Origin: Rhodospirillaceae bacterium
Lineage (GTDB): Bacteria > Pseudomonadota > Alphaproteobacteria > Rhodospirillales > UBA2165
DNA: 64,000 nt
Assembly: GCA_018649725.1 (NCBI GenBank)
Contig: JABIHH010000029.1
Span: 1 to 64,000, forward strand
Direction: 5' to 3'
The notes under the pieces were generated by a model. That model ran no database searches. It saw nothing but the letters and a program-made list of their open reading frames with translations, and was not told the origin of the DNA. Positions within the stretch are counted from its first letter, which is position 1. The number at the start of each line of letters is the position of its first letter. Position numbers and translations under genes: made by a program. Positions 1 to 64,000 of the stretch are shown one piece after another.

Positions 1-761
1 TCAACACGAGCCGTCAAAAGTCGGATCCACAGGCCGCGGGCCGACACTTTGCGCACAGGTGCCTGATCTTTGGGGCTGAGCAACGCCCATTCTTCATCAT
101 TTTCAACTGCCCGCATGAACGCGTCCGACAGCAATACGCCATGATGGAGGTTGGGTGCTTTACGGTTCGGGTCACCGCCGGTCGGCCGCCTGATCTCAAT
201 AAACTCTTCGATTTCCGGGTGGTTGATCGGAAGGTACACCGCTGCCGAGCCGCGGCGGAGCGAGCCTTGACTGATCGCGAGGGTCAGCGAATCCATGACG
301 CGAATGAACGGAATAACACCCGAGGTTTTGCCACCTGCCGGTCCAACGTCTTCACCGATCGAGCGCAGATTGCCCCAATAGCTGCCAATGCCGCCACCGC
401 TTGAGGCAAGCCAGACATTTTCGGTCCACAGGCCGACAATGCCGTCCAAGCTGTCATTGCTCTCATTTAAGAAACACGAGATCGGCAGGCCGCGTCTGGC
501 GCCGCCATTGCTAAGCACAGGCGTCGAGGCCATGAACCAAAGATTGCTCATATAAGAATAAATTCGTTGAGCATGCGCATCATCATCGCCGTAAGTACTG
601 GCAACGCGGGCAAATAAATCCTGGTAGCTTTCGCCTGGTAAGAGATAGCGATCTTCTAAAACCGCCTTGCCAAAATCTGTGAGATTTTCGTCTAATGAAC
701 TGTCTGTTTCGACCCGAGGGCCCTTCGTCGTTTGAATTGAATCCAGCATATTACCATCCAT
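1..761 (-). CDS. nrdA: Ribonucleoside-diphosphate reductase alpha subunit (class I), 5' part, runs off the window
   Basis: Reading leftward from ATG at 761, an open frame of 253 codons continues past base 1, so only the N-terminal part is present. It encodes the large catalytic subunit that reduces ribonucleotides to deoxyribonucleotides together with a diiron NrdB subunit, which is not seen here. Visible family blocks are MASTPVLSNGG (about residue 78), PISCFLNES with the active-site cysteine C96, GGGIGSYWGNLRSIGE (about 122) and NLHHGVLLSD (about 204). An AAGGGG ribosome site lies about 10 bases before the start. There is no ATP-cone at the N terminus, so overall allosteric activity control by ATP/dATP at that site is not expected. 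The blocks fit the alphaproteobacterial class I type; the subclass is an inference. Confidence 0.9.
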   Translation of the reverse strand, partial: MDGNMLDSIQTTKGPRVETDSSLDENLTDFGKAVLEDRYLLPGESYQDLFARVASTYGDDDAHAQRIYSYMSNLWFMASTPVLSNGGARRGLPISCFLNESNDSLDGIVGLWTENVWLASSGGGIGSYWGNLRSIGEDVGPAGGKTSGVIPFIRVMDSLTLAISQGSLRRGSAAVYLPINHPEIEEFIEIRRPTGGDPNRKAPNLHHGVLLSDAFMRAVENDEEWALLSPKDQAPVRKVSARGLWIRLLTARV

Positions 762-1100
762 AATATTGCGATCCCCTTATTCTGCTGGTTCTTAATTAAC
801 CAGGAAATTGAACCTGTCAAGGGCACCTCAATGATGAGGGATACCTGCCTAAAATAAGTCCGTCTCTCCTGACGGTTTGGTCTCAGATCTAGCGAGCAAA
901 ACCTAAAACAACTACTCCCTTTCCGACTGCCAAACCACAAATGAGCGCAGCTCGGCAACAAGATAGCGTTGATTTCATTTTTGTGGCGATAACCACTTGA
1001 AATCTATAGGTAAAACCGGTGTTGGATGATGTCTCCTACTTTCCGGTCGGCTCCCCATGTGTCTCTTGGTCCTCTAAACTGTGCCAAGATGACTCATCGA

Positions 1101-1147
1101 CCACTAGATATAGTAGGCTAATTGAAATTTGGGTCAATACCTAGTTG
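1101..1147 (-). promoter_or_regulatory. Tandem NrdR-box-like sites upstream of nrdA
   Basis: Two sites resemble the NrdR box (acaCwAtATaTwgtgt). Site 1 at 1101-1116, ccactagatatagtag, matches 12 of 16 positions. Site 2 at 1132-1147, ggtcaatacctagttg, matches 9 of 16. They are 31 bp apart start to start, the spacing usual for paired NrdR boxes. They lie about 340 bp before the nrdA start, leaving a long leader. Apart from these sites and a T-rich stretch at 1158-1195, the gene-free stretch 762-1217 shows nothing else I can identify. Confidence 0.6.
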
Positions 1148-1217
1148 CTTAGAATTTCTGTTTTTTTGACTTTTTTTGACTTATTTCGAATTTTTTAGAA
1201 GATAGTGGGGAAAAATA

Positions 1218-1865
1218 TTAATACTCTTCTTCTTCGATGATCCATTCTTCAGCTTCGGCTGCGGCATACCACGCCTGCATGTCGGGGAGGGCGAGGATGG
1301 TGTTCATGTAGGTTTGGATGTTTGTATCAACGGGCACGGCATAGGTTTTGAAGCGCGATACCACCGGCGCGTACATGATGTCGGCGATGGAGAAGGTGCC
1401 GAATAGAAAGGGGCCACTCGAATTGCCCAGGCAGTCTGCCCAGATCTTTTGAATGCGGGCGATGTCGGATTGGCAGGCTGCCGTTGGCGCGATGTCGGCG
1501 AAAATCTTGCGGCAGTTCATGTGATATTGCGACCGCAGGCCGGTGAAGCTGGACAGCATTTCGCAGGCGATTGAGCGCGCCTCGGCTCTTTGGCCCGCTT
1601 CTTCTGGCCACATCTTGGCGGCAGGATTAAGCTCGGCGACATATTCAGCGATGGCGAGGGATTCCCAGATCGTGGTGCCGTTATGGATCAGCACCGGCAC
1701 TTTGCTGGCCGGTGTTTCACGGGCCATGGTGGCGGCATGATCGTCTTCAAAAAGCGGCACAAATTTCTCGTCGAAGTCGAGGCCTGACATTTTGCAGGCG
1801 AGCCAGCCTCTAAGCGACCAGGATGAGTAGTTTTTATTGCCAATAATGAGCGTTGCTTTTGCCAT
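1218..1865 (-). CDS. Glutathione S-transferase family protein
   Basis: A 215-residue protein starting MAKATLIIGNKNYSSWSLRG. The start at 1865 is preferred over an upstream in-frame one at 1928 because AGGAG sits about 11 bases before it and the extra upstream residues are arginine-rich and unlike the family. The N-terminal thioredoxin-like domain holds Y13-S14-S15-W16-S17 near the expected catalytic position, followed by KVPVLIHNGTTIWESLAIAEY, the cis-Pro and glutathione-binding Glu-Ser block, and an all-helical C-terminal domain. Such cytosolic enzymes conjugate glutathione to electrophiles or isomerise substrates. It lacks the zeta-class motif of maleylacetoacetate isomerase, so it is unlikely to supply the missing step between hmgA and fahA. 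Substrate unknown. Confidence 0.85.
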   Translation of the reverse strand: MAKATLIIGNKNYSSWSLRGWLACKMSGLDFDEKFVPLFEDDHAATMARETPASKVPVLIHNGTTIWESLAIAEYVAELNPAAKMWPEEAGQRAEARSIACEMLSSFTGLRSQYHMNCRKIFADIAPTAACQSDIARIQKIWADCLGNSSGPFLFGTFSIADIMYAPVVSRFKTYAVPVDTNIQTYMNTILALPDMQAWYAAAEAEEWIIEEEEY

Positions 1866-1998
1866 AATACCTCTTCTCCTTAAGCCCATCCTAAAGCGCA
1901 TCGCCCGGCGCTTCAAACCGCACCTCAATACTTGCAGAGCGGGGGGCTCAATGATAGTTTCCGCCGGTCTTAAACACCTCTATTCGAAAGTGTGAACA

Positions 1999-2289
1999 TT
2001 GGATAAAGCCACCGTCAACAACATCGCAAAATTAGCGCGCATTAAAGTGTCTGAAGCTGAGACCGAGAGTCTCGCGGGCGAGCTAACAAATATTTTCGAC
2101 TGGATCGAGCAATTGAGCGAAGTTGATACCGATAATGTCGAGCCGATGACGAGTGTCACCGATATGGTGATGCCGGCGCGCGAGGATAAAGTGAACGATG
2201 GCGCAGATGCCGAGCGCGTGCTGAAAAACGCACCGGACCTTCCGGCCAATGGCCAAAACTTTTTCACCGTGCCGAAGGTGATTGAGTAA
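1999..2289 (+). CDS. gatC: Asp-tRNA(Asn)/Glu-tRNA(Gln) amidotransferase subunit C
   Basis: A 96-residue protein with the GatC signature: [16 protein letters not shown] near the N terminus and [11 protein letters not shown] in the middle, ending in the usual [10 protein letters not shown]. GatC is the small belt that holds GatA and GatB together in the complex that amidates misacylated Glu-tRNA(Gln) and Asp-tRNA(Asn). The start is TTG at 1999, fixed by length and by the family alignment; a GAAAG stretch precedes it. Its stop codon TAA overlaps the gatA ATG by one base, so the two are translationally coupled. First gene of gatCAB. Confidence 0.95.
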
Positions 2290-3782
2290 TGACCAAGGAC
2301 AAAAAAAGTCTTACCAATCTTACAATTACTGAGGCGCGGGATGGCTTGGCCAAAGGTGATTACTCATCAGTTGATTTGACCGAAGCGCATATCAAAGCGA
2401 TTGAATCGGGGCGGGATCTCAACGCCTTTATTACTGAAACGCCTGAGCTTGCTTTGGAGCGCGCCAAGGCCTCCGATGAGCGGCGCGCCTCTGGTGAAGC
2501 GGCAAGTGGCATGGATGGTATTCCAATCGCGGTGAAGGATTTGTTTTGCACCGAAGATGTGCAGACGACAGCCGGTTCTCACATTCTGGGTGGCTTCATA
2601 CCGCCTTATGAATCTACCGTTACGCAGAATTTGCGGGATGCGGGTGCGGTCATGCTGGGCAAAACCAATATGGATGAATTTGCTATGGGCTCGGCCAATA
2701 TCACGAGTTATCACGGCGAGGTTAAAAACCCGTGGGAGCTCGATGACGGCAAGACCCGCGTGCCGGGCGGCTCTTCCGGTGGTTCAGCCGCCGCTGTCTC
2801 CGGCCATTTAGCGATTGCGGCGACGGGTTCTGATACCGGCGGCTCGATCCGTCAGCCCGCTTCTTTTACCGGTATCGTCGGCATGAAGCCGACCTATGGC
2901 CGCTGTTCCCGCTGGGGCATGGTGGCGTTTGCCTCTTCGCTTGATCAGGCGGGACCGATGACCCGCTCTGTGCAGGATGCAGCGATCATGCTGCAGAGCA
3001 TGGTGAGTCACGATAAAAAAGACTCAACCTCGGTTGACCAGCCGATCCCAAATTTCGAAGCGGCGCTGACCGGCGACATCAAAGGTTTGCGCGTCGGTAT
3101 TCCGGCTGAATATCGCCTCGATGGCATGCCGGGCGAGATCGAGACTCTCTGGAGCCAAGGCATCGAGTGGTTGAAAGCAGCGGGTGCAGAACCGGTTGAG
3201 ATTTCTCTGCCGCACACCAAATACGCCCTGCCGACTTATTATATTGTCGCGCCCGCCGAAGCGTCTTCGAATTTGGCGCGTTATGACGGCGTACGATACG
3301 GCCTGCGTGTTGAGGGCGACAGCTTGGACGAGATGTATGAGAATACGCGTGGCGAGGGTTTCGGGCCGGAAGTGCGCCGCCGCATCATGATCGGCACCTA
3401 TGTTTTGAGCGCGGGTTACTATGATGCCTATTACGTCAAGGCGATGAAGCTCCGCACGCTGATCTTGCAAGAATTTCAAAAAGCTTTTGAGAGTGTCGAC
3501 GTCATGTTGACGCCAACAGCCCCCTCGGCGGCTTTTGCCCTCGGCGAGAAAATGGACAATCCTGTGCAGATGTATCTGAACGACGTCTTCACCGTGCCCG
3601 CTTCGCTCGCTGGTCTTCCCGCCATATCGGTACCGGCCGGCCTGTCCGACGACGGTTTGCCGCTCGGTCTTCACCTCATTACCAAACCGTTTGATGAGGA
3701 AACGCTGTTCCGGGTTGGCGGTGTGTTGGAAGAGGCAGCGGACTTCACAGCTCAACCGAGCTTCCTTGGAGGCCAGTCATGA
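2289..3782 (+). CDS. gatA: Asp-tRNA(Asn)/Glu-tRNA(Gln) amidotransferase subunit A
   Basis: A 497-residue amidase-signature protein, the glutaminase subunit that releases ammonia from glutamine for transfer to misacylated tRNA. The Ser-cisSer-Lys triad is visible: Lys in PIAVKDLF (about residue 84), the glycine/serine loop [13 protein letters not shown], and the nucleophile region [13 protein letters not shown]. Length is normal for GatA. It starts one base inside the gatC stop and its TGA overlaps the gatB start by four bases (ATGA), the classic gatCAB arrangement. Confidence 0.97.
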
Positions 3783-5230
3783 GTTACTTAATCGAAGGTG
3801 AAACCGGTGATTGGGAAGTTGTGATCGGCTTAGAAGTTCATGCGCAAATCACGTCCAAGGCTAAATTATTCTCAGGTGCCGCGACCGAATTTGGCGCTGA
3901 ACCTAACAGCCAAGTCTCGCTGGTTGATGCCGCCATGCCGGGCATGCTGCCGGTGATCAATGAGCTTTGTATTGAGCAGGCGGTGCGCACCGGACTTGGT
4001 CTCAATGCCAAGATTAATCTGCATTCGGTGTTTGAGCGTAAAAACTATTTCTACCCCGATCTGCCGCAAGGCTATCAGATCTCGCAGTTTCTCGAACCCA
4101 TCGTCGGCGAGGGCGTGGTGACCCTCGATATGCCGGAAGGACCCCGTGACATTGGTGTCGAGCGTCTCCATATGGAACAAGATGCCGGCAAATCGCTACA
4201 CGACCAGGACCCGAAGTGCACCTACATTGATCTCAATAGATCCGGTGTTGCGCTGATGGAGATTGTCTCCAAGCCCGATCTTAGAAGTCCCGCCGAAGCC
4301 GGTGAGTATGTCCGGAAGCTCCGGGCCATTGTACGCTATCTCGGCACCTGTGACGGTAATATGGAGCAAGGCTCGCTACGCTGTGATGCCAATGTCAGCG
4401 TGCGCCCGGTCGGTGAGACCGAGCTTCGCACCCGGGCTGAAATCAAGAACATCAACTCCGTGCGTTTCGTCATGGCGGCGATTGAGCATGAGGCCGAGCG
4501 CCAGATCGAGCTCTATGAAAACGGCGGCGAGGTTGTCCAGGAAACCCGCCTCTATGATGCTATTAAAAATGAGACGCGCAGCATGCGGTCGAAAGAAGAA
4601 GCGCATGACTATCGCTATTTCCCGGATCCCGATCTGCTGCCGATCGATCTCGAGCAATCCTTCGTCGATAAGATCAAGGCGAGCTTGCCCGAACTGCCGG
4701 ACGCCACGCACCAGCGCTTCGTGGATGATTTAGGTCTTGCCAATGACGATGCCGTCACCTTGGTGGCCGATAAAGAGACCGCCGATTTTTTCGAGGCTGT
4801 CGCTTCAGCGAGCGAGCCCAAGCTCGCCGCCAATTGGGTGCTGCACGAACTGTTCGCCATTCTCAACAAAGACGGCCTCAGCATCGCCGATAGCCCGGTC
4901 TCATCTGCGGCTCTTGGCAAACTTGTCGCCCTCATCGCCGACGACACCATATCGGGCCGTATCGCCAAGGATGTCTTTGAGGTGATGGTCACTGATGGTG
5001 GGGACCCCGAACAGATCGTCGAAGATAAAGGCCTCAAACAAATCACCGACACCGGCGAGATCGAAGGCATGATCGATCAACTCATCAATGACAACCCCGA
5101 CCAAGCTCAACAATACAAAGACGGCAACACCAAAGTCGCTGGCTGGTTCGTCGGCCAAATGATGAAAGCCTCGCAAGGCAAAGCCAACCCGCAAATGGTA
5201 AACGACCTGCTCAAGAAGAAGCTGGGTTAA
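3779..5230 (+). CDS. gatB: Asp-tRNA(Asn)/Glu-tRNA(Gln) amidotransferase subunit B
   Basis: A 483-residue protein with the GatB kinase-like cradle: [20 protein letters not shown] at the N terminus, [16 protein letters not shown], the [13 protein letters not shown] block and [12 protein letters not shown], then the helical YqeY-like tail ending [10 protein letters not shown]. GatB phosphorylates the tRNA-bound Glu or Asp and then amidates it with ammonia channelled from GatA. It is coupled to gatA by a four-base overlap. No obvious hairpin terminator follows; intergenic palindromes begin about 40 bp after the stop. Confidence 0.97.
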
Positions 5231-5268
5231 AAACTCACCGTCTGGACTGTGCCAATTGCAGAGCCTTG

Positions 5269-5414
5269 TCTGGATTCTGACTGCGTCAGAATGACGGGGT
5301 GGGTAGTTAAATCTCAATCGTCATCCCGGACTTGATCCGGGATCTAGGAGGTGGTGAAGTTTTTACAGTCAGGGTAGATAAAACCCTGTTCTTCTGATGC
5401 AGTCAGAATCCAGG
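5269..5414. repeat. Cluster of three intergenic palindromes
   Basis: Three short palindromic units follow gatB. Unit 1 (5269-5297, plus) reads as a dyad around ATTCTGACTGCGTCAGAAT. Unit 3 (5391-5414) is an inverted copy of unit 1 with one change (TGCATC for TGCGTC). Unit 2 (5319-5347) is a dyad around CCCGGACTTGATCCGGG and shares its GTCAT edge with unit 1. Dispersed units of this look are common in alphaproteobacterial intergenic DNA; the family name is not assigned here. Transcribed, each would form a strong hairpin. Confidence 0.7.
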
Positions 5415-5474
5415 TAGGCCAGAATAACAATTCTGTAGAGTACGGAATACCAGTGTTTTCTGTATGGGGAAAAA

Positions 5475-6383
5475 TCACGAAAAATCGAGCCTTTCCATTA
5501 TTGCTGATACGAATTGAAATTCGACAATAACTATAGCCGATATTGCAATCAATGTTGAAAAGAGTGCAATAGCCCAAGTTTGTCGGGACGTGATATTTAT
5601 TTTCATGTTGGCTGCTTTCGGTAGCGCCACAAACGCTCTCATAATTAAAGGACGAAAAACCAAAACAAATATTAATACAATTGACGCCATTCGAACCAGA
5701 AATTCAGCAAGATCAAGAAGTTCATTTTTGCTCAGACCCCTGTAGACAATATTATTTTCCAAATTTGTTGAAACACGATTGCTAAGCAAATTAGCTTGGT
5801 CGGATTGTAGACCCATCATGATATAAATAAATAATCCCATCAGCGCCGGTCCGAGAATTAAAATTATTTTGTGTAACCAGGGTGACAGAGGCCGCAAAGG
5901 TTGGTTGCTCAACGCTCCTTTTGCTAAAAGCCTTGCTTCCGCCTTCTGTGCCGCTTTTGGCAATGCTTGAAAAACTGCATTCACTAATGGCCTCACTGCG
6001 AAACTGATTACTGCGATTGCCAACAAAATGAGAGCCGTCATGTCCGATATTTGGAGAAATTGTTTTTTTGATGCTCCCCACAAGTAAGGCGCATTGTTGT
6101 CGGAAGATAATGTTGAAACCGTAGACGAAGCCTTGGTTGTGTCAGCGGAGAAAAAAGTATCGAAAACATAAATCAGGACGAATATTAGACCAAATAAAAA
6201 CACTATGGTCATTACACCGCGAAAGAAATCACCCCAACTCTGAAACATACTTACAGAGTTTGTGCGAACCCAAGGACGAATGACAAAGAAGAGATAGGCG
6301 ATAATTACCAGCGATAGAGACCATATCTCCAATTGAGATCGCAACTCTGTTTCCGTTAACCCTAAAATCAGAATGCCCCCCAA
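5475..6383 (-). CDS. Membrane protein of unknown function with three two-helix repeats
   Basis: A 302-residue protein with about six hydrophobic helices (roughly residues 22-36, 56-75, 115-130, 172-192, 229-245, 268-290). It seems built from three two-helix units: each first helix ends in an Arg-Pro pair (VIRPWV at 34, AVRPLV at 129, VFRPLI at 242), and units two and three share ALPKAA after it (residues 140 and 253). I do not recognise the family. The start is uncertain: TTG at 6383 is the only plausible one before residue 45, with a G-rich stretch nearby. The gene sits alone between two clusters of intergenic palindromes and on the opposite strand to both neighbours. Confidence 0.65.
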   Translation of the reverse strand: MGGILILGLTETELRSQLEIWSLSLVIIAYLFFVIRPWVRTNSVSMFQSWGDFFRGVMTIVFLFGLIFVLIYVFDTFFSADTTKASSTVSTLSSDNNAPYLWGASKKQFLQISDMTALILLAIAVISFAVRPLVNAVFQALPKAAQKAEARLLAKGALSNQPLRPLSPWLHKIILILGPALMGLFIYIMMGLQSDQANLLSNRVSTNLENNIVYRGLSKNELLDLAEFLVRMASIVLIFVLVFRPLIMRAFVALPKAANMKINITSRQTWAIALFSTLIAISAIVIVEFQFVSAIMERLDFS

Positions 6384-6674
6384 TTAGAATTCCGTTTTTA
6401 ATTTCTGGTGCAATACCAAAACCAACTGTTTTCCGTACCCCCGCCGAGCCGATAACCAAATCGCAGACTTCTGTGAACCAATTTAACCTTTTTCAAGGGG
6501 GTTTTTCGTACATGTTCTAATAAGTGTAGCCCATTCGATATTTACAGCCAAAGATTAAATTAAGGTTGTTGCAAGTTTTCTCAAAAACGCTCTATGCATG
6601 CCCCAATTGACAGCCATTGGATCGGCGGCCAGATAAACCACAATAGAAATTACCGATGCTGCGGGACCTTAAGA

Positions 6675-6753
6675 CTGGACCCCGGATCAAGTCCGGGGTG
6701 ACGGAGAGGTGGGGAGGTTGTCGGGTCTTCCCCCTCCCGCTTGAGGGGGGAGG
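6675..6753. repeat. Two intergenic palindromes
   Basis: 6675-6704 carries the dyad CCCCGGATCAAGTCCGGGG followed by TGACGG; it is an inverted relative of the unit at 5319-5347. 6727-6753 is a second dyad, CCCCCTCCCGCTTGAGGGGG, another common intergenic type. The rest of the gene-free stretch 6384-6872 shows no open frame, RNA gene or promoter that I can support. Confidence 0.65.
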
Positions 6754-6872
6754 CCATAAAATTATTATGGGATGAGGGTGACTTTAAGACTTTCTCAGTC
6801 CTCCTAAGGTTTTAACCTCTAAATCTTTCCGTTAAACTCCACCTAACAAAAAAATAATTTGGGGAAACTGCC

Positions 6873-8024
6873 ATGTCCGTGCCATCTAATATGCAAAAGG
6901 TTAAATGCCTGGAGGATCTTGATGCTCTGGCGAAGGCCTATTTGCCGGGCTCGATTTGGGAGTTTGGCTCCACTGGTGCCGAAAATAACCTTTCCCGGGA
7001 AGGTAACCGCCGGGCCTTTGATGACATCTGGCTTCAGCCGCGTATTTTAAAAGACGTTTCCAAGCGGTCTATCAAACAAGACTTGTTGGGTAAGACTTAT
7101 GATGCGCCCTTTGGTATTGCGCCGATGGGGGCCAGCGCCATGTTCGGGTTTGAGGCTGATCTGAATTATGCGCGAGCTGCCAAGGTAGCCAACATTCCGT
7201 TCGTGATGAGTGGCAGCGCCTTAATCCCGATGGAGCAGGTTGCTGAAGCCAATTCGGATGTTTGGTTCCAAGCCTATGTCGATGCCGACCGGGACTCGAT
7301 CGCGGCGCTATCGGACCGGGTCTGGCAAGCGGGCATAAAGAATCTCGTCATCACAGTTGATGTGCCGGTCCCCGGAAATCGAAAGGTGTCCCTCCGTAAA
7401 GGCTTTGAATATCCGATGCGGCCGGGTCTCGGAATTGCAATTGATGCCTTGAGCCATCCGCGTTGGTTGTTTGGCACTTTTTTACGCACCCTCCTGTCAT
7501 CCGGTCTTCCTCATATCGAGAATTATGGACCGGAGCGCGGTATTCCCATCATTTCGATGAAAGCCCCTGAACGCAAACATATCCGGGATGGGCTAAATTG
7601 GGAGGATATGAAATGGCTGCGTGACCGCTGGCAGGGCAAGCTGCTGATCAAAGGCGTGTTGTCGCCAGAAGATACCAAAACAGCCGCCGCAACAGGGCTG
7701 GACGGGCTTTTTGTCTCGAACCATGGGGGGCGCATGTTGGATACTGCCGTACCAGCTTTGAAGGCTCTGCCGGAGATCGCCGCCGAAAAGGGCGCGATGT
7801 CGATCCTGTTTGATAGTGGTATTCGGCGGGGTACCGATGTTGTCAAAGCCTTGGCCTTGGGCGCTGACTTCGTCTTTATTGGCCGGCCGTTTCTCTATGC
7901 CGCTGCTCTCGGTGAACAAGCGGGTGTGGCGCATGCTATTGAGCTGTTGTCGCAAGAAGTTTACCGCACCATTGCTCAGCTCGGCTGCACGGAATTGGAC
8001 GAGCTTGGCGATCGCCTCTATTAA
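6873..8024 (+). CDS. FMN-dependent alpha-hydroxy-acid dehydrogenase (lactate/glycolate/mandelate type)
   Basis: A 383-residue TIM-barrel flavoprotein that oxidises an L-2-hydroxy acid to the 2-oxo acid. FMN and active-site residues are visible: APMGAS near residue 83, WFQAYV with Y135, TVDVPVPGNR, LIKGV with K260, and SNHGGR with the catalytic base H284 and R287, then DSGIRRGTDVVKALALGAD and the phosphate site FIGRPFLYA. The family includes lactate, glycolate and mandelate dehydrogenases; the substrate cannot be told from sequence. An aattTGGGGAAAC ribosome site precedes ATG 6873. Its 3' end overlaps the convergent gene 8021-8692 by four bases. Confidence 0.88.
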   Translation: MSVPSNMQKVKCLEDLDALAKAYLPGSIWEFGSTGAENNLSREGNRRAFDDIWLQPRILKDVSKRSIKQDLLGKTYDAPFGIAPMGASAMFGFEADLNYARAAKVANIPFVMSGSALIPMEQVAEANSDVWFQAYVDADRDSIAALSDRVWQAGIKNLVITVDVPVPGNRKVSLRKGFEYPMRPGLGIAIDALSHPRWLFGTFLRTLLSSGLPHIENYGPERGIPIISMKAPERKHIRDGLNWEDMKWLRDRWQGKLLIKGVLSPEDTKTAAATGLDGLFVSNHGGRMLDTAVPALKALPEIAAEKGAMSILFDSGIRRGTDVVKALALGADFVFIGRPFLYAAALGEQAGVAHAIELLSQEVYRTIAQLGCTELDELGDRLY

Positions 8025-8692
8025 CTTTTAAGCCATTTTGTTTCAATTTCGGGGATAAGCCCGCTGGCGATGACGCGTTCGAGCGCGGTATTAAAATCGC
8101 CCAGAATATTTTCAGGATCGCCTTCGTTTACGGCCAAAGCCGCATCTAACTGCTCATAGGGCTCGGCGGGTATTTCAATTTCTTGGCTGTAGCCGCGTTC
8201 CGCCAAATAACAGCCAATGTGAAAATTTAGCGCGGCCACATCGGCTTGAGTTTCGACAACAGCCTTCAACGACGCGTCGTAAGAAACCGTCTCGAGAATT
8301 TCCAGCTTTGGAAATTTTGCGCGAAGGGAGGCTGCCAAGGGACCGGTGCCGGGAGTTGCGATCCGAGAACGATCCGTGGCTTGATCGGGTGTCCAAGGAT
8401 TTCCCTTCGGTGCAAACCAGGCGGCACCCGTCTTAATAATTGGCAAAGAGAAATCACAGCCGCGGTCATGACCCGGTGTTATGGCTTTGAAAGCAATGGC
8501 GTCAATATCTCCGGCATTCAGAGCTGTTAACTGTTGAGCTAGGGGAACCGGCACAAATTCAGGAACAAGGTCAGTATCTGCAAAAACCGCCTCTAGTATT
8601 TCGATGATCATGCCTGTTGCTTGGCCGGAAGCTTTGTGGTCGATCAGCGAGGTGAGAGGCAAAAAGTCGGGCTCGACGGCAATTTTTATCAT
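8021..8692 (-). CDS. Periplasmic-binding-protein-like domain without a signal peptide
   Basis: A 223-residue protein with the fold of amino-acid-type solute-binding proteins (SBP_bac_3): IKIAVEPDFLPLT opening, GMIIEILEAVFAD, and LNAGDIDAIAFKAI, the lobe I signature where a binding protein tests how its target site is read. There is no hydrophobic signal at the N terminus, so it is probably cytoplasmic unless the true start is upstream; no better start is visible. No ABC permease or ATPase is nearby. It may be a ligand-binding or enzyme-like derivative of the fold. It is convergent with the hydroxy-acid dehydrogenase. Confidence 0.6.
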   Translation of the reverse strand: MIKIAVEPDFLPLTSLIDHKASGQATGMIIEILEAVFADTDLVPEFVPVPLAQQLTALNAGDIDAIAFKAITPGHDRGCDFSLPIIKTGAAWFAPKGNPWTPDQATDRSRIATPGTGPLAASLRAKFPKLEILETVSYDASLKAVVETQADVAALNFHIGCYLAERGYSQEIEIPAEPYEQLDAALAVNEGDPENILGDFNTALERVIASGLIPEIETKWLKS

Positions 8693-8757
8693 TTTGTTTT
8701 AGAGGCTCACATGATTAAATTCCTCTATCTTAAGAAAAATAAAATGGGGAAAGCAAC

Positions 8758-9480
8758 ATGTATGAAATGATTTCATTAAAAGTTGGTAATCTTGATATGC
8801 CAGCAATGATCTGTGTGCCGGAAGGGCCGGGCCCACATCCAGCGCTGGTGATCGCCATGCATATGCCTGCGCATATGGGGCTAGAGGGGGATCTCTTTAC
8901 CGAGAATACCATCCAGCGCTTTGCCGATAACGGTTATCTCTGCATCGTGCCGTTTATCTTCCATCGCTTTCCGCTTGATATGGACCGCATGGAAAAGCGC
9001 AAAGGTTTTGACGATAAGGAAATTCATGCTGACCAGGAGGCCGCCTATCAGTGGCTGATCGGGCGAGATGATGTCGATAATGATCGCATCGGTATTTTGG
9101 GGCATTGTCTTGGGGGCCGTCAATCCTGGCTCGCGGCGTGTCTTAACCCAAACTACAAAGCCATCGCGATCATGTGGGGCGGCAATGTTCGAGAAGGCTG
9201 GGGGGCTGGCAATCCGGCGCCGATTGATCTGGCAGCAAATATCAAATGTCCGGTTTTGGGTATTTTCGGCAATGACGATGGCAATCCGTCGCCGGAAGAT
9301 GTCGATGCTTATGAGCAAGCCTTAAAAGACGCGGGCGTTGAGTACACCTTTCACCGCTATGACGGCGCGGGCCATGCCTTCATGAACCCGACCAGTGGGC
9401 GCGACCCGGACCCTTATCGTCCAGAGGCATCAGAAGATTCCTGGGCCAAGCAATTGGCGTTTTTGGCGGAGGCTCTCTGA
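8758..9480 (+). CDS. Dienelactone hydrolase family protein
   Basis: A 240-residue alpha/beta hydrolase. The nucleophile elbow is GHCLGG with C117 in place of Ser, the acidic residue lies in FGNDDGN (D173 or D174) and the catalytic histidine is H206 in GAGHAFM; this Cys-Asp-His triad is the dienelactone hydrolase signature. Members open enol-lactones in chlorocatechol pathways or cleave other esters. AATGGGGAAAGCAAC precedes ATG 8758, giving a good ribosome site. There is no catechol pathway gene beside it, so the substrate is open. It is followed at once by a tiny reading frame and an EamA transporter. Confidence 0.88.
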   Translation: MYEMISLKVGNLDMPAMICVPEGPGPHPALVIAMHMPAHMGLEGDLFTENTIQRFADNGYLCIVPFIFHRFPLDMDRMEKRKGFDDKEIHADQEAAYQWLIGRDDVDNDRIGILGHCLGGRQSWLAACLNPNYKAIAIMWGGNVREGWGAGNPAPIDLAANIKCPVLGIFGNDDGNPSPEDVDAYEQALKDAGVEYTFHRYDGAGHAFMNPTSGRDPDPYRPEASEDSWAKQLAFLAEAL

Positions 9481-9487
9481 CCGGCCC

Positions 9488-9598
9488 GTGCAAAAACTCA
9501 AATCCCATTTCAAAGTTTTTCTCTTGGCCGTATTGTTCGGCGCAGTTGCCTATGGCTTTGTCCAGCTTGGCATAGTGGTGCACCGGATGTTTTTGTAA
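9488..9598 (+). CDS. Possible 36-residue single-helix membrane peptide
   Basis: A short frame starting GTG at 9488, only seven bases after the dienelactone hydrolase stop, encodes a basic N terminus (VQKLKSHFK) and one hydrophobic helix (VFLLAVLFGAVAYGFVQLG) ending VVHRMFL. The layout is typical of small inner-membrane peptides, but there is no close ribosome site other than GGAGG about 16 bases upstream, and no family is recognised. It may simply be chance. Confidence 0.3.
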   Translation: MQKLKSHFKVFLLAVLFGAVAYGFVQLGIVVHRMFL

Positions 9599-9638
9599 AT
9601 TGCTTGCCAAGCAGGGCTTTTGTCTGCCTTAAAGTCCT

Positions 9639-10538
9639 ATGGAAGCCTGGATCCTCTTCACCATTGCGGCGGCTTTTCTGCAGAATCTCCGTAACGGACT
9701 GCAAAAGTCGATCAATTCTGTGCTCTCGACAACCGGGGCGGCCTATACGCGCTTTGCTTTTGGCCTGCCTTTGGCGATCATCTATTGGTTGGTGTTGCGT
9801 TCGCTCATCAGTGATGAGCTAAATTGGAGCTGGCTGTTTTGGACCTACGCTTTTGTCGGCGGGGTCGCGCAGGTTTTGGCGATGGTTACATTATTGCTGG
9901 CCTTTGCGCTCAGAGGTTTTGCCGTCGGCACGGCTTATGCCAAGACCGAGACGTTGCAGACAGCAATTTTTACCGTGATCATTTTGGGCGAAGCCGTGTC
10001 TGGTGCAGCCCTGATCGCCATTGTTGTCAGTCTCATCGGTGTTTTTGTTTTATCGAGTGCCAAATCCAGTACCGGACTAAGGTCGATTTTATTTTCCTGG
10101 ACTGAAAAATCGGCGCTCTATGGCTTGGCTTCAGCCGCATTGCTCGCGGTCTCTGCCGTCTCTTACCGCGGCGGCGCGTTGTCGCTCGAGGGCGAGGGGG
10201 CTCTCCTGCCGGCCGCCTCAACGCTGGTCGTCGCCCTTACCATTCAAACAACAATTATGACGGTCTATTTGCTGCTCAAAGAAAAAGGCGAGCTTACCAA
10301 TGTCTGGCAAAATCGCGGCAAGGCGTCCTTGGTTGGTGTGGCGAGCATGCTCGGCAGTGTCGGCTGGTTTACCGCGATGACCCTGCAAAATGCGGCTTAT
10401 GTGCGCGCCCTTGGCCAAATCGAGCTGATCTTCACTTTTCTCACCTCGGTGCTGATTTTCCGCGAACGCATCACCAAAGCCGAACTTGGCGGCACCCTCC
10501 TGATCATTGGCGGCGTGCTGATCCTGCTCTTGGCGTAA
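9639..10538 (+). CDS. EamA/DMT family transporter
   Basis: A 299-residue inner-membrane protein with about ten hydrophobic helices arranged as two five-helix halves, as in the drug/metabolite transporter superfamily. The second half ends in the typical ALGQIELIFTFLTSVLIFRE block followed by a final helix. Such proteins export or import small metabolites; the substrate is unknown. It lies downstream of the dienelactone hydrolase in the same direction with a 40-bp gap after the tiny frame, and is convergent with the MarR gene at 10554. Confidence 0.85.
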   Translation: MEAWILFTIAAAFLQNLRNGLQKSINSVLSTTGAAYTRFAFGLPLAIIYWLVLRSLISDELNWSWLFWTYAFVGGVAQVLAMVTLLLAFALRGFAVGTAYAKTETLQTAIFTVIILGEAVSGAALIAIVVSLIGVFVLSSAKSSTGLRSILFSWTEKSALYGLASAALLAVSAVSYRGGALSLEGEGALLPAASTLVVALTIQTTIMTVYLLLKEKGELTNVWQNRGKASLVGVASMLGSVGWFTAMTLQNAAYVRALGQIELIFTFLTSVLIFRERITKAELGGTLLIIGGVLILLLA

Positions 10539-10553
10539 TTTCCGAAAATGGAA

Positions 10554-11015
10554 TTAAAGCTCTTTTGCTTGTGAGGTTAGTTTTTCGAGGAGACGGTCAA
10601 GGTCGGTGAGGTCTTGATCGCTCATGACGGACATGAGGTTTTCTTCGAAAGCGCGGCCGGCGGGGACGATTTGGTCGTAGATCGCTTGGCCCTCCGCCGT
10701 GAAGCTTAAGACCGAATTGCGCCGATCGTTATCGTCAGGCTGGCTTTTAATCAGACCCATTTCCATAAGTTTTGCGACAGCGCGACTGACCTGAACTTTA
10801 TCCATCGCGGCGTGCTCGGCGATGCTGGAGGCTGTGCAACCGGGCTCGCGACCGGTTGCAGCTATCACCCGCCATTGCGGAATGGAGATGCCAAAACGTT
10901 CGGCATAGGTCTTGGAAAAAGCCGTGCTGACGGATTTTGCCAGGACAGCAAGACGGTAGGGGATGAAGTCTTCGAGGTGGAAGCTGTCTGGCGGCGTTTG
11001 AGAATCGTCTTTCAT
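10554..11015 (-). CDS. MarR-family regulator, divergent to the homogentisate operon
   Basis: A 153-residue winged-helix protein. The DNA-reading part is visible: ISIPQWRVIAATGREPGCTA, SIAEHAAMDKVQVSRAVAKLMEMGLI and the wing QPDDNDRRNSVLSFTAEG. MarR proteins are usually repressors released by an aromatic ligand. It is transcribed away from hmgA, and the 74-bp gap holds a perfect inverted repeat (11032-11057), so control of hmgA and of itself is likely. It differs clearly from the duplicated MarR pair at 21.3 and 46.0 kb. Confidence 0.88.
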   Translation of the reverse strand: MKDDSQTPPDSFHLEDFIPYRLAVLAKSVSTAFSKTYAERFGISIPQWRVIAATGREPGCTASSIAEHAAMDKVQVSRAVAKLMEMGLIKSQPDDNDRRNSVLSFTAEGQAIYDQIVPAGRAFEENLMSVMSDQDLTDLDRLLEKLTSQAKEL

Positions 11016-11031
11016 ACGAAAATACTAATTG

Positions 11032-11057
11032 ATAATAGTTGCAAATGAAACTATTAT
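11032..11057. promoter_or_regulatory. Perfect inverted repeat, probable MarR operator for hmgA
   Basis: ATAATAGTT at 11032-11040 and its exact complement AACTATTAT at 11049-11057 are separated by eight bases. The dyad sits in the divergent gap between the MarR gene (start 11015) and hmgA (start 11090), as expected for an operator controlling both. Confidence 0.7.
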
Positions 11058-11089
11058 TTGAAAAAAGATATTAGGGAGCGAGAAAAATC

Positions 11090-12397
11090 ATGGATAGCGT
11101 TGTTTCAACGGAGCTGGTCTATCAGACCGGTTTTGGTAATGAATTTGCGACAGAAGCTTTGGCTGGCGCGTTGCCCAAGCGCGGCAATTCACCGCAAAAG
11201 GCACCGCACGGTCTTTATGCGGAACTGCTGAGCGGCACGGCTTTTACAGTACCCCGCGAGACCAATCGCCGAAGTTGGTTCTATCGCATTCGCCCCTCCG
11301 CCATGCATCAGCCTTTCGAGCAAATCGATAGTGGCCTGGTCAAGGGCGCCCCCTTTGACAATCAGCCGGTCTCGCCCAATCAAATGCGCTGGAACCCGCT
11401 GCCGATGCCGGAAGCGCCGACCGATTTTATTGACGGCCTGGTGACCATGATGGGCGGCGGCGATGCCTCGACCGGCCAAGGTCTGGCCGTTCACCTCTAC
11501 ACCGCCAACGCATCGATGACGGATCGGTTTTTCTTTAATGCTGATGGCGAGATGCTAATTGTCCCCGAACAGGGGCGGCTGACGATCCATACCGAAATGG
11601 GCGTGATCGATATTGTACCCAATGAGATCGCCGTGGTGCCGCGCGGGATTAAGTTTCGTATCGAGGTGCCGGACGGCATGTCACGCGGCTATGTCTGCGA
11701 AAACTATGGTGCCGCACTTCGCCTACCATCGCTGGGCCCGATCGGCTCGAACGGTCTCGCCAACCCGCGAGATTTTGAAACGCCAATCGCGGCTTATGAA
11801 GACCGTGAAGGCGATTTTACACTGACGTGTAAAATGGGCGGCAATCTCTGGTCGGCCAAGATCGGCCACTCGCCTTTGGATGTCGTCGCGTGGCATGGTA
11901 ATTACGCGCCTTATAAATATGATCTCGCTGATTTCAATGTCATCGGCTCGATCAGCTTTGATCACCCGGACCCGTCGATCTTTACCGTACTGACCTCGCC
12001 GTCGAATTCTGCCGGTACAGCCAATATCGATTTTGTCATCTTCCCGCCGCGTTGGATGGTGGCCGAAGATACCTACCGGCCGCCGTGGTACCACCGCAAT
12101 GTGATGAGCGAGTTTATGGGGCTTATTCATGGCCAGTATGATGGCCGCAAAGAAGGCTTCGTGCCGGGCGGCTCCAGCCTGCACAATTGCATGTCACCGC
12201 ATGGGAATGATGCCGAAGTTTATGAGACCGCCAGCACGGTCGAGCTTGCACCAACTTATATCAAGGACACCATGGCGTTTATGTTTGAGACCTGCATGGT
12301 CTACAAGCCAACTAAATTCGCCATGGAGACCGAGCTGATGCAGAAGAATTATTTTGAATGCTGGCAAGGTTTGCAGAAACATTTTCCCGGTAAATGA
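11090..12397 (+). CDS. hmgA: Homogentisate 1,2-dioxygenase
   Basis: A 435-residue cupin-fold iron dioxygenase that opens the ring of homogentisate to maleylacetoacetate in tyrosine and phenylacetate-type catabolism. Iron ligands fall at H335, E341 and H371 within [12 protein letters not shown] and MSPHG, the same numbering as the human enzyme. The N terminus [14 protein letters not shown] is also typical. GGGAGCGAG precedes ATG 11090. It is the first gene of a plus-strand operon; its stop overlaps the first possible fahA start by four bases. Confidence 0.97.
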
Positions 12398-13740
12398 CAG
12401 GTATAAAAAGCATGACACTTTTAAATGAAACCCATGATCCCAATTTAAAATCATGGGTCGCGTCGGCCAATGAAGCGGGTTCAGATTTTCCGATCCAAAA
12501 CTTGCCCTTCGGCATCTTTCAACGCCACAGCAATCCAGAGGGCACCAACACGCTACCCCGCGGCTGCGTTGCCATTGGTGATCAAATCCTGGCCCTGACG
12601 CATGTTTTAGCCAAAGGCCTGTTAACCGGTAAAGCTGAGGCTGCCGCCGAAGCGGCGCTGGGATCGACGCTAAATCCTTTGATGGCGCTGGGCGCTGAAC
12701 ATTGGTCGGCTTTGCGCTCGCAATTATCAGCCCTGTTGCGTGAAGGCGGCGCTGAAGCCGAGTTGAAAGAGAGGCTTATTCCAATGTCGGAAGTCGAGAT
12801 GTGTCTGCCGGTGGATATCGGCGACTACACGGATTTCTATTCCTCTATCAACCACGCGACCAATGTCGGTAAATTGTTTCGCCCGGACAATCCATTACTG
12901 CCCAATTACAAGCATATCCCAATTGCCTATCACGGGCGCTCTTCTTCTATTCGTGTTAGCGGCACGCCGGCCAAACGTCCGATGGGCCAGTTGAAAGCAC
13001 CCGATGCAGAGCTGCCGGTTTTAACTGCCTGTAAGCGGCTTGATTATGAAACCGAGCTTGGCGTCTTTGTTGGTCCAGGCAATGAGCTGGGTGAAACCAT
13101 TCCGCTTGATGAAGCAGAGGATCATATTTTTGGCTTTTGTGTATTGAACGATTGGTCGGCCAGAGACATTCAAGCCTGGGAGTATCAGCCGCTTGGGCCG
13201 TTCCTGGCGAAGAATTTTGCCACAACAATCTCGCCCTGGATCGTCACCATGGAGGCGATGGCACCTTATCGCCAAGGCGTTTATCAGCGCCCGGCGGATG
13301 ACCCTCAGCCTTTGGCCTATTTAACATCTGATGCTCATGAAAAATCAGGTGGCCTTAATATTGTGCTGGATGTCGCCATTGCGACGGAAAAAATGCGCAG
13401 CGAGGGGCAAGCGCCGATGGTTGTCGGCACGCCAGTGTTTAAAGATATGTATTGGTCAGTCTTTCAAATGCTGACCCATCATGCATCCGGCGGCTGTAAT
13501 CTTCAGCCGGGTGACTTTTATGGCTCCGGCACAATTTCCGGCACGTCTAAGGATCAGCTTGGCAGTCTTTTAGAGGCAACAGTTGGCGGCAAAGAAACGC
13601 TCGAGTTTCCAAATGGCGAAACCCGTACTTTCTTAGAAGATGGTGATGAGGTTGTGATGCGCGCTTGGTGCGAACAAGACGGTGCGGCCAGAATTGGTTT
13701 TGGCGAATGCCGGTCGGTTATTTTGCCGGCTTCGGGATAA
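12394..13740 (+). CDS. fahA: Fumarylacetoacetase
   Basis: A 448-residue enzyme that splits fumarylacetoacetate to fumarate and acetoacetate, the last step of the homogentisate pathway. Metal and active-site blocks are visible: [40 protein letters not shown] with the two metal-binding glutamates, and [19 protein letters not shown]. An ATG at 12394 overlaps the hmgA stop, while the ATG at 12412 (MTLLNETHD) also fits; the overlap favours the first. No maleylacetoacetate isomerase gene lies in the operon. Confidence 0.96.
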
Positions 13741-13749
13741 TTTCTGGCG

Positions 13750-16716
13750 ATGAAGTTTTCTCTCATCTTGCTGGGGCTAAGTTGGTTGCTCAAACTCACC
13801 GCCTGGCGTCATGCATCTTTTCGGGCGCGGCTGAAAGAGAAAGACCTTGTCGCGCAAATTAAGATCGCCGATGACAGTCGAGGTCGGTATTTTATTTTTA
13901 AAGGTGGCAAGCTGAGCTCAATGGCAGGGGTCCATTCCAATCCCGATGTTTGTCTGGCCTTTAAAGATGTAGATATAGCCGTGAGCCTCTTGATCCCGCC
14001 GGTCGACTACCAGCAGCAGATCGATGCCCAGAAAGAGTTTAATCTCACCATGACCGGCGATGATGCCGATGCTTATTGGTTCGCTCAGACCATCATGCGG
14101 ACCCAGACCATCGATTGGAAATTTGGCATAACCTTGCCGGACGGCTCCAAGCGTCTCACCAGCAACACCAATGGCGGGCCGATCCAGGTCTATGTCAAAG
14201 ACGATAAGATCGTCCGCATCACGCCGATTGAATTTGATGACAGTGATCCCGGCACCTGGACGGTCAAAGCGCGTGGCAAGTCGTTTACGCCGCCGCGTCA
14301 AACCTCGCTCTCGCCGCATGGCCAAAACTGGAAATCGATGGTCTATTCGCCGGACCGCATTTTGCAGCCGATGAAGCGGGTGGATTTTGACCCGGACGGG
14401 GAGCGCAATCCGCAAAACCGGGGCAAATCTGGCTATGAGCCGATCAGCTGGGACGAAGCTTTGGATATTGTCGCCGGCGAGATCCAGCGGGTGAAGCGGG
14501 ATTATGGGCCGGGCGCGATGGCCTCAAGCCATGGCTCGCATCACACCTTTGGCAATGTCGGCTATTACTTGAGCGCCAATTTCAGATTTATGAATTTGGT
14601 CGGCCATACCGAGGTGCATCATAATCCGGATAGCTGGGAAGGCTGGTATTGGGGCGGGCTGCATCATTGGGGGCATTCGCTCCGGGTCGGTATGTCGGAG
14701 AATTATGGCACGGTCGAAGATCTCATGAAGCATTGTGAGATGATTGTCTTTTGGTCAAGCAATCCTGAAGCCACCAGCGGCAATTACGGTTCCCACGAAG
14801 GCTCGATTCGGAGGCAATGGCTGAAAGAGTTGGATGTCGAGTTCGTCCACATCGATCCCTTCTACAATGACACAGCCCAGATGATGGGCGGCAAGTGGCT
14901 GGCCCCCAAACCGCAGACCGATCCGGCGCTGGCCTTGGCGATTGCCTATGTCTGGATGACCGAAGATCTCTATGACAAAGACTATGTCGCCAAGCGCACC
15001 GAGGGTTTCGATAAATGGCAGGCTTATGTGTTGGGCGACGAGGACGGTGTGCCCAAAACACCGGAGTGGCAGGCGGGCGAGACAGGTATTGCGGCGAAAG
15101 AAGTACGTGCCTTGGCCCGGGCTTGGGGCAATAAGAAAGTCTATTTGTCAGCAGGCGGTGCAGGTAATGGCTACGGCGGGGCGTGCCGTAATGCGACCGG
15201 TATTCAGTGGTCGCGCATGATGATTTGCTTGATGGCAATGCAAGGCATCGGCAAGCCGGGCGTCAATCTCGGCAATATGCAGCGCGCCACACCGCTTGAT
15301 CTGCATTTCTATTTTCCGGGCTATGCCGATGGCGGTATCTCGGGCGACCTCACCGGCACGGCGTTGGCAGTGGCACTCTATCAGCGCATGCCGCAATTGC
15401 CGACGATCAATACGACGACCCAGAAAATCCCCCGGCTCCATTTGCCCGAAGCGATTAAAGGCGAGACCGTCGAAGGTTATGCCTGGGATGGTAAATCGAT
15501 CGAGGGGCAGTTCAACAAGATTGTCTATCCAAAGCAGGGCCAAGCACCGGTCAAGATGCTCTATAAATATGGCTCGTCGATGTTCGGCACAATGAGTGAT
15601 ACCAATCGCTACGTTAAAATGTATGGCTCAGAGAATTTGGAGTTCGTCGTCAATCAGTCGATCTGGATGGAGGGCGACACTTCATTTGCTGATATTATTT
15701 TGCCCGCCTGCACCCATCTGGAACGCACCGACATCAGTGAATGGGCCGGCATCGGCGGCTATACCCATCATGGCCAGAACCAGCTCAATCACCGGGTCAT
15801 TACCTTCCAGCACAAATGTATCGAACCTTTGGGCCAGTCTAAATCGGACTATCAGATTTTCCTTGAGATCGCCCAGCGCCTAGGGCTGGGCTTGTTGTTC
15901 TCGGAAGGTATGAGCGAGCTCGATTGGGCGAAGCGCCAGTTTGAAGCATCTGATTTGCCGAAGCATATTTCGTGGAAAAAGTTCATCAAGAAAGGCTATT
16001 TCGTTGTGCCGCCCTTAAAAGAAGAGCTCCGCCCACCGGTTTCGTTCCGCTGGTTTGCGGAGGGGCGCAAAAAGGATGTGCCGGAACCGCATCCTTTGCC
16101 GGCCGATTACACGGAAGAGTTTTTGAAAGGGCTGCAAACCCAATCGGGCAAGATCGAGTTCGATTGCAACTCGCTCAAACGCTTTGATGCCGATGACCCT
16201 GAACGCCCAACCATCCCGAAATATGAGCCGTCCTGGGAAGGGCCAGCTGATGATGCTAGGTTTGAAAAATACCCGCTTTTGATGATGACGCCCCATGCGC
16301 GCTACAGCTATCACAGTCAGGGTGACGGTAAGGATAGTTTTTTAAACGACATTATTGATCACCGGGTTGAGATCGAGGGGCGTTATTATTGGACGCTGCG
16401 TATGAACGATAAGGATGCGGCGGACCGAGGCATCAAAAAGTTTGATCTAATAAAAGCACATAATGAGCGGGGCGCGGTTGTCTGTGCGGCTTTTCCGACC
16501 AGCCGCCTGGCCTCGGGTGTGTTGCATGGCTACGAGTCTTGCGCGATTTATGATCCAATGGGCGAGCCGGGTAACTCAGTTGATCGCGGCGGCTGTCTCA
16601 ATCAATTGACGCCCAAACGCATGCAGATCAAGCAATCTCATTCCATGGCAACGTCTTCGGCTTTGGTCGAAGTTGAGTTGTGGGATGGCGGGTCAGAATT
16701 GGCGGCAGCGGAATAA
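13750..16716 (+). CDS. SCP2-like domain fused to a pyrogallol transhydroxylase-like molybdopterin enzyme
   Basis: A 988-residue protein. After a hydrophobic N-terminal segment (residues 3-16), residues about 22-125 resemble an SCP2/sterol-carrier domain. From about residue 140 it matches, as I recall the family, the large subunit of pyrogallol-phloroglucinol transhydroxylase over its full length: [20 protein letters not shown]-like [35 protein letters not shown] and [19 protein letters not shown]. The catalytic His and Asp and the Ser ligand of Mo are kept with the same spacing (H264, D294, S295); the catalytic Tyr is probably Y521 or Y525. No cysteine cluster for an Fe-S centre is present and the electron-transfer small subunit is not encoded nearby. 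It lies 9 bp after fahA and 11 bp before the P450. A polyphenol hydroxyl-transfer role is inferred. Confidence 0.8.
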
Positions 16717-16727
16717 GGGAGAGTGAA

Positions 16728-17954
16728 ATGAGTGACAAACAAGCAGCCTTGGATTTTGATATCAAGAAAATCGATCAGGATTTTCTCGATAATCCTTTTC
16801 CAGTTTATAAAGCTATGCGCGAAAATGACCCGGTGCACCTGAATCCCGACGGCTCTTATTTTTTGACACGTTATGAAGATGTGGTCTTGTCGCTCCGCCA
16901 TCCCGGCATGAGTTCGGATAAGAAAGTTGACTTTAAGCCAAAGTTTGGCGATGGCCCGCTTTATGTCCACCACACGTCGAGCTTGGTTTTTAATGATCCG
17001 CCAGTGCATACCCGGGTGCGGAAATTGTTATCGGAAGCCTTCACGCCCCGAAAACTCGCCGAGTTGGAGCCGGTCATTGAAGGGATCATCGACCGTCTGC
17101 TGGACCGCTTGGCCGGACAGGGGGAGTTTGATGTTGTTAGCGATTATGCGCTGGCCCTGCCGACCGAGATTATTGCCGATATGTTGGGTGTGCCGGAGGA
17201 GCATCGCCACAAGCTGCACAATTACTCCAATCTGATTTTAGGGGCGCTTGATCCGGTGGTCCCGCCGGAGAAAATCGCGGAAGGTCATGCCGCCGTTGAG
17301 GAATTTGGCGCGCTACTGGAAGAGCTGATCGCTGATCGCCGTAAAACACCAAAGGGCGGCGAGATGGGCGAAGTGTTGGCGGCGTTAATTTTTGGTGAGG
17401 TCGATGGCGAAAAACTAACGCCCGTCGAGCTGGTGCAGAACTGTATTTTCCTTTTGAATGCGGGGCATGAAACAACCGCCAATCTCGTCGGCAATGGCAT
17501 TAGTATTTTACTCGACGCGCCGGATCAAATGCAGCGTTTGCGGGGTGACCCGAGCTTGATCAAAACAGCCGTCGAAGAGTTTCTGCGCTATCAAAGTCCG
17601 TTGCAAATCGGTAACCGCAAAGCCACGGAAGATGTTGAGTTCGGTCCTGAAGGCAGCAAAGTTGTCATTCCGGCGGGCTCATTTATTCACACCTCCATTG
17701 GCGCGGCCAACCGCGACCCGGAAACTTTTGAAAACCCTGAAGCGGTCGATATAGGTCGACGCCCCAATCCGCAAATCGCTTTTGGTATGGGCAAGCATAT
17801 CTGCATGGGTAATACGCTGGGCCGCATCGAAGGTCATGTCGCGGTCGGCAAATTCGTTGAGCGTTTCCCAAATCTGCGTGCCGCTGGTGAAAAGCGTTTC
17901 CACGGTCGGGCGCGCTTTCGCGGGCTTGATGTCTTGCCGGTGGCTGTCTCATAA
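16728..17954 (+). CDS. Cytochrome P450
   Basis: A 408-residue soluble bacterial P450. Heme block AFGMGKHICMG with the thiolate ligand C359; I-helix oxygen-activation motif AGHETT at 245-250; K-helix ExxR in EEFLRYQ (E284, R287). The start at 16728 is chosen because AAGGGAGAGTGAA precedes it, while an upstream in-frame ATG (16680) lies inside the molybdenum enzyme gene. It needs electrons from a ferredoxin and reductase, not found here. Being fourth in the hmgA operon, it may hydroxylate an aromatic or prenyl-type substrate that feeds the ring-cleavage route; this is inference. Confidence 0.93.
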   Translation: MSDKQAALDFDIKKIDQDFLDNPFPVYKAMRENDPVHLNPDGSYFLTRYEDVVLSLRHPGMSSDKKVDFKPKFGDGPLYVHHTSSLVFNDPPVHTRVRKLLSEAFTPRKLAELEPVIEGIIDRLLDRLAGQGEFDVVSDYALALPTEIIADMLGVPEEHRHKLHNYSNLILGALDPVVPPEKIAEGHAAVEEFGALLEELIADRRKTPKGGEMGEVLAALIFGEVDGEKLTPVELVQNCIFLLNAGHETTANLVGNGISILLDAPDQMQRLRGDPSLIKTAVEEFLRYQSPLQIGNRKATEDVEFGPEGSKVVIPAGSFIHTSIGAANRDPETFENPEAVDIGRRPNPQIAFGMGKHICMGNTLGRIEGHVAVGKFVERFPNLRAAGEKRFHGRARFRGLDVLPVAVS

Positions 17955-17969
17955 GCTATTGCCCTGCGA

Positions 17970-18713
17970 ATGACTGAATTAATTTCTGACATACTGACGC
18001 TTCATTTTCTTTATGCCCTTGGCATCGTTTTTTTAGGCGGGCTGATGCATGGTTATACCGGTTGGGGCGGCGGCATGGTTATGATGCCACTGATGACACT
18101 GCTATTTCCACCAGTAGAGTCTTTGGGCCTAATTTGTGTCGGCGGCATATTGTTGACGGCTCAAATGTATCCGGCCGCGTTGAGAATTGTGAATTGGCGC
18201 GAGATGCGGCCGCTTTATATTACTCTTCTTATCATGACCCCTATGGGGGGTGTGCTGTTGCTTTATCTGGACCCAGGCCTGGTGCGCCGGATTATTGGCA
18301 TTGCCGTTGTCGTCGCCGCAATTTTAATCATGAGTGGGTGGCAGTATCGTGGCAGACGTGGCGCCTCGGCTGCTGCTGCTTTTGGCTCTGCTGCCGGCTT
18401 GGCAAATGGATTTGCCGGCGTCGGGGGGCCACCTTTTGTGATTTATGTTCTGTCCCATCCGGACGGACCCGGAGTACAGCGTGCCAATATCGTCATTGGA
18501 GCTGGATTACAGATTATGTTGATCACCCTCACCCTCACCGTTACGGGTGCGATTGGTTGGGAAATTTTGGTGAAGGGTGTTATTCTGGCGCCGCCCCAGC
18601 TTATTGCTGGAATGATCGGCGGTAAAATTTTTGCCTTAGCGCCTCAAGAACATTTTAGAAAATTTACTTTGGCCGCGATCGTCGTGCTTGGTGCGTCGGT
18701 GGCACTTCTCTAG
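17970..18713 (+). CDS. TauE/SafE (TSUP) family membrane transporter
   Basis: A 247-residue inner-membrane protein with about seven to eight helices in two similar halves. The opening GGLMHGYTGWGGGMVMMPL and the second-half ANGFAGVGGPPFVIYVL are the paired glycine-rich signatures of the sulfite-exporter TauE/SafE family. Members carry sulfonates, sulfite or organic acids across the membrane. It starts 15 bp after the P450 stop and closes the hmgA operon, so a carboxylate or aromatic acid linked to that pathway is as likely as a sulfur compound. Confidence 0.85.
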   Translation: MTELISDILTLHFLYALGIVFLGGLMHGYTGWGGGMVMMPLMTLLFPPVESLGLICVGGILLTAQMYPAALRIVNWREMRPLYITLLIMTPMGGVLLLYLDPGLVRRIIGIAVVVAAILIMSGWQYRGRRGASAAAAFGSAAGLANGFAGVGGPPFVIYVLSHPDGPGVQRANIVIGAGLQIMLITLTLTVTGAIGWEILVKGVILAPPQLIAGMIGGKIFALAPQEHFRKFTLAAIVVLGASVALL

Positions 18714-18719
18714 CCCGCC

Positions 18720-19526
18720 TTAGTCAAAAAATGCGAGGGTTCTAATCTCGATACTTTCGCGCGGCGGGGCTCCTTCGGGTGTTGTTGGATCATCAAATGA
18801 TGTGTGTGCCGTCATGCGGGCGCGGCCGTCTTTGGCAGAATCCCACACTTTAAAGACGATCGCCTCATCGCGTTTCATCTCCGGATAATAAAACCATTCA
18901 TGATTATCATTGTGCTTAATCTGATAGGTTTGGCCAACGCGGTCAGGATAGCGGCGCTCGGCAATGATTAAGTCACTTTCCGGCAAAGACCGTGCATCAC
19001 AAAAAGCCAGCGGGTTGGTTTGTAGAACATCTTGAATGGGCCGCCAGACCTGCACAACAGCGCAGCGCTTTTTCAAAAGCTCTTCCGCCTCGTCAGGCAG
19101 CACATCACGAATTCGCTGCGGGCCAGACCATTCGGTATAATCGTTATGAACACGTAACACAGGTTCCCGCAAAAGCTTTTCCGCGCGTTTGTCGTCATTA
19201 CCGGTGCGGATGGTGTGATCAAAAATGACCACCCGGGAAGCACCGGTGTGCTTTTTAACGAGGGCTTCCATCTCCGGATAATAGACCGATTGCAGCTCTT
19301 CGCTGTCCAGGAAATCCTGCATTGCGGTCTTGTGCTCGACCAATTCAAAGCCGCTCACTTCGATATTTATCGGCTTGTCCCAGCTGCGTCCATCATGGAT
19401 CGGCATGACGTGGCGATCATAGTTGCCGCTATAGGTTGGCATTTTGGTCACCGCATCCTTGGTCTCATTGACCGGCATGGTGCCATCATCCACACAATAG
19501 GTGAGCTCTGCTTCCACTTGGTTCAT
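18720..19526 (-). CDS. CmcJ/NvfI family oxidoreductase
   Basis: A 268-residue protein of the CmcJ/NvfI family, related to the Fe(II)/2-oxoglutarate-type fold. Typical blocks are RVHNDYT, AVVQVWRPI, FYYPEMKRDEAIVFKVWDS and HTSFDDP followed by RESIEIRTLAFFD at the C terminus. Members act in cephamycin C-7 methoxylation and in fungal meroterpenoid biosynthesis; bacterial homologues are mostly uncharacterised. AAGGACAGCAAG precedes the ATG. It lies 52 bp after the acyl-CoA ligase gene in the same direction and probably forms a two-gene operon with it. Confidence 0.8.
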   Translation of the reverse strand: MNQVEAELTYCVDDGTMPVNETKDAVTKMPTYSGNYDRHVMPIHDGRSWDKPINIEVSGFELVEHKTAMQDFLDSEELQSVYYPEMEALVKKHTGASRVVIFDHTIRTGNDDKRAEKLLREPVLRVHNDYTEWSGPQRIRDVLPDEAEELLKKRCAVVQVWRPIQDVLQTNPLAFCDARSLPESDLIIAERRYPDRVGQTYQIKHNDNHEWFYYPEMKRDEAIVFKVWDSAKDGRARMTAHTSFDDPTTPEGAPPRESIEIRTLAFFD

Positions 19527-19578
19527 CTTGCTGTCCTTAGTTCTGGTAGACTATGCCCTACATTTAGGGCGCGTGGGG

Positions 19579-21096
19579 CTATTTCGCAACCATTTCCCGA
19601 ACTTCATATTTCAAGACTTTTCCCATGGCATTGCGCGGTAGTTCGCCAACAAAATACACCGCTTTCGGATGCTTGAAGCGGGCCAGTTGATCTTGGAAGC
19701 GACCCAGAAAGTCACTTTCTGTCAAAGTGGCATTTTCCTTCAGCATCACCACTGCAACCGGGACTTCGCCCCATTTTTCATCTGGTTTGCCGACTACAAC
19801 GCCGTCTTCGATATCTGCCATTTCATGGATGAAGGCCTCGATCTCGGCGGGGTAGATGTTCTCGCTGCCTGAATTGATCATGTCTTTCTTACGATCATTG
19901 ATCCAGACGTCGCCGTCCTCATCTTGATAGCCGATATCGCCGGTATAAAACCAGCCATCGCGCAGGGCTTCTTTGGTGGCTTCTTCATTGCCCCAATATT
20001 CATAGAGAACATTGCCGCCTTTGATAAGGATTTCACCCGACTGGCCCGGCTCGACATCTTTGTCGTCATTGTCAACGATACGCAATTCACAGTGCAGCCC
20101 GACCTTGCCCGCTGCTCCCGGTTTAGCCCAGGCATTCTCAATTTTTTGGTAAATTGCGACCGGCGCCGTTTCCGTCGAGCCATAAACCTGACCAACCGGC
20201 ACGCCGCGGTCGTGAAAAGCCATAATTTGCGGCAGCGGTACGATGGAGGATCCGGAATTGACCAGCCGCAGGCTCGAAATGTCTGTCTCCAACCAGCTTG
20301 GCTGGGCGAGCACGGCCTGCACGGTTGCCGGCACCAATACGACGAGGGTTGATTTTTCTGCCTCAATGCAACGCAAAAGTTCCGCTGGATCAAAGCGGCG
20401 ATGAATGGTGACGGTTGCGCCGACGTAAAAAGCCGGCGTCGTCTGAATGTTGAGCCCGCCGACATGGAACATCGGCAGGGCAGTCAATATGCGATCCGCC
20501 GCGGTCATGTCACTAAAATGGATGGAGTTGAAGGCATTGGTTTGGATGGCGTTCTGAGTGAGCACAGCGCCCTTCGGCCGGCCTGTCGTGCCCGAGGTGT
20601 AGACCAATAAAAAAGGCGTCTCCATCGTGACATGAGGATTGCTGTCATCGCCCTTAGCGCGCTCAATATCTTGTTGCAGGCTTCGCCAATTATTCGCTTC
20701 AAAATCACTGGCGATAAAATCGCAATCGGGCAGCTCGGCTCGAAGACCGTTGCCATGCTCTTCAAACTCGGTATCGCATATGAGAATTTTGGCGGTGGCG
20801 TCCTTGAGAATAAAAAGATGCTCGGGTCCGGCGAGGCGCCAGTTTAGCGGCAGGAATATCGCGCCTAAGCGGGCGCAGGCAAAAAACAGATAAAGCAAAT
20901 CCGGATGGTTCAGCCCCAAAAAGGCGACCCGGTCGCCGCGGCCAATTCCATAGGCATGTTTTAGGGCGCGGGAATGGCTGTGAACTTTTTTAGCAAAATC
21001 CTGATAGGTGATTTCTGCACCTTCAAATCGAATGGCAATTTTGTTAGGCGTAAAATCGGCATTTTTATCCAGCCAGAAGGAAATATCCCCGGTCAT
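19579..21096 (-). CDS. AMP-forming acyl-CoA synthetase (fatty or aromatic acid-CoA ligase)
   Basis: A 505-residue ANL-superfamily ligase that activates a carboxylic acid with ATP and joins it to CoA. Motifs in order: YTSGTTGRPKGAVLT (P-loop-like A3), VYGSTETAP (A5), GWFYTGDIGYQDEDG (A7-A8) and the C-terminal catalytic lysine in RNAMGKVLKYEV (A10). ATG at 21096 is preferred to TTG 21102 two codons earlier. The gene is divergent from the MarR gene at 21296 and is followed by the CmcJ-like gene. The acid substrate is not evident. Confidence 0.9.
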   Translation of the reverse strand: MTGDISFWLDKNADFTPNKIAIRFEGAEITYQDFAKKVHSHSRALKHAYGIGRGDRVAFLGLNHPDLLYLFFACARLGAIFLPLNWRLAGPEHLFILKDATAKILICDTEFEEHGNGLRAELPDCDFIASDFEANNWRSLQQDIERAKGDDSNPHVTMETPFLLVYTSGTTGRPKGAVLTQNAIQTNAFNSIHFSDMTAADRILTALPMFHVGGLNIQTTPAFYVGATVTIHRRFDPAELLRCIEAEKSTLVVLVPATVQAVLAQPSWLETDISSLRLVNSGSSIVPLPQIMAFHDRGVPVGQVYGSTETAPVAIYQKIENAWAKPGAAGKVGLHCELRIVDNDDKDVEPGQSGEILIKGGNVLYEYWGNEEATKEALRDGWFYTGDIGYQDEDGDVWINDRKKDMINSGSENIYPAEIEAFIHEMADIEDGVVVGKPDEKWGEVPVAVVMLKENATLTESDFLGRFQDQLARFKHPKAVYFVGELPRNAMGKVLKYEVREMVAK

Positions 21097-21295
21097 ATTC
21101 AATACTCGTTGTTTTATTGACTATCTTTTATCCAGTTTATCGGGGCATTTACCTAACGTCTATGCCGAGATTGAGATTGGTTGGCGAAATTGCCCATTGC
21201 ACGCTGGATCGCGATTGGATTTACCTCCAAATTAGTATAATTTATCGGACTCTTTACTTTTAAATTTAATTTATTGTTTGATTGGTCTTTTTATC

Positions 21296-21778
21296 ATGCC
21301 GCCCAAGAAAAAAAACAATGGCAGTTTACCGTCTTCTGAGAGTGTTGGTTTTCTTATTCGCGATACCATGATGCACCTCCAAATTGTGCTGCGGTCTCGC
21401 TTGCAAGATCACAACCTTTCTACGGCACAATGGTACTTGCTGCGCGTGCTTTGGGAGGAAGAGGGGCTTAGTCAACGCGAACTCAGTGAGCGGGTTTGCA
21501 CGACCGAGCCGACAACTCAAAGCGCGCTGTCGCGCATGGAAAAGCAGGGTATTGTCAAACGGGTTCGGAGCAAAACGGACCGCCGGGCTAATCATATTTA
21601 TTTGACCAAAAAAGGACGAAAATTAGAGCCCAAGCTGATCCCTTATGCAATGGATGTAAATGTCTTGGCTTCTAAGAATATTCCCAAAAAGGACATCAAG
21701 GCCTTTACAAAAGTCATTCAAAAAATTCGTGCTAATGTTATTGAAGAAATAAATTCCACTGGCAAAATCCAAAGGTGA
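21296..21778 (+). CDS. MarR-family regulator, copy 1 of a duplicated pair
   Basis: A 160-residue winged-helix protein almost identical in its core to the one at 46019-46495; a long run from ESVGFLIRDTMMHLQIVLRS through the recognition helix TEPTTQSALSRMEKQGIVKR is shared. The untranslated leaders are also alike (TTAATTTATT and TTTGATTG), so promoter and gene were duplicated together. ATG 21296 is chosen by alignment over TTG 21278. Copy 1 now sits in front of a DHPD pseudogene and has lost a working neighbour, but its own frame is intact. It may bind the recurring palindrome found across the island. Confidence 0.9.
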   Translation: MPPKKKNNGSLPSSESVGFLIRDTMMHLQIVLRSRLQDHNLSTAQWYLLRVLWEEEGLSQRELSERVCTTEPTTQSALSRMEKQGIVKRVRSKTDRRANHIYLTKKGRKLEPKLIPYAMDVNVLASKNIPKKDIKAFTKVIQKIRANVIEEINSTGKIQR

Positions 21779-21840
21779 TCGGTCGGCTGCAGCAGATATC
21801 ATGTCTCGAATACAGAGCATCTAAATCAGGGTAAAATAAA

Positions 21841-22414
21841 ATGACAGGTCTTTCTTTGACGCTGGTAATCGCAGACTATGACCACACGCGGGATTTGGTT
21901 TCAGGCACTGTGAAACCCCAAGGAGTTAATCTGACGAGTTTGATCTTCGATGTAGAGGAGAATTTTTCGCTTCGCCAACGGTATTTCTGTCAGGCGATGG
22001 CCGTCTACAACGCTTGATGCCGAACTACCGCGAGCTCGAGCTCGATTTTTTTGAGCGCACCGGCATCTATTCCATCATGCATACGCTCCCTATTCGGCGT
22101 GATGTCTATGGAGAAAGCCGCTGGATCGCAAGAAATTTGATGACAGCCTTTGAGGAAGCCAAAGCCAAAATGGTCGAACGTCTTTCCGATTTTAATGTGG
22201 CCCGTATTCCAATGCCGTGGATGCAAGATCGCTTGCGATCAGGTAAAACAGCAATTTTTCCTGGAGAGTGATAATTTGGCCTTACGGCATAGAAGGCAGC
22301 CGAAAGACCCTAGAGGCTTTCCAGCTTTTTTGCGACGAGCAAGGCGCCACCTGGCGCAAGCTCACGCCGGAAGATTTGTTTGTTCCAGAAACCCAAACGT
22401 CTTTTAAGATATAG
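21841..22414 (+). pseudogene. Decayed DHPD-family (4,5-dihydroxyphthalate decarboxylase-like) gene
   Basis: Remains of a protein like those at 48243 and 51174, in three reading frames. Frame 1 (21841-22015) gives the N terminus with SLTLVIADYDHTRDLVSG, then stops. Frame 2 (about 21990-22271) resumes near the last third with RLMPNYRELELDFFERTG and IYSIMHTLPIRRDVYGES. Frame 3 (22277-22414) gives the C-terminal WPYGIEGSRKTLEAF and KLTPEDLF and ends at TAG 22412, with SFKI matching the VFKI end of the 48243 protein. About 150 central residues are deleted and a frameshift follows, so no product is expected. Confidence 0.85.
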
Positions 22415-22538
22415 CTGTATCCGAGGATAATTCGCTACGAAAGGCCGTGTATGAGGTACGGGAACCTGCCAAACGAATTCTGCTTGAAACTCTAAAAACC
22501 TCAGAGTACAACGAGCGCTCTAGACTGCTAGAGTCTGC

Positions 22539-22578
22539 GGAGAGGTGGCCGAGTGGCTGAAGGCGCTCCCCTGCTAAG
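22539..22578 (+). tRNA. 5' half of tRNA-Ser(GCT), truncated
   Basis: GGAGAGGTGGCCGAGTGGCT starts a serine tRNA acceptor stem and D arm, followed by the anticodon stem and loop with CCTGCTAAG (anticodon GCT). The sequence then diverges at once: no 3' anticodon stem, variable arm, T arm or CCA end follows. It is a fragment, not a working tRNA, and lies 57 bp from a broken integrase gene, as expected at an old attachment site with crossover in the anticodon loop. The preceding stretch 22415-22538 has a coding-like frame (EDNSLRKAVYEVREP) of unknown origin. Confidence 0.7.
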
Positions 22579-22635
22579 ATTCGAACAGTATTGAACGATA
22601 TCAATGAGTTGTGAAGAATTTTACCAACCTTCCCC

Positions 22636-23366
22636 TTACCCTACCCCTTGCTTTTTCTTTTTTAACATTTCACGCGCACGACCCTCGTCTAAGGTCACAT
22701 AACTTTTGGCTGATCCAGTGTTAGTCCATGACCCGTTGTTGACCAGATCATGTTCACTAGCTCCGACAGACACCAAATCAGATGCAAACTTGTGTCGCGA
22801 TTTTCTGGCACCAAAACTCACATCAAGTTTTTTACAAAGAGGTGATAACCAACTATAGGTGCTGGACCGGTTGAGCCATGGAAACACCCTGCCAATTTTT
22901 TTAGCCAAAGGTACTATTTCGAAAAAGTAATCTTCATCCATCGCAATGATTTTCAGCTTGCGAGATTTAGGTGCAATGATTTGAAACTTGCGTTCATTTA
23001 GATTCATGTTTTCCCATCGCATCGATAGAGCATCCGAAGGGCGAAGTCCGTGATAATGAAGTGTAGCAATATATAGACGTTTTAAGCCATCAACAATTCG
23101 GCTGCACCTTCGGATGGGTGCAGTTTTACTACTTCTTCTTCTTGAAAATTCTTAATTTTAATATGTGCGCGCCACTCTGAATCTGCGGCGCAATTAATCA
23201 CAGCTCGAGCAGGCCCTATTACATTCCGATTGCGAGTAGAATTTTTTGCTGTTGGCAACATTTTCTTGGCCAATCGCTGAATGTCACTAGGCCGAATCGT
23301 CTCGATAATTACATCGCCTATTATACTTTCCACCCGACGCACCAATTCCATTTGCTCAATATGCAC
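22636..23366 (-). pseudogene. Frameshifted tyrosine recombinase (integrase) remnant
   Basis: Two minus-strand frames form one phage-type integrase. The upstream piece (23082-23366) is part of the core-binding domain (RPSDIQRLAKKMLPTAKN). It ends in a one-base shift near 23080; reading across it gives KRLYIATLHYHGLRPSDALS, which holds the first catalytic Arg, and continues into the second piece (22636-23022) with the SRHKFASDL box and the tyrosine in AKSYVTLDE. In the His-x-x-Arg box the first His is replaced by Arg (RKSRHKF). The N-terminal arm-binding part is missing. Inactive by frameshift; probably the enzyme that inserted an element at the nearby tRNA-Ser. Confidence 0.8.
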
Positions 23367-23528
23367 TTGCTAACAATGGCATCGTCATTTGGCTAGTTGA
23401 AGAACTCAATTTGTTCACCAAAAAGTTCACCAAAAAATTTTCTAGAAAACTAGAGAGGGTATACGCTCATGCGGACCCGTATAGGGAAAGGTCGACGAAG
23501 GACCCGTTATTTTCATTGAAGGTTAAAG

Positions 23529-23552
23529 GTCCGCTCTACCCCGAAAGCGGAC
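23529..23552. repeat. Intergenic palindrome in a gene-free stretch
   Basis: GTCCGCT and AGCGGAC form a 7-bp stem around a CTACCCCGAA loop, a type of dyad often dispersed in alphaproteobacterial intergenic DNA. A second hairpin, GGTCAG with CTGACC, lies at 23586-23604. Otherwise the stretch 23367-23701 between the integrase remnant and the next gene shows nothing I can support. Confidence 0.5.
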
Positions 23553-23701
23553 TCCTCAACGTAATCAGTTATCCGAGTGGTGGCAGGTCAGTCGTGTTCT
23601 GACCACCATCTACAAATGTCCGTTGATTCCAATTAACAGCTTTTGCCTCTCCTCAATTGTCGATAAAATGCTATCAACAGGGATTTAGGCGGGGAAAATC
23701 A

Positions 23702-26029
23702 TTGGAAAAATTTGGTATCGGGCAGGCTGTTCGCCGGGAAGAAGATCCACGTCTTCTGCGCGGCAAAGGGAATTACGTCAATGATGTTAATTTGGCGGAC
23801 CAGACCCATGCTGTGCTTTTGCGCTCGCCGCATGCGAATGCGAAAATAAATTCTCTCGATACAAGTGTAGCCAGCCAAGCGCCGGGTGTTGTTGCGGTGC
23901 TGACGGGTGCAGATGTTGCTGCTGACGGGCTGGGTACGCCTAAAATGGCAGTTCAAAAGCAACGCCCCGATGGCACGCCGGCTTTTACCCGGCCTCACCC
24001 CGGCTTGGTCGTGGACCAGGTGCGCTTTGTCGGTGATCCCATAGCTATGGTGGTAGCAGAAACAATTGATCAGGCTAAGGACGCCGTGGAGCTGATTGAA
24101 ATCGACTTCGAGCCCTGGCCCTCTGTCACGGCAACGGAGGAAAGCCTGTTGCCTGAGAGCGCTGCTGTCTGGGAGGAATGCCCGGACAATACTTCGTTTC
24201 ATCATCCGATCGGTGATGAAACGGCAACGACAGCTGCCTTTGCAGAGGCCGATCATGTCATTAAGCGCCGCCTTGTTATCAGCAGGGTTTATGCCCATTA
24301 CATGGAGGTGAGGGGAGCTGTTGCCGCATACGATAACAGGTCGGAGCGCTATACCCTTCATGTCGATGTGCAATATCCTCACCGCATGCGGGATATGCTG
24401 GCAAGCGAGATTTTCGATGTGCCGGAGGAGAAAATTCATATTATTGCCGGCGATGTCGGCGGCGCTTTTGGCACCAAGGGCCCGCAATATGTCGAGCATC
24501 GCCTGACCATGTGGGCAGCTAAAAAAATAGGTCGGCCCGTCAAGTGGACCTGTGACCGCAGTGAGGCCATTTTGGCTGATGAGCATGGCCGGGATGTGAT
24601 CTTCGAAAGTGAGTTGGCCTTGGATAGCCAAGGGCAATTCTTGGCCCTGCGGGCCTCAACGATAGCCAATGTCGGCGCTTATATTTCCTCGATGCGCAAC
24701 ATCCAGGCGAGCTTTTCAAATATGGGCGGCATTGTCGGTGTCTATAAAATTCCAGCCTCTTATGTGTCTGTGGTCGGCGGCATGACCAACACCAATTCAA
24801 CGGCGCCGTATCGTGGTGCCGGAAGGCCCGAAGCGAGCTATGTGATTGAGCGCCTGATCGATGAAGCGGCGCGGGAGCTGGCGATTGACCCGGCAGAGCT
24901 GCGCGAGCGCAATTTTATTCAGCCGGAAGATATGCCTTACAAAACCTCGCTGGTTTTTAAATACGATTGCGGCGACTTCCCTGCCAATATGGCGAAAGTC
25001 TTGGAAATGGCAGACTATAAGGGGTTCTCTGAGCGCCAACAGAATTCCGAAGCCCAAGGGAAATTACGCGGCATCGGCATTGCCAATGCGATTGAACGCG
25101 CCGCCTCGCCGGGAGCTGAGTTTGGTGAGATACGGTTCCGGCCCTCCGGCAAGCTCACTCTGTTGATGGGTACAAAAAACCAGGGCCAGGGTCATGAGAC
25201 CATGTATAAACAAATTGCGGTTGAGTGTCTCGGCATGGCGATGGAGGATATGAATTTTATTGATGGGGACACGGATATTGTCGCCAATGGTACCGGCACG
25301 ATGGGATCGCGCTCTGCGGTGATCGGCGGCTCGGCACTGTACCGGGCAGCAGAAAAGATTATTGAAAAGGGCAAAAAACTCGCCGCCCATATGCTGGAAG
25401 CAGGCGAAAGCGATATTGAATTTGAGGATGGCGCATTTACCATCGTCGGAACCGACAAATCGATCAGCATGAAAGAGGTTGCTCAAGCCTCCTTCAAGCC
25501 GGGACAATTACCAGAAGGGATGGAGCCGGGGCTGAATGAGGCAGCTAGCTTTGCCCCCAAGCAGGACACCTTTCCAAATGGTAGTCATGTTTGCGAAGTG
25601 GAAATTGAGCCAGAGACCGGCAAAGTTGAACTTTTGAATTATACGGTGGTCGATGATGTCGGTACGGTGATCAATCCATTGACACTCGAGGGGCAGATCT
25701 ATGGCGGTATCGTCCAAGGTGCCGGGCAGATCTTGATGGAGCAGGTTGTCTATGACCGCGACAGCGGGCAATTGCTAACTGGCTCATTTATGGATTACGC
25801 GATGCCGCGGGCTGATAATTTTGGCCCAATGACGGTTGCCGCTAATCCGGTGCTGACCGAGCTTAATCCCTTGGGCGTTAAGGGCGCTGGTGAGGCCGGC
25901 ACGGTCGGTGCCTTGCCAGCCTTGATGAATGCCATCATGCATGCGCTTGCGCCGCTCGGTGTCACTCATCTTGATATGCCGGCTACACCAGAACGAATTT
26001 GGCAGGCTATTAAGCTTGCCCGGAAATAA
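23702..26029 (+). CDS. CoxL-like molybdopterin-binding subunit (xanthine oxidase family), copy 1
   Basis: A 775-residue large subunit of the xanthine oxidase / CO dehydrogenase family, which hydroxylates aromatic, heteroaromatic or aldehyde carbons using a Mo-cytosine-dinucleotide cofactor. Blocks: GQAVRREEDPRLLRGKGNY, GDVGGAFGTKGPQYVEH, YRGAGRPEASYVIER, NQGQGHETMYKQ and GVKGAGEAGTVGALPA with the catalytic Glu. The CO-dehydrogenase loop AYxCSFR is absent (AYRGAGR instead), so it is not a CO dehydrogenase. TTG 23702 is taken as start because AGGCGGGGAAAA precedes it and the family N terminus begins there. No FAD or 2Fe-2S subunit gene is adjacent. About half identical by eye to 26925-29243. 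Confidence 0.88.
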   Translation: MEKFGIGQAVRREEDPRLLRGKGNYVNDVNLADQTHAVLLRSPHANAKINSLDTSVASQAPGVVAVLTGADVAADGLGTPKMAVQKQRPDGTPAFTRPHPGLVVDQVRFVGDPIAMVVAETIDQAKDAVELIEIDFEPWPSVTATEESLLPESAAVWEECPDNTSFHHPIGDETATTAAFAEADHVIKRRLVISRVYAHYMEVRGAVAAYDNRSERYTLHVDVQYPHRMRDMLASEIFDVPEEKIHIIAGDVGGAFGTKGPQYVEHRLTMWAAKKIGRPVKWTCDRSEAILADEHGRDVIFESELALDSQGQFLALRASTIANVGAYISSMRNIQASFSNMGGIVGVYKIPASYVSVVGGMTNTNSTAPYRGAGRPEASYVIERLIDEAARELAIDPAELRERNFIQPEDMPYKTSLVFKYDCGDFPANMAKVLEMADYKGFSERQQNSEAQGKLRGIGIANAIERAASPGAEFGEIRFRPSGKLTLLMGTKNQGQGHETMYKQIAVECLGMAMEDMNFIDGDTDIVANGTGTMGSRSAVIGGSALYRAAEKIIEKGKKLAAHMLEAGESDIEFEDGAFTIVGTDKSISMKEVAQASFKPGQLPEGMEPGLNEAASFAPKQDTFPNGSHVCEVEIEPETGKVELLNYTVVDDVGTVINPLTLEGQIYGGIVQGAGQILMEQVVYDRDSGQLLTGSFMDYAMPRADNFGPMTVAANPVLTELNPLGVKGAGEAGTVGALPALMNAIMHALAPLGVTHLDMPATPERIWQAIKLARK

Positions 26030-26034
26030 AGAGG

Positions 26035-26745
26035 TTAGCGGCTAACCCGAGAGCCTAAATTCTCCCATACCCGATCCATCGAAAGGTCGCTGTAGAAAAG
26101 CTCCGTACAATTATCAATTTCGCCGTCAGTCAGGTAACGCACCTTGCCAAGAGGCATGGATTGCAATTGGATTGAGGCAGAAATTTGCAGGTAGACGGCT
26201 GCAATTGTCGCGCCTTTAGTGTGTTTGCCGACGACAGAACAGCCATGACCACGCATCAATATTACAGTGGACTGATCCAGACATTTCGCTAGATCACGGC
26301 CATGATCCATATTTCGGACAAGAAGGTCTGTGTCGCCGAAATTGTCATAGATATCCCAGATTGGAATATCTCGTCCAATAGCAGCACCAGTGTGAATAAT
26401 GGGTTGTAAAGGTGTTCCGGTTACGCCAAAGGGAATTACCGATAAAGAGTGATTGTGAACGACAGAATTTACGTCTGGCCGAGATTCCATTATCGCGCCG
26501 TGAATGAAGCGTTCGCCATATGGGCGTTGGGTCGAACCATCAACGCAATTGCCCTCAAGATCGAATTCCATAATGTCATCTCGAGATACGATCTCTGGAC
26601 TGCGTGAGCATGAGAGGAAGTAATGATTTGGGTTATTCGGGTTGCGAACACTAATATGTCCGAAGGAATCGACTACATTTTCATTCGCAAGAATGTGATT
26701 GGCCAAAACCAATTCATCCAGAAGTTCTTCAATTTCGGCATTCAT
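26035..26745 (-). CDS. Class II aldolase/adducin family protein, copy 1
   Basis: A 236-residue metal-dependent protein of the fuculose-aldolase/adducin family. Zinc ligands are visible in VVHNHS and RGHG, and the catalytic-type Glu in GERFIHG. The family holds sugar-phosphate aldolases and also aromatic-acid decarboxylases, such as 3,4-dihydroxyphthalate decarboxylase; the setting favours the second kind of job. Closest relative in this window is the protein at 56801. A palindrome like the island operator lies about 85 bp upstream. It is convergent with the CoxL-like gene before it, with a 5-bp gap. Confidence 0.85.
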   Translation of the reverse strand: MNAEIEELLDELVLANHILANENVVDSFGHISVRNPNNPNHYFLSCSRSPEIVSRDDIMEFDLEGNCVDGSTQRPYGERFIHGAIMESRPDVNSVVHNHSLSVIPFGVTGTPLQPIIHTGAAIGRDIPIWDIYDNFGDTDLLVRNMDHGRDLAKCLDQSTVILMRGHGCSVVGKHTKGATIAAVYLQISASIQLQSMPLGKVRYLTDGEIDNCTELFYSDLSMDRVWENLGSRVSR

Positions 26746-26827
26746 TAAAAAATCTCGCTAAGAGAGTTTAATTTTTTTGTCGGAACGACTTGTTACGTAA
26801 ATAGTATGCTTCTGGAGCCAACACAAA

Positions 26828-26847
26828 TCAATTAGATTTCTTAGTAA
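26828..26847 (-). promoter_or_regulatory. Island palindrome upstream of class II aldolase copy 1
   Basis: TCAATTAGATTTCTTAGTAA matches, without gaps, the site at 46538-46557 at most positions (shared TnAGATTTCTnAGTAA). It lies 83 bp before the start of the aldolase-like gene read leftward from 26745. Confidence 0.5.
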
Positions 26848-26924
26848 ATTTAATGAGTAACTTTCTTTGCGAGAAACAGATTTGGGTGAAGGGAATCAAC
26901 TGACGGAAGGTAATTTGTGGATGC

Positions 26925-29243
26925 TCAATTAGCAGCATGTATCGCTTGCCAAACTTTTTCGGGAGTAACAGGCATGGCGATATTTTTGATACCTTTGGGT
27001 GCCAGGGCATGATTAATCGCGTTCATAACAGCGGCAAGTGCGCCGACAGTGCCGCATTCTCCAGCACCCTTGACGCCGAGCGGATTGGTGGTGGTTGGCA
27101 CGGCATGACGATCAATATCAAAGGTGCAGAAATCTCCAGCCCGTGGCATGGCATAATCGAAGAAGGAACCTGTCAGCACCTGACCGTTATCATCATAGAT
27201 CATGTTTTCCATAAGCGCTTGGCCAGCTCCTTGGGCAATGCCGCCATGCACCTGGCCGTCTACCAGGAGAGGGTTTAGCTCCACGCCAACATCGTGGACG
27301 GCGGTGTAGCGGGCGATCTCGACAAAACCGGTATCAGGGTCAATCTCGACCTCGCAGACATGACAGCTATTTGGGATATTATTCGAATCCGGTGACCATG
27401 TGGCAGTTTCAAACAAACCAATCTCAATTTCTGGCGGCAGTTGGTTAGGCTGGAAAGCAATGCGGGCTACTTCCGAAAATTCAACGTCACGATCAGTTCC
27501 GGATATAGCATAGGCCCCCTCGCTAAATTCAATATCTGCCTCGGCAGCCTCGAGGATGTGGGCGGCAATTTTTTTGCCTTTCTCGATCACTTTTTCTGTC
27601 GCTTTATAAACAGCCGTACCGCCGATGGTCGCCGTCCGGGCCGCACCCGTGCCCGTGCCCCAGGAGAGTTTGTCCGTATCTCCTTCGATAATGCGAATAT
27701 TTTCGGCATCGATTTTGAGCATGTCGGAGAGAATTTGTGTATAGATGGTCGCATGGCTTTGCCCGCCCGCAGTAGAGCCGACTAAAATTGTCACATTGGC
27801 GCCCGGATCAAAGCGCACTTCGGCGGTTTCTGGAGAGGGGCCAGCTGATGGATCGACGGTTGATGAAACCCCAACACCTCGAAGTATGCCCCGTGCCGCC
27901 GCTTCCTCAATACGTTGTTGAGAGCCCTCATAATCAGCTTTGGCCAGGCATTTATCCATAACCGCTTCAAACTCGCCGCAATCATAAGCCCCGGCAGAAG
28001 GCAGCTTGTAGGGCATTGCCGCAGCCGGAATTAAATTGCGCCGCCTGATCTCGACAGGATCGAGATCCATCTCGCGGGCAGCCATGTCGATAATGCGCTC
28101 ATGGGCATAGACCCCTGGCGTGCCACCAGGTGCACGGTAATTGGAAACCGGCACGGTATTGGTCATCACGCCAACAGCCACACCATGTACGGCGGGCGTC
28201 GCATAGGTGCCGCAGATTTGGCGAATAACACCGGCGGTAGACAAAAATCCGATCATCGTCACATAGGCACCGATATTGTTTCTGGAAGAAAATCGCAGCC
28301 CTAGAAACTTGCCTTGGTCATTGAGACCGAGCTCAGCATCAATGACCATATCGCGGCCCTGATCATCGGCGACATGCCCTTCGCTTCGCTCGCACGTCCA
28401 TTTGACCGGCCGGCCAGCATGTCTGGCAGCCCAGGCGGTCAATGGCACCTCAGGGTAAAGGCCGCCTTTCATGCCGAAAGATCCGCCGACATCACCGGCG
28501 ATGAGACGCATGCTGTGCTCGGGGATGTCAAAGATGTGTTTGGTCATTAACGTGCGCCAGATATAGGGACGCTGCAGACAGGCATGGATGGTGAATTTAT
28601 CGTTGCCTTTGTCATATTCGGCAACGACAGCGCGGGGCTCCATCGTGTTAGCAGTCACCCGGTTGATAACAAAGCGCTCGCGCACAACATGGCTCGCATC
28701 AGCAAGAGCTGCATCCACGGCTGCCTTATCTCCGAGCTCGGCATAAACCGCTTCATTGTCCGGGCAGTCATCATGCATCAAAGGGGTCGCCGGGTCATTT
28801 GCGGTCGCGGTATCGATATGGGCGGGCAAGGGGTTGTAGTCGATCTCAATTGCTTCGGCAGCGTCTTTTGCCTGATTGATGGTTTCAGCGACCACGATCG
28901 CAACCGATTGCCCAATATGATAGACCCGGTCACGGGTCATTGCCGGGCGGTCTGGCCGATACATCTGAGAACCGTCACGTCTTTTTACAGGCGATCCACC
29001 CGTCAATTGGCCGAGCCCTTCCTCGGCATAATCCGCGCCGGTAAGGACCGTGAGAACACCCGGCATGGCCTTGGCAGCGCTTGTATTCATTTGCATGATA
29101 TCGGCGTGGGCGTAGGGTGAGCGTAAAAAAAACGCATAAGCCTGGCGCGGTAATGTCACATCATCGGTATAGCGGCCCTGGCCGGTAACCAAGCGCGGTG
29201 CTTCAACCTGGGTCACCGGTTGGCTGATTGAATAACGTGTCAT
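26925..29243 (-). CDS. CoxL-like molybdopterin-binding subunit (xanthine oxidase family), copy 2
   Basis: A 772-residue paralogue of 23702-26029 with the same layout: TQVEAPRLVTGQGRYTDDV, GDVGGSFGMKGGLYPEV, YRAPGGTPGVYAHERI, STAGGQSHATIYTQIL and GVKGAGECGTVGALAAV with the catalytic Glu. The active-site loop differs (NYRAPGG against PYRGAGR), suggesting a different substrate. The partner Fe-S and FAD subunits are again not adjacent, so both enzymes must share partners encoded elsewhere or work with another electron acceptor. A weak half of the island palindrome (GATTTCTTAGTA, 29307-29318) lies about 65 bp upstream. Confidence 0.87.
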   Translation of the reverse strand: MTRYSISQPVTQVEAPRLVTGQGRYTDDVTLPRQAYAFFLRSPYAHADIMQMNTSAAKAMPGVLTVLTGADYAEEGLGQLTGGSPVKRRDGSQMYRPDRPAMTRDRVYHIGQSVAIVVAETINQAKDAAEAIEIDYNPLPAHIDTATANDPATPLMHDDCPDNEAVYAELGDKAAVDAALADASHVVRERFVINRVTANTMEPRAVVAEYDKGNDKFTIHACLQRPYIWRTLMTKHIFDIPEHSMRLIAGDVGGSFGMKGGLYPEVPLTAWAARHAGRPVKWTCERSEGHVADDQGRDMVIDAELGLNDQGKFLGLRFSSRNNIGAYVTMIGFLSTAGVIRQICGTYATPAVHGVAVGVMTNTVPVSNYRAPGGTPGVYAHERIIDMAAREMDLDPVEIRRRNLIPAAAMPYKLPSAGAYDCGEFEAVMDKCLAKADYEGSQQRIEEAAARGILRGVGVSSTVDPSAGPSPETAEVRFDPGANVTILVGSTAGGQSHATIYTQILSDMLKIDAENIRIIEGDTDKLSWGTGTGAARTATIGGTAVYKATEKVIEKGKKIAAHILEAAEADIEFSEGAYAISGTDRDVEFSEVARIAFQPNQLPPEIEIGLFETATWSPDSNNIPNSCHVCEVEIDPDTGFVEIARYTAVHDVGVELNPLLVDGQVHGGIAQGAGQALMENMIYDDNGQVLTGSFFDYAMPRAGDFCTFDIDRHAVPTTTNPLGVKGAGECGTVGALAAVMNAINHALAPKGIKNIAMPVTPEKVWQAIHAAN

Positions 29244-29424
29244 TTTAGGCCCTTAAATTTGGTAAATGATTTAGGAAAGTCTAGTAAAATTAATACCATA
29301 AAAGGCGATTTCTTAGTAGAAAAAGTAGGCTATAATCGTCTGCTTTTCTCTTTCCAGAATTATCGAAGGTTCTCAGAAAAAATGACCCCCCGAGTTACAG
29401 TTTCTGCGATTAAGCTGCTGCAAG

Positions 29425-30309
29425 ATGAATAGTGGTATACTTGCTATGTGGGAGAGAATCCCTGCTAATATTCGAGGGGCTTGTTTTGTTTCCTGCGGCG
29501 CCTTTTTGCTCATCATTATGGCATCCTTGGTAAAACATTTGGGGCAAAATCTGCCGGCCTTTGAAGTTCTCTTCGTCCGATTTCTGGCGGGCCTGATTGT
29601 TATTATGCCACTGGTTTGGCGGGTCGGATTAAAAACCCTTCGCACATCAAAAATTCATTTACATGCGACACGCGGATTAGTTGGTTTCATAGGAAACATG
29701 CTTTTCTTCTTTGCTTTAATCCATATTCCGATCGCTGACACGGTGTCTATTCAATTTTCCAGGCCTTTGTTTATGATCGTCATTGCAGCCGTGTTTCTCA
29801 GTGAGAATGTTAGTTTCTTGAGAAAAATTATAACCGTGATCGGCTTTGGCGGCATCTTGTTGATCACTCAACCTTTTGCCGAGGGGGTTGATCCTTGGGC
29901 ATTATCCGCAGTTGGCGGTGCTTTTTTTGGCACATTAGTCGTCCTGACAGTGAAGTTGCTTACCCGAACCGAGCAAACTGTCACGATCATGTTTTATTTC
30001 GCGTTGTTCACGACCTTATTTGCTTTGATCCCCGCCGTGATGACTTGGCAGAGTCCGACGATGAACGAATGGATACTGCTAATTCTTGCCGGCGCGTTTG
30101 GGATCATTGGACAGGGATTGTTTACGCACGGTCTAGGGCTTGGCGAGACAAGTTTTGTTATGCCGTTTGATTACCTGAGAATTGTTTACGCCTTCATTTT
30201 CGGAATAATATGGTTCGGAGAAGTGCCCGAGATTTGGAGTTTCATTGGCGCGGCTGTGATAATCTTTAGCAGTATTTATCTCGTACGAAGCGAATCTCGC
30301 GCCGGGTAG
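29425..30309 (+). CDS. EamA/DMT family transporter
   Basis: A 294-residue inner-membrane protein with ten predicted helices in two EamA halves; the first half carries FEVLFVRFLAGLIVIMPL and the second MPFDYLRIVYAFIFGIIWFGE, both typical. Substrate unknown; export of a metabolite or uptake of a carboxylate are both possible. It is divergent from the CoxL-like gene at 29243 and convergent with the MFS gene at 30311 (1-bp gap). Not closely related to the EamA protein at 9639. Confidence 0.85.
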   Translation: MNSGILAMWERIPANIRGACFVSCGAFLLIIMASLVKHLGQNLPAFEVLFVRFLAGLIVIMPLVWRVGLKTLRTSKIHLHATRGLVGFIGNMLFFFALIHIPIADTVSIQFSRPLFMIVIAAVFLSENVSFLRKIITVIGFGGILLITQPFAEGVDPWALSAVGGAFFGTLVVLTVKLLTRTEQTVTIMFYFALFTTLFALIPAVMTWQSPTMNEWILLILAGAFGIIGQGLFTHGLGLGETSFVMPFDYLRIVYAFIFGIIWFGEVPEIWSFIGAAVIIFSSIYLVRSESRAG

Positions 30310-30310
30310 A

Positions 30311-31525
30311 TTATCGTTCCGTGCCCAAATTCTTTTGTGCCAATACGATCGCCGCACCGCCAATCGTAAAGGCCGCCAGCAGCCAGAAGATCCAGATTGT
30401 CGCGTTTTGATCAATGATCCAGCCAAAGGCGACCGGGGCAAGGCCGCTGCCGAGCGCAATACCCGTTGAGACATAGCCAAAAATTCGGCCCATCGTGCCT
30501 TTGGGCGCAACTGCGCGGACCATCATGTCGCGGGCGGGGCGCAAAATCCCCTGGAGTAATCCGGCAAAGGCAAACAGGGAAATGATCATAACGCCGGGTA
30601 ATTTGATGAGGGCGAATATCACAAATACCGCTGCTGAGCCTAGAAACGAGATCAAAGCGATGTTGTGATGCTCTTTAGCTCTGTCGGCAATATAGCCGCC
30701 GATTAAAATACCGGATGTGCTGGCAATCAGGTAAGCCGTCAATGCCGAGCTCGCCGCGACCACGGTGATCTCGTGAATATTTACATTTGCCACCACCGAG
30801 AACGAACTCACGCCGTTTGAGGTGAGCGACGCCAACATAAAAAACATGAAAAACAGGATCATCCGGGGTGACAACATCAGCTTTGCTGTTGAGCTGCTGG
30901 CTTCGCCTGTTGACGCATCTTTTTCTGACTTGGAAGCGGACTTCTCATCCCGGAGGATGCCACCCTGGGAATAGATGATGACAGCGCAGACAACACCGGT
31001 CAGGCCGGTAATCGAAACGGCACTTCGCCAATCAAACAGGGCAACCAGAAAAATAATTGTTGCCGGCGCCAAAGCCCCACCGAGATGGCCGGAAAACGTA
31101 TGCAGGCTGAAAGCTTTTCCCATCCGCTCGGCATTTACTGAAGAGTTTAAAATGGCATAGTCAGCCGGATGGAAAACCGAATTCCCGATACCGGCAATCA
31201 CGGCCAGAACATAAATAACCTCCAGGGTCGGTGCGAAACCCATGGCGGCCACCGCCAATCCTTCGACGATTAAGCCTACGACCAAAATCAGCCTGGCCCC
31301 GATACGGTCAACCAGCATGCCGATAGGGATTTGCGTAATACCGGTCGAAAGGGCGAAGAGGGTAATGACCATGCCGAGCGCTGCGTAGCTTACGCCGAAT
31401 TCCTCACGCCAAACTAACAACAACGGAGGCAGGCTCAACTGATAGAAATGGCTCAGGAAGTGCCCCGATCCAATCAGGCTTAAGACACGGGTATCATGTC
31501 TGACTGTTGAGGCGGTTGCTTCCAA
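30311..31525 (-). CDS. Major facilitator superfamily transporter
   Basis: A 404-residue protein with twelve predicted helices. The loop GMLVDRIGARLILVVG after helix two is the usual MFS signature, and the related GGYIADRAKEHHN opens the second half. The long central loop holds a Lys/Asp/Ser-rich stretch. TTG 31525 is the start, with GGGAAAACGACA before it. It is the last gene of a four-gene minus-strand operon (two bicupins, the EutA-like protein, then this one), so it probably moves the substrate or product of that group. Substrate unknown. Confidence 0.87.
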   Translation of the reverse strand: MEATASTVRHDTRVLSLIGSGHFLSHFYQLSLPPLLLVWREEFGVSYAALGMVITLFALSTGITQIPIGMLVDRIGARLILVVGLIVEGLAVAAMGFAPTLEVIYVLAVIAGIGNSVFHPADYAILNSSVNAERMGKAFSLHTFSGHLGGALAPATIIFLVALFDWRSAVSITGLTGVVCAVIIYSQGGILRDEKSASKSEKDASTGEASSSTAKLMLSPRMILFFMFFMLASLTSNGVSSFSVVANVNIHEITVVAASSALTAYLIASTSGILIGGYIADRAKEHHNIALISFLGSAAVFVIFALIKLPGVMIISLFAFAGLLQGILRPARDMMVRAVAPKGTMGRIFGYVSTGIALGSGLAPVAFGWIIDQNATIWIFWLLAAFTIGGAAIVLAQKNLGTER

Positions 31526-31544
31526 TGTCGTTTTCCCGGGTTAA

Positions 31545-33137
31545 TTAATCGTGAGTATGTCCGTGATCCTGTCCGTCACTATGATCGTGGTCGTGGCTGT
31601 GTCCATGGTGATGATCATGATCTGGTTCATCAGAGGTGAACAGGAGAGATTTAATAATCAGGGGCACAACATCCGTGGGCTGAATAAGCTCGCCGATATC
31701 GATGTAGTCAAATTCCTGCAATTGAATGCCGTCGAGCGAAATAATATCACCCTCGACATCGAGTTCTTTGCGCAAAATGCCACCGAGGCTTTTGCCGATA
31801 TCACCTTCCATAACCATAATAAACTGATCTTTATTGGCGATCGTCTTTGGCAGGCCATCGTAAATACCTTGAGCAAGCGCGAACATTCTAGGATGAGAGG
31901 GCTCTCCCTCCCAGCGGAAGGCGAGGGCGATGGTGGTCTCGCCTTCGTCGATATCAAAGCGCGTCATTGCTTTCGAGATTGCCTCTGTCACTTTTTTAGA
32001 TTTGATATCGCCGTCTAGGGAAATATCAAGCCGAATGACGGGGATATTGCGGACGGGTAAACTGTCGGGCTCGGTAATGTGGACGGTGTTACCGCTGACC
32101 TGAACTGTGAACTGAGAAGCGCCGACAACGGTGGCGCGAATGCCTTGGCCGGGATCATAGACCGGATAGCCGATCTCATCTTTTTCCAATGCTTTGGTCA
32201 GTTGCTTCGCCAGATCACCACCGAGATCTCCGTGATCAGTATTTTCGCGTTTGAATATAAATTCGGAAACACCGCCGGAGAAAGTCACCGCATCAATCTT
32301 GGTTTTGGCTGGTAAAGCCGGTGTCAGCGTTAAATCCTTGAGCAATTTAGAGGGCTTTTTGCGGGATATCGCTTCTTTTAAAACAGTGATCATCACATCG
32401 ACCAATTTCTGTCGATCACCTTTGGAAAGCTTTGCGCCGAGCTCAAGTTTGATGCCGGCATCTTTTGCCATACGCTCAGCCGGCCCTTCGATGCGGATTA
32501 AGGAGCCGTCATCATCAAAGGCAATGAGGCGTCCGCCGACCGCAATGGCGGCGCTGTCGAGTAACTTGCCGCCATGCACCAGGGCAAATTTTGTTGTGCC
32601 GCCTCCGACGTCGATGTTCAAGAAAGTTTTGTGTTCTTTGCGGGACAACTCAACCGCCCCCGACCCATGCGCCGCCATCAAGGCCTCGAGATTATGGCCT
32701 GCCGAGGCGCAAACGAATTTACCAGACTCGGCGGCAAAAAGATCGGCGATGGCGCGGGCATTGGTGCGTTTTAACGCTTCACCGGTGAGAATAACCGCGC
32801 CGCTATCGATATCATCGCGCTCCAGCTCCGCCTCTTTGTAAGCTTTATCGATAAACACTTTTAGCTCATCCGCATCGATTGTGTAGTCGGGCCGGTAGGG
32901 CGTCAGCAAAATGGGTGACTTCCACAAGATTTCACGGCCGACGACAACAAAGCGGCTGGAAAGCGCCTCGGATAAGCGTTGCAGATGGACCTTGGCAAAC
33001 ATGAGATGAGACGTGGACGAGCCGACATCAACGCCGACCGTGGTGAACTCGACATTATCCGCCGACCAGATGGCATCGCTAAGCTGTTCTCGTTGCTCTT
33101 CGTTCGGATGGATGTGATCAAACTCTAAATCATGCAT
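31545..33137 (-). CDS. eutA: EutA-like reactivating factor with a His/Asp-rich tail
   Basis: A 530-residue actin/Hsp70-like ATPase. Phosphate-binding blocks TTVGVDVGSSTSHLMF (about residue 32) and LNIDVGGGTTKFALVHGG (about 172), plus REILWKSPILLTPY and FSGGVSEFIF, match EutA, which reactivates B12-dependent ethanolamine ammonia-lyase by swapping damaged cobalamin. The last 28 residues are mostly His and Asp (HDHHHGHSHDHDHSDGQDHG), a likely metal-binding tail not typical of EutA. No eutB or eutC is in the window. It lies between a bicupin gene (15 bp) and an MFS gene (19 bp), so the enzyme it serves may not be ethanolamine ammonia-lyase. Confidence 0.85.
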   Translation of the reverse strand: MHDLEFDHIHPNEEQREQLSDAIWSADNVEFTTVGVDVGSSTSHLMFAKVHLQRLSEALSSRFVVVGREILWKSPILLTPYRPDYTIDADELKVFIDKAYKEAELERDDIDSGAVILTGEALKRTNARAIADLFAAESGKFVCASAGHNLEALMAAHGSGAVELSRKEHKTFLNIDVGGGTTKFALVHGGKLLDSAAIAVGGRLIAFDDDGSLIRIEGPAERMAKDAGIKLELGAKLSKGDRQKLVDVMITVLKEAISRKKPSKLLKDLTLTPALPAKTKIDAVTFSGGVSEFIFKRENTDHGDLGGDLAKQLTKALEKDEIGYPVYDPGQGIRATVVGASQFTVQVSGNTVHITEPDSLPVRNIPVIRLDISLDGDIKSKKVTEAISKAMTRFDIDEGETTIALAFRWEGEPSHPRMFALAQGIYDGLPKTIANKDQFIMVMEGDIGKSLGGILRKELDVEGDIISLDGIQLQEFDYIDIGELIQPTDVVPLIIKSLLFTSDEPDHDHHHGHSHDHDHSDGQDHGHTHD

Positions 33138-33152
33138 GTCGTTTTTTGCCTG

Positions 33153-34253
33153 CTATTTTGAGTAGGGTGTTTCGTCAATAAAATCACCCATGCCGGATGC
33201 GACCCCATTTTTCTCAATTTCTTCCAAGAAGATACCATGGACCCGCGGGTCTTGGTCTTCATATTCGATCTGCCGTCCGCCATCTTTGACGCTGACATCC
33301 ACGCCACTGAACAAGCCCATTTTCTCAGCCGAAAACGGATAACGGAGACTACCAAGGGCGACGGCCAAATAGCGGGCAGGGACAGCAGAGGTATTATAAT
33401 GCTGATGATACATGCCGTCTGGTGGCGCAAAGACGACACCGTGATGCCAGTCAACGCGGACAAATTCTTCATCTTCTCCGTACCAAAGCAGTGAATAGCC
33501 TTCACCCGTCACCGAATAGACATGAAAATCAGCGCCGTGGCGGTGGGCCTTTTTGTATGTGCCTACCGGCATTTCGGACGAATGCGCATGCATCGTGCCA
33601 TCAGCCAAAATAAATTTCATATTGGAGCTACCCGCACCGCGCTTGTCCCAGGCTTGCAGTTCAAACTTTGAAAGGTCGGGAATGAAATTTGTTTCCCACA
33701 TATGGCGTCCGGGTACTTTTGGAATGAAATCACCTTCACCTGAGAAATAGTTGCTTTGACCCTGACGTTCGGGAAATTGGAAGCTGTTGTTGAAGACAAA
33801 GTCTTCATTGTGGAACAAATTAAGCACCAGACAGAGATCATTGGTGGCCGATAACAAAGCGCGTTCCTGGCCACTGCTGTTGAAATGCTGATACTTGGCA
33901 TTCAAGGGCAGGGCAAATAGGCTTTTTGGGCCCCATTCGAAGCTATGTTTCTGGCCATCGACGGTTTCAATCGTTGTGCTGCCATGGCCTTCGAGGACAT
34001 AGATCACCTCTTCATAGAGATGTTGCTGCGGTGAGGTTTTGCTGCCGGCTGGAATGTCGACCAGAAAGATCGAGATATAATCGCCCCGACCTTTCAAGTG
34101 AACAGCTGCCCCCCTGGCATCAATGCGGGCCCAGGGGCCGGTTTCCACCTTCATCAGATCGATGCCGAAATCCTCGGCAACGGGAATGCCTTCATTTTCG
34201 ACCCAATCGAGATAGGGGTCGAACAGAAATTTTGGTTCCTGAGCTTCGGCCAT
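33153..34253 (-). CDS. Two-domain cupin (bicupin), copy 2 of a tandem pair
   Basis: A 366-residue protein with two cupin domains. Domain one carries SPQQHLYEEVIYVLEGHG with the metal-binding His and Glu and later NAKYQHFNSSG; domain two carries YKKAHRHGADFHVYSVTGEG and PPDGMYHQHYN. About 70 percent identical by eye to the gene just upstream (34264-35373), so a tandem duplication. Bicupins include gentisate-type dioxygenases and decarboxylases such as oxalate decarboxylase; which of these applies is not clear. AGAGGAT precedes the ATG. Confidence 0.85.
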   Translation of the reverse strand: MAEAQEPKFLFDPYLDWVENEGIPVAEDFGIDLMKVETGPWARIDARGAAVHLKGRGDYISIFLVDIPAGSKTSPQQHLYEEVIYVLEGHGSTTIETVDGQKHSFEWGPKSLFALPLNAKYQHFNSSGQERALLSATNDLCLVLNLFHNEDFVFNNSFQFPERQGQSNYFSGEGDFIPKVPGRHMWETNFIPDLSKFELQAWDKRGAGSSNMKFILADGTMHAHSSEMPVGTYKKAHRHGADFHVYSVTGEGYSLLWYGEDEEFVRVDWHHGVVFAPPDGMYHQHYNTSAVPARYLAVALGSLRYPFSAEKMGLFSGVDVSVKDGGRQIEYEDQDPRVHGIFLEEIEKNGVASGMGDFIDETPYSK

Positions 34254-34263
34254 AATCTATCCT

Positions 34264-35373
34264 CTAAATTGTGCCGTCGAGATAAGGCTTCTCGTCGATG
34301 AACTCGCCCATTTTTGACTCAGCACCGTGCTTTTCCAAATCTTCTAGGAACATCTTGTGGATGCGTGGGCTTTGATCTTCATATTCGATCTGCGCGCCGC
34401 CGTCGCGGACGTTGACATCCATGCCCATAAAGACGCGGCGCTTGGCCTCGGTCATGGGATAGCGCAAGCCGCCAAAGGCGATGGCGAGATAGCGCGCGGG
34501 ATCAGGGCTGGTGTTGAAATGCTGGTGGAACATGCCGTCCGGCGGGGCAAAGACTACACCATGTTTCCAATCTACACGCTCATATGGCTCGGTGTCATCA
34601 TACCAGAGCAGCGAATACCCTTCACCAGTTACACAGAAAACGTGGAAATCTGCACCATGGCGATGACCTTTTTTGTATGTGCCGACCGGCATCTCGGACA
34701 TGTGCGAGTGCATTGAGCCATCGGCCAGGACAAACATCATGTTGGAGCCACCGGCACCACGTTTTGACCATTTGCGCAACTCGAACTTAGAAAGATCAGG
34801 CACAAAATTGGTTTCCCACATATGGCGACCCGGACGTTTCGGAATAAATTCGCCTTCACCGGAGAACGATGTTTCGGTGCCTTCGCGTTCGGGGAAACGG
34901 TAGTCATTGTTGAAAATGAAATCGGTGTTGTGGAACAAGTTCAACATAACGCAAAGACTGGTGGTTGAGGACAATCGCGCATTTTCCTGACCGCTGGCAT
35001 TGAAATGCTGATATTTGGCGTTGAGCGGCAGGGCAAACAGGCTTTTTGGACCCCACTCGAAACTATGAGTGCGGCCGTCATGGGTCTCTACTGTCGTGCT
35101 GCCGTGACCTTCTAAAACATAGACAACTTCTTCGTAAAGGTGCTGTTGTGGGGAGGTTTTACCGCCCGGCCCAATGTCGACAATAAAGATCGAAATAAAA
35201 TCGCCCCGGCCTTTGAGATGGGCAATGGCGCCATTAGTATCGTAGCGTGCCCAAGGCTTGGTCTCGACTTTAATGAGGTCAATACCGAAATCTTCGACGA
35301 CGGGAACGCCTTCGCCCTCAACCCATTCGAGATAGGGGTCATGGAGAAATTTTGGTTCTTCGCTATTTGACAT
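34264..35373 (-). CDS. Two-domain cupin (bicupin), copy 1 of a tandem pair
   Basis: A 369-residue paralogue of 33153-34253 with the same two cupin blocks (SPQQHLYEEVVYVLEGHG; YKKGHRHGADFHVFCVTGEG). The start at 35373 (MSNSEEPKF) is chosen because AGGTGAGG precedes it and it aligns with the start of copy 2. It is the first gene of a minus-strand operon bicupin-bicupin-eutA-MFS with gaps of 10, 15 and 19 bp. An island palindrome lies 43-62 bp upstream. Reaction unknown; metal-dependent ring cleavage or decarboxylation of an aromatic acid is plausible. Confidence 0.85.
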   Translation of the reverse strand: MSNSEEPKFLHDPYLEWVEGEGVPVVEDFGIDLIKVETKPWARYDTNGAIAHLKGRGDFISIFIVDIGPGGKTSPQQHLYEEVVYVLEGHGSTTVETHDGRTHSFEWGPKSLFALPLNAKYQHFNASGQENARLSSTTSLCVMLNLFHNTDFIFNNDYRFPEREGTETSFSGEGEFIPKRPGRHMWETNFVPDLSKFELRKWSKRGAGGSNMMFVLADGSMHSHMSEMPVGTYKKGHRHGADFHVFCVTGEGYSLLWYDDTEPYERVDWKHGVVFAPPDGMFHQHFNTSPDPARYLAIAFGGLRYPMTEAKRRVFMGMDVNVRDGGAQIEYEDQSPRIHKMFLEDLEKHGAESKMGEFIDEKPYLDGTI

Positions 35374-35415
35374 TTGCAGCCTCACCTAGTTTTAATATTT
35401 TAGTAATCTTGATTA

Positions 35416-35435
35416 GTACTTAGAATTCTAATCAA
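35416..35435 (-). promoter_or_regulatory. Island palindrome upstream of the bicupin-eutA operon
   Basis: GTACTTAGAATTCTAATCAA contains the perfect 12-bp dyad TTAGAATTCTAA (35420-35431). An outer pair of arms, GATTAG at 35411 and CTAATC at 35428, makes a second, overlapping dyad. It lies just upstream of the bicupin start at 35373. Confidence 0.6.
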
Positions 35436-35470
35436 ATTTTCGGATTGATCAATACGAAAAGAACCAACGC

Positions 35471-37531
35471 CTACATTGAGGGGATTGTATCTCGCAAGAT
35501 CGGGTAAAGATTTCCAAGTAATGAACGTGGCCATGGCAGCGACAGCATTTGATCAAATAAAACATAGGAGAAAATTGTGATGCCAAAGGAGACTGATAAG
35601 ATCAGTTTCAATCGCTCGCGCCCCTCTATCCACATATAAGAACCAACGAAAATCAAAATGGTTGGCAACATACCGATCAAAGCGATACCGCCGAGAAAGC
35701 CTACAATCCAGCCGAGGAATATGAGTGCGCGTTTGATGACGACTTGTAGCTCATCCGCTTGAGTTTCCACTGAAATATCGAGCTTGAGGGTGGCAACGGC
35801 TTTCGATTTTGCATCATCACCGGTTTTGCTTTTTGATGGAGCTTTGAAGGTGTGATTGATAAATCCTAAAATAAGCAAGGCGAAGGAAAATCCTCCAATG
35901 GCCTGTGGCACCAGCCGTGCATCATATTTCCATAGAACTGTTTGGGTCAGCATGACGCCAATGAGCACAAAGGCGATGCCATAAAACAATGTATTCAAAT
36001 TGATGTTTGCCGAGCGGGAATAGCCGGATAACATGCCTGTGAAACCGCCCGCGTTCTTTGCTTCCCTCATTAAGGGGCGGATAAACCCCCAAAGGGCGAT
36101 TGCAAGTAAGACCATAACAATTGGATTGGTCACCCAGCCGTAATCATAGCGGCTGACGGAAATGAAATAGTAGCGTTCAACAACAGCGCCAAGGACAAAA
36201 CCCAAAATAAGCGGTGGACGTGGCCAGCCGAGGCGTTTCATAAACCATCCCAGCAGGCCAAAGAGAACGACCGTAATAAGGTCTCCCCAATTGCGAGAGC
36301 CTTGATAAGCACCGACCATAATTACGGTTAGGATAAGCGGCATGATAATGGGCTGTCGAACCAGGGCAACTTTGGCAAACTGATTGGAAAATGCAAAACA
36401 GATGCCGGCGCCTAGAATATTGGCAAGAGCAACGCTCCAGATAATCGAATAGGTAACATCTAAATTTTTGGACAGCATGTCTGGGCCGGGCTGCAAACCA
36501 TGAACCAAAAAAGCGCCGAGCAATATTGCCATTGAGGCACTACCAGGGACACCAAATGCGATGGTGGGTACAAGGGCACCGCCTTCCTTGGCATTGTTCG
36601 AGCCTTCTGACGCGAGCACCCCTCTAATATCGCCGGTGCCGAAGGTTTCGGCCGCGCCTTTTTCCGTCCTGGCGGCGTGACCATAAGCGATCCAATCAAT
36701 GACAGCAGCGCCGATGCCGGGTACCGCGCCCAGTGTCGCGCCCAGCCAGGAAACGCGTATGACCAACCACCAATGGCGGAAAGTATCCTTAATACCTTCC
36801 CATTGGCCTGAGCGAGAATCGATTTTGGAATCGCCTGCAATACTGCGGCGTTGGATTGCCATATCTGCAAGTTCGGGCAGGGCAAACAAGCCAATTGTCA
36901 CCGGAACAAGGGGTAGGCCATCGTATAAATAAAGCGTGCCCAAGGCCCAGCGCTGGGTGCCGCTTTGAGGGTCGCCGCCAATCATCGCAATCATGATGCC
37001 AAAACCAGCGACTGTCAGGCCGCGTAAAGGAGCACCTGCACTGAGGGCAGCGACCATGCAAAGACCAAAAACAGCAAAAGCCAGCAATTCAGGTGAGCCA
37101 ATGCTGAGCATGACCGGACGCAAAATTGGTATGCTGACTGCCAGCAATAGCGCACCAAAGACGCCGCCAATCAGTGAGGCGGAATAGGCAGCCCCAAAGG
37201 CCCGCCCTGCTTGTCCTTTTTTGGCTAAAGGATGGCCATCTAGGATGGTTGCGGCTGACCCGGTCGTGCCGGGCACACCAAACAGGACTGCTGGAATTGT
37301 ATCAGATGTCGTCGTCACCGAACCCATGCCCAGCAACAAAGCAAAGGCCGAATAGGCGTCGAGAGAAAATGTAAACGGCAGCAATATGGCCATGCCGACA
37401 ATGCCGCCCAAGCCAGGGATGACCCCGAGGCCTAAGCCAATGATAACGCCCAAGCCCAAATACATAAGACGGAGCGGGTCCGTCATTGTTACGAAGGCCT
37501 TGGAGGCCATCGCGAGCATTTCAAATTCCAT
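35471..37531 (-). CDS. tctA: Fused TctA-TctB permease of a tripartite tricarboxylate transporter
   Basis: A 686-residue inner-membrane protein. Residues 1 to about 500 are TctA, the large 12-helix permease, with GVIPGLGGIVGMAILLPFTF, AVLFGVPGTTGSAATILDG and, in the second half, GVPGSASMAILLGAFLVHG. Residues about 505-686 resemble TctB, the small four-helix subunit, which is a separate gene in the second system of this window (61827-62345). So this is a TctA-TctB fusion. It works with the binding protein encoded just upstream (37617-38900), separated by a strong terminator. Such systems take up carboxylates, often aromatic ones. Confidence 0.88.
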   Translation of the reverse strand: MEFEMLAMASKAFVTMTDPLRLMYLGLGVIIGLGLGVIPGLGGIVGMAILLPFTFSLDAYSAFALLLGMGSVTTTSDTIPAVLFGVPGTTGSAATILDGHPLAKKGQAGRAFGAAYSASLIGGVFGALLLAVSIPILRPVMLSIGSPELLAFAVFGLCMVAALSAGAPLRGLTVAGFGIMIAMIGGDPQSGTQRWALGTLYLYDGLPLVPVTIGLFALPELADMAIQRRSIAGDSKIDSRSGQWEGIKDTFRHWWLVIRVSWLGATLGAVPGIGAAVIDWIAYGHAARTEKGAAETFGTGDIRGVLASEGSNNAKEGGALVPTIAFGVPGSASMAILLGAFLVHGLQPGPDMLSKNLDVTYSIIWSVALANILGAGICFAFSNQFAKVALVRQPIIMPLILTVIMVGAYQGSRNWGDLITVVLFGLLGWFMKRLGWPRPPLILGFVLGAVVERYYFISVSRYDYGWVTNPIVMVLLAIALWGFIRPLMREAKNAGGFTGMLSGYSRSANINLNTLFYGIAFVLIGVMLTQTVLWKYDARLVPQAIGGFSFALLILGFINHTFKAPSKSKTGDDAKSKAVATLKLDISVETQADELQVVIKRALIFLGWIVGFLGGIALIGMLPTILIFVGSYMWIEGRERLKLILSVSFGITIFSYVLFDQMLSLPWPRSLLGNLYPILRDTIPSM

Positions 37532-37570
37532 GAGTGCGCCGTCAGTGTGTGAAAATTAGTAAAGGATAAA

Positions 37571-37607
37571 AAATAACCCGGTGCCAGGATTTGACACCGG
37601 GTTATTT
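37571..37607 (-). terminator. Intrinsic terminator between tctC and the fused permease
   Basis: AAATAACCCGGTG (37571-37583) pairs perfectly with CACCGGGTTATTT (37595-37607) around an 11-base loop; read leftward the stem is followed by a T-rich run (TTATTTTTTAT). It lies after the tctC stop and before the permease, so only part of the transcripts would continue. Confidence 0.8.
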
Positions 37608-37616
37608 AATTTCTTA

Positions 37617-38900
37617 TTAGCCGCAGGAAATTTTCTTTGCAGCCGAACCTCGGAAGGTGAAGTCACATTTCATACCGACTTTAAGCTTTTTACGTTTTGC
37701 TTTTTTGCCTGCAATGCTGACTTTTGTTTTTCTGCCGCTGACAGAAAGGCTTCCTTTGCGACCTTGGCCTTTATAGGAAACTTTCCGTGCGCCATTTCTG
37801 AGTTTGGTGATGACACCTTTGATGGTCTCAGTTGGAATAACAGCCTTCGACACGTCCGTTTTTTCGTCACTATTGGTAGCGCGTTTTGCTGCTTCAATGA
37901 TCTCTTTCGGCGACGCATACAAATCAGCCATCAACTTGGAAATCTGATCGCCACTGATTGGGCCGACTTCCAAACGTTGTTTAACGGCATCTTTCTTATA
38001 TTTAGGATCTGCCATGGTTGCCATGAAGGCCGCTTTAAGTGCATTTACCCGATCTGCAGGAACACCAGGAGGCGCTAAGAAAGGGCGACCCCAGGCCTGA
38101 CGTGCATAAATGAAGGATAAGATTTTCCTTTCCTTATCATTTTTTGCCAAATCCATAATGAACGGAACGTCTGGGATGTCGGCGTGTTTTTCAGTCGACA
38201 TCTGCAAGAAGACGGTCACTTTCTTTTCTTTTAACCAATCCGCTTTGCGTGATTTCAAGCTGGTCCAGGAATAGCCGCATCGTCCACCCAGTTCACCACG
38301 TTCCATAGCAAAGTTGACATCAGTACCGCCAGGATAACCCGTCACCAATTTTAATTTCGTGCCGAGAATATTGTTCATCACCTTTGGAAATGTATCGGTA
38401 TCCGCACCTGCACCGGTGCCACCAACTGTCATTTGTTTGGTCAGTAGCTGTTTCCAATCAGTGATGCCGGTGGATTTCATCGATACGCAAACACTCACTT
38501 CGTTATTTGCGCTGCCGAGCCAGTTAAATTTACTGGCATCAAATTTTGCGGATGAATTGCCGAGCAAGGGTTCCATCGGCATACCGCGACCGATGACGCC
38601 GATGGCGGTACCGTCTTTCGGCAAGACATTATAAAGCTCATTGGCAACCAACATCGAGCCAGCACCAGGTTTATTTTTGACAACAATTTTTGGATTACCC
38701 GGAATGTGGTTGGTCATGTATCGAGCAACCGTCCGAGCATAGGTATCATAACCGCCGCCCGGGCTATAGCCGACCCACATGGTTATCGTTTTACCTTTGT
38801 AAAAATCAGCTACTGATTGAGCCAATGTTGGGGTGGCGGAAAAAGCGCTGATTGCTATTCCGGCTAAACCCAAGACGCCAAGTTTTTTCGCAAATTTCAT
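37617..38900 (-). CDS. tctC: TctC-family substrate-binding protein with a basic C-terminal extension
   Basis: A 427-residue secreted binding protein. A signal peptide with AFSATPTLAQ ends near residue 28. The binding-protein core follows with SPGGGYDTYARTVARYMTNH, NKPGAGSMLVANELYNV and PFLAPPGVPADRVNALKAAF. The core should end near residue 345; the remaining 80 residues form a Lys/Arg-rich tail (GARKVSYKGQGRKGSLSVSG, then more basic repeats) ending in a short cysteine-containing segment, unusual for the family. AAGGGAGA precedes the ATG, and an island palindrome lies 73-92 bp upstream. It delivers a carboxylate to the fused permease. Confidence 0.87.
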   Translation of the reverse strand: MKFAKKLGVLGLAGIAISAFSATPTLAQSVADFYKGKTITMWVGYSPGGGYDTYARTVARYMTNHIPGNPKIVVKNKPGAGSMLVANELYNVLPKDGTAIGVIGRGMPMEPLLGNSSAKFDASKFNWLGSANNEVSVCVSMKSTGITDWKQLLTKQMTVGGTGAGADTDTFPKVMNNILGTKLKLVTGYPGGTDVNFAMERGELGGRCGYSWTSLKSRKADWLKEKKVTVFLQMSTEKHADIPDVPFIMDLAKNDKERKILSFIYARQAWGRPFLAPPGVPADRVNALKAAFMATMADPKYKKDAVKQRLEVGPISGDQISKLMADLYASPKEIIEAAKRATNSDEKTDVSKAVIPTETIKGVITKLRNGARKVSYKGQGRKGSLSVSGRKTKVSIAGKKAKRKKLKVGMKCDFTFRGSAAKKISCG

Positions 38901-38972
38901 AGCTAGATATCTCCCTTTAATTTAACGCAAAGCCTCGTAACCGTTTGCTCTGTCTTAATTGCAGATATTCGG

Positions 38973-39049
38973 TTACTTAGAATTCTATGTAAAATAGTAT
39001 TGCACAGAGTGCAAAATAATTGCGAGTGTAAAATGCTAATCTAGGTAAC
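38973..39049 (-). promoter_or_regulatory. Two palindromes upstream of tctC
   Basis: 38973-38992, TTACTTAGAATTCTATGTAA, is a near-perfect 20-bp dyad, the best example of the island palindrome. 39036-39049, CTAATCTAGGTAAC, belongs to a second motif (CTAATCTAGATTAG). Read toward tctC, the block TAGATTAGCATTTTA here recurs at 42067-42081 upstream of the ThDP enzyme gene, again followed at a similar distance by the first palindrome. Confidence 0.65.
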
Positions 39050-39096
39050 TTTTTTTATCTGCGTCAAATGTGGCAGAATTCTGAATGACTTGATGT

Positions 39097-39654
39097 CTAG
39101 CGCTCGTACCCCTCCGCCACTTCTAGCTGATCGAACCAGTCGAACCCCATAGCTTTGACGATGCGGCTGGTGATACAGAGAAAACGCGCTTCATTGTCTT
39201 CATTGGCAAAATGCTGATGGCCGCAATAAGGCGGAATATAGACAAAATCACCGGCCTTCCAGTCGAAACGCTTGGGCTCTTTATCCCAATCCCATTCAAA
39301 TTCTTCGATGCATTCAAACTTTACATCCCAATGAAGATCGTAGCCATTGCCTTCGAGAACAAAAACCAATTCTTCGCTGAGGTGTCGATGTTTGCCTGAA
39401 GCCGCCCCCGGTTTAAGAAATTGCATATAAGCATCGACACAGTTCTCGGCGGTGTCCATTTTCTCATTGATGACATGTTTGATCAGGCCATCTGGAGAGT
39501 TCTCAAACGGCATGTCCTCACTTTTGACAATTTTAAGCCGGGTTTCATAATCACTGCGGAAATCAGACGAGGCTTTCACGGCTTCGGCATAGAAATCAAC
39601 TTCTTCACCCATTAGGCGGGCGCGATCAGGATTATCTATAGATTTAATTGCCAT
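39097..39654 (-). CDS. Cupin-domain protein
   Basis: A 185-residue single-cupin protein; metal ligands in SGKHRHLSEELVFVLEGNGY and PPYCGHQHFANED. The start at 39654 is chosen because AGGCGCAGAA precedes it and the upstream extension is basic and unlike the rest. Ten bp separate it from the cupin gene before it. Single-domain cupins in such operons act as dioxygenases, isomerases or small decarboxylases; no specific reaction can be assigned. Last gene of the operon 42032-39097. Confidence 0.8.
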   Translation of the reverse strand: MAIKSIDNPDRARLMGEEVDFYAEAVKASSDFRSDYETRLKIVKSEDMPFENSPDGLIKHVINEKMDTAENCVDAYMQFLKPGAASGKHRHLSEELVFVLEGNGYDLHWDVKFECIEEFEWDWDKEPKRFDWKAGDFVYIPPYCGHQHFANEDNEARFLCITSRIVKAMGFDWFDQLEVAEGYER

Positions 39655-39664
39655 TTTTCTGCGC

Positions 39665-40288
39665 CTAAAAATCTGTTGGAGGTGTGAAGTCTTCATGCCC
39701 CTTGGGGGGTTCTTTACCAGGATATTTTACCATCTTTTGGAACAGTAAATGCATAAACAGAAATAGCGGTTTGGCTTTAAATACCAAGACCACGGCCTCT
39801 TCATCCGATTCCCGGTTGGAGTGTTCATGCACGCAAGCATTTTCTACAATGACCGCGTCGCCGGCTTCCCAGTCATAACGTGTGCCGTCATGGATGTCGT
39901 AGCCTTTGCCTTTCAAAATATAAAAGACGGCGGAATTCATATGACCGTGCTTGGCGCTATGGCCGCCCGGCGAGTAGACATCAACATGACATTCGATGGA
40001 TTGAGCAACCTGGGTCTGCTGCGGATTGATAACTTTTTTACCGTAATGTTGCGGTCCGCCTTTCCATTCCATATCAGCGGTCGAATAAACCCGGGGCTGG
40101 GTGAAGAGCTCCTCGACAAGCTCACCATATGTCCCTTCAAGGGCGCGGACAAAGGTACGCTTCTTCGACCAGCGCTCAAACTTGGCCTCATGTTCTTCAT
40201 CACTGATTTGCGAATTGTGGCCAACGAGTGAGAAGACCCGATTGTGCCCGGTGTCTTCCTTTTCGTCTTCTGGACCATCATGCGGCAT
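39665..40288 (-). CDS. Cupin-domain protein
   Basis: A 207-residue single-cupin protein. The cupin core carries HVDVYSPGGHSAKHGHMNSA and YILKGKGYDIHDGTRYDWEA, with the His-His-Glu-type site partly changed: the usual Glu after the paired His is not clear (HGHMNSAVFY), so the metal site may be three-His. The N-terminal third is charged and helical. It lies 31 bp after the UbiD-family gene and 10 bp before another cupin gene. Function unknown. Confidence 0.8.
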   Translation of the reverse strand: MPHDGPEDEKEDTGHNRVFSLVGHNSQISDEEHEAKFERWSKKRTFVRALEGTYGELVEELFTQPRVYSTADMEWKGGPQHYGKKVINPQQTQVAQSIECHVDVYSPGGHSAKHGHMNSAVFYILKGKGYDIHDGTRYDWEAGDAVIVENACVHEHSNRESDEEAVVLVFKAKPLFLFMHLLFQKMVKYPGKEPPKGHEDFTPPTDF

Positions 40289-40319
40289 GGTAATTCCTAT
40301 CGAAATTTATCGCGATGGA

Positions 40320-41789
40320 TTAATCGTCCAACAAATGGCCCCATTTATCCAGTGTTTTCGCGAGAAGCTCGGGACTGGATTCTGCGACATGCGGGAAGTC
40401 TTCCTTCCAATCAAACGGGCGGCAGGCGTCGACCAGCGCCCGAGAGTTCATATTTTCTCCCGGCTTTTTCATCGGATCCAGCGCCCCACTCCAGGTGTTG
40501 CGGACAATATCTATGTCTTCCGCCGGGTCACAGCGCGTGTTCATTGCCCAATTGACATCAAAAAGATTTGAAGGATCAATATCTTCATCAACGACAACAA
40601 CCCAGCGGCCAAGATAATTACCCGCATGGGAGCCAGCCGCCAGCATCAAAGCCTGTTTGGCGTGACCGCCGTAAGCCTGCTCGATCGAGATCACATTGAA
40701 GAGCCTTCCGCCGCCGCTGATATGGCTCCAGACGCCTTTCACACCGGGTAGGCCGGCTTTTTCGACCTGATCCCAGATCATCGCTGATTTAACAACACAT
40801 TTACTAAACGTATAATCCGCAGGTGGCCGCCCGGGGCGGGCCATAGTCAGGATCGGGCTATTGCGATAATAGACCCGCTTTACGTTGACCACATAATCTT
40901 CCCGGACCGAGCTCGCATAATAGCCTGTCCATTCTCCGAACGGACCTTCATTGCGCATATCGTCCTGGACGATCTCACCTTCGATAACAATTTCCGCACG
41001 TGCCGGCATGGGCAGGCCGGAAAACTCACCTTCGATTACCTCAAAAGGCTGGCCGCGATGACCACCGGCATGGGCAAACTCGCCGGTACCATAGGCAACT
41101 TCATTGCCGGAAGAGAGGAACAGCAAAGGATCGTGACCAACACTGACCATAACCGGGCAGGGCTTACCTTGATCAAAATATTTTTCGCGGATGAGACGGC
41201 CATGTTTGCCAGGCGACATCCAGAGACCGACCGTATTTTTATCGTGGATCATTACCCGGTAAGTGCCGAGGTTAACCCAGTCGTCATCGGGATCACGCAT
41301 GATGACGAGATCACCCGTTCCCATATAACGCCCGCCATCTTCTTCATGCAGAAAAGGGACCGGAAACTTAAAGAGATCGACTTCCTGATCACGATCAATA
41401 TTTTCCAAGATAGGGCCGGTTTTGACATGCTCGGCTTCATGTAATTCAAAATCTTTGAGGCGATCACGGTAGGATTGCACAACATCCATGGCACCGTCGG
41501 GTTTTTCGAAACCAAGAGTGACGGCAAGGCGGCCGGCAGAATTGGTCATGCCGCTCAGTACTTTGAAGTCTTTGGGGTAGCCGGGGATTTCTTCAAACAA
41601 CAAAGCTGGAGGATTTGTTGGCTTGGCATGATAGATCATTTCAGCAACGGCACCCATTTCCAGGTTCCAGTCTACGCCCTTAATCGTCTTCAGCTCGCCG
41701 ATATCTTCGACACGGCCAAGCCATTCCCGAAGGTCTTCATGCGGCGTTTGATAATCTCCAAATGACGTATTTCTTACTTTTTGATCCAT
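40320..41789 (-). CDS. UbiD-family decarboxylase, copy 1
   Basis: A 489-residue protein of the prenylated-FMN decarboxylase family. Conserved blocks: PALLFEEIPGYPKDFKVL, DGGRYMGTGDLVIMRDPD, VNLGTYRVMIHD with the conserved Arg (R178), MSPGKHGRLI, AEIVIEGEI (E266 and E270 or E272) and GPFGEWTGYYA; these supply the Arg-Glu-Glu network of the active site. Family members reversibly decarboxylate aromatic or unsaturated acids. They need prFMN made by UbiX, whose gene is not in this window. It sits in an operon after a small membrane protein and before two cupin genes. Confidence 0.9.
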   Translation of the reverse strand: MDQKVRNTSFGDYQTPHEDLREWLGRVEDIGELKTIKGVDWNLEMGAVAEMIYHAKPTNPPALLFEEIPGYPKDFKVLSGMTNSAGRLAVTLGFEKPDGAMDVVQSYRDRLKDFELHEAEHVKTGPILENIDRDQEVDLFKFPVPFLHEEDGGRYMGTGDLVIMRDPDDDWVNLGTYRVMIHDKNTVGLWMSPGKHGRLIREKYFDQGKPCPVMVSVGHDPLLFLSSGNEVAYGTGEFAHAGGHRGQPFEVIEGEFSGLPMPARAEIVIEGEIVQDDMRNEGPFGEWTGYYASSVREDYVVNVKRVYYRNSPILTMARPGRPPADYTFSKCVVKSAMIWDQVEKAGLPGVKGVWSHISGGGRLFNVISIEQAYGGHAKQALMLAAGSHAGNYLGRWVVVVDEDIDPSNLFDVNWAMNTRCDPAEDIDIVRNTWSGALDPMKKPGENMNSRALVDACRPFDWKEDFPHVAESSPELLAKTLDKWGHLLDD

Positions 41790-41834
41790 TTTGGGCTTCC
41801 CCGTCTTCGCTTGTATATTTGGCGGATGGCGTTT

Positions 41835-42032
41835 TTAGGACCGCTTTTTATTTCTCTGATAAAAGAAAAGAACCGCGGAGCCAATCAATCCGAGTGTAAC
41901 CATAATCGCGAGAGTGTGGTCCGATTGGGTGACGAAATGGCTGGCATTTGCGCCTTCATGGGCAAAGCTGGCGGATGCGGAAACGAGGCTCGCAGTGGCA
42001 ACTGTGAATGTTCCGAGAATATACTTTAACAT
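41835..42032 (-). CDS. Small membrane protein with a signal peptide
   Basis: A 65-residue protein: a signal peptide (LGTFTVATASLVSASASFA), a short His-containing external segment (HEGANASHFVTQSDH) and one transmembrane helix (AIMVTLGLIGSAVLFFY) ending in KKRS. GAAGGAGAA precedes the ATG, a strong ribosome site. I do not recognise the family. It heads the minus-strand operon leading into the UbiD-family gene (45 bp gap) and shares its divergent promoter region with the ThDP enzyme gene at 42187. Confidence 0.7.
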   Translation of the reverse strand: MLKYILGTFTVATASLVSASASFAHEGANASHFVTQSDHTLAIMVTLGLIGSAVLFFYQRNKKRS

Positions 42033-42059
42033 TGGTTGATTTTCTCCTTCGAAAATTTA

Positions 42060-42123
42060 CTAATATAGATTAGCATTTTATACAAAATTGCGGCAGAGTC
42101 AAAATGCTTAGAAATCTAAGTGT
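42060..42123. promoter_or_regulatory. Two palindromes in the divergent UbiD / ThDP promoter region
   Basis: 42060-42073, CTAATATAGATTAG, is a 12-of-14 dyad of the second motif. 42104-42123, ATGCTTAGAAATCTAAGTGT, is an example of the island palindrome (CTTAGAAATCTAAG core). They lie between the small membrane protein (start 42032, leftward) and the ThDP enzyme (start 42187, rightward), so both operons could be controlled. Confidence 0.6.
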
Positions 42124-42186
42124 GGAAATTATTATGTTAAGCTATTAAGTGTAGCGACCAACAAAAACAATTTTAGGGAGGCTAAT

Positions 42187-43980
42187 GTGGCAAAAAAGCC
42201 CATCGGTGTAAAAAAGAAAAATCGGCGTAAAGTAATACCCAATGAAACCCGTTGGAATTCAGACGTCATTGTCGATCTCATGCGGGATTTTGATTTCCCT
42301 TTTGTGCCCCTCAATCCGGGCTCAAGCTTTCGGGCATTGCATGATTCGATGGTGAATTACGGCCAGGATGATCCGCAGATGATGCTGTGTCCTCACGAGA
42401 ACATTGCCATACAAATTGCCCATGGCTATGCCAAGGCAACCGGCGAGCCTTTAGCGGCAATTGTCCATAATCTGGTTGGACTGCTGCATTCGTGCATGGC
42501 TGTCTATTACGCCTATATCGATCGAGTGCCGATTTTCCTGATGGGAGCAACCGGCCCGATGGATACCGGCCAACGCCGGCCACGCACCGATTGGATCCAC
42601 ACTGCTAATGTTCAGGGTAATGCGATACGCGATTATACCAAATGGGATGATCAGCCAGTTGGTATCAATTCCGTGCCGTCATCCTTTGGTCGTGCGTATT
42701 CCGTCATGATGACCGAGCCCCAGGGCCCGGTTTATACCTGCTACGACACGTCTCTGTTGGAAGCTGAGCAGCCGCATGCTGTCACAATGCCGGATGCGAG
42801 TGCGGAGCGGGTGCCGACCCAAATTGGGCCGGATCAGGATGCTTTGGCGAAGGCCGCCGACATGCTGGTCAAAGCTAAAAACCCAGTTTTGCTGGCCGAT
42901 TGGGCAGGTCGAATGCCGCATGGTTATGACAATCTTGTCGAGTTGGCCGAGACCGTGTCCGCGCCAGTAGTCGATATTGGCGCCCGGCTTAATTTCCCAA
43001 GCCACAACAAGCTCAATATGACGCTTTCACCGGCGGATGTGCTTAAAAATGCAGATTTAATTCTGTGCCTGGATGCTCGCGATTGGGAAAAAGTCACGAC
43101 GACTTTGAATAGCGTCACCCGCAAAGTTACTTCGCTGGTGCCTAAGACAGCCAAATGGATCGATATCAGCTTTGCCGATCTCGAGATCAGTTCTTGGTCA
43201 ACAGACTATCAACGCCCACTGATTTCTGATCTTCGCATATTGGCGGATACGGCGATTGCCATGCCAATGTTGTCGAAGCTCTGTCGTAAATTGCTCAACA
43301 AGGCCCCAGCCAAGAAGAAACGAAATGAGACACGGCTTAAGCGCATTGCTAAACTGCACGATGCCTCTCGGGCGGATTGGGAGAAGAAAGCCAAAAAGAA
43401 CTGGAACAAAAAGCCAATGACGACGGCACGGCTGGCTTCTGAAGTTTGGGATGTCATCAAGGATGAAGATTGGGTGACGACATCCAGCAATTTAAATGGC
43501 TGGACCCAACGGCTTTGGGACTTTGACAAGCCCTACCGCTTTCCGGGCTATGCACTTGGCACGTCGACGCAAATCGGTATCGCGCTCGGTGTTGCTTTGG
43601 CGCACCGGGACAAAAAGCGCTTGGTTGTTGATATGCAGCCGGACGGCGATCTGATGTTTGATCCCGGTGCGTTATGGGTTGCGGCCAAATACGAAATTCC
43701 GATGCTGGTCGTAATGTATAACAACCGTTCCTATTACAATGACCACGAACATCAAATCCGCATGGCAAAAAAGCGCGGCACGCCGGTTGAGCGCGCCTAT
43801 ATCGGCATGGACATCGATAAACCGCAAGTGAACTTCGCTGGCCTTGCCCGTTCCATGGGCTGGTATGCGGAAGGGCCGATCGAAGACGGTAAGGATGTCG
43901 GTGATGCTTTACGCCGGGCCATCAAAGAAGTGAAGGCCGGTCGCCCGGCCCTCGTCGATACAGTGTCACAATATAGGTAG
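42187..43980 (+). CDS. ThDP-dependent decarboxylase-like enzyme, copy 1
   Basis: A 597-residue enzyme of the benzoylformate decarboxylase / acetolactate synthase family. The catalytic Glu is E71 in CPHENIAIQIAHGYAK; the substrate loop is PGSSFRALHDS; the ThDP-magnesium motif is PDGDLMFDPGALWVA with the closing NN in VVMYNNRSYYNDH. GTG 42187 is the start, with AGGGAGG before it; an overlapping ATG two bases earlier gives a dead frame. The N terminus is unusually basic (KKPIGVKKKNRRK). Such enzymes decarboxylate 2-oxo acids. It is convergent with its paralogue at 43983 (2-bp gap). Confidence 0.87.
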   Translation: MAKKPIGVKKKNRRKVIPNETRWNSDVIVDLMRDFDFPFVPLNPGSSFRALHDSMVNYGQDDPQMMLCPHENIAIQIAHGYAKATGEPLAAIVHNLVGLLHSCMAVYYAYIDRVPIFLMGATGPMDTGQRRPRTDWIHTANVQGNAIRDYTKWDDQPVGINSVPSSFGRAYSVMMTEPQGPVYTCYDTSLLEAEQPHAVTMPDASAERVPTQIGPDQDALAKAADMLVKAKNPVLLADWAGRMPHGYDNLVELAETVSAPVVDIGARLNFPSHNKLNMTLSPADVLKNADLILCLDARDWEKVTTTLNSVTRKVTSLVPKTAKWIDISFADLEISSWSTDYQRPLISDLRILADTAIAMPMLSKLCRKLLNKAPAKKKRNETRLKRIAKLHDASRADWEKKAKKNWNKKPMTTARLASEVWDVIKDEDWVTTSSNLNGWTQRLWDFDKPYRFPGYALGTSTQIGIALGVALAHRDKKRLVVDMQPDGDLMFDPGALWVAAKYEIPMLVVMYNNRSYYNDHEHQIRMAKKRGTPVERAYIGMDIDKPQVNFAGLARSMGWYAEGPIEDGKDVGDALRRAIKEVKAGRPALVDTVSQYR

Positions 43981-43982
43981 AT

Positions 43983-45776
43983 CTAGAGCGCTGTTCTCAC
44001 ATCGATAACAGCGACTTTACCTTGCTCAACCTGTTTGACGGCTTCGGCAAAAACGCCGGCGAGAGCACCCGGATCAGTAACCGGCCCCTCAGACCAGGCG
44101 CCGAAGCCTTTGGCGACAGTGGCAAAATCAATGTCCGGGTCAATCATGCGCTGACCGATCCAAGCGTTTTCCGGCGGCCGGTTACGTGCGCGGGCAACGC
44201 GGATTTGATGATGCTCATCATTGCCCCAGCTATTATTGTTATTAATGACAATCAACAACGGCACCTGATAGTGAGCGGCGGTCCAGATCGCGCTAGCTGA
44301 CATGACGAAATCGCCATCCCCCATAATCGCAATATTGATTTGCCCTTTCTTATTCCTGGCGAGCGATGCGCCAACAGCAGCGCCCGGACCATAGCCGACC
44401 CCGCCACCACCATCGGATCCAAGATAGTGACCGGCACCATCAAACTGCCAAATGCCTTCTGAAAAACTGCGATGATTGCGGACCGGAAGGAACCAAGGTT
44501 TGTCTTTCACGGCTTCATGCAATTCATGGATCACACGGGGAATTTTGATCGGTGAGGCGTCTTGATCGTCCAGCCAATTCTCGTTTTGTGATTTCCGCAA
44601 GGCTGTGTGTTGCTCAGCCAACTCTGACTTTCTGGCATCGATAGCACCATTTGGAAAAGCGTTTAGTCTTTGCTCAATAACCGCCGTCAGTTGTTCCATG
44701 CCCAATAGTGGATCGCAGATTATCTCGATTTCCGTTGCCGATTCGAGTGCGCCAAAATTCGACCATTTATTTGGAATGATATTTTCCATTGACATTGAAA
44801 TGAGTTTTTGACCGTCACGCCCGCGCTCAGCTTCATTGTAGGCCGCTGCGGCATTGGTCGGATCAATGCAATCGACGGCCAGAATGACGTCAGCATTTTT
44901 GCGAATGTCGGCATCGCCGCTGAGGTTTTGGGGATGATCCGTTGGCATGCAGACAATGCTACGATCATCAACAAAGGCCGCACCCGTTATTTCGACGAGC
45001 TTTTGCACCACAGGTGTGACTTTGGCTTCGATGCCAAATCGACCGGCAACAATCAATGGCATTTTGGCGCCAAGGAGGAGATCGGCCGTGTCCGCCAAGC
45101 TTTGTGGATTTGGCGCCATCACTGGTGCGGGCTGATAGTGTGGTAAATCGACTGATGGAATAATCAGATCATCCGAAATGCCGCCTTCTTGCACGCCTTG
45201 ATCAATCGAGATGTAAATCGGACCACTTGGTTTGCTGGCAACAATTTTATGACCTTGCAATAGGGCGTCTACAGTCGCTTGAAGAGTTGCAGGCTCACTG
45301 GTCCATTTTGTGAAAGGCTTGACCAGATCGCTTTGTGTATTGGCGGAATGTACCCAATCAATATAGCGCCGCTGCGCCGGGTCCAGGGGGCCGCAGCCGC
45401 CTAAAATCATAACCGGTGACCGATCACAATAGGCGTTATAGACCGCCATGCTGCCCAGCATCAGGCCAACCAGATCATGGATTATGCAAAGCGCCGGCTT
45501 GCCGGTCGATTTGGCATAGCCATGGGCCATAGCGACCGCGATTGTCTCCGTCGTACAGAGGATGATTTCGGGCTTGCGGTTGCGCGTATGATTGACGAGC
45601 GAATCATGCAAGCCTCTGAAACTGGAACCTGGCACGAGGAAGACATGCTCAAACCCTAAACTCGCCAGCACATCAGCGATAACATCTGACCCATAGGCGG
45701 GAGTGAGATTGTTATCTGGGAGGTTTTGCGGTGTTTCGGGGAACACCATTTCAGTGTAGTCAGGTATGTCGTTCAT
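43983..45776 (-). CDS. ThDP-dependent decarboxylase-like enzyme, copy 2
   Basis: A 597-residue paralogue of copy 1, with E77 in LCTTETIAVAMAHGYAK, PGSSFRGLHDS, and ThDP motif GDGDFVMSASAIWTA ending INNNNSWGND. ATG 45776 is chosen: GTGTGGAAA precedes it and it aligns with copy 1, whereas a far upstream frame extension to 45926 has a non-family sequence. The two copies are equal in length but only moderately similar, so the duplication is old and the substrates probably differ. An island palindrome lies about 70-90 bp upstream, in the gap shared with the MarR gene at 46019. Confidence 0.87.
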   Translation of the reverse strand: MNDIPDYTEMVFPETPQNLPDNNLTPAYGSDVIADVLASLGFEHVFLVPGSSFRGLHDSLVNHTRNRKPEIILCTTETIAVAMAHGYAKSTGKPALCIIHDLVGLMLGSMAVYNAYCDRSPVMILGGCGPLDPAQRRYIDWVHSANTQSDLVKPFTKWTSEPATLQATVDALLQGHKIVASKPSGPIYISIDQGVQEGGISDDLIIPSVDLPHYQPAPVMAPNPQSLADTADLLLGAKMPLIVAGRFGIEAKVTPVVQKLVEITGAAFVDDRSIVCMPTDHPQNLSGDADIRKNADVILAVDCIDPTNAAAAYNEAERGRDGQKLISMSMENIIPNKWSNFGALESATEIEIICDPLLGMEQLTAVIEQRLNAFPNGAIDARKSELAEQHTALRKSQNENWLDDQDASPIKIPRVIHELHEAVKDKPWFLPVRNHRSFSEGIWQFDGAGHYLGSDGGGGVGYGPGAAVGASLARNKKGQINIAIMGDGDFVMSASAIWTAAHYQVPLLIVINNNNSWGNDEHHQIRVARARNRPPENAWIGQRMIDPDIDFATVAKGFGAWSEGPVTDPGALAGVFAEAVKQVEQGKVAVIDVRTAL

Positions 45777-45847
45777 TTTCCACACTCTGTCGATTGCAAC
45801 CAAATGCGACAAATGAAACGATCGTGGATTGGAAGTCAAGGCAGAGG

Positions 45848-45867
45848 ATGCTAAGATTTCGAAGTAT
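45848..45867. promoter_or_regulatory. Island palindrome between ThDP enzyme copy 2 and MarR copy 2
   Basis: ATGCTAAGATTTCGAAGTAT is nearly the same as the site at 46538-46557. It lies in the divergent gap between the ThDP enzyme (start 45776) and the MarR gene (start 46019), where it could serve both. Confidence 0.6.
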
Positions 45868-46018
45868 TTAATGATCTGAATGAAATTGCCTGGCAAAGAC
45901 TTTCGTAAAAGAAATTTAATCATCACAAACTTATTGTCAGGATATTGGTATTCGCCATAATTTAGGGTAGTTTAAAGTCAGCTATTGGGGTTAATTTATT
46001 TTTTGATTGATTTTCTAT

Positions 46019-46495
46019 ATGTCGCCTAAAAGACAAAATAAAGGCAGTTTAGCGCCTTCAGAAAGTGTCGGCTTTCTTATCCGCGATACGATGATGCATC
46101 TCCAGATCGTGTTGCGGTCGCGCCTACAGGATCACAATCTCTCTACAGCGCAGTGGTATTTATTGCGTGTCCTTTGGGAAGAAGAGGGTCTTAGCCAGCG
46201 AGAGCTTAGCGAGCGGGTTTGTACGACAGAGCCGACAACGCAAAGCGCTTTGTCGCGCATGGAAAAGCAGGGCATTGTTAAAAGAGTGCGCAGTAAAAAA
46301 GATCGTCGGGCCAATCATATTTTCCTGACAAAGAAGGGGCGAAATTTAGAACCTAAGCTGATCCCCCACGCCATAAATGTGAATGATGTGGCCTCTAAAG
46401 ATATAACAAAAAAAGATATCAAGGCTTTCACGAAGGTTGTTCAAAAAATTCGCTCAAACGTGATTGAAGAAATTAAGTCGAGCAATAACTCATAA
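46019..46495 (+). CDS. MarR-family regulator, copy 2 of a duplicated pair
   Basis: A 158-residue winged-helix protein, near identical in the DNA-binding core to the one at 21296-21778 (LSTAQWYLLRVLWEEEGLSQ; RVCTTEPTTQSALSRMEKQG; wing KKDRRANHIFLTKKG). The C-terminal parts differ more. ATG 46019 is chosen by alignment over TTG 46007. It lies in the middle of the catabolic island, flanked on both sides by copies of the 20-bp palindrome (45848 and 46538), and is the best candidate for the regulator that binds it. Confidence 0.92.
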   Translation: MSPKRQNKGSLAPSESVGFLIRDTMMHLQIVLRSRLQDHNLSTAQWYLLRVLWEEEGLSQRELSERVCTTEPTTQSALSRMEKQGIVKRVRSKKDRRANHIFLTKKGRNLEPKLIPHAINVNDVASKDITKKDIKAFTKVVQKIRSNVIEEIKSSNNS

Positions 46496-46537
46496 AGTCG
46501 GAATTCCCCCTCTCTGCATTGACCGAGTTTTGGCAGA

Positions 46538-46557
46538 TTGCTAAGATTTCTAAGTAA
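46538..46557 (+). promoter_or_regulatory. Island palindrome upstream of the TauD-SDR-DHPD operon
   Basis: TTGCTAAGATTTCTAAGTAA, a near-perfect dyad (its reverse reads TTACTTAGAAATCTTAGCAA). It lies 26 bp before the ATG of the dioxygenase gene at 46583, a position where a bound repressor would block transcription. Confidence 0.65.
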
Positions 46558-46582
46558 ATGAAATGTGGTCGGGGATGGTCAG

Positions 46583-47422
46583 ATGAAGGTAACACCATTG
46601 GCAGAGGCCCTTGGGGCAGAAATTGAAGATGTCGATTTGTCGGAAGAAATGTCTCCCGATGGATGGCAGGCAATTCATGCCGCCTGGCTTGAATATAAAG
46701 TCCTGGTATTTCGAGGGCAGGATTTATCCGAGGAGGTTCATCTGCGTTTTGGCCGGACTTTCGGCGATATCCAGGCCGTGCGCTCAGCCAATCATCTCAT
46801 CGGCGAGGAACAGCCTTTTATGTATATCGCCAATCGCGAGGTAGATGGAAAACCAGGTATTCTGCCGGATGGTGAAATGCATTTCCACAATGATCAGAGC
46901 TATTACGAGATCCCGAGCAAGGCGTCTTTGCTTTACGCATTGGAAATTCCGAGCCAGGGCGGCAACACGCTGTTTTCAAATGCTGCTAAAGCCTATGACA
47001 TGCTGGAAGACAGTCTGAAAGAAACGTTGATCGGATTGCAGGTGTTCAATGTTTATGACTATGATCGCAATCCGACGGCACCAAGCGATACTTATGATCC
47101 GGACGCCCCGCAATTCGTTCACCCGTTGGTGATCAAACACCCTAAAACCGGTGAGCCGGCGCTTTTTGTCAGCCGCCTGATGAGCCACCACATTGAGGAC
47201 ATGGAACGCACCGAGAGCGATGCTTTACTAAACAGGCTTTTCGATCATGCCGAAAACCTGGCGTTACGCTATGAGCATGTCTGGCAGGTTGGAGATCTGG
47301 TGATGTGGGATAATTTTGCGACCCAGCATGCGAGGACTGATTTTGATCCAACTGAAACACGCGTCATGCGCCGGGTAGGTATTGTCGGCCCCAGGCCCAT
47401 GGCATACGGGGCGGCGGCATGA
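46583..47422 (+). CDS. TauD/TfdA-family Fe(II)/2-oxoglutarate dioxygenase
   Basis: A 279-residue oxygenase. The iron triad is H102 and D104 in MHFHNDQSYY and H249 in FATQHARTD, with the 2-oxoglutarate-binding Arg in RVMRRVG. Relatives hydroxylate taurine, 2,4-D ethers and related acids, often to cleave C-S or ether bonds. ATG 46583 with GGGGATGGTC before it is preferred to an upstream in-frame start. It begins the operon TauD-SDR-DHPD-amidohydrolase and overlaps the SDR gene by four bases. Substrate unknown. Confidence 0.88.
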   Translation: MKVTPLAEALGAEIEDVDLSEEMSPDGWQAIHAAWLEYKVLVFRGQDLSEEVHLRFGRTFGDIQAVRSANHLIGEEQPFMYIANREVDGKPGILPDGEMHFHNDQSYYEIPSKASLLYALEIPSQGGNTLFSNAAKAYDMLEDSLKETLIGLQVFNVYDYDRNPTAPSDTYDPDAPQFVHPLVIKHPKTGEPALFVSRLMSHHIEDMERTESDALLNRLFDHAENLALRYEHVWQVGDLVMWDNFATQHARTDFDPTETRVMRRVGIVGPRPMAYGAAA

Positions 47423-48192
47423 GTGACTTTGATTTTGCCGGTCGCGTCGCCATTGTTACGGGCGGCGGCACCGGCATTGGTAAAACATATAGTCAGGAAT
47501 TCGCAAAAGCTGGTGTCCGTGTCGTGATCGCCGATATTGCCGGTCCCGAAGGTGAGGCGGTTGCCCAAGAGATCAATGACGCCGGCGGCAAGGCTCTGGC
47601 TATCACAACTGATATTTCAAGTCAGGAGCAAACTCTGGCAATGGCAAAAGCTACGATTGAGGCTTTTGGACAAATAGATATTTTGATCAATAATGCGTCC
47701 TTGATGAGCGCCTTGGAGCGCCGACCATGGCATGAAATTGATGTCGATGAATGGGACCGCGTTATGGCGGTTAATCTGCGGGGTATGTTCCTCTGTTGTC
47801 AGGCGGTCTATCCGCAAATGAAAGAGCAGCAAAGCGGCAAGATCATCAATATTTCCTCAAGCCGGTTCTGGCTTGGTACACCCATGCGGCTGCACTACAG
47901 CACGTCGAAGGCCGGTGTCATCGGCCTCACCCGTTCCCTGGCCCGTGAAGTCGGTGACGACAATATTGCTGTTAATGCCATCACCCCCGGCTTTACCGAA
48001 AGCGAAACACAACTCGCTACGTCGACAGCCGATTATCTGGCAATATCTGAAGAGCGTTATAAAGGCCGGACTTTCAAGCGCGCCCAATTACCGGGAGATC
48101 TGGTCGGAACCGTCATGTTCCTGGCGTCAGATGCCAGTAATTTTATCACCGGGCAGACCATCAATGTCGATGGCGGCGAATCGATGCGTTAA
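47419..48192 (+). CDS. Short-chain dehydrogenase/reductase
   Basis: A 257-residue classical SDR. Rossmann motif TGGGTGIG (14-21), NNAS at 91-94, and the catalytic S147, Y160 and K164 in YSTSKAG. NAD rather than NADP is suggested by the Asp at the end of strand two (VIADIAG). The enzyme oxidises an alcohol or dihydrodiol, or reduces a ketone; in an island of aromatic acid genes a dihydrodiol or benzylic alcohol is reasonable. Overlaps the dioxygenase gene by four bases. Confidence 0.92.
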   Translation: MSDFDFAGRVAIVTGGGTGIGKTYSQEFAKAGVRVVIADIAGPEGEAVAQEINDAGGKALAITTDISSQEQTLAMAKATIEAFGQIDILINNASLMSALERRPWHEIDVDEWDRVMAVNLRGMFLCCQAVYPQMKEQQSGKIINISSSRFWLGTPMRLHYSTSKAGVIGLTRSLAREVGDDNIAVNAITPGFTESETQLATSTADYLAISEERYKGRTFKRAQLPGDLVGTVMFLASDASNFITGQTINVDGGESMR

Positions 48193-48242
48193 TTGAGAGA
48201 TAAAAATTTGAACAAGATATCGTTTAATAATAGGATTATCCC

Positions 48243-49232
48243 ATGACCAAACTTCGACTGAATTTTGCCGCCAGCCCCTATGATCACTTCAGGGATATGA
48301 TTGATGGCCGCGTCCCAACAGAGGGCATCGACCTCAACTATCTAAATCTTCAGATCGAAGAGGCCTTCGCCCGCTTTGTGCATTTCCAGGAATGGGAACT
48401 GTCCGAGATGTCTTTTGGCAAGTTTGTCTCCTTTATCTCACAAGACAATGGCAAAGTGATTGGCCTACCGGTCTTTCCGTCCCGCGTGTTCCGGCAATCC
48501 TCAATCTATGTGCGGGAAGACAGTCCGTTAAAAGGGCCGGAGGATCTCGCTGGTAAAAAAGTCGGCATTCCCGAATGGGCACAGACGGCTTCGATCTATA
48601 CCCGTGGCTGGCTGGTTGACCAGATCGGTATTCCGCTCACTGATATTGAATGGATTCAATCCGGCGTTAATCAGCCGGGCCGTGAGGAGAAGGTAAAGCT
48701 CAAACTTCCCGAGGGCGTCACGCTCACGCCGGTGTCTGATAAATCTTTGACGGAAATGCTGCTAAGCGGCGAAATCGATGCGACCGCGACGGCTCATGCG
48801 CCGCAGCCCTTTGAGGATGGAGATCCTTCGATCCGCCGCTTGATCCCCAATTACCGGGAGTATGAAGAAGCCTATTACAAAGAGACCAATATTTTTCCAA
48901 TCATGCATATCATTGCGATCCGCCGTGATGTCTATGAGGCTAATCCTTGGATTGCGATGAATTTGTATAAGGCTTTTACGGAGGCCAAAAATAATTCTGT
49001 CTACCGCGCCCAGGAAATCACCGCGACCCGTTTTCCCTTTGCCTGGTGTTACGAGGCGGCGGAGAAAACCAAAGAAATTTTTGGTGATGATATTTTCCCC
49101 TACGGGCTTGAGCCCAACCGTCCAACCCTCGAGGCGTTTCTGAAATATGCCTATGATCAGGGGATCTGCCACCGGAAAGTCACACCGGAAGAAATGTTCC
49201 CAGAAGAGCTCAGCAAGGTTTTTAAAATCTGA
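48243..49232 (+). CDS. 4,5-dihydroxyphthalate decarboxylase-family protein, copy 1
   Basis: A 329-residue protein of the family that contains 4,5-dihydroxyphthalate decarboxylase, which has the fold of a solute-binding protein but works in the cytoplasm; no signal peptide is present, in line with an enzyme. Blocks shared with copy 2 (51174): PYDHFRDMIDGRVPTEGIDL, the KKVGIPEWAQTASIYTRGWL region, NQPGREEKVKLKLPEGV, DKSLTEMLLSGEIDA and FPIMHIIAIRRDVYEANPW. Length matches the family (about 330). The stop overlaps the amidohydrolase start by one base, so the two probably act on the same compound. The exact substrate is not known. Confidence 0.83.
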   Translation: MTKLRLNFAASPYDHFRDMIDGRVPTEGIDLNYLNLQIEEAFARFVHFQEWELSEMSFGKFVSFISQDNGKVIGLPVFPSRVFRQSSIYVREDSPLKGPEDLAGKKVGIPEWAQTASIYTRGWLVDQIGIPLTDIEWIQSGVNQPGREEKVKLKLPEGVTLTPVSDKSLTEMLLSGEIDATATAHAPQPFEDGDPSIRRLIPNYREYEEAYYKETNIFPIMHIIAIRRDVYEANPWIAMNLYKAFTEAKNNSVYRAQEITATRFPFAWCYEAAEKTKEIFGDDIFPYGLEPNRPTLEAFLKYAYDQGICHRKVTPEEMFPEELSKVFKI

Positions 49233-50197
49233 TGGCTCAATTGCGACGCATTGATGCTCATCAGCATGTTCTGTTCGATGAGTATTTAGCCGAGCTTGAA
49301 ACCATGGGCGTAACCGGCAGCGCCGAGCGGTCCTTTCCGCCTTGGTCGAAGGCGCAAATGCTTGAGAATATGGCGGCTTATGAAATCGATGCTGTTGCGG
49401 TCAGCATATCCTCACCCGGCACTTATTTTGGCGACATTGATTTCACCAAAGGTCTGGTGCGGCTGTGTAATGACTGTTTCGCCGATTTGTCGGATCAAGC
49501 GGAAAACCGTATTGTGTCCTTGGGTTTGCTGCCATTGCCCGATACCGAGGCTGCCTGCCGGGAGCTCGACTATATATATGATGAGCTGAAATTGGATGGC
49601 GTGGGGCTGGTGTCGCATTACAACGATGTTTATTTGGGCGATCCTGAATTCGAGGAGCTCTATCAGGAACTGAACAAGCGCGAAGCCGTTGTCTTTATCC
49701 ATCCGGTCCGCCCGATGCAGGCCGCCAAAATGCAATATAGTTTTCCGAGCGGCTTCGTTGAACTGGTCGCCGCTACTGGCCGGGTGATAGCCAATCTTCT
49801 GGCGACCGGTGTGATGGAGAACTATCCAAATATCAAATGGTATCTGCCCCATTCCGGCGGCATCATTCCAAGTATTCTCTACCGCCTCATAAAATTTGAA
49901 AGCCATCCCAAATTCCAAGACAAGGTGCCGAAAGGCGTGCGTTATTATCTCAATAAGATTTACTACGATGTCGCTCAGGCATCAGAGCCGGAGACGTTGG
50001 CGGCGCTGATGAGCTTTGCCGATCCAGGTAAAATTTTATTTGGCACCGACTATCCCTTTGCCATCGACCGCAGTTCGGTCATTCAAGATACCATTGACGG
50101 TATTGAGCTGTTTAGTGGATTTGACGAAGGAGCACGGCAAAAAATCTACTGCGATAATGCGCTCGCCTTATTCCCGCGCTTTCAGTCTGTGGGTTAG
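49232..50197 (+). CDS. ACMSD-type amidohydrolase (probable nonoxidative decarboxylase)
   Basis: A 321-residue TIM-barrel metalloenzyme. Metal ligands H10 and H12 in DAHQHV, H157 in FIHPVRP and D273 in FGTDYPF, with the likely catalytic H207 in LPHSGG, match the aminocarboxymuconate-semialdehyde / gamma-resorcylate decarboxylase group. It overlaps the DHPD-family gene by one base, hinting at consecutive decarboxylations of a polycarboxylate, or one decarboxylation and one hydrolysis. It is convergent with the PhyH gene with a four-base overlap. Confidence 0.87.
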   Translation: MAQLRRIDAHQHVLFDEYLAELETMGVTGSAERSFPPWSKAQMLENMAAYEIDAVAVSISSPGTYFGDIDFTKGLVRLCNDCFADLSDQAENRIVSLGLLPLPDTEAACRELDYIYDELKLDGVGLVSHYNDVYLGDPEFEELYQELNKREAVVFIHPVRPMQAAKMQYSFPSGFVELVAATGRVIANLLATGVMENYPNIKWYLPHSGGIIPSILYRLIKFESHPKFQDKVPKGVRYYLNKIYYDVAQASEPETLAALMSFADPGKILFGTDYPFAIDRSSVIQDTIDGIELFSGFDEGARQKIYCDNALALFPRFQSVG

Positions 50198-51024
50198 CTC
50201 CGACCGCCAGCCGCAGCTTTGTCCCGCGTGGCGTTTAGATAAAGCGCCCGCATGTCCTCCATTGCTTTGATGCAAACTGGGTCCATATCTTCTTGCGGCT
50301 CTGGATCTATGCCCCAATAGCCGAATTTATCCTCGCCCCTGAGGAGCATGGCTGTCGAGCCTTCGAAGCGGGTTTCTCTCACGTGCGGTGCGACGTAGTG
50401 GATGGCGAGACCAATGCGGGGGTGATCGGCATTATTTGGCAGCGAGCCGTGCACAACACTTTCGTGATGGAAAACAATTTCGCCAGCTTTCAGAACGGCG
50501 TATTCAGCTTGGCTCTCATCAACGTTCGGCACGGTTTGGCCGACTGGAATGAGATTATTCTCATGCGGCTTTAATTCGTGAACAGCCGGCGGCCCCTTAT
50601 GACTGCCGGGGATATATCTGACGCAGCCGGACTCCAAATCAGAGGGATTAAAGGCGAGCCAAGCGGTTAGGGTGTCCGCTGGCTCAAAGCCATAAAAGAA
50701 GCTGTCTGTATGCCACGAAACATAGCCCGGGTCCCTGGCTTTTTTACTGAAAAAGGAAGCGCCCCAACATAAAATATCCGGTCCGATGAGGTCTTCTACG
50801 GCATCCAATAATTTTGCTTCGCGCACGACATCGCAGAGCCAGAGGAAAGGGAGCTGAGCTTTGATGCGAAACTTATCCATCGGCGAGTCGCCAATTTTAT
50901 CTTCCAAAGCGGTATATTTTTGAAAGAGCGCTGAGATTTCATCTGATGAATAAAGCGGAAAGGGAAACAGAAATCCCTTTTCCTCATAACCATTAACCTG
51001 TTCGGCGGTAAGAACTTTATCCAT
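50194..51024 (-). CDS. Phytanoyl-CoA dioxygenase (PhyH) family protein
   Basis: A 276-residue Fe(II)/2-oxoglutarate oxygenase. HxD is H105-x-D107 in SWHTDSFFYG; the distal His lies in HHESVVHGS and the 2-oxoglutarate Arg in HPRIGLAIHYV. The start at 51024 (MDKVLTAEQV) is chosen over one at 51063 because AAAGAAACGAACA precedes it and the longer form is basic and unlike the family. Divergent from the DHPD copy 2 gene; the shared gap has a weak half of the island palindrome (51104-51111). Substrate unknown. Confidence 0.87.
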   Translation of the reverse strand: MDKVLTAEQVNGYEEKGFLFPFPLYSSDEISALFQKYTALEDKIGDSPMDKFRIKAQLPFLWLCDVVREAKLLDAVEDLIGPDILCWGASFFSKKARDPGYVSWHTDSFFYGFEPADTLTAWLAFNPSDLESGCVRYIPGSHKGPPAVHELKPHENNLIPVGQTVPNVDESQAEYAVLKAGEIVFHHESVVHGSLPNNADHPRIGLAIHYVAPHVRETRFEGSTAMLLRGEDKFGYWGIDPEPQEDMDPVCIKAMEDMRALYLNATRDKAAAGGRS

Positions 51025-51173
51025 TGTTCGTTTCTTTCCAAAAATTCTTCCAAAGTATGGCAATTATTCTCAATGAAGCAAATAAGTGTTTGATAAAAAA
51101 TGGTTAGAATTGATAGTAGTGGGATAAAAGATACATATAACGTCTTTCAGGCAATAAAATTTGGATGGGGAAA

Positions 51174-52163
51174 ATGTCACTTTTAAAACTTTCAATCGCG
51201 ACGACCGATTACGATCATTTCCGTGATTTTCGGCTTGGCTCTGTTCAAGCCGAAGGCATCGATGTGAATTGGATGAATTTGGGTCATCATGAATGTTTTG
51301 CCCGCTTTACCGCCAATCGCGAATTCGATGTCGCTGAATTGTCATTTGCCAAATTCACCACCCAGGTGACTCGCGAGAACAGTGATGTGGTCGGCTTGCC
51401 GGTGATCTGCTCCCGGTTGTTTCGATTTAGTTCTTTCTATGTGAATAAAAATAGTGGGATCAAATCTGTGGAAGATTTGAAAGGCAAAAAAATTGGCTCA
51501 CCTGAATGGGCGCATTCGGCTGCGGTTTATATGCGGGGCTGGATGCATAATGAAATGGGCGTCAAGCTCACCGATGTCCATTGGTATCAAGCGGGTGCTA
51601 ATTCGCCCGGGCGCAAAGAGAAGGTTGAGCTTAATCTACCTGATGGCATGCAGCTTACCCGCGTCGAAGACAAATCACTTAGCGAAATGCTGGCGAGCGG
51701 CGAAATTGATTGCGCGATTATCGCCCGCCCACCAACTTGCTTTTTGGAGGGTCATCCTGACGTTGAGCGGCTTTATCCAGACTATCTCGAGATGGAAGAA
51801 GAGTATTTCCAGAAAACTAAAATTTGGCCGATCATGCATATTATTGCCATGCGGCGCCAAATTCTGGACGAAAACCCTTGGGTAGCGCGAAATCTATTCA
51901 ATGCCTTTCAAGAATCAAAAAGACGCAGTTTGGAACGGCTGTTAGATCCTGCCGTCTCACGCTACCCACTGGCCTGGCTGCCGACCTATGCGCGTAAGAT
52001 GCAGGATATCTTTGGCGAGGACCCATTTCCCTATGGTATCGAAGAAAACCGCGCAACCTGGGAGCAAATGGCGCTTTATACCTATCAGCAGGGTATAGCC
52101 CATCGCCAATTCACGCCGGAAGAAATTTTCCCGGAAGGGATTATGACCAAGGTGATCGTTTAG
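51174..52163 (+). CDS. 4,5-dihydroxyphthalate decarboxylase-family protein, copy 2
   Basis: A 329-residue paralogue of 48243-49232, equally long, with DYDHFRDFRLGSVQAEGIDV, KKIGSPEWAHSAAVYMRGWM, NSPGRKEKVELNLPDGM and WPIMHIIAMRRQILDENPW. No signal peptide. ATG 51174 is preferred to an in-frame ATG at 51165 because TGGGGAAA sits directly before it. It stands alone between a divergent PhyH gene and the convergent AroE-like gene (5-bp gap). With copy 1 and the pseudogene at 21841 the window has three relatives. Confidence 0.83.
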   Translation: MSLLKLSIATTDYDHFRDFRLGSVQAEGIDVNWMNLGHHECFARFTANREFDVAELSFAKFTTQVTRENSDVVGLPVICSRLFRFSSFYVNKNSGIKSVEDLKGKKIGSPEWAHSAAVYMRGWMHNEMGVKLTDVHWYQAGANSPGRKEKVELNLPDGMQLTRVEDKSLSEMLASGEIDCAIIARPPTCFLEGHPDVERLYPDYLEMEEEYFQKTKIWPIMHIIAMRRQILDENPWVARNLFNAFQESKRRSLERLLDPAVSRYPLAWLPTYARKMQDIFGEDPFPYGIEENRATWEQMALYTYQQGIAHRQFTPEEIFPEGIMTKVIV

Positions 52164-52168
52164 CAGCA

Positions 52169-53020
52169 TTACCCGTTAAGAATGCTTTTTTCCATGATGT
52201 CGCGCAGTTCGTCGGTGACTTTGGGCTCAAGTCCGAACCAGCGCTTCCAGGCGGGTGGGCCTTGGTGGATAAGCATGCCGAGCCCGTTAACTGTTGCATT
52301 GCCGCGCTCGCGAGCGGCCGCAAGAAAAGGTGTTTCAAGTGGCGTGTAAATAATGTCGGCGACCAAGGCATCCGCTGAAAGATTGTCGAGCTTGATATCC
52401 AATGCGGTCTCACCAACCATGCCCTGACTTGTTGTATTGACGACCGTGGCAGCCCCTTCAAGCGCGTCATGGCGCTCTTCCCAGTCTATCACCTTAATCG
52501 GCGCACCAAATTCCTCGGCGATTGCCAGGGCCTTCTCATGGGTTCGGTTTACCAGACGAATTTCCGGAGCACCTTCGTGTTGCAGCGCATAGCAAACGGC
52601 CCGGCTGCCACCACCACCACCGATAACCGTTGCCGGGCCAGCATCCGCCCGCCAGTCCGGTTGTTGATGTTTTAAATTACCGAGAAAGCCCAGCCAGTCA
52701 TTGTTGGTGCCGAAGAGCGAGCCGTCCTCATTGATGACAATGCAGCTGATCGCGCCGATTTTGCGAGCGACGTCATTAACTTCATCAACGATTTCCATCG
52801 CTTCCATCTTGTGTGGGATGGTGACATTGCAGCCGGAAAATCTCAGCGGGTGCATGCCGCGGAGCGCGTCTTCCAGTGTTCCTGGTTTAATGGCTAAAGG
52901 GATATAGGTGCCGGTCAGCCCTTGTTGTTCCATCCAGTAGTTATGCATCAGAGGCGATCGGGAATGCATAACCGGCCAGCCAATAACGCCCAAGAGATGA
53001 AATTGATCTGATCCGCTCAT
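52169..53020 (-). CDS. aroE: Shikimate dehydrogenase-like protein with a changed substrate Asn
   Basis: A 283-residue member of the AroE family. Substrate-side motifs: VMHSRSP with S20 and S22, NVTIPHK with catalytic K71, and TNNDWLGF with D108; NADP side GGGGGSR at 134-140. The block usually reading GAxNT is GAISC here, so the conserved substrate-binding Asn is Ser (S92). That suggests a substrate other than shikimate, perhaps quinate-like or an aromatic-derived cyclohexane acid. It is the last gene of the minus operon MarR-aldolase-aldolase-AroE, with a 9-bp gap. Confidence 0.85.
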   Translation of the reverse strand: MSGSDQFHLLGVIGWPVMHSRSPLMHNYWMEQQGLTGTYIPLAIKPGTLEDALRGMHPLRFSGCNVTIPHKMEAMEIVDEVNDVARKIGAISCIVINEDGSLFGTNNDWLGFLGNLKHQQPDWRADAGPATVIGGGGGSRAVCYALQHEGAPEIRLVNRTHEKALAIAEEFGAPIKVIDWEERHDALEGAATVVNTTSQGMVGETALDIKLDNLSADALVADIIYTPLETPFLAAARERGNATVNGLGMLIHQGPPAWKRWFGLEPKVTDELRDIMEKSILNG

Positions 53021-53029
53021 AATCTGGTC

Positions 53030-53713
53030 CTAAGCTCCGGCTTCGAGTTTGGCGCTGAAATGGTCCCAAGTGCGTTTGAAAAGATTTTCATTCCACAACT
53101 TGCCTCGAGCGGCGGTTATTTCCTCATCACTAAATTGATACGGCTCGCCGATTTGCAGCGTCATATACTGACGATAGGCATTCTCTTCCAGGTAGTTGAT
53201 CAGCACAAAGGCATCGACGATGTTTTTACCGACGGTGACGGCGCCATGAGCTTTCATGAGGGCTGCGGGACTGTCGCCCAAGGTGTCAGAGAGCCGTTTG
53301 GACATCTCCGGATTGTTAATTGAATTAGGTGAATCGAGAAGAGGCAAGGGGTAGACCAAGGAGCCTTGCGCAAAGACCGGCTGATAATCCTTGCCGGCAA
53401 GGGTTAAAAAAGTCGACCATTTGGGATGGGCGTGAACAATCGCCTGGACATCGGGTCGGGCTTTGTAAATACCGGCATGGAGATGGAACTCCAAAGGCGG
53501 TTTGCCGTTTCCGTCCAAAACATTGCCATCGAAATCGATCGTGCAGATGTCTTCGGGGGTGAGTTGGCTGCGTTGGCAGGAGCCGATATTAATAAACATA
53601 TTGTCTTCATTGACGCGGATGCTGGCATGACCGTTATAGTCAATGATGCTGGCGTTTTCGAGCATTCGAATACATTGGACCAGTTGCTGTTTTTGTTCGA
53701 TTTCATTTCCCAT
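53030..53713 (-). CDS. Class II aldolase/adducin family protein, copy 2
   Basis: A 227-residue protein with metal ligands in IVHAHPKW and KAHGAV and a Glu in PLEFHLHAG. It differs most from the other three copies. AAGGACACATC precedes the ATG. It lies between another class II aldolase gene (21-bp gap) and the AroE-like gene (9-bp gap). It may act as a decarboxylase or as a retro-aldol enzyme on a small hydroxy acid. Confidence 0.85.
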   Translation of the reverse strand: MGNEIEQKQQLVQCIRMLENASIIDYNGHASIRVNEDNMFINIGSCQRSQLTPEDICTIDFDGNVLDGNGKPPLEFHLHAGIYKARPDVQAIVHAHPKWSTFLTLAGKDYQPVFAQGSLVYPLPLLDSPNSINNPEMSKRLSDTLGDSPAALMKAHGAVTVGKNIVDAFVLINYLEENAYRQYMTLQIGEPYQFSDEEITAARGKLWNENLFKRTWDHFSAKLEAGA

Positions 53714-53734
53714 GATGTGTCCTTTTTTTTTAGC

Positions 53735-54481
53735 CTACCAGTTTGTTTGTTCGCGTATTTCCCGTCGCCACAGATCCCAGGCGCGTAGGGCAGCGCCTTG
53801 GTTTGGACCATCTGCCAACACGCCTTCTTCTTCGCTTAAGGCCGCAATCGGCCGGCCATTGCTAAGCGCCTGGGTCCAATGCTGAATACGCGCATTAACC
53901 TCGGTGTAGACGGCATGAAACACTGCTTCTTGAATGGTTGTGCCGCAGGCTACCGAGCCATGCGCCCGCATCAAGGCAATGTCTTTGTCGCCCAAAATTT
54001 CATTGAAAGCGTCACTTTTTGCATGGTCGCTGACCAACATATCGGTGGCGCCAAATTTTTCGCTGATATCGAAGACCGGGACGCCGGCGGCAACGAAGGC
54101 CGCGTTGTGGAACATCGCGCACATTTTCTCATCAACCAGCCCAAAGGGGATGACCGAAGGGGAGTGGCTGTGCACCACTGATTGGACGTCGGGCCGTGCT
54201 TTATAAATTCCGCCATGGATAAAGCGTTCCAGAAAGCTGCCCCGACCATCGGCATTGCAGGGCTCGCTCTCGAGATCATATTCGATGATATCGTCGGGCG
54301 AGACCAAGGCGGGCGCCATGGATTTGGACATGAAATAACGATCGGGGTTATCCGGATGGCGGTGCGAAATATGACCGAAAGCATCGACCACACCTTGAGC
54401 GGCCAAGATACGGGAGGCGGCGGCAAGGTTAGCTAAAAACTCTTCAGTGACGGGGCCACCGGATTTTGGGGCATCGCTCAT
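53735..54481 (-). CDS. Class II aldolase/adducin family protein, copy 3
   Basis: A 248-residue protein with metal ligands in VVHSHSPS and MRAHGS and a Glu in FLERFIHGG. It is closest to copies 1 and 4 in the N-terminal half (AAQGVVDAFGHISHRHPDNP). Its ATG overlaps the end of the MarR gene by four bases, so the two are translated together. This operon order suggests that the aldolase-like enzymes and AroE-like protein handle the ligand sensed by that MarR. Confidence 0.86.
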   Translation of the reverse strand: MSDAPKSGGPVTEEFLANLAAASRILAAQGVVDAFGHISHRHPDNPDRYFMSKSMAPALVSPDDIIEYDLESEPCNADGRGSFLERFIHGGIYKARPDVQSVVHSHSPSVIPFGLVDEKMCAMFHNAAFVAAGVPVFDISEKFGATDMLVSDHAKSDAFNEILGDKDIALMRAHGSVACGTTIQEAVFHAVYTEVNARIQHWTQALSNGRPIAALSEEEGVLADGPNQGAALRAWDLWRREIREQTNW

Positions 54482-54999
54482 TTGTTGTTTCCATCGTAAG
54501 GTTCCAAAGCTCTTAGAAGGCTTTTAAGGAGTATCGCGGTCTCGTCTATTTGTTTTTTGTTAAGCCCTTTTGACAATTGCTGACCATAATCTTCCAATAC
54601 AGCAGGTAAGACTTTTTCGGCCAGGGTAATACCTTTTTTGGTTAGCTTTACCGACATGCTGCGCTTGTCATTGGCGCTTTTATGGCGGGAAATTAAATTG
54701 CGTGTTTCGAGGTTATTGAGAACCTTTGTAATACCACCCGGTGTTATAAGAGTGGCTTCTCTAAGTTCTGTTGGCGTGAGTTTAAAAGGTGGCTCAAGCG
54801 TTCGTAGGGTGGCAATAACCTCAAATTCGGCAGGCGTTAAATCGAACTCTCGTTTCACTTTAATGCGTGAATTTTCATAAATAATATCGCGGATGCGAAA
54901 CAGCCGAATGACCAAGCCGCCGATCGGCGAGCTACCAGCCGGCCAATTCACCTTTTTGCGTTCAATAAGATCTTCCGCGGTATTTATTTTGTCTGTCAA
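54478..54999 (-). CDS. MarR-family regulator, third type
   Basis: A 173-residue winged-helix protein, with LTPAEFEVIATLRTLEPPFK, the recognition helix LREATLITPGGITKVLNNLE and wing KSANDKRSMSVKLTKKG. It is not similar to the duplicated pair. The start is TTG 54999 with AGAGGCTGAG before it. A perfect inverted repeat lies just upstream (55024-55043), fitting self-control. It leads the operon MarR-aldolase-aldolase-AroE and is in line with the FAD monooxygenase gene upstream. Confidence 0.88.
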   Translation of the reverse strand: MTDKINTAEDLIERKKVNWPAGSSPIGGLVIRLFRIRDIIYENSRIKVKREFDLTPAEFEVIATLRTLEPPFKLTPTELREATLITPGGITKVLNNLETRNLISRHKSANDKRSMSVKLTKKGITLAEKVLPAVLEDYGQQLSKGLNKKQIDETAILLKSLLRALEPYDGNNK

Positions 55000-55023
55000 A
55001 CTCAGCCTCTAATAATTTGTTTA

Positions 55024-55043
55024 ATTGTTTATGATCAAACAAT
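55024..55043 (-). promoter_or_regulatory. Inverted repeat upstream of the third MarR gene
   Basis: ATTGTTTATGATCAAACAAT: two perfect 7-base arms around six bases. It lies between the monooxygenase stop (55069) and the MarR start (54999), a typical MarR autoregulatory site, and is unlike the island palindrome. Confidence 0.65.
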
Positions 55044-55068
55044 CTTCATTAATAAAGCAAAGATTTAA

Positions 55069-56697
55069 TCATCCTTCTTCGATGGTTCGATAGCCTGTCG
55101 CGACGTGAGCGAGATGCTTGGGGTCTTCATGGGGCTCATTGCCGCGCCAAACGATATGAAGGTCGGTTCGGATTAGGATAAAGTCCCGTTGGTAAAGTGC
55201 GCGCGCAGCTGGGCAATCTACCGCTAGTGTATTAAAAGGCGCGCCAATATCAGCAAAGGCTTGCGCCAGACTTTCACTGCCATCGGTCGAATTTGACAAA
55301 CAAAGCAGAACATAGCTGTTCGGTAAAATATCTTGCAGCGCCGTGCCGTCATCCAGCCTGACATGGGGCAGGCGGGCACCGGCCCAACTGGTTGGCTCAT
55401 AGGTACGGAATAGATGTTCCGGTCCGCCGGGCTCTTCCCAGATGATCGGCGAGCCGACGTAGCGATAACCCAGTTCAGCGCCAATCATGTCGTTGGTCTT
55501 CTTATGCTCGGGTTCGGCAACTTTTATAAGATCCGCCCGGGACTTTTCACCTTCGGGCGTTTCTTCGAACATGATCGGCCCGCACATGGAGCGCCAAATT
55601 CTGCGGCCAGAAGAAGCAAATCTCGAAGCCCCGACATTGCGGTCACCAATCTGGCGGCGCTCGACCTCGTAAGAGTTGAGAAGGTTTTCGCCGCCCCAGC
55701 CCTCAAGGGTCGCGGCAAGCTTCCAGCTCAAATCAATGGCATCACCGACGCCGGTGTTCATGCCAAGCCCGCCGGTCGGGATGACCAGATGAACCGCATC
55801 ACCGGCGAGGAACACCCTTTCTCGGCGATAGCGATCCGCCACCAATAGATTTTGCCGCCAAGGATTACAGTTGATGAGTTCATAGTCCAAAGGCAAGGCG
55901 ATGGTACGTTCAAACATCGCCTTCATTTCCTCTTCATTTTCGACTTTAGAATGAAGCGTAAAATGTTTGGTGCTATCTTGCATAATGAGGAAGGTCGCCC
56001 GTTCATCGGCGACGTGGTAATGACGTCCTTTGCCGGGGCCGTCACCCATGGGAATTTTGTCATAGAGATCATCACAGCGGAACAGGGCTTGCTGCAATTG
56101 CGAGATGTTGCCTTCACCGCGCAATTTAATATCCAGCTGTTTGCGCACATTGCTGGTACCGCCATCGCAACCAACCATGTAAGTGGCGGTGATTTGCTCT
56201 CTCCGGCCATCGGAATACTCAACCTGGGTCGTAACACCGTCGCCATTTTGTTCAAACTCGATAAACTTACAGCCATAGGTCACTTGGACGCTATCAAGCT
56301 TCTCCGCCTCTTCTTTAAGCAATGGTTCCAGCGTATATTGCGAGATCAGTTGATACGGCTCCAATGGTAAGGTGCCGTCATTAACTTCCAAAGCTTGCTG
56401 GCGGGCGGCATCAACTGACGGGTAGGGGTGGTGAATGAGCGGCGGCTTGTCCAAAGTCGTGACGATAAAAACATCCATCGGAATATCAGAACTGAGTCCG
56501 GCGGCACGGATCTTGTCGGCCAATCCCATACGGCGGTAAATTTCCATGGTGCGTGCATTGCAGCGCTCCATCTTCGGCTGAAACTCTGGCGCTTCCTTTT
56601 GTTCGATGAGAACGCAGTCAATGCCGCGTTGGCCGAGATCAATTGCCAGGGTAAGGCCAACCGGACCAGCGCCGACAATAAGAACCTTGGTGTCCAA
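55069..56697 (-). CDS. FAD-dependent aromatic monooxygenase (PheA/TfdB/MhpA type)
   Basis: A 542-residue flavoprotein hydroxylase. FAD motifs: VGAGPVGLTLAIDLGQRG at the N terminus, GCDGGTSNVRKQL (DG motif) and VFLAGDAVHLVIPTGGLGMN (GD motif). The C-terminal thioredoxin-like domain is present. Relatives add a hydroxyl group next to an existing phenol, preparing ring cleavage; no ring-cleavage extradiol gene is adjacent. The start is TTG 56697 after AAGGAATTTGA. It is divergent from class II aldolase copy 4, with both palindrome motifs partly present in the gap. Confidence 0.9.
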   Translation of the reverse strand: MDTKVLIVGAGPVGLTLAIDLGQRGIDCVLIEQKEAPEFQPKMERCNARTMEIYRRMGLADKIRAAGLSSDIPMDVFIVTTLDKPPLIHHPYPSVDAARQQALEVNDGTLPLEPYQLISQYTLEPLLKEEAEKLDSVQVTYGCKFIEFEQNGDGVTTQVEYSDGRREQITATYMVGCDGGTSNVRKQLDIKLRGEGNISQLQQALFRCDDLYDKIPMGDGPGKGRHYHVADERATFLIMQDSTKHFTLHSKVENEEEMKAMFERTIALPLDYELINCNPWRQNLLVADRYRRERVFLAGDAVHLVIPTGGLGMNTGVGDAIDLSWKLAATLEGWGGENLLNSYEVERRQIGDRNVGASRFASSGRRIWRSMCGPIMFEETPEGEKSRADLIKVAEPEHKKTNDMIGAELGYRYVGSPIIWEEPGGPEHLFRTYEPTSWAGARLPHVRLDDGTALQDILPNSYVLLCLSNSTDGSESLAQAFADIGAPFNTLAVDCPAARALYQRDFILIRTDLHIVWRGNEPHEDPKHLAHVATGYRTIEEG

Positions 56698-56731
56698 ATC
56701 AAATTCCTTCGAATTATAAGTAATTATGTAT

Positions 56732-56768
56732 TTATCTAGATTACTATATTGGCTAAGATTATCCCAAT
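56732..56768. promoter_or_regulatory. Partial palindromes between the monooxygenase and class II aldolase copy 4
   Basis: 56732-56745, TTATCTAGATTACT, resembles the second motif (CTAATCTAGATTAG). 56752-56760 reads GCTAAGATT, half of the island palindrome. Both lie in the divergent gap 56698-56800. Confidence 0.35.
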
Positions 56769-56800
56769 GTTCAATTTAAATATTATCGGGGAGAGTGGTT

Positions 56801-57508
56801 ATGTCAGTGCTGTCAGAGGCTATCGAAGGTTTGGTAACCGCCAATCGAATTTTGGCACATGAGGATGTTGTCGACGCCTATGGCCATGTCAGCCTACGCC
56901 ATCCCGAGAATCCTGAACGCTATTTACTAGCTGGTTCTCGCAGCCCGGCGATTGTCGAGACCGAGGATATTTTGGAATTTGATCTCGATAGTAACTGTAT
57001 CGACGATAAAGGCATGAAGCTCTATCTCGAAAGCCCCATTCATGGCTCGGTCTTTAAGGCGCGGCCCGATGTAATGGCTGTTGTTCACAATCACTCTTAT
57101 GCCGTTGTGCCCTTCACGGTGTCTAAAACTCCTTTAAAAGCCATGGCTCACACGTCAGGGCGCATTGGCCATGAGATCCCAAAATGGGACATTAAACATA
57201 AATTTGGCGACACCAATTTGCTGGTTGTTAACAATGATCAAGGTGATGACATGGCGAAAGCGCTTGGTAATCATCGCGCGGTATTGATGCGGGGGCATGG
57301 TGTAACGGTAACCGGCGGAAGTCTCGAAGATGCGGTGATTACCGCGATTTATTTGCAGGTCAATGCCAAGTTGCAGATGGATGCCATGCGTATGGGCGAT
57401 GTTGAGTATTTAACCCCTGGTGAAATCGATGAGCGCTTGAAAGGTAATGAAACGCTCGCTGGATTTACCCGCGCGTGGGAATACTTCAGCCGCCGTGCCG
57501 GTCGGTAA
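56801..57508 (+). CDS. Class II aldolase/adducin family protein, copy 4
   Basis: A 235-residue protein, closest to copy 1 (26035): shared LVTANRILAHEDVVDAYGHV-like N terminus, Glu in LESPIHG, metal ligands in VVHNHS and RGHGV. ATG 56801 is chosen over GTG 56795 because GGGGAGAG sits just before it. It is divergent from the FAD monooxygenase and is followed by a UbiD-family operon in the same direction after a 189-bp gap. A decarboxylase or aldolase role is possible. Confidence 0.86.
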   Translation: MSVLSEAIEGLVTANRILAHEDVVDAYGHVSLRHPENPERYLLAGSRSPAIVETEDILEFDLDSNCIDDKGMKLYLESPIHGSVFKARPDVMAVVHNHSYAVVPFTVSKTPLKAMAHTSGRIGHEIPKWDIKHKFGDTNLLVVNNDQGDDMAKALGNHRAVLMRGHGVTVTGGSLEDAVITAIYLQVNAKLQMDAMRMGDVEYLTPGEIDERLKGNETLAGFTRAWEYFSRRAGR

Positions 57509-57514
57509 ACAAAT

Positions 57515-57608
57515 AAGGTTAGAAATCAAAGTAAAATTGCGATAAAATCCTTTTTAGTTATATTAGATATTGCGATAAAAAACAAACTATAATACTAATC
57601 TAGATTAA
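57515..57608 (+). promoter_or_regulatory. Palindromes and direct repeats upstream of the UbiD-TctCAB operon
   Basis: 57515-57534, AAGGTTAGAAATCAAAGTAA, matches the island palindrome except for one arm base. 57595-57608, CTAATCTAGATTAA, holds the perfect 12-bp dyad TAATCTAGATTA, the best example of the second motif. ATTGCGATAAAA occurs twice between them (57536 and 57569), 33 bp apart. The UbiD-family gene starts at 57698. Confidence 0.55.
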
Positions 57609-57697
57609 TAAAAAAAGCTGGTAAGCCTAATGGGAACATAACTTAGGTAGTAATCAAAAGCCAAATACGTTTGGTTTGCTATTGGAGACTATAAGTT

Positions 57698-59203
57698 ATG
57701 AAAAGCAGGAAAACGCGTATGCCGGAAGGCGTTCAAATAGCAAGTGGTGAGGGTTTGGCGCGGCCGAATATGGCCTATACCGATCTGCGTGAATGGCTGG
57801 TTGAAGCTGAAAAATTGGGTGAGGTTGAAAACGTCACCGGTGCCAGTTGGGAGCGCGAAATAGGCATGGCTTCTGAGTTGGTGCTGCGTGATGATGATGC
57901 CCCCTGTGTCGTCTTTGATGAGGTGCCCGGCTATCCCAAAGGCTATCGCGTGCTGACCAATTTCTTTGGTGGTCGTCGCCGCAATATGACCTTAGGTTTT
58001 TCTCCTGATCTAACCAAATTAGAGCTCGCCGATTCACACCGTGCTTATCAAGTCGAGGGCATGCCGACCATTCCCTATGAAGTTGTCGAGGATGGCCCGG
58101 TCTTTGAAAATGTGCTCGAAGGTAATGACGTTGATATCACTAAGTTCCCAACGCCGGTCTGGCATGAACATGATGGCGGACGATATTTTGGTACCGGGAG
58201 CTTTGACGTTACGAAGGATCCGGATTCGGACTGGATCAATGTCGGTTGCTATCGGGTTATGGTGCAGAACGAAAAAGAGGTGAACATCTATATGTCACCC
58301 GGCAAACATGGCCGCATTCATCGTGATAAGTTTGAAGAACGTGGTGAGCGGATGCCAATCGTTGTCGTTGCGGGCGGCGATCCAATGATTTTCCTCTCTG
58401 CCTGTTCCGAGCTGCCACCCGGTGTTTGCGAATATGATGTCGTTGGCGGCATGCGGGGTGAGGCGGTAAAGGTTGTCAAAGGCAAGCATACTGGCCTGCC
58501 ATTTCCGGCAAATGCTGAAATTGTCCTCGAAGGATTTATTGAGCCCGGTAAGAAGCTTTTGGAAGGTCCTTTCGGTGAATGGACGGGCTATTATGCCAGT
58601 GATACCCGCGAAGAGCCGGTTATGACCATCGAAGCGATTTATCATCGCAACGATCCCATTATTCTTGGCTGCCCGCCCCAAAAGCCACCAGATGAAATCG
58701 GACGTTATCGGGCGGTTACGCGCTCTGCCTTGCTGAAAGAAAACATTAAAAATGCTGGTGTCCCTGACGTGACGGGTGTGTGGGCTCATGAAGTGGGCAG
58801 TGCGCGGCTTTTGCTGGGGGTTGCGATCAAGCAACGTTATCCGGGACATGCTCGTCAAGTCGGTCATGTTGCCTCACAATGCCATGTCGGCGCGTATGCC
58901 GGCAAATATGTCATTGTTGTCGACGACGATATCGATGTTTCCAGTTTGGAGGATTTGACCTGGGCCATGTTGACGCGGTCAGAGCCATCGGAATCGATAG
59001 ATATCATTCCGGAAACCTGGTCTACGCCGCTGGATCCGCGGCTTTCACCAGAGGACAAAGCAAAAGGAAAGTTTACAAATTCTCGGGCGGTGATCGATGC
59101 GTGCCGTCCGTATCATTGGCGGGACGAGTTTCCGTTGGTGAATTCAATGAGCCCGGAACTCGAAAAAGAGGCTCGCGAGAAGTTCGGCTATTTACTTAAT
59201 TAG
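57698..59203 (+). CDS. UbiD-family decarboxylase, copy 2
   Basis: A 501-residue protein of the prenylated-FMN decarboxylase family, paralogous to 40320-41789. Blocks: FDEVPGYPKGYRVLTNF, GGRYFGTGSFDVTKDPD, INVGCYRVMVQN with the conserved Arg, MSPGKHGRIHRDK, AEIVLEGFIEPG and GPFGEWTGYYASDTREEP. GGAG lies about 12 bases before ATG 57698. It leads a plus operon with tctC, tctA, tctB, an isochorismatase-like gene and a cupin gene, so the transporter probably imports its substrate. UbiX is not encoded here. Confidence 0.9.
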   Translation: MKSRKTRMPEGVQIASGEGLARPNMAYTDLREWLVEAEKLGEVENVTGASWEREIGMASELVLRDDDAPCVVFDEVPGYPKGYRVLTNFFGGRRRNMTLGFSPDLTKLELADSHRAYQVEGMPTIPYEVVEDGPVFENVLEGNDVDITKFPTPVWHEHDGGRYFGTGSFDVTKDPDSDWINVGCYRVMVQNEKEVNIYMSPGKHGRIHRDKFEERGERMPIVVVAGGDPMIFLSACSELPPGVCEYDVVGGMRGEAVKVVKGKHTGLPFPANAEIVLEGFIEPGKKLLEGPFGEWTGYYASDTREEPVMTIEAIYHRNDPIILGCPPQKPPDEIGRYRAVTRSALLKENIKNAGVPDVTGVWAHEVGSARLLLGVAIKQRYPGHARQVGHVASQCHVGAYAGKYVIVVDDDIDVSSLEDLTWAMLTRSEPSESIDIIPETWSTPLDPRLSPEDKAKGKFTNSRAVIDACRPYHWRDEFPLVNSMSPELEKEAREKFGYLLN

Positions 59204-59272
59204 TCGATCCGAATTACGATCAATTATAAAGAAACGAAACGAATTAAATTTAATCACAGTGGAGGAAATAAC

Positions 59273-60229
59273 ATGAATAACAAATTTTTATTGACGGCAG
59301 CAGCGGCATCCTTTGCCCTGGCTGGCATGGCGGGGTCTGCATCAGCTGGCTTCCCAGAGAAGGATATTACTTTCCTTATTCCTTTTAGCCCTGGTGGCGG
59401 CATGGACAGTACATCGCGTCAGATTGCTAAAACCATGGCAAAATATCTGCCCAACAAAGTGAACGTTGTACCAAAGAACGTCCCAGGCGCTGGCGGCCGT
59501 AAAGGCTATGGCATACTCGCCAAGTCAAAGCCGGATGGATACACAATCTCGGTTATCAATATGCCGGGTGCAATTATCCCGCAATTGACCGGTAAGAAAG
59601 TTAATTTCGATGTGACCAAATTTGTTTGGGTCGGTCGGATGTCTACCAGTCCTTATCTTCTGGGTGTCAGCGGTAAAAGCTCGATCAAATCTTTGAAAGA
59701 TATCAAAAATCTTGGCCGCGCTTTGAAAGTACCGTCAACGGGCTTTGGCTCAACCGCTTATACATCTGTGAGTGTCGCTAAAACGGTTGTTGGTTTCCCG
59801 GTCAAATTTGTTTCCGGCTATAAAGGCTCCAAGCAATATATCGTTGGTGTTGTCCGGGGTGATGGTGATGCAGCCATGGCACCGACGCAAACGTTCAGAA
59901 AGTTTTTAAAATCTGGCGACATTCGGGGCATCGTTACCTTCGAAGCTAAATCCAGCTTTAAAGGCGTGCCGACAATTGCTGAAGCCGGCTATCCTGAACT
60001 TACAGGTCTTGGTGTGGAGCGCATGGTTGCGGCGACACCTGGAACCCCTGCGGCTATCGCAAAAATCCTTTCGGCTGCGATCACAAAAGCAGCGGCCGAT
60101 GTTGATTCCCAAGCTTGGGCTAAGAAAACACGGCGTCCGTTCAGTCATTTGACTGGTAGCCAAACTCAAGCAGCCGTTGATAGAGCGCTTGGTATTTTCA
60201 AAAAATATCCAGCAGCTTTGGCGAAATAA
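59273..60229 (+). CDS. tctC: TctC-family substrate-binding protein, second system
   Basis: A 318-residue secreted binding protein. The signal peptide (FLLTAAAASFALAGMAGSAS) is cut near AGSASAG. Core blocks are SPGGGMDSTSRQIAKTMAKY, KNVPGAGGRKGYGILAKS and VPTIAEAGYPELTGLGVERM. It has normal length, without the basic tail of the other TctC. GTGGAGGAA precedes the ATG. It lies 69 bp after the UbiD-family gene and is followed by a strong terminator before the permease, which would raise binding protein over permease. Confidence 0.92.
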   Translation: MNNKFLLTAAAASFALAGMAGSASAGFPEKDITFLIPFSPGGGMDSTSRQIAKTMAKYLPNKVNVVPKNVPGAGGRKGYGILAKSKPDGYTISVINMPGAIIPQLTGKKVNFDVTKFVWVGRMSTSPYLLGVSGKSSIKSLKDIKNLGRALKVPSTGFGSTAYTSVSVAKTVVGFPVKFVSGYKGSKQYIVGVVRGDGDAAMAPTQTFRKFLKSGDIRGIVTFEAKSSFKGVPTIAEAGYPELTGLGVERMVAATPGTPAAIAKILSAAITKAAADVDSQAWAKKTRRPFSHLTGSQTQAAVDRALGIFKKYPAALAK

Positions 60230-60258
60230 ATAGCCATAATTCTAGGCTCGAAAATTAT

Positions 60259-60290
60259 CCGGCGGAGCTCACCAGCTTCGCCGGTTATTT
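60259..60290 (+). terminator. Intrinsic terminator after tctC
   Basis: CCGGCG (60259-60264) and CGCCGG (60279-60284) form the outer stem, with AGCT/AGCT inside and a CACC loop, followed by TTATTTTCATCTTTT. It lies between tctC and tctA and should act as a partial stop. Confidence 0.8.
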
Positions 60291-60326
60291 TCATCTTTTG
60301 AAAATTTTGAATAGATATTTGTAAAT

Positions 60327-61823
60327 ATGTTCGAATCAGCATTTGAAGCACTCGCACTCCTTTTCACCATAAAGGGCAGTTTGTTCTTAGGGCTTGGGGT
60401 CGGTATTGGTCTTGTATTCGGTGCCATTCCAGGTCTTGGCGGCACCACGGCGATTGCGCTGCTAATCCCGCTTACCTTTGGTATGGAGCCTTATGAAGCG
60501 ATAACGCTCATTGGTGGTGTGATGGGTTCGGTGGCTTTTGGCGGATCGATTTCTGCCATTCTTTTAAATACCCCAGGTATCGCACCCAATGCGGCGACTT
60601 GTTTTGATGGTTTTCCGCTGGCCCAACAGGGTAAGGCCGGTATGGCCATTGGTGCGGCGGCAACCGCCTCATCACTGGGCGGACTTATTGGTGTGGCGAT
60701 TTTGGTTGCCGTTATTCCGGTTGCTAAGCAAATTGTCTTGTTGTTTGGCCCACCAGAATTTTTTGCCTTGGCCATCTTGGGCTTAGGCGCGATCGCGCTT
60801 TCGACCGGTGGTAAATTTCTGCGCGGTTTGATTGCCGGCGGTGTTGGTCTGGCGCTTGCTTTTGTCGGCTTTGATGCGGTCAATGGCGGTGATCGCTTTA
60901 CCGGCGGTTATGAATATCTGTTGGACGGCATTCGATTGGTGCCCACGCTAACCGGTATTTTTGCCATCGCCGAAATGATCAATTTGACGATTAAGGGCGG
61001 TACGGTAGCTACTGGAGACCGCAAGGACCTTAAAATTTCCCGCGTCTCCGATGGTGTTAAAGCGGTGTTTCAAAATTTCCCAATCTTACTACGCGGCTCC
61101 GCAATTGGTGCATTTATTGGTGCTATTCCAGGCGTCGGCGGCACGGTCGCCTCTTTCCTGTCTTATGCCTCGACCGTCCAGGCTTCTAAAAATCCAGAGA
61201 GTTTCGGCAAAGGCAATATTCAAGGTGTAATCGCTCCAGAATCTGCTAATAACGCGAAAGACGGTGGCGCGCTTATCCCAACACTCGCCTTTGGTATTCC
61301 GGGCAGCGCTGAAATGGCTATTTTCTTAGGCGTGTTGATCCTGCACGGCTTGGAGCCGGGCCCGATGATGCTGATCGAGCATGAAGGTGTGGTTTTCAGC
61401 CTGATCATTGCTGTCGCTTCGGCGGCCATATTTGCCTCTATCATTGGCCTGATTTTGGCCAGATGGCTTTCCCTGATTACCTTGGTGGATGTTCACATCT
61501 TGGCACCGACCGTGGTATCTGTCGCTTTGGTGGGTGTTTACGCGCTGCATAATTCTATGGGCGATGTGATCGAGGCGGTTGTCTTCGGTGTTATCGGCTT
61601 CCTGATGATCCGCTACGACTATCCGCGCATCACAGCGGTTATCGCCCTGGTGTTGGGCGATCTGGCAGAGCGCAGCTATCACCAGTCGATTATGATCGGT
61701 GATGGCGATCATTCGATATTTTATTCAAGACCGATTTCTCTCGGACTAATCATTGTGACGATTGCAATTATCCTATCGCCGTCGGTCCGAAACTATCTTA
61801 GAAACCGAAAGAAGGAGGTTTAA
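60327..61823 (+). CDS. tctA: TctA-family permease, second system
   Basis: A 498-residue inner-membrane protein with about twelve helices. Signatures: GAIPGLGGTTAIALLIPLTF, GSISAILLNTPGIAPNAATC, and second-half GAIPGVGGTVASFLSYAS and GIPGSAEMAIFLGVLILHG. It forms the pore of a tripartite tricarboxylate transporter with TctB (next gene, 3-bp gap) and TctC. Gene order here is C-A-B. The carboxylate carried is unknown, but the operon suggests an aromatic acid for the UbiD-family enzyme. Confidence 0.93.
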   Translation: MFESAFEALALLFTIKGSLFLGLGVGIGLVFGAIPGLGGTTAIALLIPLTFGMEPYEAITLIGGVMGSVAFGGSISAILLNTPGIAPNAATCFDGFPLAQQGKAGMAIGAAATASSLGGLIGVAILVAVIPVAKQIVLLFGPPEFFALAILGLGAIALSTGGKFLRGLIAGGVGLALAFVGFDAVNGGDRFTGGYEYLLDGIRLVPTLTGIFAIAEMINLTIKGGTVATGDRKDLKISRVSDGVKAVFQNFPILLRGSAIGAFIGAIPGVGGTVASFLSYASTVQASKNPESFGKGNIQGVIAPESANNAKDGGALIPTLAFGIPGSAEMAIFLGVLILHGLEPGPMMLIEHEGVVFSLIIAVASAAIFASIIGLILARWLSLITLVDVHILAPTVVSVALVGVYALHNSMGDVIEAVVFGVIGFLMIRYDYPRITAVIALVLGDLAERSYHQSIMIGDGDHSIFYSRPISLGLIIVTIAIILSPSVRNYLRNRKKEV

Positions 61824-61826
61824 TCC

Positions 61827-62345
61827 ATGGCTGATTCACCTGGCATGAATTCTCCACATTCCGACTATCGGATCATCAATATGATGCCACCGCTCTTGAT
61901 TTTGGCCTTTGGTATTGTTTTTCTTGTTTGGTCGTATAGTTACGAAGATCAAGCGCAACAAGTACCGGTATTGGTCGGTTGGAGCTTGATCGTCCTCGCG
62001 TTTTTGGACGTTATTGCAGCCACTGGAACTGGCGTTGGTAATGCGATCAAAGTCTTTTTTACCGGCACCATTGTTGGTGAGGGAAGCGCTAATCCCAGCT
62101 CCCAGCCTTTGTCAAAGGTTTTGGTGGCAATGGCTTGGCCCATTGGTTTTGTCATTGGCGTCTATTTCTTCGGCTTTATTTTTGTCATTCCAATTTATGT
62201 TTTCACCTTCGTTTTATTTCAAGGAAAAATGCGGGTTAGGCAGGCTGGTATAGCGGCGATTATTGCCACAGCCTTTACTTGGATCGTTTTCGAGCAGCTG
62301 ATGAATTACGAAGTTTATTCTGGCCTTTTCTTCACCGGGTCGTGA
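61827..62345 (+). CDS. tctB: TctB-family small permease subunit, second system
   Basis: A 172-residue inner-membrane protein with four or five hydrophobic helices (MMPPLLILAFGIVFLVWSYS; then VPVLVGWSLIVLAFLDVIAA, VLVAMAWPIGFVIGVYFFGF and others), as expected for TctB. AAGGAGGTTTAATCC precedes its ATG and lies inside the end of tctA. Compare the first system, where this domain is fused to TctA. The next gene starts 9 bp after the stop. Confidence 0.88.
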   Translation: MADSPGMNSPHSDYRIINMMPPLLILAFGIVFLVWSYSYEDQAQQVPVLVGWSLIVLAFLDVIAATGTGVGNAIKVFFTGTIVGEGSANPSSQPLSKVLVAMAWPIGFVIGVYFFGFIFVIPIYVFTFVLFQGKMRVRQAGIAAIIATAFTWIVFEQLMNYEVYSGLFFTGS

Positions 62346-62354
62346 GCAACAGTG

Positions 62355-63083
62355 ATGAACATGACACCATGGGATAAATATATTACTGAGCAGGATCGGG
62401 CGGTTCTCGATGCGTGCGGACAAGGCATGTCGATGGGGCTCGGTAAACATCCTGCGGTTTTGGTCATCGATGTAAATTACGCTTTCTGCGGCGAGCAGAG
62501 CTTACCAGTGTTGGACTCGATCAAGCAGTGGAAGCGTTCTTGCGGTGAGGTTGCCTGGCAGGCGGTGCCGGTCATCCAGTCTATCATTGCAGCAGGGCGC
62601 GTTAAAAACATCCCAATCATCTATAGCACCGGCTTCGAGCGCAGTGGCCATTGGCGACGAGGGGGCTCGGACTGGAAAAAATCCTGGACCAATGAGCGTG
62701 GGGCAGCGCCTGAAGAGGGGCGGAAGAATTCCCGTCTCGGATCAGATATCATTGACGAAATAGCTCCCCATGAGGATGACATTGTAATTAAAAAGCAAAA
62801 GCCAAGCGTCTTCCATGAAGCACCATTGGAAAGCCATCTCACAATGTTTGGCGTTGATAGCCTCATTGTCTGTGGGACGACGACATCGGGATGTGTGCGG
62901 GCGACCGTGACCGATGCATTTAGCCGAAATTATCGGGTGGCGGTGGTTGAAGATGCCTGTTTCGATCGCTTGCAGTCTTCCCATGCGATGACCTTGCTCG
63001 ACCTTAATTTAAAATATGCCGATGTTATTTCGAGCCAAGAGGCTTTGGCCTGTTTGTCCGAACTTGGCGACCAAAAGGAGTAA
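62355..63083 (+). CDS. Isochorismatase-family cysteine hydrolase (N-carbamoylsarcosine amidase-like)
   Basis: A 242-residue hydrolase with the Asp-Lys-Cys triad: D39 in VLVIDVNYAF, K149 in KKQKPSVF and C180 in GTTTSGCVRATVTDAF, the last being closest to N-carbamoylsarcosine amidohydrolases. The family cleaves amides, ureido groups or enol ethers. The start is uncertain among GTG 62352, ATG 62355 and ATG 62361. Being in the UbiD-Tct operon it may remove an amide or carbamoyl group from the imported compound. Confidence 0.85.
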   Translation: MNMTPWDKYITEQDRAVLDACGQGMSMGLGKHPAVLVIDVNYAFCGEQSLPVLDSIKQWKRSCGEVAWQAVPVIQSIIAAGRVKNIPIIYSTGFERSGHWRRGGSDWKKSWTNERGAAPEEGRKNSRLGSDIIDEIAPHEDDIVIKKQKPSVFHEAPLESHLTMFGVDSLIVCGTTTSGCVRATVTDAFSRNYRVAVVEDACFDRLQSSHAMTLLDLNLKYADVISSQEALACLSELGDQKE

Positions 63084-63088
63084 AATAC

Positions 63089-64000
63089 ATGCCGCATGAA
63101 TTAGAGGGAATGGTCCACTGGCACGAGCCGACCGGCCAGCAACGGGCGGGTTATGGCGAATTTGAATATCCAAAATTGGCCTATGACCACTATATGGAAG
63201 CCGAAGGTATTCCGACTTTTCGCGGCCTTGGTATCGAGAAAGTACAAAATTTGCCGCTTGTTAACTGGAAGCGCATGGGCGGGCGCGGCCACTTTATTCA
63301 ATTGCATGGCACCGAAGGAAAGTGGGGCTGCTATGTGGTCGAAGTGCCGGGAGCTGGCGCGCTCAATGTTGAACAGCATATTTATGAAGAAATATTTCTT
63401 GTTGTCGAAGGGCGTGGCACCACTGAAGTTTGGCTCGAAGAGGGCGGCAAAAAGCATATCTTTGAATGGCAAGAAGGCTCGCTTTTCTCGATCCCGGTCA
63501 ATGCTTTTCACCGCATCGTCAATGCGACGTCCAGCCCGGCTTTGCTCCTGGCAGGAACAACGGCTCCTAACGTTATGAACCTCATCAATAACGTCGATAT
63601 GATTTATAATTGCCCGTATAAATTCACCGATCGGTTCAGCGGTGACGATGATTTCTACAAACCAAGTGATGATATTGAGCCCGATCCGATACGCGGCCTA
63701 GCTATGCGGCGAACGAATATGGTGCCGGATATCTTCAATTGCGAATTACCTCTGGATAACAGGCGCTCACCCGGCTGGCGACGCGTCGAGCCCTTTATGA
63801 CAAATAATAAATTTTATCTTTGGGCCGGTCAGCATGACACCGGAAAATATTCCAAAGCCCATGCGCATACGTCAGCGGCGGTTTTGATCTGTATTAAAGG
63901 CAAGGGTTATACTCATACCTGGCCTGAGCATCTCGGACCTAATCCTTGGAAAGATGGCCATGGCGATAAGGTGCAGCGGCTTGATTATGAGCCGGTCGGG
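63089..64000 (+). CDS. Two-domain cupin, 3' end beyond the window
   Basis: An open frame of 304 codons runs from ATG 63089, with AAAAGGAGTAAAATAC as a strong ribosome site, to the last base. Cupin domain one has NVEQHIYEEIFLVVEGRGTT and PVNAFHRIVNAT; domain two begins with SKAHAHTSAAVLICIKGKGY. The layout, with a charged N-terminal segment before domain one, is like the tandem pair at 33153-35373, but it is a more distant relative. It is the sixth gene of the UbiD-Tct operon. Confidence 0.85.
   Translation, partial: MPHELEGMVHWHEPTGQQRAGYGEFEYPKLAYDHYMEAEGIPTFRGLGIEKVQNLPLVNWKRMGGRGHFIQLHGTEGKWGCYVVEVPGAGALNVEQHIYEEIFLVVEGRGTTEVWLEEGGKKHIFEWQEGSLFSIPVNAFHRIVNATSSPALLLAGTTAPNVMNLINNVDMIYNCPYKFTDRFSGDDDFYKPSDDIEPDPIRGLAMRRTNMVPDIFNCELPLDNRRSPGWRRVEPFMTNNKFYLWAGQHDTGKYSKAHAHTSAAVLICIKGKGYTHTWPEHLGPNPWKDGHGDKVQRLDYEPVG

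Follow-up and report, generated by a model that had tools for sequence, protein, structure and literature searches.

A transhydroxylase-type molybdenum enzyme with an SCP2-fold domain inside the homogentisate operon of a Rhodospirillales clade

What might a molybdenum enzyme of the transhydroxylase type be doing in an operon for the oxygen-dependent cleavage of homogentisate? The question is raised by a stretch of 64,000 nucleotides from a Rhodospirillaceae bacterium (the window), in which the gene for such an enzyme lies between those for fumarylacetoacetase (FAH) and a cytochrome P450 (Table 1). Profile matches to TIGR01015, TIGR01266 and PF00067 confirmed the homogentisate 1,2-dioxygenase (HgmA), FAH and the P450, and the operon is an aerobic one with O2-using enzymes, as an earlier note on this DNA had stated. 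HgmA gave a single match in its genome assembly, and the operon showed no redox partner for either the molybdenum enzyme or the P450. The start of the P450 is probably the ATG at 16728 and not the GTG at 16680, to judge from the alignment of orthologues: in 6 of 10 clade loci it begins only at residues 12–24, and in the other four (L014, L109, L113 and L114) it begins at residue 1, in a part of the frame that overlaps the molybdenum gene.

Table 1. Position and supporting evidence of the features in and around the operon
Feature	Coordinates	Strand	Basis
MarR-family regulator, divergent from the operon	10554..11015	-	Pfam MarR_2 52.2 bits, MarR 41.4 bits, both above cut-off
Likely operator, near-palindrome TAGTTGCAAATGAAACTA	11036..11053	.	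sequence site
Homogentisate 1,2-dioxygenase HgmA	11090..12397	+	TIGR01015, 687.8 bits (cut-off 510.75)
Fumarylacetoacetase FAH	12394..13740	+	TIGR01266, 550.8 bits (cut-off 375.3)
SCP2-fused transhydroxylase-type molybdenum enzyme	13750..16716	+	988 aa ORF, ATG start
N-terminal domain of predicted SCP2 fold (residues 1-138)	13750..14163	+	AlphaFold, Foldseek, VIA
AhtL-like domain 1 (residues 143-197)	14176..14340	+	PF21423, 86.2 bits (cut-off 27)
His264 codon (taken as AthL His144)	14539..14541	+	4v4c_A alignment; H in 11/11 clade and 82/82 other rows
Asp294-Ser295 codons (taken as AthL Asp174 and Mo-ligand Ser175)	14629..14634	+	4v4c_A alignment; invariant in 93 rows
Tyr525 codon (taken as AthL Tyr404)	15322..15324	+	4v4c_A alignment; invariant in 93 rows
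Cytochrome P450 without fused reductase	16728..17954	+	PF00067, 111 bits; haem motif FGMGKHICMG; AGHET
TauE/SafE-type exporter	17970..18713	+	PF01925, 84.9 bits

The molybdenum enzyme carries the Pfam domains AhtL-like_1st, Molybdopterin and Molydop_binding, and its best PDB sequence match is 4v4c_A, the large subunit AthL (PgtL) of Pelobacter acidigallici, with 993 bits over residues 135–981. The second match, a DMSO reductase, reached only 232 bits, and the predicted model was also nearest to AthL (TM 0.92 of the target, 52% identity). These results and the PF21423 match bear out the assignment to transhydroxylase-type large subunits. In AthL, a serine is the molybdenum ligand and a His, an Asp and a Tyr are catalytic, which we take to be Ser175, His144, Asp174 and Tyr404. 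The earlier note had placed the matching His, Asp and Ser at the same spacing, and this held, with an offset of +120 round the active site (+121 at Tyr525). The row counts in Table 1 come from an alignment of 11 clade and 82 other sequences, excluding the unfused L098 as well as L108, which comes from the genome of L015. Three positions that presumably form the pyrogallol pocket of AthL are changed in 11/11 clade rows: Arg153 to Tyr273, Trp354 to Tyr475 and Cys557 to Ile668. Since none of the 82 other rows has kept Arg153 or Trp354 (Cys557 is kept in 8), the changes belong for the most part to the fused family at large. The enzyme thus shares with AthL the fold, the domain order, the Ser ligand, the His/Asp/Tyr set and about 50% identity, and differs from it in the pocket, in the SCP2 domain placed in front, in the lack of an adjacent small-subunit gene and in its O2-using operon. 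In the full AlphaFold model, pLDDT is below 50 in parts of the active site, and the product of the enzyme is so far a guess.

The N-terminal domain has an SCP2 fold according to its predicted structure. Its AlphaFold model (pLDDT 82.7) retrieved only sterol-carrier/SCP2-type or alkylsulfatase/YjcS titles at Foldseek ranks 1–38 (best E 6.3e-6), the C-domain of the latter being presumably SCP2-like, and VIA aligned it with 8af3 over 111 residues (Z 13.4, rmsd 2.4); a family missing from these rows is no evidence against that family. The same fold is found in UbiJ, in the SCP2-like domain of MFE-2 and in the alkylsulfatase C-domain, from which the window domain differs by its fusion to a molybdenum enzyme and by a structural-alignment identity of about 10–21%. 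The SCP2-like front domain proposed earlier is therefore upheld by structure and not by Pfam on the protein itself: residues 1–140 gave no match at E<=10, the proposed profile check of residues 1–130 thus being negative, and a PF02036 scan of the own genome did not return the SCP2-fused paralogues. Among homologous N-terminal domains, 18 of 75 matched PF02036 at E<=1 (best 0.0018). We found no description of an SCP2-transhydroxylase fusion in the open-licence PMC literature.

The fusion is general to the relatives seen and not peculiar to the homogentisate operon, which corrects the earlier note. As far as contigs allow, it is common to the best 80 of 578 relatives in one scan, and the own genome encodes five fused copies. 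The titles of those 80 include Moorella, Dehalococcoidia and Desulfobacterales, which are known anaerobes. Two candidates for a free-standing N-terminal domain (G027 C18, G014 C480) were rejected, as they run into contig ends or a molybdenum domain. That the SCP2 domain stands in for the Fe-S subunit, perhaps by holding a quinone, was likewise dropped as an explanation specific to the clade, since the two occur together in most relatives.

The Fe-S small subunit is missing beside the gene. No AthS-type match was found on the window's contig C54 at E<=1e-25, no C..C..C...C motif in the six frames of window positions 1–30000, and no AthS match in the clade loci L013–L016 and L108–L114 (L014 ends 712 bases downstream, inside the P450), in agreement with the claim that no small subunit lies beside the gene. 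In a tblastn survey, 67 loci had a small subunit nearby, 8 were truncated and 5 had none; among the 76 relatives outside the window clade, it was nearby in all 69 that can be judged. The absence is thus unusual but not unique, given that family genomes hold five more partnerless copies (G009 C136, C6 and C66; G013 C95; G026 C4) elsewhere on the tree. These copies rule out the window clade as the sole partnerless group, and the small-subunit gene was apparently lost beside fused enzymes several times, once with a move into the homogentisate operon.

The enzyme might still work as a two-subunit one with a small subunit borrowed from beside a paralogue, a reading that we consider quite possible, though with the balance somewhat against it. 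The own genome encodes four small-subunit genes, each adjoining another paralogue, and positions conserved in the family are kept about as well in the clade as in relatives (mean departures of 2.0% and 1.8%, respectively; range among relatives 0.4–4.2%). Where 90% of relatives agree, the clade has only 4 changes of its own, so selection may still be maintaining an interface for a small subunit. Against borrowing, the own paralogues share no operator with the operon. Three of them (G000 C2, C25 and C81) have the same architecture at 61–67% identity and differ in having an adjoining Fe-S subunit and in lying outside a homogentisate operon. Five genomes with a window-type copy have no spare small subunit, as the small count equals the large count minus that copy (3/2 large/small in G022, G019 and G020, 2/1 in G012, 4/3 in G027), and the fourth small subunit of G021 adjoins a distant molybdenum relative. 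Where the window-type copy is absent, the counts are 2/2 (G005, G015–G017, G023, G014) or 4/4 (G010). Exceptions are the own genome (6/4, with one copy cut by the end of its contig), G013 (6/4), G026 (5/2), G009 (4/1) and some others, which are fragmentary. Further partnerless copies account for part of the exceptions.

The survey of gene order suggested by the earlier note showed an order conserved in related genomes. Throughout the window clade, the molybdenum gene stands between those for FAH and the P450 in members whose contigs cover both sides (with an additional reverse ORF ahead of the P450 in L112), and MarR keeps its position wherever clade contigs are long enough, as it does in G005 and G015. 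The TauE/SafE exporter is linked in part of the genus only, beyond the P450 in L013, L110, L113 and L114. G005 and G015, which also show a MarR match, and G010 and G014 have HgmA-FAH-P450 operons lacking the molybdenum gene, and G009 has HgmA-P450 without it. The molybdenum gene was inserted into an older MarR-HgmA-FAH-P450 operon in one Rhodospirillales clade. The nearest sister of the clade is a 77% identical fragment in G018, outside this operon and with a 58% identical, divergent P450 upstream. Among 104 same-strand neighbours of relatives, chosen from 413 after skipping ten near-duplicate loci and proteins of >650 aa, there was no dominant partner (glyoxalase superfamily 8, short-chain dehydrogenases 6, FAA hydrolase 2). 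The near-palindrome between MarR and HgmA is likely a conserved operator, judging by its sequence: the window has one exact site (mean 0.09 expected at <=3 mismatches), and exact sites occur in 11 of 117 loci, ten of them in the MarR-HgmA gap; the remaining one, L093, is the site of the window itself. In L015, the operator is a perfect 12+12 palindrome.

In related genera, the HgmA-P450 operon occurs without the molybdenum gene, so the constant partner of HgmA is the P450. In an order-level sample of 150 genomes, this P450 was present in 12/12 HgmA genomes of the family, on the same contig in 11. The P450 might then make homogentisate alone, with the molybdenum enzyme serving a separate polyphenol step under a shared promoter. 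There is a precedent in OhpA (Reut_B5278) of Cupriavidus pinatubonensis, a P450 described as a 2-hydroxyphenylacetate 5-hydroxylase that yields homogentisate independently of hydroxyphenylpyruvate dioxygenase (hmgA is Reut_B3923), in an account whose parts covered here mention no molybdenum enzyme (PMC8449657). OhpA is, however, a self-sufficient CYP116B with its own reductase, whereas none of the PDB relatives of the operon P450 is close and informative enough to hint at a substrate. A P450 acting alone also leaves the clade-wide insertion and the strong conservation of the molybdenum gene unexplained, and we regard this alternative as possible but rather doubtful.

The source of homogentisate bears on the same point. 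No 4-hydroxyphenylpyruvate dioxygenase was matched at E<=0.001 in the own genome (87.8% complete), and none scored over cut-off in 11 of the 12 HgmA genomes with the insertion; it is present in G019, and G020 has a 181-bit fragment below cut-off. The insertion genomes without a detected dioxygenase include G021 and G022, which are 94% and 98% complete. The dioxygenase likewise went undetected in 3 of the 7 HgmA genomes that lack the insertion (G009, G010, G014), and the association of its absence with the insertion gives a one-sided Fisher p of 0.038 that ignores kinship and comes from mostly incomplete genomes. We therefore dropped the absence as proof of a molybdenum route; since those three genomes have a P450 and neither a detected dioxygenase nor the insertion, the molybdenum enzyme is not needed to explain it. 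In G009 (contamination 6%), the partnerless copy L119 directly follows a gene of the gentisate 1,2-dioxygenase type (212 bits, below the equivalog cut-off of 442), a separate enzyme family for 2,5-dihydroxy rings.

The anatomy of the locus, that is, the fold, the active-site residues, the fusion, the gene order, the lack of a small-subunit gene next to the clade copies and the operator, is well supported. From it we infer the chemistry, including the loading with molybdenum, the substrate and direction of the reaction, the para position, the ligand of the SCP2 domain and the order of the P450 and molybdenum steps. We tentatively favour, at somewhat below even chances, a Ser-ligated bis-MGD molybdenum hydroxylase that was captured by the MarR-controlled operon and adds a para-hydroxyl for cleavage by HgmA and FAH. 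The substrate would be a phenol of the aryl-acetate type (or with a longer alkyl chain), and the molybdenum enzyme would place on its ring a hydroxyl para to one already there, taking the oxygen from water or a second phenol. The P450 would perform another oxidation to give the 2,5-dihydroxy pattern, HgmA would cleave the ring and FAH would then hydrolyse the product, and the SCP2 domain would probably bind the hydrophobic portion of the substrate or a carrier. The hydroxyl exchange would be redox-neutral, like that of the Pelobacter enzyme, and an electron-carrying partner would thus be unnecessary. RhL of Azoarcus anaerobius, listed with PgtL as a Ser-coordinated hydroxylating member, is comparable in part, as it converts resorcinol to hydroxyhydroquinone by hydroxylation, but differs in being anaerobic, as described in PMC10100899. 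In our reading of the structures, the RhL and AthL reactions place a hydroxyl para to a hydroxyl. The gentisate-type neighbour in G009 and the mostly undetected hydroxyphenylpyruvate dioxygenase also favour the proposal; against it speak the three genomes that lack both a detected dioxygenase and the insertion, the position of the G018 sister outside the operon, the altered pocket residues, the lack of a redox partner in the operon and the low pLDDT in parts of the active site. The new polyphenol route into homogentisate cleavage that the earlier note envisaged is plausible but unproven, as related genera have the operon without the molybdenum gene.

A bolder form of this proposal, which we think unlikely, is that an aerobe gains a homogentisate hydroxyl from water or a phenol, and not from O2, through a molybdenum enzyme that needs no Fe-S partner because its hydroxyl exchange is redox-neutral, with the SCP2 domain delivering long-chain alkylphenols or prenylquinone- or tocopherol-like substrates and the P450 and beta-oxidation trimming the side chain to the acetate stub required by HgmA.

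In the parent transhydroxylase chemistry, hydroxyls are both gained and lost, which lends something to the opposite direction, a reductive dehydroxylase that takes one hydroxyl off an acid of the catechol or pyrogallol type ahead of the P450 and HgmA. The catechol dehydroxylases of gut bacteria are indeed bis-MGD enzymes, but, as far as the description in PMC7028382 goes, they group with acetylene hydratase, apart from transhydroxylase. Acetylene hydratase (2e7z) scored 47.9 bits with the window enzyme (993 for AthL) and is not its closest relative. Reduction would also need an electron donor, whereas no Fe-S subunit lies beside the gene in the clade and the operon is O2-using; removal of a hydroxyl is quite improbable.

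The molybdenum gene is under purifying selection, as judged from sequence comparison with L110 (dN 0.055, the lowest among the four operon genes; dS about 1.6; dN/dS about 0.035). Window-type copies are 85–92% identical in seven further genomes of the genus, one of them the G025 copy, which is split across two frames (possibly an assembly error), and 79–80% identical in five genomes of other genera; G023, of the same genus, has none. A passenger gene, non-catalytic or decaying since its partner was lost, would fit the missing partner gene and the split copy, and is very improbable in view of this conservation and of active-site residues invariant in 11/11 clade rows.

SCP2-fused transhydroxylase-type enzymes look common, and the family makes the ligand of the SCP2 domain testable. 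Its partnerless copies do the same for the question of whether the Fe-S subunit is required for hydroxyl transfer. In the window clade, the molybdenum gene has moved into the homogentisate operon of organisms in most of which the enzyme that usually forms homogentisate went undetected.

The open reading frame of the molybdenum (Mo) enzyme was confirmed as real, and its Pfam domains comprise an AhtL-like domain 1, a molybdopterin oxidoreductase domain and a dinucleotide-binding domain. In PDB sequence searches, the closest solved protein was AthL, the large subunit of Pelobacter pyrogallol-phloroglucinol transhydroxylase (993 bits, residues 135–981), far ahead of DMSO reductase (232 bits) and acetylene hydratase (48 bits). 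The full-length AlphaFold model (pLDDT 80.8, with weak stretches near the active site) overlays AthL (4v4c_A) with a TM of 0.92 of the target. The transhydroxylase His, Asp and Ser that the earlier note had read in this protein are borne out: His144, Asp174, Ser175, Trp176 and Tyr404 of AthL, which we take to be active-site residues, align with His264, Asp294, Ser295, Trp296 and Tyr525, all unvarying in 93 rows (11 of the window clade, the copies inserted between the fumarylacetoacetase (FAH) and P450 genes, and 82 others). Three further AthL residues, from its pocket for pyrogallol, Arg153, Trp354 and Cys557, correspond to Tyr273, Tyr475 and Ile668; Tyr475 is specific to the window clade, other rows having mostly His or Phe there. 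Given that the Arg and Trp are kept in none of the 82 other rows and the Cys in 8, pyrogallol is probably not the substrate of the whole SCP2-fused family.

The SCP2-like front domain stood as a fold by modelling and not as a profile match for the protein itself: the domain gave no Pfam match at E≤10 and nothing significant in PDB sequence searches, and neither the enzyme nor its paralogues came up when the genome was scanned with PF02036. Of 75 homologous N-domains, 18 matched Pfam SCP2 with E≤1, the best at 0.0018. With the model of residues 1–138 (pLDDT 82.7), Foldseek ranks 1–38 held only sterol-carrier/SCP2-type entries, UbiJ included, and alkylsulfatase/YjcS entries, whose C-domain we take to be SCP2-like. 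VIA aligned it with a construct of human sterol carrier protein, 8af3 (Z 13.4, 111 residues, 2.4 A), and with the SCP2-like domain of MFE-2, 1ikt (Z 13.2), entries with other titles beginning at Z 7.4. Because the family matches, Foldseek and VIA agree, the modelled SCP2 fold is a sound call. No free-standing N-domain was found among 64 matches in 24 family genomes; the two short ones examined individually (G027 contig C18 and G014 contig C480) reach a contig end or continue into the Mo domain.

A scan of genome contigs gave at least 578 relatives of any architecture, the best 80 of which (61–92% identical) were used. Among these 80, the alignment starts at query residue 6 or earlier in 73, at residues 15–21 in 6, and at residue 110 in one (L085), at a contig end; their titles are mainly Alphaproteobacteria, with Moorella, Dehalococcoidia, Desulfobacterales and Syntrophobacterales. 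Five fused copies, counting the one under study, and one unfused copy occur in the window's genome (3.69 Mb, 87.8% complete). On these alignments, the SCP2 fusion is a trait of the family, not of this operon alone. Searches of open-licence papers found none whose title describes the fusion or the operon; passages of PMC3971608 and PMC4959651 mention AthLS pairs for Chloroflexi without an SCP2 domain, and PMC12366328, the one paper found that combines transhydroxylase with homogentisate, names the enzyme only in its reference list.

Features of the window and of related loci (L, locus; G, family genome; C, contig)
Locus	Coordinates	Strand	Feature
Window	1999–5230		gatCAB, upstream of the homogentisate operon
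Window	11036–11053		Near-palindrome in the MarR-HgmA gap, putative operator
Window	13750–16716		Mo enzyme, 988 aa
Window	18720–21102	minus	CmcJ/NvfI-family oxidoreductase and acyl-CoA ligase after the operon; both also in L013, L111, L113
L126 (G025 C75)	6484–9172		Orthologue between FAH and P450, broken into two frames by a frameshift or an assembly error
L112 (G013 C106)	5624–6979	reverse	ORF of 451 aa between Mo gene and P450, breaking the operon
L125 (G018 C420)	1–3441		77% Mo fragment, nearest sister of the clade, outside the operon arrangement; 58% P450 divergent upstream, not FAH
L106 (G005 C1)	7594–16601	opposite	Different SCP2-fused Mo gene (62%) and Fe-S subunit just past MarR-HgmA-FAH-P450
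L119 (G009 C6)	2030–6066		Partnerless SCP2-fused Mo gene directly 3' of a gentisate 1,2-dioxygenase-type gene
L118 (G009 C136)	4036–8436		Partnerless SCP2-fused Mo gene convergent with a UbiD-family decarboxylase gene on the opposite strand

The survey for the five-gene order MarR, HgmA (homogentisate 1,2-dioxygenase), FAH, Mo gene, P450 found it again in L013–L016, L108–L111 and G025 (L126), and L113, L114 and L117 carry operon parts as far as their contigs extend. The Mo gene is absent from MarR-HgmA-FAH-P450 in G005 and G015, from HgmA-FAH-P450 in G010 and G014, and from HgmA-P450 in G009. The simplest reading of these gene orders would be an insertion of the Mo gene into an older operon, whose location looks ancestral since gatA/gatB-like genes also lie upstream in several family genomes. 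The arrangement in L106 is possibly a second association of the fused family with a homogentisate operon. The near-palindrome recurs exactly in 11 of 117 loci, with none in L014 or L103–L106 and none beside the paralogues of the same genome; chance alone would give 0.09 sites in the window, allowing up to 3 mismatches. It probably serves the homogentisate operon as its operator. Compared with L110, the Mo protein has dN 0.055 and dS 1.56 (near saturation), its N-domain alone dN 0.12, and its operon partners all exceed the whole protein (HgmA 0.074, P450 0.083, FAH 0.100); these rates show purifying selection on the Mo protein. Confidence is high for the anatomy described in the window clade and for its gene history.

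The window's genome has one HgmA and returned no match to 4-hydroxyphenylpyruvate dioxygenase. HgmA occurs in 19 of 24 family genomes, and 12 of the 19 carry the insertion (on one contig in 11, split over contigs in G027). The hydroxyphenylpyruvate dioxygenase exceeded the cut-off in 1 of the 12 (G019) versus 4 of the 7 HgmA genomes without the insertion (Fisher one-sided p 0.038, ignoring kinship, with G015–G017 in one genus and seven of the twelve in another, and completeness, 57–98% in the twelve); a 181-bit fragment in G020 falls short of the cut-off. Since neither the insertion nor the dioxygenase is present in G009, G010 and G014, the simpler source of homogentisate would be the P450 itself, as with OhpA, the precedent reported in PMC8449657. 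Among 150 sampled genomes of the order, every one of the 12 with HgmA that belong to the window's family also has the P450, sharing a contig with HgmA in 11, whereas outside the family 1 of 15 HgmA genomes has it, on a different contig.

As the earlier note had it, no AthS, the Fe-S small subunit, lies beside the window-type gene; the genome does, however, encode AthS-type proteins directly 3' of the unfused copy and of three fused paralogues, the fourth (C87) being at a contig end. Those adjoining the unfused copy and the C2 paralogue match 4v4c_B at E 1e-56 and 7e-71. By tblastn, none lies beside the Mo gene in orthologues L013, L015, L016 and L108–L114 (L108 and L015 are one genome), and the L014 contig ends 712 bases downstream of the Mo gene, within the P450. 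Among the best 80 of at least 578 relatives, tblastn found AthS ≤1.2 kb downstream in 67, a contig end cuts off 8, and 5 have none there: window-clade L013, L015 and L016, L079 (AthS upstream) and L091 (2.2 kb downstream). With four window-clade loci excluded, AthS is nearby in 69 of 76, and the other 7 cannot be judged. Genome-wide, AthS equals the large-subunit count minus the window-type copy in G022, G019 and G020 (large and small 3 and 2 each), G012 (2 and 1) and G027 (4 and 3); counts are equal in G005, G010, G014–G017 and G023, and in G021 (4 and 4), where the fourth small subunit adjoins a distant Mo relative. The clean counts argue that no dedicated partner has simply moved elsewhere in those genomes. 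The numbers are 6 and 4 in both the window's genome and G013, 5 and 2 in G026 and 4 and 1 in G009; the remaining genomes are fragmentary. The window-type enzyme may borrow a small subunit from a paralogue; family-conserved positions are kept evenly (2.0% departures in the window clade versus 1.8% in others), which would be compatible with this.

The window clade is not the sole partnerless group: G009 has three further such copies (L118–L120), and G013 (L121) and G026 (L122) have one apiece, all followed by 2 kb or more of sequence in which no AthS match occurs (stated contamination is 6% for both G009 and G013). In a 100-row FastTree tree, the 11 window-type rows group together (support 93; 99 for 12 rows with the G018 fragment), and L118, L119, L120 and the pair L121/L122 fall elsewhere; partner state then needs five changes, against one in a 94-row tree excluding L118–L122. 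With partnerless copies so scattered, the adjacent small-subunit gene has apparently disappeared on several occasions, the window clade being one case. The UbiD-family gene beside L118 scores 262 bits with TIGR00148, above cut-off, and acyl-CoA dehydrogenase genes adjoin L121 and L122. The gentisate-type gene beside L119 scores 212 bits with TIGR02272, under the cut-off of 442, and its best PDB matches are gentisate dioxygenases; this arrangement is a possible parallel to the homogentisate case.

The relatives PgtL and RhL hydroxylate phenols with Ser-ligated Mo, according to passages of PMC10100899. The Mo enzyme may perform a para-hydroxylation, with oxygen from water or a second phenol, and would thereby complement the P450 to give a 2,5-dihydroxy ring. 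The L119 neighbour agrees with this, gentisate being another 2,5-dihydroxy ring, but it is a single case. The Fe-S subunit would be dispensable for a redox-neutral hydroxyl exchange; this argument is soft, because AthLS is thought to be redox-neutral yet keeps its small subunit. The partner losses elsewhere on the tree and the gene next to L119 point different ways and leave the weight of this functional proposal unchanged. We put it forward only tentatively, at a little under even chances: in the window clade, a para-hydroxylating Mo enzyme would act with the P450 to yield a 2,5-dihydroxy ring.
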